Shown here: positions 1-40,187 of the stretch, piece by piece
Layout: each line of letters starts with the position of its first letter
How positions within the stretch are numbered: the first letter of the stretch is position 1
NCBI GenBank assembly: GCA_017625695.1
Contig: JAGAKI010000008.1
Coordinates: 80,331 to 120,517, forward strand
DNA: 40,187 nt
Reading direction: 5' to 3'
Origin: Clostridia bacterium
GTDB lineage: Bacteria; Bacillota; Clostridia; UMGS1840
Notes under the pieces: model-generated
The model's input: the letters and a program-made list of their open reading frames with translations, nothing else
Databases searched by the model: none
Told to the model about the DNA's origin: nothing
Made by a program: the position numbers and the translations under genes

Positions 1-681
1 CGTAACGGAGTGAAGGAAGTGGTAACGGGAGACCCGATAAAGGGGCTGGAGTTTCTGAGAAAAGCAGCAAAAATGGGAATCTCCCCCAATCAGCAGGTGC
101 AGGTTGCCTATGCCGAATTAAAATATGGTGACCCAAATCGTGCCAGAGCTGCTTTGAATCTGTTGCTGTTAAACCAAAAACTCAAAGATCCCATCAAATA
201 TCAGGTGAAGCTGATGATGGATATTCTCCGTTTGCAGGAGGGAGAGCTGGACGAAGCAAGAGAAAGCCTGGATGCTCTGTATGAAAAAGGGTTCCGAAGC
301 ACCAACTTCTATGCCACCTACGGCTATATGGCGGTTCTGACCGGTGAGAAAGAATACTATACCAAAATTAACGACGAAGCGTATCAGTACAACAAGGACA
401 ATTTGGTAATTTGCGATAACTATGCTTTGAGTCTCCATATGGCAGGGGATTTGGATGGTGCATTGGCAGTTTATCGGGAACTCATCGCCAAAGAGCCCAA
501 GTTTCCCGAAGCATATTATAACTACGCTTGTGTGTTGACAAAGACAGGTGATACCGGTAAAGCCACCGAAATGCTCCGGGTAGCATTGGAACAGGAATTT
601 ACCGGCGTAACTACCATCAAAGAACAACAAGTGAGAGAATTGCTTCACAGTCTGGAACAAAGCAATTCCCAAGAACAATAG
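1..681 (+). CDS. TPR-repeat protein, 5' end outside the window
   Basis: The reading frame is open from the first base, so this is the C-terminal ~226 residues of a longer protein. The GTG at 10 has no ribosome binding site and is probably internal. The sequence is built of helical tetratricopeptide-like units, for example the stretch GDLDGALAVYRELIAKEP followed by FPEAYYNYACVLTKTGD, with the usual small/aromatic spacing of TPR helices. TPR proteins are scaffolds for protein-protein contact; no catalytic motif is visible. It ends 26 bases before purL and may share its transcript. The specific partner or function cannot be told from this fragment. Confidence 0.8.
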   Translation, partial: RNGVKEVVTGDPIKGLEFLRKAAKMGISPNQQVQVAYAELKYGDPNRARAALNLLLLNQKLKDPIKYQVKLMMDILRLQEGELDEARESLDALYEKGFRSTNFYATYGYMAVLTGEKEYYTKINDEAYQYNKDNLVICDNYALSLHMAGDLDGALAVYRELIAKEPKFPEAYYNYACVLTKTGDTGKATEMLRVALEQEFTGVTTIKEQQVRELLHSLEQSNSQEQ

Positions 682-707
682 AAAGAATACCGCAAAGGAG
701 TCAGGTT

Positions 708-3700
708 ATGGAAATTTTTAGAATTTATGCAGAAAAAAAAGACGGCTTTGACATTGCCGCAAAATCTGTTTGCCAGGATTTGAAAGAGAATCTGGGAATC
801 AAAGGACTTACCAAGGTAAGAGTCCTGGTTCGTTATGACATTATGGGCATCACATCGGAAGAATACGAAAAAGCAAAATATGTTATTTTCTCCGAACCCA
901 TGCAGGACTTTGTGTATGATGAAACCGTGGATTTAGGGGATGCCAAAACCTTTGTGATGGAATATCTTCCCGGTCAGTATGACCAGAGGGCAGACTCTGC
1001 GGCACAGTGCGTTCAGGTTATTACAGGGAAAGAACGTCCTGTTGTAAAAACTGCTACCGTATATGCTTTTTTGGGGGACGTATCAGAGGACGAATTGTTT
1101 GAAATCAAAAAATATCTGATTAACCCCGTGGAAGCCAGAGAAGCAAAAGCAGAAAAACCTCATACCTTGACCGATGCGGTAACCGAACCCGATGATGTAG
1201 CGGTGATTAACGGGTTTATCTCTGCAGATGATACCACATTAAAACAAATGCTTTCTGACTATGGCTTTGCTATGGACTTTGACGATATTTCTTTCTGTCA
1301 GAAATATTTTAAAGAAGAAGAGGGCAGAGACCCCACCTTAACCGAACTTCGTATGATTGATACCTACTGGTCTGACCATTGCCGTCATACCACCTTTGCA
1401 ACTCACCTGACCGACATCAATGTAGAAGATGAGTTGGTAAAAGAAGTTTACAACGATTATTGCAATGCCAGAATTTCTTTGGGGAGAAGCGAAAAACCCA
1501 TTTGTTTAATGGACATTGCCACCATTGCGGCAAAAGAATTAAAGAAAATGGGCTACTTAAAGAACTTAGATGAATCCGAAGAAATCAATGCTTGTTCCAT
1601 TGAGGTAGAAGCAGACGTCAACGGTAAAAAAGAAGCTTACCTCATTATGTTTAAAAACGAAACTCACAACCATCCTACCGAAATTGAACCTTTCGGTGGT
1701 GCGGCAACCTGTCTGGGCGGTGCGATCCGTGACCCGCTGTCCGGCCGTTCTTATGTATATCAGGCAATGCGTATTACCGGTAGCGGTGACCCCAGAAAAT
1801 CTTTAAAAGAAACTCTGCCCGGCAAACTGCCTCAGAGAAAAATTTCCAAAGTTGCGGCAAAAGGCTACAGCTCCTACGGAAATCAGATTGGTCTGGCAAC
1901 CGGACTGGTAAGAGAAGTATATGATGAAGGCTATGTTGCAAAACGTTTGGAAATCGGTGCCGTTGTGGGTGCTGTTCCCAAAGCAAATGTTGTGAGAGAA
2001 CGTCCCCAGCCAGGTGATAAGATTATTCTGCTCGGTGGCAGAACCGGACGTGACGGTTGCGGTGGTGCAACCGGTTCCTCCAAAGCACATACCATGGAAT
2101 CCCTGGAATCCTGCGGTGCAGAAGTGCAGAAAGGAAATCCGCCCGAAGAACGTAAAATTCAGCGTTTAATGAGAAAGAAAGAAGTTACCACTCTAATCAA
2201 ACGTTGTAACGATTTTGGTGCAGGCGGTGTGTCTGTTGCGATTGGAGAACTTTGTGACGGTCTGGTAATTCAGTTAGACAAAGTTCCGAAAAAATATGAA
2301 GGCTTAGATGGTACCGAACTGGCAATTTCTGAATCTCAGGAACGTATGGCTGTTGTTGTGGCTGCAGAAGATGCAGATAAATTTATCGCTTATGCCAACG
2401 AAGAAAACTTAGAAGCAACCTTGGTTGCTGATGTTACCGATACCAACCGTTTGGAAATGTACTGGAGAGGCAATAAGATTGTAAATCTGTCCAGAACCTT
2501 CTTAAATTCCAACGGGGCTTCCAAACAGGCGAAAGTAACTGTTCCAAAAATTGAATTGAACGATGCACTCGGCGGAGAATTTTCTGACCTTACCGAGATG
2601 CTTTCCGACTTAAATATCTGTTCTCAGAAGGGATTAATTGAAAACTTTGACTCTACCATCGGTGCGGCAACTGTGCTGATGCCCTTCGGCGGTCAGTACG
2701 AATTGACTCCTGAAGATGTTATGGCAGCAAAGATACCTGTAGAATACGGTGATACCACGACCGCTACTGTAATGAGTTACGGTTACAACTCTAAACTGTC
2801 TGCAGCATCTACCTTCCATGGTGCTTACTATGCAGTCATTGAATCTGTGGCAAGAATTATTGCAGCAGGTGCCAAACTGTCTGATACCTATTTAACGTTC
2901 CAGGAATATTTTGAACGTTTGAGAGAAGAACCCACCCGCTGGGGCAAACCATTTGCAGCATTACTGGGGGCATACCATGCACAAAAATTGTTGAAAATTG
3001 CGGCAATCGGCGGGAAAGACTCTATGTCCGGTTCCTTTAACGATATGGATGTTCCTCCCACATTGGTATCGTTCGCTATCGCACCCGTTTCCACCAAAAA
3101 GATTATTTCCCGGGAAATGAAACAGAAAAATACCAAAGTGTATCTGGTAGAAACTCCCGTGATGGAAAACGGACTGTTAGATATGGATCAATTCTTAGAA
3201 AATATCCATTGGGTAGAAGAAAACTTAGCTAACGGTACCGTACTTTCTGCATCTGCCATTTCTTATGGCGGTATCGCAGAAGCAGTAACCAAAATGATTC
3301 TTGGTAACCGTATCGGCTTTACCTTTACCAAAGACGACGGCTTATTTGATAAAAAATACGGCTCCTTTGTAGTAGAAACCGAAAAAGATTTAGACTTTAC
3401 CTTAATCGGTACCACCAATGAATCTGAAGTTGTTTCTATGGCAGGCAAAGAGTACAATCTGGCAGACCTGTCCGATACTTTTGAAAAACCCTTAGCAAAA
3501 GTATATCCGCCTTATGCAGACGAAATTTCCGGTGAAATTGCAGACTGTGAATACGAAACTGCAAATATTGTGACTTCCTCCATTAAAGTGGCAAAACCCA
3601 AGGTATTAATTCCGGTATTCCCCGGTTCCAACTGTGAATACGATTCTGCAAGACGCTTTGAAAAAGCAGGGGCAGAGCCTGAAATTATGGTGTTTAAAAA

Positions 3701-4391
3701 CCTGACTGTTTCTATGTTGGAAGAATCTGTAGAAGCTATGGCGAATGCCATCGAAAAATCTCAGATTATGATGATTCCCGGCGGTTTCTCCGGCGGTGAC
3801 GAACCGGACGGAAGCGGTAAATTTATTTCCGCAGTATTGCGTAACCCCAAAATTAAAGATGCAATCAACAGACTTCTTTATCAGAGAGACGGCTTGATGC
3901 TTGGTATCTGTAACGGTTTCCAGGCGTTAATCAAATTAGGTCTGGTTCCTTACGGCGATATCTTGGAACCCAACGAAAACTGGCCCACTCTGACCTTTAA
4001 CACCATTCCTCGACATATTTCTACCATGGTAGATGTAAAAGTAGCATCCAATCTGTCTCCCTGGTTAGTAAATACCAAGGTTGGTGACGTGTATAAAACT
4101 GCAATTTCCCACGGGGAAGGTAGATTCACCGCACCTAAAGCAGTGCTGGATGAACTGATTAAAAACGGTCAGATTGCAACTCAGTATGTGGATTGTAACG
4201 GCAACCCCACCTACGATTCCCGATACAATCCCAATGGTTCTTTATGCTCTATTGAAGGTATCACCTCCAAAGACGGCAGAATCTTCGGTAAAATGGGTCA
4301 CTCTGAACGTATTGCTGATGACTTGTATAAAAATATTGACGGATCTTTTGATATGAAACTCTTTGAATCCGGTGTGGCATACTTTAAATAA
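708..4391 (+). CDS. purL: phosphoribosylformylglycinamidine synthase, long single-chain form
   Basis: Catalyses the fourth step of de novo purine synthesis in the cytoplasm: FGAR + glutamine + ATP to FGAM. At 1227 residues it is the long form, with synthetase and glutaminase in one chain. Visible are the linker motif YWSDHCRHTTF, the ATP-site stretch HNHPTEIEPFGG, the second PurM-like half around GGKDSMSGSF, and a C-terminal class I glutamine amidotransferase domain starting near KPKVLIPVFPGSNCEYD with nucleophile Cys1068 in GICNGFQ. AAAGGAG precedes the ATG. Bacillus uses split PurL/PurQ/PurS instead; the fused form is common in Clostridia. No other pur biosynthesis gene is adjacent in the window. 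Confidence 0.97.
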   Translation: MEIFRIYAEKKDGFDIAAKSVCQDLKENLGIKGLTKVRVLVRYDIMGITSEEYEKAKYVIFSEPMQDFVYDETVDLGDAKTFVMEYLPGQYDQRADSAAQCVQVITGKERPVVKTATVYAFLGDVSEDELFEIKKYLINPVEAREAKAEKPHTLTDAVTEPDDVAVINGFISADDTTLKQMLSDYGFAMDFDDISFCQKYFKEEEGRDPTLTELRMIDTYWSDHCRHTTFATHLTDINVEDELVKEVYNDYCNARISLGRSEKPICLMDIATIAAKELKKMGYLKNLDESEEINACSIEVEADVNGKKEAYLIMFKNETHNHPTEIEPFGGAATCLGGAIRDPLSGRSYVYQAMRITGSGDPRKSLKETLPGKLPQRKISKVAAKGYSSYGNQIGLATGLVREVYDEGYVAKRLEIGAVVGAVPKANVVRERPQPGDKIILLGGRTGRDGCGGATGSSKAHTMESLESCGAEVQKGNPPEERKIQRLMRKKEVTTLIKRCNDFGAGGVSVAIGELCDGLVIQLDKVPKKYEGLDGTELAISESQERMAVVVAAEDADKFIAYANEENLEATLVADVTDTNRLEMYWRGNKIVNLSRTFLNSNGASKQAKVTVPKIELNDALGGEFSDLTEMLSDLNICSQKGLIENFDSTIGAATVLMPFGGQYELTPEDVMAAKIPVEYGDTTTATVMSYGYNSKLSAASTFHGAYYAVIESVARIIAAGAKLSDTYLTFQEYFERLREEPTRWGKPFAALLGAYHAQKLLKIAAIGGKDSMSGSFNDMDVPPTLVSFAIAPVSTKKIISREMKQKNTKVYLVETPVMENGLLDMDQFLENIHWVEENLANGTVLSASAISYGGIAEAVTKMILGNRIGFTFTKDDGLFDKKYGSFVVETEKDLDFTLIGTTNESEVVSMAGKEYNLADLSDTFEKPLAKVYPPYADEISGEIADCEYETANIVTSSIKVAKPKVLIPVFPGSNCEYDSARRFEKAGAEPEIMVFKNLTVSMLEESVEAMANAIEKSQIMMIPGGFSGGDEPDGSGKFISAVLRNPKIKDAINRLLYQRDGLMLGICNGFQALIKLGLVPYGDILEPNENWPTLTFNTIPRHISTMVDVKVASNLSPWLVNTKVGDVYKTAISHGEGRFTAPKAVLDELIKNGQIATQYVDCNGNPTYDSRYNPNGSLCSIEGITSKDGRIFGKMGHSERIADDLYKNIDGSFDMKLFESGVAYFK

Positions 4392-4402
4392 ACGAGGAAT
4401 TT

Positions 4403-5215
4403 ATGATGACCAATTATCAGAAAGCAGCTGCTTTCTTACGGGAAAAAGTGAACGGAGTCTACGATACCTGTGTGGTGTTAGGCTCCGGATACGGCGATTT
4501 AATCGACAAATTACCCGATAAAATTACAATATCCTACGGTGAAATTCCCGGTTTTCCCGTTTCTACGGTACCGGGACACCGTGGTGAAATGGTGTTTGCC
4601 CGAATGAATGGAAAAAATGTAATATTTATGTCCGGCAGATTCCATTTTTATGAAGGTTACTCCATGAGTGAAGTGACTTTTTATGTGAGAGTGTTAAAAC
4701 TGTTCGGAGTTACCAATCTGATTCTTACCAATGCCACAGGAGGGATTAATCCCGACTTTCGTGCAGGGGATTTGGTTGTGATTTCTGACCATATCAAGTT
4801 AGGCTTACAAAGCCCCTTGTTTGGTCCCAATGATGATTCCTTTGGTCCCCGTTTTCACGATATGTCCTGTGCCTATTCCGACGCTTTGAGAGAATCCTGT
4901 AAACAGGCCTTTGAAACAATTGGAATTCCTTATAAAACAGGCGTTTATGCCATGATGGGAGGCCCTCAGTTTGAAACGCCTGCAGAAATCCGTGCCTTAG
5001 GCATTTTAGGTGCCGATATGGTGGGCATGTCCACTGTTCCTGAAGTGATTGTCGCAAATCACTGCGGAATGAACGTGCTTGGTATTTCCTTGATTTCCAA
5101 TTTGGCAGCGGGGATATCCAAAGCACCTCTTTCTCACGAGGAAGTGATACAAGAGGGGAGAAAAGCCACCGAAATTTTCTGGAAGGTGCTATCTGAGTTG
5201 ATGCACCTGATATAA
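4403..5215 (+). CDS. punA: purine nucleoside phosphorylase, trimeric 6-oxopurine type
   Basis: Phosphorolysis of purine nucleosides to base plus ribose-1-phosphate, for purine salvage. The 270-residue length and the motifs VVLGSGYGDL, TVPGHRGEM, SGRFHFYEGY and TNATGGINPDF fit the trimeric PNP family. By alignment with the human enzyme, Glu201 corresponds to Glu191 (in QFETPAE) and Asn243 to Asn233 (in SLISN). These residues select inosine and guanosine over adenosine, so this is probably not an adenosine phosphorylase. It follows purL by 11 bases, and a GAGGA motif precedes two consecutive ATG codons; I use the first. The next gene is an SAH hydrolase, suggesting a link to recycling of the nucleoside it releases. 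Confidence 0.93.
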   Translation: MMTNYQKAAAFLREKVNGVYDTCVVLGSGYGDLIDKLPDKITISYGEIPGFPVSTVPGHRGEMVFARMNGKNVIFMSGRFHFYEGYSMSEVTFYVRVLKLFGVTNLILTNATGGINPDFRAGDLVVISDHIKLGLQSPLFGPNDDSFGPRFHDMSCAYSDALRESCKQAFETIGIPYKTGVYAMMGGPQFETPAEIRALGILGADMVGMSTVPEVIVANHCGMNVLGISLISNLAAGISKAPLSHEEVIQEGRKATEIFWKVLSELMHLI

Positions 5216-5240
5216 CAAAAAAGTATAAAGGGAAAAAGTT

Positions 5241-6464
5241 ATGAATGATTTAGTTTTAAGCGGTCAGAAAAAAATAGCCTGGGCAAAACGGTTTATGCCT
5301 GTGCTTCATGAAATTGAAAAGGATTTTGTAGCGAATCAGGTGTTTGCCGGATTAAAGATTACCGTTTGTATTCACCTGGAAGCAAAAACCGCCTGCTTTG
5401 TCAAGATGTTAAAACATGCAGGTGCCATTGTTACGGCAACCGGATGTAATCCCTTGTCTACTCAGGATGATGTGTGTGAAGCACTTCGTGCCGACGGGAT
5501 TCGTGTATGTGCGAAACATGGCGTTTCTATGGAAGAATATGAACGTCATCTGGAAGAATCTTTATCCGATGGTCCTGATCTGATTTTGGATGACGGCGGT
5601 GATTTAACCGATATTATTCACCATAAAATGCCTCATCTTGCCGACAAGCTCATTGGTGGAACCGAAGAAACCACCACAGGCGTGAACCGTTTAAAAAATT
5701 TAGCCCAAAAGGGTGAAATCAAGTATCCGATTATTGCAGCAAATGATGCAATGATGAAATTTTTATTCGACAATCGTTACGGAACCGGTCAGTCCGTTTG
5801 GGACGGTATCAACCGCACCACAAACTTAGTGGTTGCGGGGAAAACCGTTGTAATTGCGGGCTATGGCTGGTGCGGACGTGGTGCGGCATTGCGTGCCAAA
5901 GGTTTGGGGGCTAAGGTGATTATCACGGAAATTGATGAAATTAAGGCAATTGAAGCGGTAATGGATGGTCACACCGTGATGAAAATGAACGATGCTGCAA
6001 AATTGGGTGACATTTTCGTGACGTTAACCGGCTGTAAAGATGTTATCACAAAATCGCATTTTGAAGTGATGAAAAACGGTGCAGTTTTAGCAAATGCGGG
6101 GCATTTTGACGTGGAAATCAATAAAAATGATTTACTGTCCTTAAGCGTTTCTCACGAAGAAACCCGTCAGAATATTGAAACCTATACCTTAAAAAACGGA
6201 AACGAAATTCATTTGCTTGCGGAAGGCAGACTGGTTAACTTAGCTGCAGGGGACGGACATCCCGCTGAAATTATGGATATGAGTTTTTCTGTTCAGGCAT
6301 TGGCATTACGATACTTAAAAGAGCATAAGAATGAACTAAAACCAGGTATGCACTATCTGCCTGAAGAAATTAACCGCAAAATTGCAACCATCAAATTGCA
6401 GTCCTTAGGAGCAGGTCTGGATTGTCTTAGCGACAAACAAAAAGTTTATTATTTTGGAGAATAA
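5241..6464 (+). CDS. ahcY: S-adenosylhomocysteine hydrolase (possibly S-inosylhomocysteine hydrolase)
   Basis: NAD-dependent hydrolase that splits the by-product of SAM methylations into homocysteine and a nucleoside. Seen: substrate loop NPLSTQDD, Asp in DDGGDLTD, Glu in GGTEETTTG, catalytic Lys173 with Asp177-Asn178 in NDAMMKFLFDNRYGTGQS, and Rossmann motif GYGWCGRG. At 407 residues it is the short archaeal/Thermotoga-like form: the C-terminal tail of classical AHCY, which supplies a Lys and Tyr to the NAD site, is not recognisable, and the chain ends in KVYYFGE. The upstream nucleoside phosphorylase looks 6-oxopurine specific, so inosyl-homocysteine as substrate is a real alternative. A GGGAAAAAG stretch precedes the ATG. 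Confidence 0.92.
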   Translation: MNDLVLSGQKKIAWAKRFMPVLHEIEKDFVANQVFAGLKITVCIHLEAKTACFVKMLKHAGAIVTATGCNPLSTQDDVCEALRADGIRVCAKHGVSMEEYERHLEESLSDGPDLILDDGGDLTDIIHHKMPHLADKLIGGTEETTTGVNRLKNLAQKGEIKYPIIAANDAMMKFLFDNRYGTGQSVWDGINRTTNLVVAGKTVVIAGYGWCGRGAALRAKGLGAKVIITEIDEIKAIEAVMDGHTVMKMNDAAKLGDIFVTLTGCKDVITKSHFEVMKNGAVLANAGHFDVEINKNDLLSLSVSHEETRQNIETYTLKNGNEIHLLAEGRLVNLAAGDGHPAEIMDMSFSVQALALRYLKEHKNELKPGMHYLPEEINRKIATIKLQSLGAGLDCLSDKQKVYYFGE

Positions 6465-6573
6465 CCGAAACTTTCGGATATTTTATAAATTACGTTTTCT
6501 TATCATCAGACAGAAAACGATGGGGTGGCAGAAACCATCCGGGAAATTTTTTAGAAAATTGAGGGGAATTTTC

Positions 6574-8370
6574 ATGCAAAAGTTTTTATCCAAAAAAGTT
6601 ATTATCATTGCAAGCATTGTGTTGGTGGTTGCTTTGTTGGTGCTGTTGGCGCTGCTTGGAATCAGTGATTCTTCCAAAGTATCTGCCGGTGTTCAGCTCA
6701 ATTCGGTTCCGGTAGGCGGAAAAACTGCAGAAGAAGTTTCTGCATTGTTGGATGAGCAGATTGCACAGCCGAAAATGGTGCAGATTGTTGTGGAAGACAA
6801 ACAGATCGATCTGGACTTAAATTCCGCTGGTTTTTCTCTGGATAAGGAAAAAACCATAGAGCAAGTGATGCAAACTGGAAAGAGCAACATTTTTGACGGA
6901 TTAAAGGCTCGCTTTTTCCATACCAATGTAAAAGGTACTGTAATTTCTGATTCTGAAATGTTTGTAACGGTAATGGATGCATTGCTTCAGACTGAGGGAT
7001 TAAATGATAAGCGGTTTGATTATACCATAGCAAACAATATGGCAGAAATTACTTTGAAAACCGGTGTTACCTGCTATGACAGCCAAAAGCTTTATGAAGA
7101 AATCTTAGCAGAATATCCCGAAATCAAAGCACAGTATTATATGGAAACAATGGCGGCAAAAGCTCCTACTGTGGAGGAAATCAAAAACGCAGTCAATATT
7201 AAAGTGATTGATGCCAAAATGGAAAAAGCAGACGGAAAAACCAGAATTATTCCGCATCAGATCGGACTTGCGATTGATGAAACCGTTCTGGCAGAAAAAC
7301 TGGCAGAAGGGGAAGCCGTATTTCAGGTTCCTGTCACCGTGTTAAACCCCAAGGTATATACCGATGATTTGGGGGAAGAAGCATTCCCGCACAAATTAGC
7401 TACATATACCACGAAGTATAACGAAGGGGAAGTGGCACGTTCTACCAACGTAAAACTTGCGGCGAAAAAAGTAAACGGAACCGTATTAAACTGCGGTGAA
7501 GTGTTCTCCTTTAATCAGGTGGTTGGAAAACGTACGCATGAAAACGGTTTCCGTGATGCGAAAATTTTCTTGTCCGATAAAGTAGTAGACGGTACCGGTG
7601 GCGGTATTTGTCAGGTATCTTCCACGATTTATCCTGCTGTTTTGTACAGTGATTTGAAAATTGTAGAACGAAGAAATCATAATTTTGTGGTTTCCTATGC
7701 AAAATCGGGGATTGATGCTACCGTATCATACGGCTCCATTGACTTCAAATTCCAGAACAGTCTGAACAATCCTATCCGGATTAAAGCCAGTGCGGTTAAC
7801 GGAAATATGACAGTAGAAATTTGGGGAACCAAAGAAAATAATCATAAAGTCGAACTGTCTACCGAGACCTTGGGTACAACCGCACGTCCTGTAAAATATG
7901 TATACAATGCAGAGATTCCCGAAGGGGAACAGCGTGTGATTCAGGGCGGTTATGATGGCGTGAAAGTACAGAGCTACCGTGTTGTAAAAGATGAAAGCGG
8001 TGCAGTGATTCGTACCGATAATTTGGGTGTTTCCAACTATGTATCTTTAGTAAGAATTATCGAAACCAGTGACCTGAACCTGGCAGTTCCGGAAAACGGA
8101 GAGGTGCCTTTGCCGGAAGCTACTCCGGAAAATCCCTTAGAACCCAATCCGGAAGGAGTTCCGCCGGTGGATCCGTCAGTTGAAACCAATCCCGCAGGGC
8201 CTATAGCAACTCCTGATGGTACCGAGCCTGTAACGCCTGTTGTAACCGATGCTCCTGCACCGGTAGTAACTCAGGCACCTGTTACCGTAGAAACCCCTGC
8301 ACCGGTAGTAACTCAGGCACCCGTTGAAACTTCTCAGCCAGAAATTTCGTCAGAAGAAACAGTAGCATAA
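6574..8370 (+). CDS. membrane-anchored VanW-family protein with G5-like domain
   Basis: Envelope protein of about 598 residues. I chose the ATG at 6574, which follows GAGGGG and immediately precedes the basic/hydrophobic anchor. An in-frame ATG at 6454 would add 40 residues overlapping ahcY and lacks a comparable site. Order: short cytoplasmic QKFLSKK, one membrane helix (about residues 8-32, rich in V/L/I), a YoaR/PG_binding_4-like region, a VanW domain (LNCGEVFSFNQVVG, GGGICQVSSTIYPA, RNHNFVVSY), a G5-like segment (PEGEQRVIQGGYDGVKVQSY), then a Pro/Thr/Val-rich tail with a 14-residue repeat. Related proteins occur widely in Clostridia and are thought to contact the cell wall; the biochemical role of VanW is not settled. 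Not evidence of vancomycin resistance. Confidence 0.88.
   Translation: MQKFLSKKVIIIASIVLVVALLVLLALLGISDSSKVSAGVQLNSVPVGGKTAEEVSALLDEQIAQPKMVQIVVEDKQIDLDLNSAGFSLDKEKTIEQVMQTGKSNIFDGLKARFFHTNVKGTVISDSEMFVTVMDALLQTEGLNDKRFDYTIANNMAEITLKTGVTCYDSQKLYEEILAEYPEIKAQYYMETMAAKAPTVEEIKNAVNIKVIDAKMEKADGKTRIIPHQIGLAIDETVLAEKLAEGEAVFQVPVTVLNPKVYTDDLGEEAFPHKLATYTTKYNEGEVARSTNVKLAAKKVNGTVLNCGEVFSFNQVVGKRTHENGFRDAKIFLSDKVVDGTGGGICQVSSTIYPAVLYSDLKIVERRNHNFVVSYAKSGIDATVSYGSIDFKFQNSLNNPIRIKASAVNGNMTVEIWGTKENNHKVELSTETLGTTARPVKYVYNAEIPEGEQRVIQGGYDGVKVQSYRVVKDESGAVIRTDNLGVSNYVSLVRIIETSDLNLAVPENGEVPLPEATPENPLEPNPEGVPPVDPSVETNPAGPIATPDGTEPVTPVVTDAPAPVVTQAPVTVETPAPVVTQAPVETSQPEISSEETVA
8254..8321 (+). repeat. 42-bp-period direct repeat in the VanW-protein tail
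   Basis: Two identical 26-base copies (8254-8279 and 8296-8321, beginning CCTGCACCGGTAG) lie 42 bases apart, in phase with the reading frame. They encode the repeated APVVTQAPV motif in the extracellular Pro/Thr-rich tail. A 14-codon unit of this kind can expand or contract by slippage. Confidence 0.9.
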
Positions 8371-8447
8371 CCTCTGTTTTGATACCAGTTTAATTTGTTA
8401 GTAACAAGGAGTGTCATTTATTTACATTCCAGGGAGGATACAACAAT

Positions 8448-9749
8448 ATGATACGTACATTTAAAGGTGGCTTCCATCCGGAAGAACATAAACATCTTAC
8501 CGAATCGAAAGCGATTGTTTCACTTGCACCGCCCAAAGAAGTCGTGATTCCTATGTCACAGCATATCGGTGCCCCTTGTAAACCTCTGGTTGGGGTGGGA
8601 GATATCGTGACGATGGGACAGAAAATCGGTGAGCCTACCGGTTTTGTATCGGTTCCGGTTCACGCTTCTGTTTCCGGAAAGGTCATTGCAGTGGAAAATC
8701 GTCCTCACACCGGTTTGGGAACCTGTATGGCAGTTGTCATTGAAAATGATTTTTGCGATACCGTGGCAGAAACCGTGAAACCCGTTGATGTAGACAAACT
8801 GTCTGCCAAAGAATTGATTGAAGCGATTAAAGAAGCCGGTATTGTAGGGATGGGAGGCGCTACTTTTCCTACCCATATCAAACTTTCTCCACCGGAAGGA
8901 AAACAAGCAGATTGCGTGATTTTAAACGGAGCAGAATGTGAACCGTTTCTGACTGCTGACCATCGTGTGATGCTGGAGCGTCCCAAAGATGTGATTGACG
9001 GTCTTAAAATCATGATGAAAATTTTAGATGTCAAAAAAGGATATATTGCCATTGAAGACAATAAAAAAGACGCCTACAGGCTGACGAAAGAAGAATGTAA
9101 GGCAGAGGCTGATATTTGTGTGATGCTTGTGAAAACCAAATATCCTCAGGGCAGCGAAAAACAGTTGATTGATTCGGTTCTGCGCCGGGAAGTAAAATCC
9201 GGTCAGTTGCCGATTGACGCAGGGGTAGTGGTGCAGAATGTGGCATCTGCTGCACAGATTGCCGTGTCTCTTCGCCAGTCCGGAATGCCCCTTGTGTCCC
9301 GTGTGGTTACGGTATCGGGAAGTGGTGTAGAAACTCCACAGAACTTTTTGGTTCGTATCGGTACTCCGCTTTCTCATTTGGCAGAAGCTGTTGGTGTCAA
9401 AGAAGGCATCAAAAAAGTTCTGGCAGGCGGTCCGATGATGGGGGTTGCCCAATATACCCTGGATGCTCCGGTTATCAAAGGAACCTCCGGACTTCTGTTT
9501 TTCACAGAAAAAGAATATCATCATTATGAACCTCAGTCCTGTCTCAGATGCGGAAGATGTGTGCAGCATTGTCCGATGCGACTGATGCCATTTATGATTA
9601 TGGCAAATGCAGAACTAAACAATCTGGATGAAGCGGTCAAATACGGTTTGAAAGACTGTATGGAATGTGGAACCTGTAGTTATATCTGCCCATCCCGCAG
9701 ACATCTGGTGCAAACCATCCGCGTTGCAAAATCTCAACTCCCGAAATAA
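8448..9749 (+). CDS. rnfC: Rnf complex subunit RnfC
   Basis: Peripheral NADH-site subunit of the ferredoxin:NAD+ oxidoreductase (Rnf), which couples electron transfer to sodium or proton pumping. 433 residues. N-terminal lipoyl-like RnfC barrel (FKGGFHPEEHK), flavin/NAD-binding region with GIVGMGGATFPTHIKL and NGAECEPFLTADHR, then two ferredoxin-type 4Fe-4S motifs near the C terminus: CLRCGRCVQHCP and CMECGTCSYICPS. AGGGAGG lies nine bases before the ATG. First gene of the six-gene operon in the clostridial C-D-G-E-A-B order. The upstream gap of 77 bases shows no convincing promoter. Confidence 0.97.
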   Translation: MIRTFKGGFHPEEHKHLTESKAIVSLAPPKEVVIPMSQHIGAPCKPLVGVGDIVTMGQKIGEPTGFVSVPVHASVSGKVIAVENRPHTGLGTCMAVVIENDFCDTVAETVKPVDVDKLSAKELIEAIKEAGIVGMGGATFPTHIKLSPPEGKQADCVILNGAECEPFLTADHRVMLERPKDVIDGLKIMMKILDVKKGYIAIEDNKKDAYRLTKEECKAEADICVMLVKTKYPQGSEKQLIDSVLRREVKSGQLPIDAGVVVQNVASAAQIAVSLRQSGMPLVSRVVTVSGSGVETPQNFLVRIGTPLSHLAEAVGVKEGIKKVLAGGPMMGVAQYTLDAPVIKGTSGLLFFTEKEYHHYEPQSCLRCGRCVQHCPMRLMPFMIMANAELNNLDEAVKYGLKDCMECGTCSYICPSRRHLVQTIRVAKSQLPK

Positions 9750-9818
9750 GGGATTTAAACTATAGACAGAAAGGATTCAGTAGAGCTGTGCAGAATTTTT
9801 TGTACAGAGAGAATAGTT

Positions 9819-10769
9819 ATGAATGAAAAATTAATTGTATCTACATCCCCGCATATTCAGACTTCCTACGGCACCCGTAAGCTTATGGGCAATGTTTTAA
9901 TTGCACTTATCCCGGCTGTGGTTGCTGCAACCTGGATTTTTGGGATTCGTGCTTTGATTTTAATTGCGATTTCCACGTGTTCGGCAATGTTGTTTGAACA
10001 TTTGTGGTGCATGGTTACCAAACAGAATACCACCATTTTTGACTTGAGTGCTGCTATTACCGGCGTGCTGTTGGCATTGACATTACCGGTTGGCGTACCT
10101 CTTTATGTACCGATTGTCGGCACATTCTTTGCCATTATTGTGGCAAAATGTCTTTTTGGTGGATTGGGAAATAACTTTATGAATCCCGCATTGGCAGGTC
10201 GTGCATTTTTATTGGCATCCTATTCACTTCCTATGACTACCTGGGCAAAACCATTCTATTATAAAACCGGTGCGGTGGATGTGGTTACCGGTGCGACTCC
10301 CTTAAAACTATTAAAAGCAGGGGAAGCATTGGAGGTAAGCTATATTGATCTGTTTTTAGGAAATATGGGCGGTTGTATGGGTGAAGTTTGTGCGTTGGCG
10401 TTGGTGATTGGATTTATTTACCTTTTGGTAAGAAGAATCATTCAGCCTCATGCGACATTGGCTTATGTTGCAACCGTTGCACTGCTTGGCTGGCTCTTTG
10501 GGTATCAGGGATTTATGACCGGGGACCCCGTTACTTCTGTATTAACCGGCGGTGTACTGTTGGGAGGTATCTTTATGCTGACTGATTATACCACGACCCC
10601 AACTACGTCCCTAGGACAGATAATTTCCGGGATTTTAGCAGGAGCTCTCACCATCTTTATCCGTGTGAAAGGTGGTTATCCGGAAGGGGTTTGCTATTCT
10701 ATTCTGTTTGTGAATATTTTAGCTCCTCAGATTGATAAACTCGTGATTCCCAAAAAATATGGTGCATAA
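9819..10769 (+). CDS. rnfD: Rnf complex membrane subunit RnfD
   Basis: Integral membrane subunit that carries covalently bound FMN. 316 residues with about eight to ten hydrophobic segments, starting with HIQTSYGTRKLMGNVLIAL. The flavinylation motif is seen as VTGATPLKLL, with the Thr after GA as expected acceptor. Other family marks: GGLGNNFMNPALAGRAFL and GDPVTSVLTGGVLLGGIFMLTDYTT. The 69-base gap from rnfC holds a weak stem (CTGTGCA/TGTACAG around 9785-9806), and the Shine-Dalgarno is poor (GAGAG), so translation may be tuned. Confidence 0.96.
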   Translation: MNEKLIVSTSPHIQTSYGTRKLMGNVLIALIPAVVAATWIFGIRALILIAISTCSAMLFEHLWCMVTKQNTTIFDLSAAITGVLLALTLPVGVPLYVPIVGTFFAIIVAKCLFGGLGNNFMNPALAGRAFLLASYSLPMTTWAKPFYYKTGAVDVVTGATPLKLLKAGEALEVSYIDLFLGNMGGCMGEVCALALVIGFIYLLVRRIIQPHATLAYVATVALLGWLFGYQGFMTGDPVTSVLTGGVLLGGIFMLTDYTTTPTTSLGQIISGILAGALTIFIRVKGGYPEGVCYSILFVNILAPQIDKLVIPKKYGA

Positions 10770-10786
10770 GGAGGGTCAGCTGACAA

Positions 10787-11296
10787 ATGAAAGAAAAAGA
10801 TAATATTTTTACATTAGCACTCAAATTGTTTGTAATTTGTCTTGTGATTGCTCTTGGGTTATCTGCCCTGAACTATGTAACCGAACCCGTGATTGCACAG
10901 TTAACCGAAACTGCAAAGAAGGAAGCAATGGCTTCTGTATTGCCGGGGTGCGAGTTAACCAAAGCAAATGACAATGTCTATATCGGTACAACTGACGGGA
11001 AAACCGTTGGTTATGCTGTGAATGTAATTACCCAGGAGGGGTACGGCGGAGCCATTGAAATGATTATCGGCTTTGATGCAAACTTTAATATGACCGGTGT
11101 GGAATACATTTCAATGTCCGAAACTCCGGGTCTGGGAACCCGTGCGAAGGAAGAAAGCTTTACTTCTCAGTTTATCGGACAGCCGGCAAAAGCATTTGAA
11201 GAAATTGATGCATTAACCGGTGCTACCGTAACATCTAAAGCGGTGAACGGTGCCATCAATCAGGCATCACAAATGGCAAAGGAGGCAGCACAATAA
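10787..11296 (+). CDS. rnfG: Rnf complex subunit RnfG, flavoprotein
   Basis: 169 residues: one N-terminal membrane helix (about residues 8-26), then an extracytoplasmic FMN-binding domain. The FMN attachment motif is ALTGATVTSKAV, where the second Thr is the expected covalent site. Also EGYGGAIEMIIGFD and SETPGLGTRAKEESF, both typical of RnfG. GGAGGG lies upstream of the ATG, and the stop overlaps the rnfE start by one base (TAATG). It passes electrons between RnfC/RnfB-linked carriers and the membrane subunits. Confidence 0.96.
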   Translation: MKEKDNIFTLALKLFVICLVIALGLSALNYVTEPVIAQLTETAKKEAMASVLPGCELTKANDNVYIGTTDGKTVGYAVNVITQEGYGGAIEMIIGFDANFNMTGVEYISMSETPGLGTRAKEESFTSQFIGQPAKAFEEIDALTGATVTSKAVNGAINQASQMAKEAAQ

Positions 11297-11892
11297 TGAA
11301 AGCTTTTTTTAAGAAAATGTTTGCCGAAAATCCTGTGTTTGTTCTTCTTTTGGGAATGTGTCCCACTTTGGGAACCTCCACTTCTGTGATTAACGGCCTG
11401 GGAATGGGTCTTTCTGCGACTGCAGTACTCATTTGTTCCAACTTTTTTATTTCGATTTTAAGAAAATTCATTCCGGCAAAAATCAGAATTGCATCCTACA
11501 TTGTAATTATTGCCGGTTTTGTAACTGCGGTGGATATGGCGTTAAAAGCGTATCTGCCTGAAATTTCTGCATCTTTGGGTGTGTTTATCCCCTTAATTGT
11601 AGTAAACTGTATTATTTTAGCAAGAGCAGAAAGCTTTGCTTCCAAAAACACTCCGGGAAAATCTGCTGTTGACGGTTTGTGTATGGGTCTTGGATTCACG
11701 GCGGCACTTGTGATTTTATCTGCTATCCGTGAATTGCTTGGCAATGGAAGCTTATTGGGACTGCCTGTATTGGGCAGCAACTATCCCAAAGCAATTATGA
11801 TGATTTTACCTCCGGGCGGCTTCATTGTACTGGGTGTTGTGCTTGGCGTAATTCAGCTGATGAGAACAAAGGGAGGTGCCAAAAATGGTTGA
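11296..11892 (+). CDS. rnfE: Rnf complex membrane subunit RnfE
   Basis: 198-residue six-helix subunit, homologous to NqrD, forming half of the RnfA/E ion-channel core with RnfA. Family marks: NPVFVLLLGMCPTLGTSTSVINGLGMG with the conserved Cys that helps hold the intramembrane iron cluster, and VVNCIILARAESFASKN with the second conserved Cys. Start ATG overlaps the rnfG stop, and the 3' end overlaps rnfA by 8 bases, which implies translational coupling. Confidence 0.96.
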   Translation: MKAFFKKMFAENPVFVLLLGMCPTLGTSTSVINGLGMGLSATAVLICSNFFISILRKFIPAKIRIASYIVIIAGFVTAVDMALKAYLPEISASLGVFIPLIVVNCIILARAESFASKNTPGKSAVDGLCMGLGFTAALVILSAIRELLGNGSLLGLPVLGSNYPKAIMMILPPGGFIVLGVVLGVIQLMRTKGGAKNG

Positions 11893-12472
11893 TGCAGGCA
11901 GATTATTTTCAATCTTGATTACCACATTGTTGGTAGAGAATTTTGTTTTGGTAAAATTCTTAGGTTGCTGTCCTTTTCTTGGAGTATCGAAAAAAACCGA
12001 TACCGCCATTGCTATGGGGATGGCAGTTACCTTTGTTATGGCATTGGCAAGTGCGATGTCATGGTTGGTGAATGAGTACATTCTCATCCCGTTCGGTTTG
12101 GAGTATTTGCAAACCATTGCCTTTATTTTAGTAATTGCGGCACTGGTTCAGATTGTAGAGATGGCAATTATGAAATTGAGTCCTCCGTTGTATGCTTCTT
12201 TGGGGATTTATTTACCGCTGATCACTACTAACTGTGCCGTTTTAGGTGTGGCACTGCTGAACGTACAGAAAAACTACGGATTCTTAGAAAGTCTAGTATC
12301 CGGGATTGCGGCGGCGCTCAGCTTCACTTTGGCTATCTGGTTATTTGCCGGAGTCAGAGAACGTCTGGAACATTCCAAAATCCCGTCCTTTATGAAAGGG
12401 ATGCCCATTGCATTGGTTTCTGCCGGCTTAATTGCTATGGCGTTTTTAGGATTCTCCGGTATGAAACTGTAA
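11885..12472 (+). CDS. rnfA: Rnf complex membrane subunit RnfA
   Basis: 195-residue partner of RnfE. Marks are VENFVLVKFLGCCPFLGVSKKTDTA and LITTNCAVLGVALLN, carrying the Cys residues that with RnfE ligate the membrane-embedded cluster. I chose ATG 11885 because GGGAGG (11871-11876) sits eight bases upstream, inside rnfE; an in-frame GTG at 11876 overlaps that site and is unlikely. Confidence 0.95.
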   Translation: MVDAGRLFSILITTLLVENFVLVKFLGCCPFLGVSKKTDTAIAMGMAVTFVMALASAMSWLVNEYILIPFGLEYLQTIAFILVIAALVQIVEMAIMKLSPPLYASLGIYLPLITTNCAVLGVALLNVQKNYGFLESLVSGIAAALSFTLAIWLFAGVRERLEHSKIPSFMKGMPIALVSAGLIAMAFLGFSGMKL

Positions 12473-12492
12473 AAGGAAAAGAGGAGTGAATC

Positions 12493-13290
12493 ATGCAAAA
12501 TATTATTAGTGCAACAATCGCAATTTCTGCAATGGGTCTGGTATTTGGCGCCTTGCTTGGGATTGCTGCAAAATTGTTTTATGTAGAGCAGGATGAAAAA
12601 CTGCCTCTCGTGACTGAGGTGCTTCCGGGTGCAAACTGTGGCGGTTGCGGTTATGCCGGCTGTTCTCAGTGTGCCGCTGCCATTATTGAAGGAAAAGCAA
12701 AGGCGAATGCTTGTCCTGTGGGCGGTGCTGAAACTGCAAAAGCTATTTCCAAAATTTTAGGGACAGAAGCGGAAACCTTTGAGAAAAAAGTAGCTTTTGT
12801 TCGTTGTGAAGGCTGTACCGATGTGGCAGAAATTAAATTTCAGTATGATGGGAATTTAGACTGTGTGTCTGCCGCCCGTATGATTGGCGGAGGATACAAA
12901 GCCTGCAGTAATGGTTGTTTAGGCTACGGCTCCTGCGTGAATGTTTGTAACTTTGGTGCCATTAAAATTGAAAACGGCATCGCAAAAGTGGATTTCCATA
13001 AATGTACCGCTTGCGGAAAATGCGTGGAAGCTTGTCCCAAGAATTTGATTACCCTGATTTCACCTTCCGACCGGTATGTGGTAAAGTGCCGAAATACCGA
13101 TAAAGGGACTGTGGTAAAAGACAAATGTAAAGCCGGATGTATCGGTTGTAAGCTTTGCGAGAAAAACTGTCCCGAAGAAGCGGTGACTGTTGATAATTTC
13201 TTAGCTACCATTCATTCTGATAAATGCGTGGGATGTGGCATTTGTGCTGAAAAATGTCCCAAAAAGATTATTAAAAAAATTACCTTGTAA
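12493..13290 (+). CDS. rnfB: Rnf complex iron-sulfur subunit RnfB
   Basis: 265-residue subunit that takes electrons from reduced ferredoxin. One N-terminal helix (about 4-24), then a Fe-S domain (CGGCGYAGCSQCAAAI...CPVGG), a further Cys-rich motif (CSNGCLGYGSCVNVC), and three ferredoxin motifs: CTACGKCVEACP, CKAGCIGCKLCEKNCP, CVGCGICAEKCP. This is the multi-cluster type seen in anaerobic Clostridia. Last gene of the rnf operon. GAGGAG precedes the ATG, and rlmN follows after a 24-base gap. Confidence 0.97.
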   Translation: MQNIISATIAISAMGLVFGALLGIAAKLFYVEQDEKLPLVTEVLPGANCGGCGYAGCSQCAAAIIEGKAKANACPVGGAETAKAISKILGTEAETFEKKVAFVRCEGCTDVAEIKFQYDGNLDCVSAARMIGGGYKACSNGCLGYGSCVNVCNFGAIKIENGIAKVDFHKCTACGKCVEACPKNLITLISPSDRYVVKCRNTDKGTVVKDKCKAGCIGCKLCEKNCPEEAVTVDNFLATIHSDKCVGCGICAEKCPKKIIKKITL

Positions 13291-13314
13291 AGGAATGTAA
13301 CTGTGGAGAACTCT

Positions 13315-14358
13315 ATGAAACAAAATATTAAGAATTTGCTGTTTTCCGAATTGGAAGAATATTTTGTTCAGAAATACCGCCAGAAGTTCAGAGCCAAACA
13401 AGTATTCAAGTGGCTTTCTCTGGGGGTTAGTTCTTTTACAGAAATGACTGATATTTCAAAAAAAATGGCAGAAGAATTGTCCGAAGATTTTTATATTTCT
13501 ACCCTGAAAGTGTTAAAAAAGGAAGTTTCAAAAGACAAGACGGTCAAGTTTTTGTACGAACTCGGGGATGGCAACACCATCGAAAGTGTTTTAATGGAGT
13601 ATAAACACGGAAGAAGTATCTGTATTTCCACTCAGGTGGGATGCAATATGGGATGTACCTTTTGTGCATCTACTGTTGGAGGAAAGGTCCGTGACTTAGA
13701 AGCAGGGGAAATTCTTGACCAGGTGATACTGACTGCCAGATACGAAAATGTGAAAATTTCCAACATTGTACTAATGGGAATTGGCGAACCACTGGACAAT
13801 TATGAAAATGTCATACGTTTTTTGAAGAATGTGAATGACGAACACGGCATCAATATCGGATATCGGCATATTTCGCTTTCTACCTGCGGATTGGTAGACG
13901 GTATTGACCGTTTGGCAGAAGAAGAAATGCCGCTGACCTTATCGATTTCTCTTCACGCACCTAACGATACGATCCGGAATCGTACGATGCCGGTTTCTAA
14001 AAAGTATTCATACGGGGAACTGTTGGGAGCAGTAAAGCGTTACCTTCAGAAAAACGGACGGAGAGTATCGTTTGAATATACCCTGATTAAAGATGTCAAT
14101 GATAAACCCGAGCATGCCCGTGAGCTGTGTCGGAATTTAAAAGGGATGTTGTGCCACGTGAATCTGATTCCTGTGAATCCTGCAAGAGGGACCTTGGCAC
14201 CGTCCGATGTGAAGCATATTCATCATTTTCAGGAATTGTTAATTGCCGGTGGTTTGAATGCAACCATCAGACGAACCCTGGGAACTGATATCAATGCCGC
14301 CTGCGGTCAGCTGCGGCGTGCAACTCAACAAGAAAAGAAGGGAGGAGAACCGCAATGA
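13315..14358 (+). CDS. rlmN: dual-specificity RNA methyltransferase RlmN (23S rRNA A2503 / tRNA A37)
   Basis: Radical SAM enzyme that methylates C2 of A2503 in 23S rRNA and A37 in some tRNAs. 347 residues from the ATG at 13315, preceded by GGAGAA six bases upstream; an in-frame GTG at 13303 with AAAGGA is the alternative. Radical SAM cysteines Cys110, Cys114 and Cys117 are in CNMGCTFC; the mechanistic resolving Cys is in DINAACGQLR near the C terminus. Also GIGEPLDNY and SLHAPND. The last four bases overlap the PP2C gene (ATGA), as in Bacillus where rlmN also precedes prpC-prkC. Confidence 0.96.
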   Translation: MKQNIKNLLFSELEEYFVQKYRQKFRAKQVFKWLSLGVSSFTEMTDISKKMAEELSEDFYISTLKVLKKEVSKDKTVKFLYELGDGNTIESVLMEYKHGRSICISTQVGCNMGCTFCASTVGGKVRDLEAGEILDQVILTARYENVKISNIVLMGIGEPLDNYENVIRFLKNVNDEHGINIGYRHISLSTCGLVDGIDRLAEEEMPLTLSISLHAPNDTIRNRTMPVSKKYSYGELLGAVKRYLQKNGRRVSFEYTLIKDVNDKPEHARELCRNLKGMLCHVNLIPVNPARGTLAPSDVKHIHHFQELLIAGGLNATIRRTLGTDINAACGQLRRATQQEKKGGEPQ

Positions 14359-15059
14359 TACACGGAAGAACCGATGTAGGGCAAAAACGAGATCTGAACG
14401 AAGACTCATTTGCCTTTGAAAAATTGAAAAAAGGATATGTGATGATTGTTTCTGATGGAATGGGAGGACACAATGCAGGTGAAGTTGCGAGTGCAATGGC
14501 AGTTGAAAAAATCCGTGAATTCTGTGAAACACAAGATATGTTCTCCAATCCGGAAATGATGCTTAGAAAAGCAGTCAGCTATGCAAATGAAGCAATTTAT
14601 AACGCTTCCGTAGAAAATGCCAAAATGCACGGAATGGGAGCTACCCTGGTGGTAGCACTCGGCTACGGAAAAAATATCTATATCGCAAATGTAGGGGATT
14701 CCAGAGCCTACCATATCACCAAGGAAAGTATGACACAGGTCACACAAGACCATTCTTATGTGTATGAACTGGTAAAAAGCGGCTTGATTACCCCGGAAGA
14801 AGCGAAAATACACCCCAGAAGAAATGAAATTACCAAAGCGCTTGGGATTGCGCCGGAGGTGTATCCGGATATTTTCCCTATTCAGGTTCAAAGAACCGAT
14901 AAATTGCTCCTCTGTACCGACGGGCTTACAGAAGTTGTGTCGGAACAGGAGATTTTTGAAACCGTAAACCGCCTGAACAGACAGACTGCTTGCGACACTT
15001 TAGTTCGCAGAGCAAATGAAAACGGCGGACCTGATAACATAACGGTTGTTCTCATGTAA
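14355..15059 (+). CDS. prpC: PP2C-family Ser/Thr protein phosphatase
   Basis: Mn/Mg-dependent phosphatase opposing the PASTA kinase encoded next. 234 residues with the PP2C motifs in order: DVGQKRDLNEDSF, VSDGMGGHNAGEVAS, GMGATLVVA, ANVGDSRAYHI, QDHSYV, LLLCTDGLTEVVS and GGPDNITVVL. The metal-binding Asp residues (in NEDSF, SDGMGG, TDGLTE, GPDN) are all present, so it should be active. Cytoplasmic, with no signal peptide or helix. Its ATG overlaps the rlmN stop. Confidence 0.96.
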   Translation: MIHGRTDVGQKRDLNEDSFAFEKLKKGYVMIVSDGMGGHNAGEVASAMAVEKIREFCETQDMFSNPEMMLRKAVSYANEAIYNASVENAKMHGMGATLVVALGYGKNIYIANVGDSRAYHITKESMTQVTQDHSYVYELVKSGLITPEEAKIHPRRNEITKALGIAPEVYPDIFPIQVQRTDKLLLCTDGLTEVVSEQEIFETVNRLNRQTACDTLVRRANENGGPDNITVVLM

Positions 15060-15097
15060 TTTCGGGAATGGAACTATAGATAAAGGAGCTTAGAAAG

Positions 15098-17200
15098 ATG
15101 ATAGGAAGAGTTTTGGGTGGCAGATATGAACTTCTGGAGCTGATTGGCACCGGAGGGATGTCCAGAGTATACAAAGCAAAATGTAAACTGTTAAACCGAT
15201 ATGTAGCAGTAAAAGTTTTAAAAGAAGAATATCACGAAGATAAAGAATTTATCAAGCGTTTTTATATTGAATCTCAGGCGGCAGCATCCTTATCCAGTCC
15301 TCATATTGTTTCCATTTATGATGTTGGAGAAGAACAGAATGTCTATTACATTGTAATGGAATATGTGGAAGGTGTTACCTTAAAGGAAGTCATTTCAGAA
15401 AACGGTGTCATGGCGTGGAATGTGGCACTGAATTTTTCATTGCAGATTTTAAGTGCATTGGAATGTGCCCATAAAAACGGTATTGTACATCGTGATATCA
15501 AGCCTCACAACATCATTGTTACCAACGACGGGGTTTTAAAGGTGACTGATTTCGGGATTGCCCGTGCCATCAATGGCAACGAAACCAAAAAGATTGACGA
15601 TGCTGTGGTAGGTTCTGTACATTATATTTCTCCGGAACAGGCAAAAGGGATTATGATTGATGCCAGAAGCGATTTATATTCTTTAGGGATTGTAATGTAT
15701 GAAATGCTGACCGGTAAGCTTCCCTACAACGGGGAAAATCCGGTTTCCGTGGCACTGATGCATTTAAATTCCGAACCGATTTCCATCAAGGAACTGAATC
15801 TGGCAGTTCCCAATGAGCTGGTGCGGATTGTGCAAAAATCAATGCAGCGTGACGTGTTAAACCGCTATCAGAATGCCCGTGAAATGGCAAGTGATCTGAA
15901 CGAGTTTAAAAAGGTAGAAAATCTGTCTACCAAAGAAAACGAGGATGCTTTCCTGGCAGAAACTCTGGAAATGGTAAAAATTGCTCAGCAGGAAAGAAGC
16001 CGTACTCTTTCTCTGGACGGAAAAACCATTGACAATACGCCAGCGTCAAAAGAAGTGGAAATTGTTCCAAAAAAACAGGAAATTAAGCAGACAAAGACTG
16101 GCAAAGAATCCAAAATCAAACTTCCGGCGTGGTGGTATCAAAAAGAAGAACGTACTGCTGTTTTGGCAGCACTTGGGGTATCTACCGCTATCCTTGTCGT
16201 GATGATTGTGATTTTTATCAGAGTGTTTTTCCCGTCCTTTAGTTTCCCGTCTTTGTTTGAATCCAAAGAATACTTACTGCCCAATGTGGTAGACAAATAT
16301 ATTGAAGATGTATTACCCATGCTGGAAGAAGAAGGTCTGAAGGTAGAAATCACCGAGGTGGAAGATGAATCCTTGGAAGACGGTCTGATTTTAAAACAGC
16401 ATCCCAGCGGTAATATTATGGTAAAAGTCAGAAAAACCAAAGTGCATCTGAATGTAGTAAAAAATGACAGTGATACCAATGGTTTGAATGTTCCGAAAGT
16501 AGTAAATAAAGAATACCGTCAGGCAATTCAGGAATTGGAAAAAGCAGGTTTCTCGGTCCGTCAGATGGAAGAAATGTCATCAGATATTCCGGCAGGTTTT
16601 GTCATCCGTCAGTCTCCTGCAGCCAATAAAAAAGCGAAAAAGGGTACTGAAGTTATCATTTATGTTGCCAAAGCAGAAGAACAGGAAGAGGTATTTGTTC
16701 CTGATTTTCTCGGTATGACAGAAGAGGAAGCAACCGCAAAAGCAAATGAATTGGGATTATCTGTTACGTTTCATAAAACAGAAGGAAATACGAATGTAGG
16801 ACGTATTACCGCCCAATCGATTGCAAAAAGTACATTGGTTGCGAAAAACACTTCCATCCGACTGACGCTGATTGTGGAAGATGATGCCGGTACTACCGAT
16901 GCTCCTGAAGTAACTGCAAGTCCTACGGTTACTTCTGTACCGACTCATACTCCTGTTGTGACGGAAGAACCGACAGTCACCGCCGAACCAGTATCTTCTC
17001 AGAGTCTGACCATAGATTTGCCGCAGAATAAAGATTCTGTGGAAGTCATCATCAAAAAAGCCGGCAGCGAAGTGTATCGGAAAACCCATCAGACCTCAGA
17101 AAAACGTATTACTGTTTCTGTCAAAGGAAGCGGAACACAAAAAGTCGAAATTACGTTGGACGGACAGCAATTTTTCTCTCAAAATATTAAGTTTAACTAA
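15098..17200 (+). CDS. prkC: PASTA-domain Ser/Thr protein kinase
   Basis: Membrane kinase that senses muropeptides or lipid II and controls growth, division and spore germination in Bacillota. 700 residues. Kinase domain about 10-270 with GTGGMSRVYKAK, VAVKVLK, catalytic Asp133 in HRDIKPHNI, DFGIA and SPEQAKG. One membrane helix about 351-376. Three PASTA repeats outside (starting near EYLLPNVV, GLNVPKVV and VFVPDFLG), a Thr/Pro/Val linker (about 16900-16990), then a ~65-residue beta-rich end domain starting SLTIDLPQNKDSVEV. The extra terminal domain is not in the shortest PrkC forms. AAAGGAG precedes the ATG. Confidence 0.96.
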   Translation: MIGRVLGGRYELLELIGTGGMSRVYKAKCKLLNRYVAVKVLKEEYHEDKEFIKRFYIESQAAASLSSPHIVSIYDVGEEQNVYYIVMEYVEGVTLKEVISENGVMAWNVALNFSLQILSALECAHKNGIVHRDIKPHNIIVTNDGVLKVTDFGIARAINGNETKKIDDAVVGSVHYISPEQAKGIMIDARSDLYSLGIVMYEMLTGKLPYNGENPVSVALMHLNSEPISIKELNLAVPNELVRIVQKSMQRDVLNRYQNAREMASDLNEFKKVENLSTKENEDAFLAETLEMVKIAQQERSRTLSLDGKTIDNTPASKEVEIVPKKQEIKQTKTGKESKIKLPAWWYQKEERTAVLAALGVSTAILVVMIVIFIRVFFPSFSFPSLFESKEYLLPNVVDKYIEDVLPMLEEEGLKVEITEVEDESLEDGLILKQHPSGNIMVKVRKTKVHLNVVKNDSDTNGLNVPKVVNKEYRQAIQELEKAGFSVRQMEEMSSDIPAGFVIRQSPAANKKAKKGTEVIIYVAKAEEQEEVFVPDFLGMTEEEATAKANELGLSVTFHKTEGNTNVGRITAQSIAKSTLVAKNTSIRLTLIVEDDAGTTDAPEVTASPTVTSVPTHTPVVTEEPTVTAEPVSSQSLTIDLPQNKDSVEVIIKKAGSEVYRKTHQTSEKRITVSVKGSGTQKVEITLDGQQFFSQNIKFN

Positions 17201-17238
17201 GGATGATGTAATAACCGGAAAAGAGGTGCCAAAAGGAT

Positions 17239-18102
17239 TTGGATGGTTTGCTTGTCAAAGGAATCGGCGGTTTTTATTATGTGAAAACCGAAAATGGGTG
17301 CTATGAATGTAAGGCACGTGGCGTTTTTCGGAAGAATGAAATCGTGCCAACTGTAGGGGATCGGGTGCGGATTCGTGTGATTTCCGAGGAAAAGAAACTT
17401 GGAAATTTAGAAGAAATCTATCCCCGTAAAAATCTTCTTATTCGCCCCAGTATTTCCAATGTGGACCATTTTATCATTGTGGCTCCCGCAAAATCTCCGG
17501 ATTTTGACACCTTTTTTGTGGACAAATTATTGGTGTTCTGTGAATTGTATGACATCAGTCCTTTACTGGTTATCAACAAGAATGATTTAGATTGCGGGGA
17601 AGCCTTTGGACACATCTATGAGAAGATTGGCTATCCCGTCATTTACGCAAGCACAAGAACCAAAGACGGTATTGAAAAAATTCGGGAAGAAATTCGGGGT
17701 GGCATCAACGTATTTGCCGGATTTTCCGGAGCAGGAAAATCTTCCATTTTAAATGAAATTATCGAGGGTGGAGATTTGCAGACCGGAGAAATCAGCAAGA
17801 TTACCCGTGGACGGCATACCACCCGTCATTCTGAGTTGTTTGAGATTCTGCCTGATACCTATGTGGCAGATACTCCGGGGTTTTCTTCTTTGGAAATTGA
17901 TTTTTCCATCCCGAATCTGGATGAACTGTTTCCGGAATTTTTAGAGCTTTCCTGTCAGTTTAAAGGTTGTTCTCACACCAAAGAAAAAGGTTGCGGTGTG
18001 TTGGAAGCCTTGCAAGCAGGAAAAATTGCCCCTTCCAGATACCAAAGCTATATACAAATATACGAAAAAATCAAAGACATCAAACCTTGGCATAAGAAGT
18101 AG
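17239..18102 (+). CDS. rsgA: ribosome small-subunit-dependent GTPase RsgA (YloQ/CpgA)
   Basis: Circularly permuted GTPase that checks late 30S subunit maturation. 287 residues: OB-fold (GLLVKGIGGFYYV onward), then G4 (VINKNDLD) before G1 (GFSGAGKSSILNE) and G3 (DTPGFSS), the permuted order that defines the family, and a C-terminal zinc site (CQFKGCSHTKEKGCG). The only credible start is TTG 17239, with GAGGTG (17223-17228) ten bases upstream; a stop lies in frame at 17212. Follows prkC as in Bacillus. Confidence 0.94.
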   Translation: MDGLLVKGIGGFYYVKTENGCYECKARGVFRKNEIVPTVGDRVRIRVISEEKKLGNLEEIYPRKNLLIRPSISNVDHFIIVAPAKSPDFDTFFVDKLLVFCELYDISPLLVINKNDLDCGEAFGHIYEKIGYPVIYASTRTKDGIEKIREEIRGGINVFAGFSGAGKSSILNEIIEGGDLQTGEISKITRGRHTTRHSELFEILPDTYVADTPGFSSLEIDFSIPNLDELFPEFLELSCQFKGCSHTKEKGCGVLEALQAGKIAPSRYQSYIQIYEKIKDIKPWHKK

Positions 18103-18117
18103 AAAGGAAAAGGGAAA

Positions 18118-18753
18118 ATGGTACAGGTTTCACCTTCGTTGTTGGCAGCAGATTTTTCCAATTTAAGAGAAGAAATCAAATCGGTAAATGCGGCAGAGTT
18201 TTTGCATCTGGACGTAATGGATGGTCATTTTGTACCCAATCTGACCATCGGTCCTTGCGTAATTTCCTCCATCCGTTCCCATTCCGATTTGGTTTTTGAT
18301 ACCCATTTGATGATTGATAATCCTTTAAAATATATCGAACCGTTTGCCAAAGCAGGTTCTGATTATATCACGGTTCATGCAGAACAGCCGGACGATATTA
18401 CCGAATGTATCCGTTTGATTGAAAGTTTTGGAAAAAAACCGGGACTTGCCATCAGTCCGGATACACCTGTATCAGCTTTAATCCCTTATCTGGATTGCAT
18501 TTCCATGATTACGGTGATGTCTGTGTATCCCGGTTTTGGCGGTCAGAAATTCATAGAATCCAGCTATGAAAAAATTAAGAAAATCAGTACGATGATAACA
18601 GGAAAGAACATTCTTTTATCGGTTGATGGCGGTGTGGATTTTCAAAATGTCCGCAAATTAGAGGAAGCCGGTGTCACAATGGTGGTTGCGGGAAGCACCG
18701 TGTTTGGTCATGAAAACCGTGAGGAAGCGATCCGTATTTTGCGAGGAGAATAA
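18118..18753 (+). CDS. rpe: ribulose-phosphate 3-epimerase
   Basis: Interconverts ribulose-5-phosphate and xylulose-5-phosphate in the pentose phosphate pathway. 211-residue TIM barrel with SPSLLAADFSNL, the metal/catalytic stretch HLDVMDGHFVPNLTIGP, HLMIDNP, VMSVYPGFGGQKFI and SVDGGV. AAAGGAAAAGGG precedes the ATG. It sits between rsgA and thiN, the conserved Bacillota order, and its stop is one base before the thiN start. Confidence 0.96.
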   Translation: MVQVSPSLLAADFSNLREEIKSVNAAEFLHLDVMDGHFVPNLTIGPCVISSIRSHSDLVFDTHLMIDNPLKYIEPFAKAGSDYITVHAEQPDDITECIRLIESFGKKPGLAISPDTPVSALIPYLDCISMITVMSVYPGFGGQKFIESSYEKIKKISTMITGKNILLSVDGGVDFQNVRKLEEAGVTMVVAGSTVFGHENREEAIRILRGE

Positions 18754-18754
18754 G

Positions 18755-19384
18755 GTGAAAGTTTTAATTATTGCATCCGGGAATCATCACAGTCCCGGGC
18801 GTCTTAGAGAATATGCCCAAGCAGCAGATTATATCATTTGTGCCGATGGTGGATACGACCATGCCAAAGCTGCGGGCATTGTTCCTCATATTTTGGTAGG
18901 GGATTTTGATTCGGTAACAGAAGATATTTCCGGCTTTTCCCGTAAGGTGCAATTGCCGCGGGAAAAGGATGAAACCGATAGCTTGTATGCTTTACGGTTT
19001 GCATTTTCCAAGGGTGCAAACAAAATTGTGCTCTATGGTGGATTGGGTGACCGATATGACCATAGTTATGCCAATATTTGTCTGCTCTATCAGGCAATGG
19101 TGCGGGATATTCCTATGGTGTTGACCGATGGAATCACCGAGATTTATCTGACCGACCATCATCTTCTGCTGGAAAAATCACCGGGAACCATCGTTTCGGT
19201 CTATGCGTTTTCGGACGTTTGTGAAGGTGTTACTTTGAATGGGTTAAAATATCCTCTCCGGAATGCGGTATTGGATAAATATAATATCATCGGAACCAGT
19301 AATGAATTTGTTGCTTGTAAAGCGGAATTTTGGGTGGAATCTGGAAATTTACTGATTATCTGTAACGAAACTGAGTCATGCTAA
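18755..19384 (+). CDS. thiN: thiamine pyrophosphokinase
   Basis: Transfers pyrophosphate from ATP to thiamine to give TPP. About 209 residues from GTG 18755, with GCGAGGAG (18741-18748) just upstream; a longer in-frame ORF from 18671 lies over rpe and is rejected. Motifs: ICADGGYDHAKAAGI, ILVGDFDSV (metal/ATP site), DETDSLYALRFA and YGGLGDRYDHSYANI. The last base of rpe is adjacent, so the genes are translationally coupled. Confidence 0.93.
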   Translation: MKVLIIASGNHHSPGRLREYAQAADYIICADGGYDHAKAAGIVPHILVGDFDSVTEDISGFSRKVQLPREKDETDSLYALRFAFSKGANKIVLYGGLGDRYDHSYANICLLYQAMVRDIPMVLTDGITEIYLTDHHLLLEKSPGTIVSVYAFSDVCEGVTLNGLKYPLRNAVLDKYNIIGTSNEFVACKAEFWVESGNLLIICNETESC

Positions 19385-19390
19385 TATAAT
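19385..19390 (+). promoter_or_regulatory. possible -10 box (TATAAT) before the spoVM pair
   Basis: A TATAAT hexamer follows the thiN stop by a few bases. No good -35 is found 16-18 bases upstream, so this is weak. In Bacillus spoVM is under sporulation sigma-E control; I could not find a convincing sigma-E match here. Confidence 0.25.
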
Positions 19391-19470
19391 GATAGTGAAA
19401 ACTTCATGATATTGGTATGGCTTTTTTTATGAAAAAATCAAAGTACATAAATCGGGGAGGTGCCTCTGTA

Positions 19471-19647
19471 GTGAAATTCTTTCGGAAACTCTTTTGTTTA
19501 AGCTGGGGAATGGTGCTTGCTGCAATCGGGTTGGGAATTCTGATGGCATTATCAATTCCGGCAAGTATTATTGTGGTTATTCTGTCAATACTTTTAATAT
19601 TTGTGGGGTATTGTGTGTGTTGTACCGATCATAAAAGAAAATTTTAA
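19471..19647 (+). CDS. 58-residue two-helix membrane protein, unknown function
   Basis: GTG start at 19471 is chosen because GGGGAGG (19454-19460) lies ten bases upstream; the longer in-frame ATG at 19417 would add 18 residues across that site. The product has a basic N terminus (KFFRKLF) and two hydrophobic stretches: about residues 10-28 (starting LSWGMVLAAIG) and 31-51 (starting ASIIVVILSIL), joined by a Pro-containing turn. It ends with GYCVCC and a basic tail, consistent with a hairpin. It lies 15 bases upstream of spoVM, so the two are probably co-transcribed. I do not recognise a named family. A role near the forespore or envelope is inferred from position only. Confidence 0.7.
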   Translation: MKFFRKLFCLSWGMVLAAIGLGILMALSIPASIIVVILSILLIFVGYCVCCTDHKRKF

Positions 19648-19662
19648 AAAGGAGTGGGAAAC

Positions 19663-19737
19663 TTGAAAATTGTTGTCTACAAACCACCTGCATTTTTAAA
19701 GGGAGTCATTAAACTGATTTTTGGTGTGAAAAACTAA
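19663..19737 (+). CDS. spoVM: stage V sporulation protein SpoVM
   Basis: 24-codon gene with TTG start, preceded by AAAAAGGAG (19646-19654). The peptide begins MKIVVYKPPAFLKG and ends IKLIFGVKN. It aligns without gaps to the first part of Bacillus SpoVM (MKFYTIKLPKFLGG...), including Pro9, which is needed for its preference for curved membrane. SpoVM is an amphipathic helix that marks the outer forespore membrane and recruits SpoIVA for coat assembly. Position after rsgA-rpe-thiN matches Bacillus. Together these make the call strong despite the size, and they argue that the organism forms endospores. Confidence 0.88.
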   Translation: MKIVVYKPPAFLKGVIKLIFGVKN

Positions 19738-19742
19738 AGATG

Positions 19743-19791
19743 AAAGAGAACGTACAGTTTGATTGGATTGAACTGTACGTTCTCTTTTTTT
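19743..19791 (+). terminator. strong intrinsic terminator after spoVM
   Basis: A perfect 17-bp stem (arms 19743-19759 and 19771-19787, core GAGAACGTACAGTT) with an 11-base loop runs into a T-tract (19785-19791). It closes the rlmN-to-spoVM group and insulates clpC. Confidence 0.93.
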
Positions 19792-19836
19792 CAGACGTAT
19801 TTTTCTTGGTTTGGAATTACTTTGTTTGTTTTCGGC

Positions 19837-19842
19837 TACAAT
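19837..19842 (+). promoter_or_regulatory. candidate -10 box upstream of clpC
   Basis: TACAAT sits 24 bases before the clpC ATG, just before the AAGAAGGAG ribosome binding site. The best -35-like sequence (TTGGAA, 19811-19816) is 20 bases away, which is long, so the promoter is tentative. No CtsR-type direct repeat is visible. Confidence 0.35.
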
Positions 19843-19866
19843 GGTAACAAAGAAGGAGTGTTTGGG

Positions 19867-22323
19867 ATGTTTGAAAAGAAATTTACCGAGAAAGCGGCAT
19901 CTGTTCTGACTGTTGCGGAACAATTGGCACGGGAATACTCTCAAAGTTACTTAGGAAGCGAACATTTATTATACGGACTTTTAAAAGAAAAAAACGGAGT
20001 TGCTTACAGGATTCTCAGAGAAAACGGACTCAGCGAGCAAGCACTGCTTCAGAAAATCCGTGAGATATACGGAACAGTTACAGGAAGATATACCGGCAAG
20101 GTTACCTTTACTCCGAAGTCGAAACAAATTTTGGAACTTAGTTTTATTGAAGCCAAAGAAATGGGACATAGCTACATCGGCACCGAGCATTTGCTGTTGG
20201 CATTACTGTCTTTGGAGGATTGTGTTGCAGCACGGGTACTTGCTGCTCTGAAAATCAATCCGGAAAAAATGAAAACCGATATTTACGATATGGTTTCGGG
20301 AGGGATGCTGCCGCCAAAGCTTGGCGACAATAAACGGATCTCTGCCTATCCTTATCGGTTTTCGGGGGATACTCCTCTGTTAAATAGTTTTTCCAAGGAT
20401 TTGACCCGCCTGTGCTACGAAGGAAAAATCGATCCCATCATCGGAAGAGATGCAGAAATTGAACGTGTGATTCAGATTCTTTGCCGACGTACCAAAAACA
20501 ATCCCTGTCTGATTGGGGAACCCGGTGTGGGAAAAACCGCTATCATCGAAGGACTGGCACAAAAAATTGTGAATCGGGACATCCCCAATATTCTACGGAA
20601 TAAACGGGTATTATCGTTGGATATTTCTTCGGTTTTAGCAGGTACAAAATATCGTGGAGAATTTGAGGAACGTATCAAAAAAGCCATCGAGGAAGCCAAA
20701 AAAACAGAGAATGTTATTTTGTTTATTGACGAAGTACACAATATCGTGGGAGCGGGTGCAGCAGAGGGAGCGATTGATGCTGCCAACATTTTAAAACCTG
20801 CACTCAGCCGGGGAGAAATCCAGTTGATTGGTGCAACCACCCTGGAGGAATACCGCAGACACATTGAAAAAGATGCAGCTTTGGAACGGCGGTTTCAGCC
20901 GGTGGTCGTTGCGGAGCCTGGTGTGGAAGAAACCGTGAAAATTCTTACGGGAATCAAGGATAAATTTGAATCACACCACAATGTTACGATTACAGAGGAC
21001 GCAATCCGGAGTGCAGCAGAGCTGTCCAGCCGCTATCTTCGGGACCGTTTTTTGCCCGATAAAGCCATTGATTTGATTGATGAGGCGGCATCCCGTGTTC
21101 GTCTTAGATTGCAGGCTGTTCCCGAATCGGTCAGACAAACCGAGGAAGGGCTGAAAAGTATTCTGAAAGAAAAGGAAGCTGCCATTGCGACCAGGGACTA
21201 TGAAAGGGCACTCGCTGTGCGTCAGAAAGAAACGGCCATGCAAGAAAAATATCAGATGGAACTGGATGACTGGAAGATGAAACATGCCAATTCCCGACAG
21301 TTGATTGATGCAGAGCATATTGCGGGAGTGATTGCTGCCTGGACCGGAATCCCGTTGGTAAAGCTTAACCAGAACGAACAAAGGCAGTTAATGAATCTGG
21401 AAGAAAAATTAGGGAAACGTGTGGTAGGACAAAGTGAGGCAGTGCGGGCGGTTTCCCGGGCAATCCGACGGGGAAAAGCGGGGCTCAATGACCCTGCAAG
21501 ACCCCTTGGTTCTTTCATTTTTTTAGGACCGACGGGAGTGGGGAAAACAGAGCTGTCCAAAGCACTTTCGGAAGCAGTTTTTGGTACGGAAGAAGCTATG
21601 ATTCGGCTGGATATGTCAGAATATATGGAAAAGCACAGTGTTTCTAAAATGATAGGTTCACCACCGGGATATGTGGGATATTCTGATGGGGGACAGTTGA
21701 CAGAAAAGGTGCGCCGTCATCCGTATAGTGTGGTATTATTGGATGAAATTGAAAAAGCGCATCCTGATGTGTTTCATTTGTTGCTGCAGATTTTGGATGA
21801 CGGTGTATTGACAGATTCCAATGGAAGAAAAGTCAGTTTTAAAAATACTGTGATTATTATGACTTCCAATGTGGGGGCAAAGTTTGTCAGCGACAGCTAC
21901 CACCCCTTAGGATTTTCAAAATCGTCAGAGGAAAATGACCAAACTCACACAGATCGTTCCAAACGGGTAATCTTAGAATTAAAGCAATTGTTTCAACCTG
22001 AATTTTTAAATCGGGTTGACGAGGTGATTGTATTTCGGAAACTGGAAGAGCGGGACTTGGAACAAATTGTTTCCATTCTTTTGGCTAACTTAAAAAAACG
22101 TTTGGAAAAACAAGGCTTTTCTGTGGAGTTTTCCGAAGAGGTAGTTCACTATATTGCTTCTTTCGGTGTCAATTCCAACTACGGTGCCAGACCCTTAAAA
22201 CGGGCGATGCAAAAGCATTTGGAAGACTATCTGGCAGATTGTATTTTAACGGGAGAATTGCGGGAAGAGGAACCTGTAAAAATTATTTTAAAAAATGATA
22301 AAATCTCCTTGGAAAAAAATTGA
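19867..22323 (+). CDS. clpC: AAA+ unfoldase ClpC
   Basis: Partner of ClpP in regulated proteolysis and stress response. 818 residues from ATG 19867, behind AAGAAGGAG; an in-frame ATG at 19759 lies in the terminator and is rejected. Order: double Clp-N repeats, first AAA+ (Walker A GEPGVGKT, Lys223), an internal UVR-like middle segment (LKEKEAAIATRDYERALAVRQKE) typical of ClpC rather than ClpB, and second AAA+ (GPTGVGKT, Lys560). An LGF tripeptide after MTSNVGAKF fits the ClpP-docking loop. ctsR, mcsA and mcsB, often beside clpC in Bacillus, are absent here. Confidence 0.95.
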   Translation: MFEKKFTEKAASVLTVAEQLAREYSQSYLGSEHLLYGLLKEKNGVAYRILRENGLSEQALLQKIREIYGTVTGRYTGKVTFTPKSKQILELSFIEAKEMGHSYIGTEHLLLALLSLEDCVAARVLAALKINPEKMKTDIYDMVSGGMLPPKLGDNKRISAYPYRFSGDTPLLNSFSKDLTRLCYEGKIDPIIGRDAEIERVIQILCRRTKNNPCLIGEPGVGKTAIIEGLAQKIVNRDIPNILRNKRVLSLDISSVLAGTKYRGEFEERIKKAIEEAKKTENVILFIDEVHNIVGAGAAEGAIDAANILKPALSRGEIQLIGATTLEEYRRHIEKDAALERRFQPVVVAEPGVEETVKILTGIKDKFESHHNVTITEDAIRSAAELSSRYLRDRFLPDKAIDLIDEAASRVRLRLQAVPESVRQTEEGLKSILKEKEAAIATRDYERALAVRQKETAMQEKYQMELDDWKMKHANSRQLIDAEHIAGVIAAWTGIPLVKLNQNEQRQLMNLEEKLGKRVVGQSEAVRAVSRAIRRGKAGLNDPARPLGSFIFLGPTGVGKTELSKALSEAVFGTEEAMIRLDMSEYMEKHSVSKMIGSPPGYVGYSDGGQLTEKVRRHPYSVVLLDEIEKAHPDVFHLLLQILDDGVLTDSNGRKVSFKNTVIIMTSNVGAKFVSDSYHPLGFSKSSEENDQTHTDRSKRVILELKQLFQPEFLNRVDEVIVFRKLEERDLEQIVSILLANLKKRLEKQGFSVEFSEEVVHYIASFGVNSNYGARPLKRAMQKHLEDYLADCILTGELREEEPVKIILKNDKISLEKN

Positions 22324-22348
22324 CAAAATGATAAAAATGGTGTATCAT
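22320..22348 (+). promoter_or_regulatory. sigma-A-type promoter overlapping the clpC stop
   Basis: TTGACA (22320-22325), 17-base spacer, TATCAT (22343-22348). The perfect -35 overlaps the clpC TGA stop (22321-22323). It would start transcription about 55 bases before the MBL-fold gene. No terminator is seen between clpC and this promoter. Confidence 0.7.
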
Positions 22349-22411
22349 ATAAGATAGAAAAAATATAATTGGTGAAGTATATGTTTTTAGCGATTTGTTG
22401 AGGGATTTATC

Positions 22412-23041
22412 ATGGTAGTTAAAACAATTATTACAGGAAACATCGAAGAAAATTGTCATCTTTTCTGGGATGAAAACAAACATTGTATGGTGATTGATCC
22501 AGGAGACGATTGTAGCCGTATTTTAAAAGAGATTTCCGAGCAGCATCTTTTCGTGGGAAAAATCATTTTAACCCATGGTCATTATGACCATGTGGGTGCG
22601 GTGAATGAATTGAAAAAAGCAACCGGTGCTGCCGTGATTGCCCATGAAGAAGAAAAAGAATTGATTGTAAATCCCGAATTGTCGCTTTCCCGATATATCA
22701 GTCCGGATTTTTCCATTCCCGAAGTAGATTTTTATGTGAAAGAGGGGGATGTGATTTCGGTTGGAAGTCTTTCTCTTACTGTGATGCATACTCCCGGTCA
22801 TACCCAAGGGGGAATGTGTCTGTACGGACATGGTATTTTATTTTCGGGAGACACCGTGTTTTACGGAACCTTAGGCAGATGGGATTTTCCCACAGGAGAC
22901 TTGTCGAAACTAACACATTCCATTATCCAACGGATTTTTTCTTTGCCTGATGATACCATCATCCATTCAGGGCACGGTCCTGCTACTACGGTCGGGGCAG
23001 AGAAACAGCATAATGAGGTATTCCGATGGTCATCAATTTAA
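22412..23041 (+). CDS. MBL-fold metallo-hydrolase (YqgX/glyoxalase II-like)
   Basis: 209-residue metallo-beta-lactamase-fold hydrolase. The dinuclear metal motif THGHYDH is present, followed by MHTPGHTQGGMCLYG, FSGDTVFYGTLGRWDFPTGD and HSGHGPATT, giving all expected His/Asp ligands. The class hydrolyses thioesters such as hydroxyacyl-glutathione or bacillithiol conjugates; the true substrate is not evident. GAGGG precedes the ATG. It overlaps hemZ by 16 bases. Confidence 0.9.
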   Translation: MVVKTIITGNIEENCHLFWDENKHCMVIDPGDDCSRILKEISEQHLFVGKIILTHGHYDHVGAVNELKKATGAAVIAHEEEKELIVNPELSLSRYISPDFSIPEVDFYVKEGDVISVGSLSLTVMHTPGHTQGGMCLYGHGILFSGDTVFYGTLGRWDFPTGDLSKLTHSIIQRIFSLPDDTIIHSGHGPATTVGAEKQHNEVFRWSSI

Positions 23042-24408
23042 AAAATGAGGTGGAGTCTTATCATTACGGGATTTACCACCTGTTAAAAATGATTTTTCCT
23101 TTTGATGAAATTATCTGTAACGCAGAAAACGCTGACCTGGATATTTCCTATCAAGTAGAAGATTCTTATGTGACCGCTGTTTGCAGCGGCAAAACCCATC
23201 GGGAACCAATCCTCAGAGATGATGTGCTTCTCACGTTAAAGCGTGCCATTTATCGGGTGACCGGAGCGGTCTTGCCTTTCGGAATTTTAACGGGTGTCCG
23301 TCCGTCTCAGACGGCGTTAAAATTTGCAGAAAATATTACCGATGGATTATCTTCTGTATATCTGGTTTCTCCTGAGAAAGCTGCTGTGATGGAGCAGTGT
23401 GCCCGTCAGGTGATTGCAACCGAAACAACCTTATCTCCAAAAGAAATATCCTTATATATTCATATTCCGTTTTGTCCGTCCCGATGCGGTTATTGTTCGT
23501 TTACACTGGAGTATTTGAAACCCTATTCCTTGCTAATTGACGACTATTTTACGGCACTTCTGACAGAAGTACGTGGAGTCATGGAAACGATTACGGAAAT
23601 TGGTCTTTTATTACACAGTGTTTATATCGGCGGTGGGACGCCAACCGTATTAACTGAAAAACAGCTGGAAAGTTTAATTTCCACGGTGTTGTCTTATCAG
23701 ACACCTAAAGAATTTTCGGTGGAAGCAGGCAGAGCCGACACCGTTACCTATGAAAAACTATCGGTATTGTCCCAACTGGGGGTCAATCGTATCAGTATCA
23801 ATCCCCAGACTTTAAATCAGAAAACCTTAGACAGAATCGGCAGACGGCATACGGTAGAAGAATTCTTTTATGCTTATGAGCTGAGTCGGAAATTTAGCTT
23901 TGATACCGTTAATACTGATTTGATTGCAGGATTACCCGGAGAAAACTTTTCAGATTTCAAAGCTTCGCTGGACGGTATTTTGAAGCTTTCTCCTGAGCAT
24001 ATCACCGTACATACCTTGTGTAAAAAGCGAACTTCCGATATGCGGATGCAATCCGATGTCCGGCAGTTTTCGGAAGCGGAACACATGCTTCGCTATTCCT
24101 ACGAAGTGTTAGCATCTACCTATGAGCCATATTATATTTACCGTCAGAAAAATGCAATCGCAGGATTAGAGAATGTTGGTTTTATGAAAAATCAGAAGGT
24201 ATGTGCATATAATATTTTTATGATGGAGGAAATCTCCTCCGTGGTAGCAGTCGGGGCAGGTGGAACCTCCAAACTTATTGATTTTAGCACCAAAAAGCCT
24301 TTTTCTAAGCTGCGTACCGATAAACAGCCGGAGCGGTACATGAGAGATTTAGATGAAATCCTACGGGAAAAGCAAAGGTTTTTGCGAGAGGGAAGCCACC
24401 TTTTATAA
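23026..24408 (+). CDS. hemZ: HemZ-type radical SAM protein (coproporphyrinogen dehydrogenase-like)
   Basis: 460-residue radical SAM protein of the HemN/HemZ group. The cluster motif is in HIPFCPSRCGYCSF (CxxxCxxC), followed by VYIGGGTPTVLTEKQLESL, SVEAGRADT and RISINPQT, which match HemN-family geometry. The long N-terminal region before the cluster (about 145 residues) separates HemZ from HemN/HemW. HemZ is linked to oxygen-independent coproporphyrinogen oxidation in Bacillus, but no other haem genes are in the window, so the physiological role is uncertain. Overlap with the upstream hydrolase suggests coupling. Confidence 0.88.
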   Translation: MVINLKNEVESYHYGIYHLLKMIFPFDEIICNAENADLDISYQVEDSYVTAVCSGKTHREPILRDDVLLTLKRAIYRVTGAVLPFGILTGVRPSQTALKFAENITDGLSSVYLVSPEKAAVMEQCARQVIATETTLSPKEISLYIHIPFCPSRCGYCSFTLEYLKPYSLLIDDYFTALLTEVRGVMETITEIGLLLHSVYIGGGTPTVLTEKQLESLISTVLSYQTPKEFSVEAGRADTVTYEKLSVLSQLGVNRISINPQTLNQKTLDRIGRRHTVEEFFYAYELSRKFSFDTVNTDLIAGLPGENFSDFKASLDGILKLSPEHITVHTLCKKRTSDMRMQSDVRQFSEAEHMLRYSYEVLASTYEPYYIYRQKNAIAGLENVGFMKNQKVCAYNIFMMEEISSVVAVGAGGTSKLIDFSTKKPFSKLRTDKQPERYMRDLDEILREKQRFLREGSHLL

Positions 24409-24432
24409 TGTGCGAACGAAGGAGGAACTAAG

Positions 24433-24966
24433 ATGAACATCTGGCATGATATGAGCGAGGAGAGAATCACTCCCGAGAAATTTTCTGCTGTCATCGAAAT
24501 TGAGAAAGGCGGAAAAAATAAATATGAACTGGATAAAGAAACCGGTCTTTTAAAATTAGACCGTGTGCTTTATACTTCTACTCACTATCCTGCAAATTAC
24601 GGATTTATTCCCCGTACCTATGCCCAGGACGGTGACCCGTTGGATGTGTTGGTTTTATGTACCGAAGGGATTATGCCCATGACAGTGGTAGAATGTTATC
24701 CCATCGGTGTTATCAAAATGATTGATGACGGGGCAGTGGATGAAAAAATTATCGCTGTCTGCGAAAATGACCCCTATCACAATTCCTTTCGTGATGTGTC
24801 AGAATTACCCAATCATTTATTTCACGAAATCAAGCATTTTTACGAAGTATATAAAATGTTGGAGTATAAAGAAACCATTGTGAATATGGTAGAAGGTGCT
24901 GATGTAGCAAGACAAGTAATTACCGAATGCATTGAACACTACAAAAAAGAATTCTTAGGACAGTAA
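24433..24966 (+). CDS. ppa: family I soluble inorganic pyrophosphatase
   Basis: Hydrolyses PPi to two phosphates, pulling biosynthetic reactions forward. 177 residues with the family I marks: IEIEKGGKNKYELDKETG, YPANYGFIPRTY and the metal-binding DGDPLDVLVL. A full AAGGAGG ribosome binding site precedes the ATG, predicting strong translation. Thirteen bases downstream begins a PPi-dependent phosphofructokinase, a PPi consumer, so the pair is functionally in tension. Confidence 0.96.
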   Translation: MNIWHDMSEERITPEKFSAVIEIEKGGKNKYELDKETGLLKLDRVLYTSTHYPANYGFIPRTYAQDGDPLDVLVLCTEGIMPMTVVECYPIGVIKMIDDGAVDEKIIAVCENDPYHNSFRDVSELPNHLFHEIKHFYEVYKMLEYKETIVNMVEGADVARQVITECIEHYKKEFLGQ

Positions 24967-24979
24967 AGAGGAGGACATC

Positions 24980-26182
24980 ATGAAGAATTTGTTGGTAGCA
25001 CAGTCCGGAGGACCTACTGCGGCAATTAATGCAAGCTTAGCAGGAGTGATCTTCGGAGCATTGAAAGAAACTAGTATTGATAAAATTTACGGTGCCGTTT
25101 ACGGTATCGAAGGAGTGCTGAGTGATACTCTTGTGGAGCTTGGTACCATTGATTTGGAAATCTTAAAGCAGACTCCGGCGGCATATCTTGGTTCCTGCCG
25201 GAAAAAGCTTCCGAATTTGAGTGATAATCCCAAGCTATACCAACAGATTTTCTCATATTTTCAGGAGAAGAACATTGGATATTTCCTCTATATCGGCGGA
25301 AATGACTCTATGGATACGGTTTGCAAATTATCCGATTATGCCAAAGAACATAACATTGATGTAAAAATCATAGGGATTCCCAAAACGATTGATAATGACC
25401 TTGCATATACAGACCACACTCCCGGCTTTGGTTCTGCAGCGAAATATGTGGCAACTACTGTAGCCGAGATTGCAGAGGACAGTATGGTGTACGATTTGAA
25501 ATCTGTAACTATTGTGGAAATTATGGGGCGTCATGCAGGTTGGCTGACCGGTGCTGCTGTTCTGGCAAGAAACGGCACCCGATCTGCACCTCATCTGATT
25601 TATTTGCCGGAAGTTTCGTTTTCCAAAGAACAGTTTGTGAGGGATATTGAAGCGTTATTTGACAAAGGAATCCACCAGGTGGTTGTGGCGGTTTCCGAAG
25701 GAATTCACGATAAAAACGGAACTTTAATTTGCGAAGGCGGAACCAGTGCAACCGATTCTTTCGGTCACGCTATGTTAAGCGGTGCGGGGAAAGCGTTGGA
25801 GAATCTTGTGAAAGCAGAGCTTGGTTGCAAAGCAAGAAGTGTAGAATTAAATGTGTGTCAGCGTTGTGCCGGACATTTATTATCTCAGACTGACAGTTCG
25901 GAAGCGTTTTCCATTGGAGAGTCGGGGGTAGCTTGTGCGGTGGCAGGGCAGAGCGGAGAAATGATGACGTTTGTCAGAATTTCTGACAATCCCTACAAAG
26001 TAAAAATTGAATCTGCCGATATTCATAAGAGTGCCAATGTGGAAAAATGTGTTCCTACTGAATGGATTATAAACGGCAACGACGTAGGGGAAGAACTTCT
26101 CAGTTACTTAAAACCTTTGATAGCAGGGGAAGTTAAGATTCAATATAACGAAAACGGACTTCCCAAACATTTATACAGATAG
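24980..26182 (+). CDS. pfp: pyrophosphate-type 6-phosphofructokinase
   Basis: Phosphorylates fructose-6-phosphate, here probably with PPi rather than ATP, and so runs reversibly in glycolysis and gluconeogenesis. 400 residues. QSGGPTAAINASL opens the phosphoryl-donor site. GGNDS (Gly106-Ser110) carries Asp109 where ATP-PFKs have Gly, the residue change that favours PPi. The catalytic PKTIDND follows (Asp138, Asp140), with MGRHAGWLTG after it. AGAGGAGG precedes the ATG. The donor is inferred from the motif, not proven. Confidence 0.93.
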   Translation: MKNLLVAQSGGPTAAINASLAGVIFGALKETSIDKIYGAVYGIEGVLSDTLVELGTIDLEILKQTPAAYLGSCRKKLPNLSDNPKLYQQIFSYFQEKNIGYFLYIGGNDSMDTVCKLSDYAKEHNIDVKIIGIPKTIDNDLAYTDHTPGFGSAAKYVATTVAEIAEDSMVYDLKSVTIVEIMGRHAGWLTGAAVLARNGTRSAPHLIYLPEVSFSKEQFVRDIEALFDKGIHQVVVAVSEGIHDKNGTLICEGGTSATDSFGHAMLSGAGKALENLVKAELGCKARSVELNVCQRCAGHLLSQTDSSEAFSIGESGVACAVAGQSGEMMTFVRISDNPYKVKIESADIHKSANVEKCVPTEWIINGNDVGEELLSYLKPLIAGEVKIQYNENGLPKHLYR

Positions 26183-26194
26183 GAAATTTTTAGA

Positions 26195-26926
26195 ATGTAT
26201 CAGGATTTTTCATATTATTATGACCGGTTTGCCTATGATATTGACTATGGCAAATTCTATGGATACTACAAAAAAATATTTGAAAAGTTTTCCCTGAATC
26301 CAAGTCTTGTGTTGGATATTTGTTGCGGTACGGGAACCTTAACCCGTCTGATGGCAAAGGATTACGAGATGATTGGCATAGATTTTTCCTGGGAAATGCT
26401 GGATGTTGCCAAAGAGAAAGACCCTGATGCAACCATACTATATCTCAATCAGTCTATGACGGACTTTGAACTTTACGGAACGGTAGATGCTTGTTATTCC
26501 TCGTTGGACAGTGTGAATTATCTTCTTACGAAAGAGGAACTGATCAAGCATTTTCAATTGGTTCATAATTACTTAAATCCTGACGGATTGTATATCTTTG
26601 ATATTTCCACCATTTATAAATTCCGCCATATTTTGGGCAATAACACATTTACCGACGAAACCGAAACCGAATTTTTCGTTTGGCAAAATACATATGAAGA
26701 CCGTCTTTTGACGATGGATTTGGATATCTTCTATCAGGAAGAAGACGGTTCTTACGGACGGGTATCCGAAACCCATTACGAAAGAGGATATACCATAGCT
26801 GAAATTACAAAAGCGGCAGAGAAGTGCGGTTTTTTTGTGGAGGGTGTGTATGATGAATTCACCTTCCATTCCGCCCATTCCAAAAGTGAACGGATATTTT
26901 TTGTGATAAGGAGCATAAAAAAGTGA
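26195..26926 (+). CDS. class I SAM-dependent methyltransferase
   Basis: 243-residue Rossmann-fold methyltransferase: motif I VLDICCGTGTLTRLMA, acidic loop IGIDFSWEMLDVA, then a region with YSSLDSVNYLL and LNPDGLYIFDI. The substrate is not evident; similar proteins are annotated only as class I methyltransferases. It lies 12 bases after the PFK gene and overlaps the miaB GTG start (GTGA), so it may be expressed with either group. The N terminus DFSYYYDRFAYDIDY is typical of the small-molecule methyltransferase subfamily. Confidence 0.85.
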   Translation: MYQDFSYYYDRFAYDIDYGKFYGYYKKIFEKFSLNPSLVLDICCGTGTLTRLMAKDYEMIGIDFSWEMLDVAKEKDPDATILYLNQSMTDFELYGTVDACYSSLDSVNYLLTKEELIKHFQLVHNYLNPDGLYIFDISTIYKFRHILGNNTFTDETETEFFVWQNTYEDRLLTMDLDIFYQEEDGSYGRVSETHYERGYTIAEITKAAEKCGFFVEGVYDEFTFHSAHSKSERIFFVIRSIKK

Positions 26927-28326
26927 TAGAATTTGTTTCCAAAGAGTGTATTGATACCCAAAAAGAATATATGAAAAATGTCCGCTTAAAAAACGAGGGG
27001 ACTAAGAAAACTGCTGTAGTGGTTACCTACGGATGTGCCCAAAATGAAACCGATTCGGACAAGCTGTATGCCATGCTCTTCCAAATGGGGTACGAAAAAG
27101 GCGATGATGAAAAAAATGCCGACCTTGTCATTTATAATACCTGTTCGGTTCGTGAAAATGCGGAAGTGAAGGTATACGGCAAAGTAGGTACGTTAAAAGC
27201 AAAAAAGAAAAAGAATCCGGATATGGTGATCGGTGTTTGCGGTTGTTTAATGCAACAGCCTCACGCCAGCGAGCGTATCAAAAAGACCTTTCCCTTTGTG
27301 GATATGGTGTTTGGTACCCACGTGATTCATGAATTTCCAAAAATGCTTCATCATGTGTTAACTGAACGGGAAAGGGTGTTCTCTGTAGATTCGGTGGACG
27401 GCGTGATTGCAGAAGGCGTTCCTGTGGTATATGACAAATGGTACAAGGCATCCATTCCCATTATGTACGGTTGCAACAATTTCTGTACATACTGTGTAGT
27501 ACCTTATACCCGTGGCAGAGAACGAAGCCGTAAATCTGAAGATATTTTAAAAGAAATCCATACCCTTTGTGAAAAAGGATTAAAAGAAGTAACTCTGCTT
27601 GGTCAGAATGTGAATTCCTACGGAAAAGACTTACAGGACGATTTGGATTTTCCCGATTTATTATCGGCAATCTGCGAAATCGACCAGATACAGCGGGTGC
27701 GGTTTGTGACTTCTCATCCCAAGGATTTAACCGACAAGTTAATTGCTGTTATGGGCAACAATAAAAAAATCTGTAACAGTTTGCACTTGCCGTTTCAGGC
27801 AGGAAACAACCGGGTGCTGAAGGAAATGAACCGTCGCTATACCCGTGAGGATTATCTTACTTTGGTTTCAAAAATCAGAGCAGCAGTTCCCGATATTGCA
27901 TTAACTTCTGACGTTATTGTGGGCTTTCCCGGCGAAACGGAAGAAGAATTTTATGATACCTTATCCTTAATTCGTGAGGTTCGGTTTGATAATTTGTTTA
28001 CTTTTATCTATTCTCCCAGAAAAGATACCAAAGCAGCGTTGATGGAGGATCCCAGAACCTACGAAGAAAAGCTTAAGAATTTTAACGAACTGTTGGAAGT
28101 GCAGACCGAAATCTGCAGGGAAGCTAACGAAGCTTATCTTAACAATACCTACGAAATTATCGATGAAGGCTTAAGTAAAAACAATTCCGAAATGCGTCAG
28201 GGCAGAACTACCACCAATAAGGTGATTAATTACAAAGCCAGAGCAGATGTCAAAGAAGGCGATTTTGTCACGGTAAAAGTGACCGAAGTAATGTCCTGGT
28301 CCTTAGTGGGTGTTCAGGAATGTTAG
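26923..28326 (+). CDS. miaB: tRNA-2-methylthio-N6-dimethylallyladenosine synthase MiaB
   Basis: Radical SAM methylthiotransferase converting i6A37 to ms2i6A37 in tRNAs reading UNN codons. 467 residues: N-terminal UPF0004 domain with cluster cysteines in YGCAQNETDSDK, NTCSVRENAE and CGCLMQQ; radical SAM motif in YGCNNFCTYCVVPYTRGRERSR; and a C-terminal TRAM region (TNKVINYKA...FVTVKVTEV). GTG start with AAGGAG nine bases upstream. Acts on the product of MiaA, encoded three genes downstream. Confidence 0.95.
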   Translation: MIEFVSKECIDTQKEYMKNVRLKNEGTKKTAVVVTYGCAQNETDSDKLYAMLFQMGYEKGDDEKNADLVIYNTCSVRENAEVKVYGKVGTLKAKKKKNPDMVIGVCGCLMQQPHASERIKKTFPFVDMVFGTHVIHEFPKMLHHVLTERERVFSVDSVDGVIAEGVPVVYDKWYKASIPIMYGCNNFCTYCVVPYTRGRERSRKSEDILKEIHTLCEKGLKEVTLLGQNVNSYGKDLQDDLDFPDLLSAICEIDQIQRVRFVTSHPKDLTDKLIAVMGNNKKICNSLHLPFQAGNNRVLKEMNRRYTREDYLTLVSKIRAAVPDIALTSDVIVGFPGETEEEFYDTLSLIREVRFDNLFTFIYSPRKDTKAALMEDPRTYEEKLKNFNELLEVQTEICREANEAYLNNTYEIIDEGLSKNNSEMRQGRTTTNKVINYKARADVKEGDFVTVKVTEVMSWSLVGVQEC

Positions 28327-28344
28327 AACAGGATGGATGAATCA

Positions 28345-30948
28345 ATGCAGATAGAAAAATTATCCCCTATGATGCAGCAGTATTTCCAGATAAAAAAAGA
28401 TTATGAAGATACGCTGTTGTTTTTTCGATTAGGCGATTTTTATGAAATGTTTTTTTCCGATGCGATAACCGCATCCCGTGAGCTTGAAATTACGTTGACA
28501 GGCAGAGACTGCGGTCAGGAGGAGCGGGCACCGATGTGCGGTGTTCCGTATCACAGTGCCGAAACCTACATTTCCCGACTGATAAAAAAAGGGTATAAAG
28601 TTGCCATCTGTGAACAGGTGACAGATCCCAAAGCTGCAAAGGGGATTGTAGAACGTGCGGTGGTAAGAATTATCACCCCCGGTACTTTTTCTGATACCAA
28701 TGCACTGGACGAAAAATCAAACCATTATCTGGCTTCTGCATATCTTACCAAAAAAGGTGCAGGGGTTACCTTTTCCGATATTACCACGGGAGACGTTTCT
28801 ACCACTGAATTTACAGGGAATGATTTTATCTCTCACCTAATCAGTGAACTGGTAAAATATGCACCTGCTGAAATTTTAGTAAATTCTGAAGCTTTGGTAC
28901 ATAAAAACTTTCTTTCTTCCATCAAAGAAAGAATCAATACCCGATTTGAAGCCGTGGACGATTCCTTTTACAGCTTTTCCAATGTAGAAGAAACCTTATC
29001 CAAACGGTTTGAAGCTTTTTGGGAAAAGAAAGATGAACTGATAAAAAAAGAGTTGTCCTATTTTTCCTTAGCGGCTTGTCTTTATTACATTGACAAAACG
29101 CAAAAAACAGAGCTTCGTCATATCACTGAATTTGACTATTATGATTCCAAAAGCTTTCTGGAAATTGACGATTGTGCCAAACGGAATCTGGAACTGACCG
29201 AAACCATGCGGGATAAAAAACGTCAGGGTTCCTTATTCGGTGTGCTGGATGAAACAAAAACTTCGATGGGTGCCCGTATGCTCAAACGATTTATTGAACG
29301 TCCTTTGGTTAACCGCACCGAAATTGAACGACGTCTGGATGCGGTAGAGGAATTAACCTGTAATCAACCGGATGCAGATGCAATCCGCACCCATTTGAAA
29401 GAAATTCGTGATGTAGAGAGATTGCTCTCCAAGATTTCGTTGAAAACGGTAAATGGTCGTGACCTACTGGCACTTCGTGATTCCTTCCGGGTATTGCCGG
29501 ATTTGAAAGAAATTGTGGGGAAATTTCAGTCCACCTTATGGAAACAGATGTACCGTAACTGGGATTCTTTGGAAGATATTTTCAAAGAAATTGATGCCTC
29601 AATTTCCGAGGAGGCACCCTTAACCATCCGTGAGGGAGATATCATCAAAGACGGATATCACGAAGAAATTGATAAAATCCGTGCCATGAAGAAAAACAGC
29701 AAATCCATTTTGCTGGAATTAGAAAATAAAGAACGGGAAAAGACCGGCATTGCCAAATTAAAAACAGGCTATAATAAGGTTTTCGGCTACTATATTGAAG
29801 TCACCAAATCCTATCAGGATTTGGTTCCCGATTATTTTATCAGAAAACAAACCTTAGCCAATTGTGAACGTTACATCACAGGAGAGCTAAAAGAAATAGA
29901 AGAAGTGCTGTTAAGTGCAGAAGAAAGAATTACGGAACTGGAATATCAGGTGTTCTGTCAGATTCGGGAAATGATTTTCAAAAATTCCGAGCGAATCAAG
30001 AAAACCGCAGATATCATCAGTTATCTGGATGTGTTAGGCTCGTTTTATGAAACTGCTTTAACCAACAATTATGTAAAACCTGAATTTAATTCGCAAAATC
30101 AGATTGAAATTTTAGATGGCAGACACCCTGTTGTAGAACAGGCAAGAAAAGATGTTTTATTTGTGTCAAACGATACAAAACTGACGGAACAACAGCATTT
30201 TGCCATTATCACAGGACCCAATATGGCAGGGAAATCCACCTATATGCGTCAGGTTGCCTTAATCTGCATTATGGCACAGATGGGCTCCTTTGTTCCAGCG
30301 AAATTTGCCTCGCTGACCGTTTTGGACAAGGTGTTCACCCGTGTAGGAGCTTCCGACGATTTGGCAATGGGACAGTCTACCTTTATGGTGGAAATGACGG
30401 AAGTATCCTCCATTTTAAAAAATGCCACCAAACAGAGTCTTGTCATTTTAGATGAAATCGGACGTGGGACAAGTACCTACGACGGTTTGTCTATTGCGTG
30501 GGCGGTAGTGGAATATATCTGCGAAAAAATCGGTGCAAAAACTTTATTCGCTACTCATTATCACGAACTGACCCAGCTGGAAGAGAAAATGGCACCCGTG
30601 AAGAATTACTGTGTTGCAGTCAAAAAGCGTGGAGACGACATTACCTTCCTCCGCCGCATTATTGAGGGCGGTGCTGATGACAGCTATGGGGTGGAGGTTG
30701 CCAAATTAGCCGGCATCCCCAATCAGGTAATCAAACGTGCCCAGGCATTGGTTCGGGATTTAGAGGGAGAGAAAACCGAACTGCAGATTGCTCCCAAAGC
30801 GGTGACAGAAGACAACAGTCAATCCTTTGCCGGAATTTTATCTATGAATCTGGTGGCAGAACTTCAAAAAACTGATGTGACTACCTTAACCCCCTTAGAA
30901 GCTTTGAATCTTTTGAATCATTTGGTGAATGAAGCCAAAAAAATCTAA
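28345..30948 (+). CDS. mutS: DNA mismatch repair protein MutS
   Basis: Mismatch sensor ATPase. About 867 residues from ATG 28345, placed by the AGGATGG motif upstream; an in-frame ATG at 28333 adds four residues. The mismatch-wedge motif is GDFYEMFF near the N terminus. The ABC-type ATPase has Walker A GPNMAGKSTYMRQ, signature region STFMVEM, LVILDEIGRGTSTYDG and FATHYHEL. Length and domain order fit MutS1. It lies between miaB and mutL, a frequent clostridial order. Confidence 0.96.
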   Translation: MQIEKLSPMMQQYFQIKKDYEDTLLFFRLGDFYEMFFSDAITASRELEITLTGRDCGQEERAPMCGVPYHSAETYISRLIKKGYKVAICEQVTDPKAAKGIVERAVVRIITPGTFSDTNALDEKSNHYLASAYLTKKGAGVTFSDITTGDVSTTEFTGNDFISHLISELVKYAPAEILVNSEALVHKNFLSSIKERINTRFEAVDDSFYSFSNVEETLSKRFEAFWEKKDELIKKELSYFSLAACLYYIDKTQKTELRHITEFDYYDSKSFLEIDDCAKRNLELTETMRDKKRQGSLFGVLDETKTSMGARMLKRFIERPLVNRTEIERRLDAVEELTCNQPDADAIRTHLKEIRDVERLLSKISLKTVNGRDLLALRDSFRVLPDLKEIVGKFQSTLWKQMYRNWDSLEDIFKEIDASISEEAPLTIREGDIIKDGYHEEIDKIRAMKKNSKSILLELENKEREKTGIAKLKTGYNKVFGYYIEVTKSYQDLVPDYFIRKQTLANCERYITGELKEIEEVLLSAEERITELEYQVFCQIREMIFKNSERIKKTADIISYLDVLGSFYETALTNNYVKPEFNSQNQIEILDGRHPVVEQARKDVLFVSNDTKLTEQQHFAIITGPNMAGKSTYMRQVALICIMAQMGSFVPAKFASLTVLDKVFTRVGASDDLAMGQSTFMVEMTEVSSILKNATKQSLVILDEIGRGTSTYDGLSIAWAVVEYICEKIGAKTLFATHYHELTQLEEKMAPVKNYCVAVKKRGDDITFLRRIIEGGADDSYGVEVAKLAGIPNQVIKRAQALVRDLEGEKTELQIAPKAVTEDNSQSFAGILSMNLVAELQKTDVTTLTPLEALNLLNHLVNEAKKI

Positions 30949-30961
30949 CCAAGGAGTACGT

Positions 30962-32899
30962 ATGGGAACCATTCATGTATTAGACCGATTGCTTTCCGAT
31001 ATGATTGCCGCAGGCGAGGTTGTGGAACGCCCCTCCTCGGTGGTCAAGGAATTATTTGAAAATGCAAAAGACGCAGGTGCCGGCAGAATTACCGTGGAAA
31101 TTGAAGAAGGCGGAAAAAAACGGATCTCTCTGACCGATGACGGCTGTGGTATGGACCGTGAGGATGCAGTACTCTCGGTGGTTCGTTATGCCACCAGCAA
31201 ATTAAAAACCAAAGAAGATTTGTTTTCTATTTCTACGATGGGATTCCGCGGAGAAGCGTTGGCAAGTATCTGTGCAGTTTCCAAAGTAACCATGGTCACC
31301 CGAAAGGAAGATGCACTGTCCGGCACTATGCTGGTCTGCGAGGGTGGAGAAGTGGTAACGGTGGAAGATATCGGTTGTCCCGTGGGGACTAAAATTACCG
31401 TAGAAAATCTATTCTATAATACTCCCGCAAGACTCAAATTTTTAAAAAAAGATGCCACTGAGGGTGCCTATATTGAGGAAATTGTGGCACGCTTGATTCT
31501 ATCCAATCCTCATTTGTCAATCAAGTTTATCAAAGATGGACGTCAGATTTATTATTCCAAAGGAGATAATGATATCCGTTCTGCAGTTTATGCAGTTTAT
31601 GGAAGTCAGTTGTCTGAACAACTGATTATGGTGGATGCTGAGAAAAACGGGGTTGCTATTTCGGGCTGTGTGGGTTCTCCCAACCTGGCAAGACCTACCC
31701 GTAAATTTGAAAATTTCAGTGTCAACGGCAGAATCTGTAAATCAAAAATTCTGATTCAAGCCTTAGAATATGCTTATTTTCAGAAAATGGCACAGGGAAA
31801 ATACCCTTTCTGTGCATTGGATATCCGTGTGGATTATACCTTATGTGATGTGAATGTGCATCCCCAGAAGGCAGAAGTGAAATTTTCTGATGAGCAAAGT
31901 ATTTATGACGCTTTATATAACGCTGTAAAGGACGCCTTGGAAGAAAAACTCTTTGTCAAGGAAACCACGACCGTTCCCATTGCGACCTCAAAAGCGGTGC
32001 AATATGATGAAGAACCAAAAACATATCAGCAAAACTCTTTCTTAACAAAAGAACCTGTTCCGGTGAGAGAAACAACCACCAAAAAGCAGGAACCAATTTT
32101 CAACCAGTTAAACGATTTTACGTTCATGAGAGAATCGAAAACAGAGACAGAACCTGTTATGATCAAACAAGAACCGGTTATCACTCAAATTGAACTTTCC
32201 AAACAAGAAATTACAGAAGAAAAAGAAGTATCAACCGAAGAGGAAAAAGCAGCAGAGATTCTTTTAGATCAATCAAAACCAACAGAAGAAATCCCGGAAC
32301 GGATTCCCGAAGAACCCCAGGAACCGGATGAGGATTTTCGTGTTATCGGGCAAGTGTTTTCTTCTTACATTTTAATCGAAAAAGGGGATGAGTTGCTTCT
32401 TTTGGATCAGCATGCCGCTCACGAACGGTTGAATTATGAAAAAATCCACCGTCAGATGACTGAGAGAGCCATTCATTCTCAGCTTTTGATGGTTCCGCAA
32501 ATTATAGAATTTGCCCCTACAGATTACCGACTGCTACTGGAACACTTGGAGCTTTTGCAAAATGTGGGGATTACAGCGGATGATTTTTCCGATAACTCCA
32601 TTGTTGTTCGGGAAATTCCCTGCGAAGTCAAAGAGAAGAATATTGAAAAATTAATATACGAAATTTTAGAAGAAATCAAAAAAAGCGGAAAGGTATTGCC
32701 TCAAAACTTTAATTTGAAATTACTGTTTTTGGTAGCTTGTAAAATGAGTGTCAAAGCAAATACCAAATTGTCTATGTATCAGATGGAAAAACTGACCAAA
32801 GAAGCATTTGCCCTGAACGGGAAAACCACTTGTCCTCACGGCAGACCGCTGTTTATCTCTTTTTCCAAAACAACCATTGAAACCAAATTTGAACGATAG
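30962..32899 (+). CDS. mutL: DNA mismatch repair endonuclease MutL
   Basis: 645 residues from ATG 30962, with AAGGAG (30951-30956) before it; the longer in-frame start at 30929 overlaps mutS. GHKL ATPase motifs: ELFENAKDAGA, DDGCGMDRED, GFRGEALASI. A variable linker (about 340-460, rich in Glu/Lys/Thr) leads to a dimer domain with the endonuclease motif DQHAAHERLNYE (Asp482 on), which exactly fits DQHAx2Ex4E. ACKMSVKA and CPHGRP, which help form the metal site, follow. So it should nick DNA itself, as expected for bacteria without MutH. Confidence 0.96.
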   Translation: MGTIHVLDRLLSDMIAAGEVVERPSSVVKELFENAKDAGAGRITVEIEEGGKKRISLTDDGCGMDREDAVLSVVRYATSKLKTKEDLFSISTMGFRGEALASICAVSKVTMVTRKEDALSGTMLVCEGGEVVTVEDIGCPVGTKITVENLFYNTPARLKFLKKDATEGAYIEEIVARLILSNPHLSIKFIKDGRQIYYSKGDNDIRSAVYAVYGSQLSEQLIMVDAEKNGVAISGCVGSPNLARPTRKFENFSVNGRICKSKILIQALEYAYFQKMAQGKYPFCALDIRVDYTLCDVNVHPQKAEVKFSDEQSIYDALYNAVKDALEEKLFVKETTTVPIATSKAVQYDEEPKTYQQNSFLTKEPVPVRETTTKKQEPIFNQLNDFTFMRESKTETEPVMIKQEPVITQIELSKQEITEEKEVSTEEEKAAEILLDQSKPTEEIPERIPEEPQEPDEDFRVIGQVFSSYILIEKGDELLLLDQHAAHERLNYEKIHRQMTERAIHSQLLMVPQIIEFAPTDYRLLLEHLELLQNVGITADDFSDNSIVVREIPCEVKEKNIEKLIYEILEEIKKSGKVLPQNFNLKLLFLVACKMSVKANTKLSMYQMEKLTKEAFALNGKTTCPHGRPLFISFSKTTIETKFER

Positions 32900-32908
32900 G
32901 AGAGTCCG

Positions 32909-33826
32909 ATGAATCAGGTTATTGTCATTGCGGGGCCTACCGCTTCGGGAAAAACCGGGCTGTCGGTTGAGGTCGCAAAACAATTACATACAGAAATTGT
33001 ATCTGCGGATTCTATGCAAATATACCGGGAGATGAATGTGGGAACCGCGAAGGTAACAAAAGACGAAATGTGTGGAATCGTTCATCATATGATTGATATC
33101 GTATCACCTATGGAAAACTATAATGTCAGCCGTTATGTGGAGGATGCAAAACCCATTGTGGATGGTATATTAGCCAAAGGAAAAATCCCGATAATTGCAG
33201 GTGGTACCGGTCTTTATATCAATTCTTTGGTCTATGGCTATGACCTTGCTCCTATTGGGGGAGATGATGCTGTTCGTGCAGAAATTACCCGGCTTTACGA
33301 AGAAAAGGGCGGAGAATTCCTCTTGGAAGAACTGCGTAAAATTGACCCGAAAACCGCAGACAGACTTCATCCCAACAATGCCAGACGTCTCATTCGTGCA
33401 TTGGAGGTTTATCGTATTTCGGGCACCACCATTTCCGAACAGGAGGAACGCACCAAAAACGCCCCAAAGCCCTATGATGTGAAATTTTTTGTGCTGGATA
33501 CCGAACGGGACAAGTTATATGAGCGGATTAACCGACGGGTGGATATCATGCTGGAAAACGGTTTGGTGGAAGAGGTGAAAACGCTTTTAAAGCAGGGAAT
33601 TCCCAAAACCAATACCGCTATGCAGGCAATCGGTTATAAAGAAATTGTAGAATTTTTAGACGGATATTTAACCTTGGAGGAAGCGGTGGAAAAACTGAAA
33701 ATGGAATCCCGCCGTTATGCCAAACGTCAGTTGACCTGGTTCCGGAGAAACGAGGGAGCCATTTGGCTGGAAGCAACGTTGCCAAAAGAAGAACTGGCAA
33801 TGCAAATTGTAAATATGATAGAATAA
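32909..33826 (+). CDS. miaA: tRNA dimethylallyltransferase MiaA
   Basis: Adds dimethylallyl to A37 of tRNAs reading UNN codons, supplying the substrate of MiaB. 305 residues with P-loop GPTASGKTGLS, SADSMQIYREMNVGTAK, GGTGLYINSL, NARRLIRALEVY and the C-terminal QAIGYKEIVEFLDG. AGGAGA precedes the ATG, nine bases after mutL. The two A37-modifying genes bracket mutS-mutL. Confidence 0.96.
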   Translation: MNQVIVIAGPTASGKTGLSVEVAKQLHTEIVSADSMQIYREMNVGTAKVTKDEMCGIVHHMIDIVSPMENYNVSRYVEDAKPIVDGILAKGKIPIIAGGTGLYINSLVYGYDLAPIGGDDAVRAEITRLYEEKGGEFLLEELRKIDPKTADRLHPNNARRLIRALEVYRISGTTISEQEERTKNAPKPYDVKFFVLDTERDKLYERINRRVDIMLENGLVEEVKTLLKQGIPKTNTAMQAIGYKEIVEFLDGYLTLEEAVEKLKMESRRYAKRQLTWFRRNEGAIWLEATLPKEELAMQIVNMIE

Positions 33827-33837
33827 AGGTGAATTCA

Positions 33838-35082
33838 ATGGAAGAAACAAGAAAAAAGCACTATAAGCATAAAAAAATCCCCACATTCTACAAGGTGGGA
33901 GTACTTGCTATCATCGTCTTTTTCGGGATTGCCATGTACCTGTATTTTCATCCCAGCTTCAGTACTCAGGTGGTATACCACGGGACGGAAGAAGTGGTGA
34001 TTCCGGCAAAAGGCATCCTGGTATGGAATGAGGAAGTGCTTACTTCCAGCGCCAAAGGAATTGCAGTTATGAACTATTCCGACGGAACCCGTGTGACTGC
34101 AAGAACCCACGTGGCAAGTGTATATTCCGGAGAAATTGATGAAGCGAAAAGCAACAGTATTAAGTCCTTGAGCGAAAAAATCAACAGTTTGGAAACCGGT
34201 ATCAAAAACAGCAACCGGGATTCCAAGGGAACAGAAAGCAGCAGTTCTGTTATCCTGAAGAAAATGCGTAAAATTGCGTATTATTCTCAGGATGGTGATT
34301 TTCAGTCTTTGCTAAAGGAAACCAATGATATTGAATCTATGGCGTTGGGTCAGGGAGACAGCACTCCGGAAAAAGAATTGGAAAAACTGAAAAATCAGCG
34401 TGACGATTTGGAACGGACCATTACCGGACATAAAGATGCGTTTTATTCCGCTACCTCCGGTTTGATTTATTCTAAGGTGGACGGTTATGAAACTACCATC
34501 AATAAGACCACTGTACAGAATGCTGACACTAAGCTGTTTTCCAATCTTTGGAATCTGAAACCGGTGGATTACAGCAAAACGGACGGGAATTATGTATTCG
34601 GAAAAATCATTAACAATTATGAAGCTACCATGCTTGCCGAAATTTCTGCAAAAGAAGCGGAAGGAATTGAGGTAGGAGATGTGTTGTATATCAAATCTTC
34701 CGATGTCATCGGCGGAAAAATTGCTTGTACCGTTACTGCAGTATCTATCGGCAGAAGCGATGCGGTATTAACGCTTTCCGTAACCAAAAATCTGGATACT
34801 TTAATGGGCGAAAGAAAGCTGGATTTTGATTTGGTGAAAAAGACGTATTCCGGTCTTCGGATTCCCAAAGAAGCTATTTTAGGGGATGAAAATGAACCTT
34901 TTGTATATGCCATCAAGGATAGCGTAGTGAAGAAGAAACCGGTTGAAATTTTGTGCGAAAAGAACGAATTTGTGATTGTAAAAGAAGATAATCAGAATTC
35001 CGATAACGTTCTTTTATATGATTTGGTCATTACAAAATCCAAGAATCTGACCGAGGGGATGATTGTGTCGGACCCCCGATAA
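33838..35082 (+). CDS. HlyD-like membrane-anchored adaptor protein
   Basis: 414 residues from ATG 33838 (AAAGGTG just upstream; the longer frame from 33763 runs over miaA). A basic cytoplasmic start is followed by one helix about 18-38 (VGVLAIIVFFGIAMYLYF), then a barrel-sandwich-like segment, a predicted coiled coil (about 105-215, e.g. LEKLKNQRDDLERTI) and a C-terminal beta region. This layout resembles HlyD/RND adaptors, but no ABC or RND partner gene is beside it. In Clostridia such proteins are often found just upstream of yggS-sepF, suggesting an envelope or division-associated role. Function unproven. Confidence 0.75.
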   Translation: MEETRKKHYKHKKIPTFYKVGVLAIIVFFGIAMYLYFHPSFSTQVVYHGTEEVVIPAKGILVWNEEVLTSSAKGIAVMNYSDGTRVTARTHVASVYSGEIDEAKSNSIKSLSEKINSLETGIKNSNRDSKGTESSSSVILKKMRKIAYYSQDGDFQSLLKETNDIESMALGQGDSTPEKELEKLKNQRDDLERTITGHKDAFYSATSGLIYSKVDGYETTINKTTVQNADTKLFSNLWNLKPVDYSKTDGNYVFGKIINNYEATMLAEISAKEAEGIEVGDVLYIKSSDVIGGKIACTVTAVSIGRSDAVLTLSVTKNLDTLMGERKLDFDLVKKTYSGLRIPKEAILGDENEPFVYAIKDSVVKKKPVEILCEKNEFVIVKEDNQNSDNVLLYDLVITKSKNLTEGMIVSDPR

Positions 35083-35111
35083 ATTTTTTGGAAAAAAACA
35101 GAGAAAAAGGG

Positions 35112-35144
35112 ATGATTCCAATTGACAATATCGGAAAAACTTGA
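35112..35144 (+). other. possible 10-codon leader peptide overlapping the yggS start
   Basis: An ATG at 35112, closely preceded by AAAAAGGG, opens a frame that reads MIPIDNIGKT and then stops. It overlaps the TTG start of yggS in another frame. It may be chance; coupling to yggS is only a possibility. Confidence 0.2.
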
Positions 35145-35150
35145 TATAAT
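35122..35150 (+). promoter_or_regulatory. full-consensus extended -10 sigma-A promoter inside yggS
   Basis: TTGACA (35122-35127), 17-base spacer, TATAAT (35145-35150), with TGA directly before the -10 giving the extended TGnTATAAT. Every consensus position matches. Its predicted start (about 35157) lies inside the first codons of yggS, so transcripts would lack the TTG start codon and would mainly feed sepF, ylmH and the downstream genes. Confidence 0.75.
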
Positions 35151-35835
35151 AAAATATAATATATCTGACAGTGCAAAAAAATCGGGGAGACGTGCCGAAG
35201 ACATTCTTTTGTTGCCGGTAACCAAAACCAGAACCCCCGAAGAGATTATGCCTGCATTGGAATGTGGCGTTCGTGCTATTGGAGAAAACTATGTTCAGGA
35301 ATTGGTGGCAAAATACGATGTATTAGCCCCTTATGTAGACGAATTTCATATGATTGGGCATTTGCAGTCCAACAAAGTAAAATACATTGCAGATAAGGTC
35401 AGTCTGATTCATTCTGTGGATTCTTTGTCCTTGATGAAAGAGATTGACAAGCAGGCAAAAAAACACGAAAAAGTGCAGGATGTTCTTCTGGAGGTTAATC
35501 TTACCAAAGAAGCTTCCAAATCCGGCATTTACGAAGAGAATCTGGAACGCCTTTTCTGGGAAAGCAAAAATTTTTCCAATCTGTTGGTAAAGGGATTCAT
35601 GACGATGCCGCCTGCGGGAAGCTCTGAGGATACGCTCAGAAGAATTTTTTCGAGGCTGTATCAGTTGTTTTGCAAATTTGCCCTTGAGGATGCTTCTGTG
35701 GAAATCTTATCTATGGGAATGAGTCACGATTATCAGATTGCCATTGAAGAAGGGGCGACACTGGTCAGAGTAGGGTCTGCAATTTTCGGCCCCCGCGATT
35801 ACACGAAAATATCAAACCGGGATACCGGGATATAA
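35122..35835 (+). CDS. YggS/YlmE-family PLP-binding protein
   Basis: 237-residue alanine-racemase-fold protein that binds pyridoxal phosphate and keeps PLP/amino-acid balance; it has no known catalytic activity. The PLP Lys is in LLLPVTKTRTPEEI. Later marks: AIGENYVQELVAKYD, FHMIGHLQSNKVKYI, HSVDSLSLMKEID, SMGMSHDYQIAIEEGATLVRVGSAIFG. Homology begins right after the TTG start (SEKLDIIKYNI aligns with family N termini), so TTG 35122 is probably right although it coincides with a -35 box. Sits before sepF as ylmE does in Bacillus. Confidence 0.92.
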   Translation: MTISEKLDIIKYNISDSAKKSGRRAEDILLLPVTKTRTPEEIMPALECGVRAIGENYVQELVAKYDVLAPYVDEFHMIGHLQSNKVKYIADKVSLIHSVDSLSLMKEIDKQAKKHEKVQDVLLEVNLTKEASKSGIYEENLERLFWESKNFSNLLVKGFMTMPPAGSSEDTLRRIFSRLYQLFCKFALEDASVEILSMGMSHDYQIAIEEGATLVRVGSAIFGPRDYTKISNRDTGI

Positions 35836-35853
35836 CTTGAGAGGAGAGCCATT

Positions 35854-36303
35854 ATGTTTGGTGCAATTAAGAAAAAATTAATTGATTTCGGTCTGCTGGA
35901 AGAGGAAGAAGAATTAGAAGAAGAGGTTGAGAAAATCTTTAAACAAAAAGAAGCTTCTCAAAAAGAACCTAAAGAAACTCTGCAGGCTCCCAAAAAAGGA
36001 AAAATTGTAAATATTCACACTACCACTCAGTTGAAAGTTGTAGTAGTGCAGCCTATGGCATTTGAAGATTCCAAAGAAATTGCTGATCATCTGAAAACCA
36101 AAAAACCCATCGTTGTAAATCTGGAAAACATCGACCGTGAAGTTGCAAAACGGATTATCGACTTTTTATCCGGTGCAGTTTATTCTTTGGACGGTAATAT
36201 CCAGAAAATTTCCAACGGAATTTTCCTGATTGTTCCGTATAATATGGGCATTATGGGAGATTTTAAAGACGAGCTTCGTAATAAAGTTGTCTTTCCGTTT
36301 TAA
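35854..36303 (+). CDS. sepF: cell division protein SepF
   Basis: FtsZ-binding, ring-forming divisome protein that anchors the Z-ring to the membrane. 149 residues: an N-terminal amphipathic membrane-targeting helix (MFGAIKKKLIDFGLL), an acidic/Glu-rich linker (about 17-50), and the conserved C-terminal domain from VVVVQPMAFEDSKEIADHL through VVNLENIDREVAKRIIDFLSGAVYSLDG. GAGAGGAG precedes the ATG. Position after yggS and before ylmH/divIVA is the usual division cluster; ylmG, present in Bacillus between sepF and ylmH, is missing. Confidence 0.95.
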   Translation: MFGAIKKKLIDFGLLEEEEELEEEVEKIFKQKEASQKEPKETLQAPKKGKIVNIHTTTQLKVVVVQPMAFEDSKEIADHLKTKKPIVVNLENIDREVAKRIIDFLSGAVYSLDGNIQKISNGIFLIVPYNMGIMGDFKDELRNKVVFPF

Positions 36304-36317
36304 TTGTCAATCATTCT

Positions 36318-37079
36318 ATGCTGAATAAAACAGAATTATTAAATCGGATTTCGGACAAGGAAGACCGGATTCTTCTGTCTTCTGTTTACGATAAGCTGGA
36401 AAAATCTTATCAAAAAGGATACCCCATTTATTCTGATTTTTTGGATGAGCGGCAAATTGCACTGGCAAAACAGCTCTTTTCCTTTTATCGGGATGAGTTA
36501 TGTTTTTCCGGCGGGGTTTCCAATGCAGAACGCCAATTGTGCTATCTGGACTTTGGCTATGGAGAGTTGCCTGTGAAAATCATTGGGATTTCTTCGTCTG
36601 CAGGAAATAAATTTGGGCATCGTGATGTGTTGGGCGCGCTGATGGGCCTTGGCATCAAACGACAGAAATTGGGAGATATTGTAGTTGGGGATGTTTCTTA
36701 TTTTCTGGTGAAAGAAGAAATTGTTTCTTTTGTGATGGAAAATCTTAACACGGTGGGACGTTATCCGGTCAGTTTAGAAATTTTAGAAAACACTTCGTTG
36801 GAAAAAGAACAGAATTTTTCTTACCGAAGCACAACTGTTTCTTCTCTTCGGTTGGATTGTCTGGTGAGCGATATTGCCAAACTTTCCAGAGAAAAGGCGA
36901 AAGAACTGATTCTTGCCGGTAAGGTTAAGGTGAATCATTTTGAAACCACGCAGTATAATAAACAGCTTTCTGCGGGGGATTTAATTTCCATTTCTCAAAA
37001 AGGAAGATTTGTTCTGGAACAAATGGAAGGCATCACCCGAAAAGACAGAATGAAAATTTTGATAAAAAAATACGAATAA
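36318..37079 (+). CDS. ylmH: YlmH-family S4-domain RNA-binding protein
   Basis: 253 residues: N-terminal YlmH domain (YSDFLDERQIALAKQLF, GVSNAERQLCYLDFGYG, GALMGLGIKRQKLGDIVVGD), then a C-terminal S4 RNA-binding fold (LRLDCLVSDIAKLSREKAKELILAGKVKVNH). YlmH has been linked to rescue of stalled 50S-peptidyl-tRNA complexes in Bacillus, and its gene is always near sepF/divIVA. The start region has almost no Shine-Dalgarno, so translation may depend on sepF, whose stop is 14 bases upstream. A hairpin begins at its stop codon. Confidence 0.93.
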   Translation: MLNKTELLNRISDKEDRILLSSVYDKLEKSYQKGYPIYSDFLDERQIALAKQLFSFYRDELCFSGGVSNAERQLCYLDFGYGELPVKIIGISSSAGNKFGHRDVLGALMGLGIKRQKLGDIVVGDVSYFLVKEEIVSFVMENLNTVGRYPVSLEILENTSLEKEQNFSYRSTTVSSLRLDCLVSDIAKLSREKAKELILAGKVKVNHFETTQYNKQLSAGDLISISQKGRFVLEQMEGITRKDRMKILIKKYE

Positions 37080-37107
37080 GGCATAGGAGAAGTTCTCTTA
37101 TGCCTTT
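37078..37107 (+). terminator. hairpin at the ylmH stop, possible attenuator
   Basis: Near-perfect inverted repeat AAGGCATAGGAGAA (37078-37091) / TTCTCTTATGCCTT (37093-37106), with one G-U pair and a tight loop, starting within the ylmH stop codon. Only three T residues follow, so read-through or an mRNA processing/stability role is as likely as full termination. Confidence 0.5.
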
Positions 37108-37133
37108 GTGCGAAAAAAGGGAGAATGAAAAGG

Positions 37134-37574
37134 ATGTATACACCGATCGAACTTGAAAATATCAGCTTTAAAAAATCGGCATTTGGTTATGATAAAGACG
37201 AGGTCCTGGAGTTTTTGGAAACTATTTCGCGGGACTACGATAAGCTTTACAAAGAAAATCTGACCTTAAAAGATAAAAACAATATGCTCTCCAACGCAAT
37301 TAAAGAATATAAATCTATGGAAGATGCTCTGCGGGATACCGTAGTTACTGCCCATTCCATTTCAGATGAAGTGAAAAAGAATGCCCATAAGGAAGCAGAA
37401 AATATTATCAAAGAAGCAAATCTGCAAAAGGACGAAATGCTTGCTAAGGCAAATCGGGAGATTGAAGCTATTCAGACTGAAATTACTTCTTTAAAGCAAG
37501 AGTTCAGCATCTATAAATCCAAAATCAAAAGCCTGATTCATTCTCAGATTGAGATTCTGGAATTAGATAAATAA
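37134..37574 (+). CDS. divIVA: DivIVA-domain protein
   Basis: Pole/septum-binding coiled-coil protein. About 146 residues from ATG 37134, where AAGGGAG (37117-37123) gives a normal spacing; the in-frame ATG at 37125 is too close to it. The N-terminal membrane-binding domain has the family pattern TPIELENISFKKSAFGYDKDEVLEFLE, followed by long heptad-rich coiled coil (about residues 35-140). Shorter than Bacillus DivIVA (about 164). Last of the sepF-ylmH-divIVA group and probable organiser of polar or sporulation-septum factors. Confidence 0.92.
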   Translation: MYTPIELENISFKKSAFGYDKDEVLEFLETISRDYDKLYKENLTLKDKNNMLSNAIKEYKSMEDALRDTVVTAHSISDEVKKNAHKEAENIIKEANLQKDEMLAKANREIEAIQTEITSLKQEFSIYKSKIKSLIHSQIEILELDK

Positions 37575-37587
37575 CACGAGGTGTTTT

Positions 37588-38043
37588 ATGTTTTGTTATC
37601 TTGGAATTGTTCTTAGTATCGTATTTTTCACCCGTTTGCTTGCTTATTGGGGAATTACGGTTTTAAAAGCAGGGGATATCACGCTGATTCCTCAAATTCT
37701 CTATCTTAGCTATGTGGAGAATCGCGGTGCTGCCTTTGGTATTTTTCAGGATGCAAAGGTATTTTTGATTGTGGTTCCGGTCATCTTGTTTTTGGCGATT
37801 ACTTATTATGTAGTCAGCCGTAGAAAACACTTAAAACTCTCTTTGTTGCTTCCGCTTTCTATGGTAGCCGGCGGCGGGATTTCCAATGTGGCAGACCGTT
37901 TGAGCTTCGGCTATGTGGTGGATTATATTGATGTACGAGTAATTCGGTATCCGGTTTTTAATCTGGCGGATATTTGTGTGGTGTTGGGGGTTTTCTGGAT
38001 TGCAGGATACATTTTGTTTTCCAAAGATACCAAACAACAGTAG
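37588..38043 (+). CDS. lspA: lipoprotein signal peptidase (signal peptidase II)
   Basis: Membrane aspartyl protease that removes signal peptides from prolipoproteins. 151 residues, four hydrophobic segments. Family motifs: ENRGAAFGIF, SNVADRLSFGYVVDYIDV with catalytic Asp103, and FNLADI with Asp128. Both catalytic Asp are present. ACGAGGTG precedes the ATG. It is followed after 14 bases by the pseudouridine synthase gene, the conserved lspA-rluD pair. Confidence 0.96.
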   Translation: MFCYLGIVLSIVFFTRLLAYWGITVLKAGDITLIPQILYLSYVENRGAAFGIFQDAKVFLIVVPVILFLAITYYVVSRRKHLKLSLLLPLSMVAGGGISNVADRLSFGYVVDYIDVRVIRYPVFNLADICVVLGVFWIAGYILFSKDTKQQ

Positions 38044-38057
38044 AAAAGGGTGGCACC

Positions 38058-38960
38058 ATGGAACTTACGGTTCAGACCTTGGAAAAAATCAGAGTAGATA
38101 AATATTTGGCAGAAGCTTCTGAAGAACTAACCCGTAGCCATGCACAGAAGCTGATTGAAGATGGCTTGGTTACGGTAAACGGACAAGTTGCCAGTAAAAA
38201 AACAGCAGTAACTTCCGGAGATGTAATTTCTTTCACACTTCCCGACCCGCAGGAGTTAGAAGCCAAAGAAGAAAATATTCCCCTGGAAATATTGTATGAA
38301 GATGACGCTTTGATTGTGGTGTATAAACCGAGGGGAATGGTGGTTCATCCCGCCAACGGAAATCAGGAGGGTACCTTGGTGAATGCACTTTTGTATCATT
38401 GTAAGGGACGCCTTTCTTCCATCAACGGGGTTGTCCGTCCCGGGATTGTGCATCGGATTGATAAAGATACCAGCGGTATTTTGCTGGTTGCCAAAACGGA
38501 TGCAGCACATCTTTCTTTGGCAGAACAAATTAAAGAACATTCGGTGAAACGGGAATATGTGGCGTTGTTGGACGGTGTGATCAAACACGAGAACGGCACC
38601 GTCAATAAACCGATCGGAAGAAGTGAAAAAGACCGCAAAAAAATGGCGATTACCATGCGGAATTCCCGCAATGCAATCACACATTATGAAGTGCTGGAAC
38701 GTTATGCGGGGTATTGCCTGGTGAAATGTCGGCTGGAGACAGGCAGAACTCATCAGATTCGTGTGCATATGGCGAGTCTGGGACATCCGGTGACCGGAGA
38801 TACAGTTTATGGCTCCAAAAAACAGAAGCTATTCCAAAGAGGGCAGCTTCTTCATGCGAAAACGATTGGATTTATTCATCCCACCACGGGAGAATATATG
38901 GAATTTACTTCTGAGCTTCCCTCGGAATTTCAGGAAGTTTTGAGAAAATTAAAACAGTAG
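38058..38960 (+). CDS. RluD-family 23S rRNA pseudouridine synthase (RluA/RluD family)
   Basis: 300 residues from ATG 38058, behind AAAGGGTGG; an in-frame start at 37974 lies inside lspA. N-terminal S4 domain (RVDKYLAEASEELTRSHAQKLI), then the RluA-family catalytic domain with GMVVHPANG, catalytic Asp135 in HRIDKDTSGILLVAK and RTHQIRVHMA. The exact uridines modified cannot be set from sequence; the size and S4 domain fit RluD (23S 1911/1915/1917 region). Confidence 0.94.
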   Translation: MELTVQTLEKIRVDKYLAEASEELTRSHAQKLIEDGLVTVNGQVASKKTAVTSGDVISFTLPDPQELEAKEENIPLEILYEDDALIVVYKPRGMVVHPANGNQEGTLVNALLYHCKGRLSSINGVVRPGIVHRIDKDTSGILLVAKTDAAHLSLAEQIKEHSVKREYVALLDGVIKHENGTVNKPIGRSEKDRKKMAITMRNSRNAITHYEVLERYAGYCLVKCRLETGRTHQIRVHMASLGHPVTGDTVYGSKKQKLFQRGQLLHAKTIGFIHPTTGEYMEFTSELPSEFQEVLRKLKQ

Positions 38961-38974
38961 AAGGAATTTTTGCG

Positions 38975-39367
38975 ATGAAAACTTTAGAAGAAATACGTTC
39001 TTTTTTTGAAAACGACCGTTTTGCTACGGAGAATGCAATGGTGATTGACGAAGTAGCTGATGGTTATGCGAAATGCAGTATGCTGATTTCTGAACGTCAC
39101 AGAAACGCTGTAGGTGGTGTAATGGGCGGTGTACCGTTTACATTAGCAGACTTTACTTATGCGGTTGCTGTTAATCATCAGGAACCTAAATGGGTGTCCT
39201 TAAGTGCCAATATCACTTTTTTAGGTGTGACAAAAGGAGAAAAACTCATTGCAGAAGCCAATGTAGTAAAATCCGGAAGAACCACCAATTATTATCGTGT
39301 GGACGTGTGTGATGAGTTGGGTCATCCGGTTGCTTGCGTTACGATTACCGGTTACTCCAAAGGATAA
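38975..39367 (+). CDS. PaaI-family hotdog-fold thioesterase
   Basis: 130 residues with the hotdog-fold pattern of PaaI/YdiI-type thioesterases: NAVGGVMGGVPFTLADFTYAVAVN (the Gly-rich helix with acidic Asp), then LSANITFLGVTKGEKLIAEANVVKSGRTTNYYRVDV. Hydrolyses a CoA or other acyl thioester; substrate unknown. GAAGGAA precedes the ATG. Last intact gene in the window. Confidence 0.88.
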   Translation: MKTLEEIRSFFENDRFATENAMVIDEVADGYAKCSMLISERHRNAVGGVMGGVPFTLADFTYAVAVNHQEPKWVSLSANITFLGVTKGEKLIAEANVVKSGRTTNYYRVDVCDELGHPVACVTITGYSKG

Positions 39368-39441
39368 CAGTTTGAAAGTTTTTTTAATATTTTTAATATA
39401 AAGTAAAGATAAATAAAAAATCGTTACTCCGTTTTGAACAA

Positions 39442-39458
39442 GTCCGTTAAAAACGGAC
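39442..39458 (+). terminator. hairpin, likely terminator stem now separated from its T-tract
   Basis: GTCCGTT/AACGGAC with a three-A loop forms a 7-bp stem 75 bases after the thioesterase gene. No T-run follows directly, but one (eight T) lies just beyond the IS remnant at 39951-39958. The two parts would form a normal intrinsic terminator if the insert were removed. Confidence 0.55.
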
Positions 39459-39472
39459 AATAGACAAAAGCC

Positions 39473-39509
39473 CCCCCTATAGTAGAATAAAAGAAACTAC
39501 TATAGGGGG
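39473..39509 (+). promoter_or_regulatory. hairpin sequestering the IS transposase ribosome binding site
   Basis: A perfect 13-bp inverted repeat (CCCCCTATAGTAG, 39473-39485, and its complement 39497-39509) with an 11-base loop. The right arm contains GGGGG, the Shine-Dalgarno for the ATG at 39517. In a read-through transcript the site would be paired, a known strategy for limiting transposase in other IS families. Confidence 0.75.
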
Positions 39510-39516
39510 AATTTTT

Positions 39517-39703
39517 ATGCCAAGAAGTTATCGACACATTAAAGAATATGGAAGCGAAATATTAGATCTCAAAGGACAAGAATATATTTTAAGAGAAATT
39601 GGTGAAAAATACGGTTTCACACGCAAACAGATACATAATTTCATTACTTGACACAATATGAATCAACGGAAGATAGCAGCAGGAATAGCATTGAAACGCA
39701 AAG
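39517..39703 (+). pseudogene. IS3-family orfA remnant with in-frame stop
   Basis: ATG 39517 begins MPRSYRHIKEYGSEIL, then an HTH-like stretch (REIGEKYGFTRKQIHNFIT), like IS3 OrfA proteins. A TGA at 39649-39651 interrupts it, and the same frame continues with NQRKIAAGIALKRKGR, so one base change (probably CGA to TGA) made the stop. The frame ends at the deletion joint near 39703. Confidence 0.75.
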
Positions 39704-39877
39704 GCAGAAAATTTTTTCTCTATACTCAAAAGTGAGTGCATTCACAGAGTCAAACTACAAACCTACGAAGAAGCTCGTATTCTTATTGATGAATACATCC
39801 ATTTTTACAATCATGAAAGAATCCAACTAAAAACAAAACTGACACCGTATGAATTACGAAGTCAGTTTGTTGGTTAA
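39704..39877 (+). pseudogene. IS3-family orfB C-terminal remnant
   Basis: Frame 39704-39877 reads AENFFSILKSECIHR, then YEEARILIDEYIHFYNHERI and TPYELR, the characteristic C terminus of IS3-family integrase-type transposases, ending in TAA. The Glu in ENFF corresponds to the third acidic residue of the DDE triad; the first two Asp and most of the core are deleted. Not functional. Confidence 0.8.
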
Positions 39878-39957
39878 AATTTCATTATTTCTACTATAGA
39901 GTGCCTTTTTTATACTGTCTGCACAATCTGAGGCAGCTTATTGTCTACTGTTTTTTT

Positions 39958-40020
39958 TCATATTCGTTCTTTTTCAATTTCATAGTAGGAAGGTCTGCCG
40001 GGGATTGCGATTCTTTCGTC
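39958..40020 (-). pseudogene. possible C-terminal tail of a lost minus-strand gene
   Basis: Read on the minus strand, 20 codons between a TAA and a TGA encode a tail containing IPGRPSYYEIEKERI, using codons like those of neighbouring genes (CCC, GGC, GAA). Just upstream, in another frame, an ATG opens MIRFNTFQL, so one frameshift would join them. Family not recognised; chance is possible. Confidence 0.25.
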
Positions 40021-40143
40021 TTAACTGAAAGGTGTTAAAACGAATCATTAAAAGACTAACTATTAAATGTCAAGAGAAAAATTGAAATTTCTTGAAATAT
40101 TTTTTAGAGAGTCGAAATAATCAGTTGAACATTGAAAATTGCA

Positions 40144-40174
40144 TGACAAATAGAGCAACCTAAGTTGCTCGTCA
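40144..40174. repeat. compound palindrome near the window end
   Basis: GAGCAAC (40153-40159) and GTTGCTC (40164-40170) pair around a CTAA loop, and the outer TGAC/GTCA (40144-40147, 40171-40174) pair with a five-base bulge. No T-tract follows on either strand, so it is not an ordinary terminator. Could be an operator, RNA structure or element end. Confidence 0.45.
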
Positions 40175-40187
40175 AAAAATGGAATGA

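Follow-up and report, generated by a model that had tools for sequence, protein, structure and literature searches.

A likely sigma-A promoter embedded in the first codons of yggS upstream of sepF in a genus of Clostridia

The yggS-sepF operon and the start codon of yggS

The window analyzed here is a stretch of 40,187 nucleotides from a Clostridia bacterium (contig JAGAKI010000008.1), and the features of the operon all lie on its plus strand. From 22412 to 39367, the genes are co-directional with short gaps, in the order metallo-hydrolase, hemZ, inorganic diphosphatase, PPi-phosphofructokinase, methyltransferase, miaB, mutS, mutL, miaA, hlyD-like gene, yggS, sepF, ylmH, divIVA, lspA, rluD and thioesterase. 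An operon-head promoter, TTGACA-N17-TATCAT (TATGAT in genomes G001 and G002), is located at 22320 to 22348, 12.8 kb upstream of yggS. The hlyD-like gene (33838 to 35082, start approximate; PF12700) belongs to the same operon and ends 39 bases before yggS. By profile match, the vitamin-B6-homeostasis gene yggS (35122 to 35835) encodes a 237-residue protein of the YlmE/PLPBP family (TIGR00044) and starts with TTG. It is followed by sepF (35854 to 36303; PF04472), ylmH, which encodes an S4-domain RNA-binding protein (36318 to 37079; PF17774), divIVA (37125 to 37574; PF05103) and lspA (37588 to 38043; TIGR00077).

We compared the window's genome with four other genomes of the genus, in which YggS identity is 66 to 76%. 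Predicted hairpins between hlyD and yggS differ across the five genomes, and none is conserved as a terminator. No FtsA match was detected in the genus. When the window was compared with G001, identity was 55% for hlyD and 67% for yggS, while the upstream genes miaB, mutS and miaA were 95%, 92% and 90% identical; the lower likeness of hlyD and yggS hints that this end of the operon has recombined or has evolved faster.

The TTG codon is conserved as the yggS start in all five genomes. A Shine-Dalgarno-like AAGGG lies ahead of it at 35107 to 35111, and this purine stretch is conserved in the genus (AAAGGAG in most relatives, otherwise AAAGGAC). The TIGR00044 match begins at YggS residue 2, in agreement with the initial annotation, which had placed the beginning of the family homology at this TTG; the relatives likewise gave no sign of a YggS start clearly elsewhere. 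Four genomes have an in-frame stop 0 to 3 codons 5' of the TTG, and in the remaining one this region lacks any start codon; in three genomes a TGA immediately precedes the TTG, and in the window the stop is three codons before it. An upstream alternative start was ruled out by these in-frame stops and the lack of start codons. The ATG at 35112 was also rejected, being in another frame with an ORF of 10 codons that is absent from the relatives. Codon 4 reads TCG, GCC, GCT, GCA or GCG across the five genomes; since the codon differs and yet Ala is kept in four of them, the frame is evidently translated here and the TTG start is sound. The comparison thus gives good support to TTG as the only plausible start of yggS.

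A full-consensus extended -10 sequence at the yggS start

The sequence at 35122 to 35150 reads TTGACA ATATCGGAAAAACTTGA TATAAT. It matches the consensus at 12 of 12 positions with a spacer of 17 bases, and a TG at 35142 to 35143, one base 5' of the -10 hexamer, completes an extended -10 promoter sequence of the sigma-A/sigma-70 type. This is the sole 12/12 match within the window. The -35 hexamer (35122 to 35127) consists of the TTG start codon and the ACA of codon 2. In the spacer (35128 to 35144), GAAAAACTTGA is invariant in the five genomes and codon 4 is variable; AAAAA occupies spacer positions 8 to 12 in the genus. The -10 hexamer (35145 to 35150) lies within the codons GAT ATA ATA (D8 I9 I10). 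Placed by spacing at a purine 6 to 8 bases past the -10, the predicted transcription start site would fall at 35156 to 35158, inside yggS. Our reading therefore upholds the initial annotation, which had described a perfect extended -10 consensus whose -35 box opens with the yggS start codon and whose predicted transcription start lies within the gene.

We found that the exact pattern TTGACA-N17-TATAAT occurs at 71 sites in the window's genome versus 1 site for the pattern read backwards, and at 236 versus 4 sites in the four other genus genomes, which indicates that perfect matches are as a rule genuine promoters. When the 71 sites were classified by an ORF check, with ambiguous cases judged by eye, 3 fell within coding sequence (in yggS, an aldose-epimerase-like gene and a phage-like gene), and the remaining sites were non-coding, mostly just 5' of a gene. 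Only the yggS site overlaps a start codon. Since about one in-gene perfect match per genome is expected by chance, a lone match of this kind is weak evidence, and conservation must decide.

Conservation of the predicted promoter bases within the genus

The TTG, both hexamers, the 17-base spacing and the TG are kept in all five genus genomes, which retain TTG ACA ... GAA AAA CTT GAT ATA ATA. Within codons 2 to 11, seven of the eight degenerate codons with an invariant amino acid are identical in all five genomes. The corresponding figures are 14 of 112 (12%) in the rest of yggS (Fisher P = 1.4e-5) and 192 of 929 over the remaining sequence of the eight genes compared (Fisher P = 1.2e-4), where the P values assume independence of codons. 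Codons 5 to 10 form the longest run of identical codons in the eight genes, and codons 1 to 10 rank at the top of 1737 windows for third-position identity. Disfavoured codons are among those fixed in the promoter: in this operon, Ile is encoded by ATA in only 8% of cases and Thr by ACA in 15.5%. At the protein level, residue 9 is Ile in the window but in only 5 of 102 members of the wider family, where it is mostly polar, and the Lys at position 6 is unusual, as 83 of 102 other family members have Asn. The initial annotation had proposed to examine in relatives whether the hexamers are conserved beyond codon needs, and in all five genomes they are.

It could be argued that a chance match has been kept by constraints on coding or on the start region (A-rich, unstructured 5' codons; the motif TIxEKLDIIK) and has no promoter activity. 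The expected rate of about one in-gene match per genome fits such an origin, and so does the start of the methyltransferase gene (26195 to 26230; MYQDFSYYYD), at which 7 of 7 codons are identical in four genomes with no promoter present; codon conservation at gene starts can thus have other causes. However, chance does not readily account for the fixation of the disfavoured codons ACA, CTT, ATA and ATA in five species while spacer codon 4 differs in each, for a yggS start that is TTG and never ATG in the genus, or for an Ile9 that is atypical of the family, and other genes do not in general show such fixed codons at their starts. We therefore consider a chance match improbable.

The start-codon promoter is carried by five genomes of a single genus, and among about 100 other loci no promoter matching at least 11 of 12 positions was found within 150 bases of the yggS start. 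A search for conserved RNA structure around the yggS start gave 20 weak pairs, many of them broken.

Predicted transcription from the site within yggS

On the plus strand downstream of the operon head at 22320 and up to 39.4 kb, no site other than that at 35122 matches 11 or more of the 12 positions. In all five genomes the site lies within yggS and is followed by sepF-ylmH-divIVA-lspA, from which we infer transcription of these four genes without an intact YggS.

The explanation that we regard as likely is that a housekeeping (sigma-A) promoter lies within the first ten codons of yggS, that it drives sepF-ylmH-divIVA-lspA without YggS, and that its position has turned over. Initiation at 22320, at the operon head, would give long transcripts with all genes, on which YggS could be translated beginning at the TTG. 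RNA initiated at the embedded site would begin about 35 bases into yggS, past the start codon and ribosome-binding site of that gene, and would express sepF (the first intact gene on the predicted transcript), ylmH, divIVA and lspA but not YggS. The division genes could probably be expressed in this way without making YggS. Against this explanation we count that sepF would be reached only after about 700 bases of untranslated leader. The promoter would in turn constrain YggS to a TTG start, ACA at codon 2 and Ile (ATA) at position 9. The sequence, its conservation, the constraint on codons and the fixed element of other Clostridia are direct observations, and from them we infer transcription, the sigma factor, the effect on expression and the direction of turnover.

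A working promoter may instead yield, as its main product, an N-terminally truncated YggS starting at codons 29 to 30 or at Met43, or a short RNA within yggS. An ATG or TTG is present near codons 29 to 31 in all five genomes, as is Met43, but the start codon near position 29 shifts its place between genomes, and Met43 falls past the PLP lysine (K35). For a short RNA, a terminator-like hairpin within yggS at 35623 was considered and rejected, as it is not conserved, and an Rfam search near yggS returned a chance match only. Products of either kind seem very improbable.

A promoter-like element near the 3' end of yggS in other Clostridia

We also scanned the whole of yggS at 108 other Clostridia loci, comprising relatives from the same order and many other Clostridia, with a further 80 loci included. 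At 55 of the 108 loci, in 21 of 42 families, the last third of yggS carries the sequence TTGACA-N17-VATAAT, always at the same position. In these 55 loci, an exact TTGACA is located 44 bases before the codons for LSMGMS, and 51 of them score 11 to 12 of 12. The distribution of scores is bimodal, with nearly all other loci at 8 or below. In a set of 69 loci from mixed phyla, none scored above 8 at the fixed 3' position. The exact long pattern occurred in 6 of 398 genomes of a phylum sample, all of the same class, although this pattern is too strict for measuring spread. The predicted transcription start of the 3' element is about 107 bases 5' of the yggS stop, and sepF is the next gene after yggS at 54 of the 55 loci, the remaining locus ending at a contig edge.

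The Asp codon within the -35 of the 3' element is GAC at 55 of 55 loci, although GAC encodes just 33% of the Asp residues in the remainder of those genes, while the Asp codon within the -10, 21 bases downstream, is GAT by 39 to 1. The codon before the -35 Asp is ATT, GTT or CTT, with TT constant and the amino acid variable. These codon choices show the signature of selection at the DNA level.

The 3' element and the start-codon promoter are alike in their gene, -35 box, spacing, downstream sepF and constraint at the codon level. Unlike the start-codon promoter, the 3' element lies about 540 bases downstream, has G, A or C at -12 and a conserved A-tract at spacer positions 9 to 13, lacks the TG and is absent from the genus. 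At the corresponding place in the window (35663 to 35691, AGTTGT...GAGGAT), the fixed-place scan found no element, and only 2 to 3 of 12 positions match in all five genus genomes.

It is conceivable, if doubtful, that the 3' element is some other DNA or RNA signal and no sigma-A promoter, and that the two sites are unrelated. In its favor, T is found at -12 at only 1 of the 55 loci and there is no TG, AAA occupies spacer positions 10 to 12 in 48 of 55 loci versus 10 of the 71 perfect sites in the window's genome, and TTGACA-N17-VATAAT is only weakly enriched genome-wide. Both the A-tract and the scarcity of T at -12 set the 3' element apart from the ordinary sigma-A promoters of that genome. 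On the other hand, TTGACA is exact at 55 of 55 loci and stands exactly 17 bases from ATAAT, sepF follows at 54 of 55, the Asp, Asn and His codons at this place can explain the bases other than T at -12, and a promoter within ylmE, the yggS orthologue, has been reported in Streptomyces coelicolor (PMC5943314).

The 3' element also bears on whether the start-codon promoter acts chiefly to limit YggS. RNA polymerase can be slow to leave a full-consensus promoter that has TG, and a polymerase held at such a site may form a roadblock to read-through, with the weak TTG lowering YggS further. The enforcement of a TTG start by the -35 box is in line with this, but a roadblock at the gene start leaves unexplained the fixed element near the gene end in other Clostridia, and we consider it an unlikely main function.

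Proposed turnover of the promoter position

The independent 3' element, fixed in place within yggS at 55 of 108 loci, counts in favor of the embedded promoter, as it shows that in other Clostridia this gene also keeps a promoter-like sequence ahead of sepF. In the sister family, the 3' element is present in four of four genomes, which favors its loss in the window's genus. A YggS tree required at least 18 changes of element state and did not join the window's genus to the sister family, so the loss of the 3' element is deduced from taxonomy. In this lineage, the promoter seems to have changed its place within yggS. The simplest wider account would be that in many Clostridia sepF and the genes behind it are served by a promoter within yggS, and that the genus has lost the fixed 3' site and has the start-codon site in its stead.

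More broadly, yggS of Clostridia may have been shaped repeatedly by an embedded sepF promoter. In about half of the lineages it would sit at the fixed 3' place and impose (V/I/L)D(I), and in this genus a stronger replacement at the start codon would impose TTG, Thr2-ACA and Ile9; the linkage of yggS and sepF would then be held partly by the promoter and not by protein cooperation alone. We give this broader proposal about an even chance of being correct. No link was found between the 3' element and the absence of FtsA, as the 21 FtsA-positive genomes comprised, by hand count, 12 with the element and 9 without it.

Relation to known systems

Promoters internal to operons are of a known kind and common. 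In Streptomyces coelicolor, an additional promoter within ylmE before sepF was reported from a redD reporter, with data not shown (PMC5943314). That promoter lies in the same gene before the same division gene, and it explains polar effects of ylmE deletion; it differs from the present case in that it belongs to another phylum, its position was not given, there was no conservation analysis, and an extra promoter is found in the ylmE-sepF intergenic region (PMC5943314). In Clostridioides difficile, internal transcription start sites inside operon coding sequences have been documented, and, as here, internal promoters shift the ratio of co-transcribed genes (PMC7438776); the main text of that study contains no start-codon case and does not mention sepF, divIVA or lspA. 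Our literature search found no transcription start mapping in ylmE of a Firmicute, and, in mostly open-access articles taken without supplements, no promoter whose -35 is the yggS start codon and no class-wide 3' element. The overlap with the start codon, the constraint at the codon level and the turnover are apparently new.

YggS/YlmE adjoins sepF in many bacteria, and a role in division has been argued from this neighbourhood and from deletion phenotypes that are possibly polar. A sepF promoter inside yggS, if true, would explain concretely why the two genes stay linked, and deletion of yggS would then be predicted to upset the expression of sepF, a polar disturbance already suspected in Streptomyces (PMC5943314). 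In C. difficile, sepF is essential and ftsA is lacking (PMC12548448); together with the lack of detectable FtsA in the window's genus, this suggests that the supply of SepF should matter. The yggS start would also be a clean case of selection at the DNA level fixing a start codon and amino acids.

Other perfect promoter sequences within genes

The third in-gene perfect match of the window's genome lies on the minus strand within the phage-like protein gene (locus L102). The second is at the 3' end of the aldose-epimerase-like gene (locus L106, 1546 to 1574, and locus L179, G000:C8), and the membrane transporter gene downstream of it resembles an AEC-type permease, as named from its sequence. 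At three further loci (L100/L184, G000:C5; L181, G001:C13; L185, G003:C45), the epimerase gene is reduced to a fragment, in some cases with stops, while TTGACA-N17-TATAAT is retained before a similar permease. At these three loci, it appears that the gene decayed and the promoter stayed.
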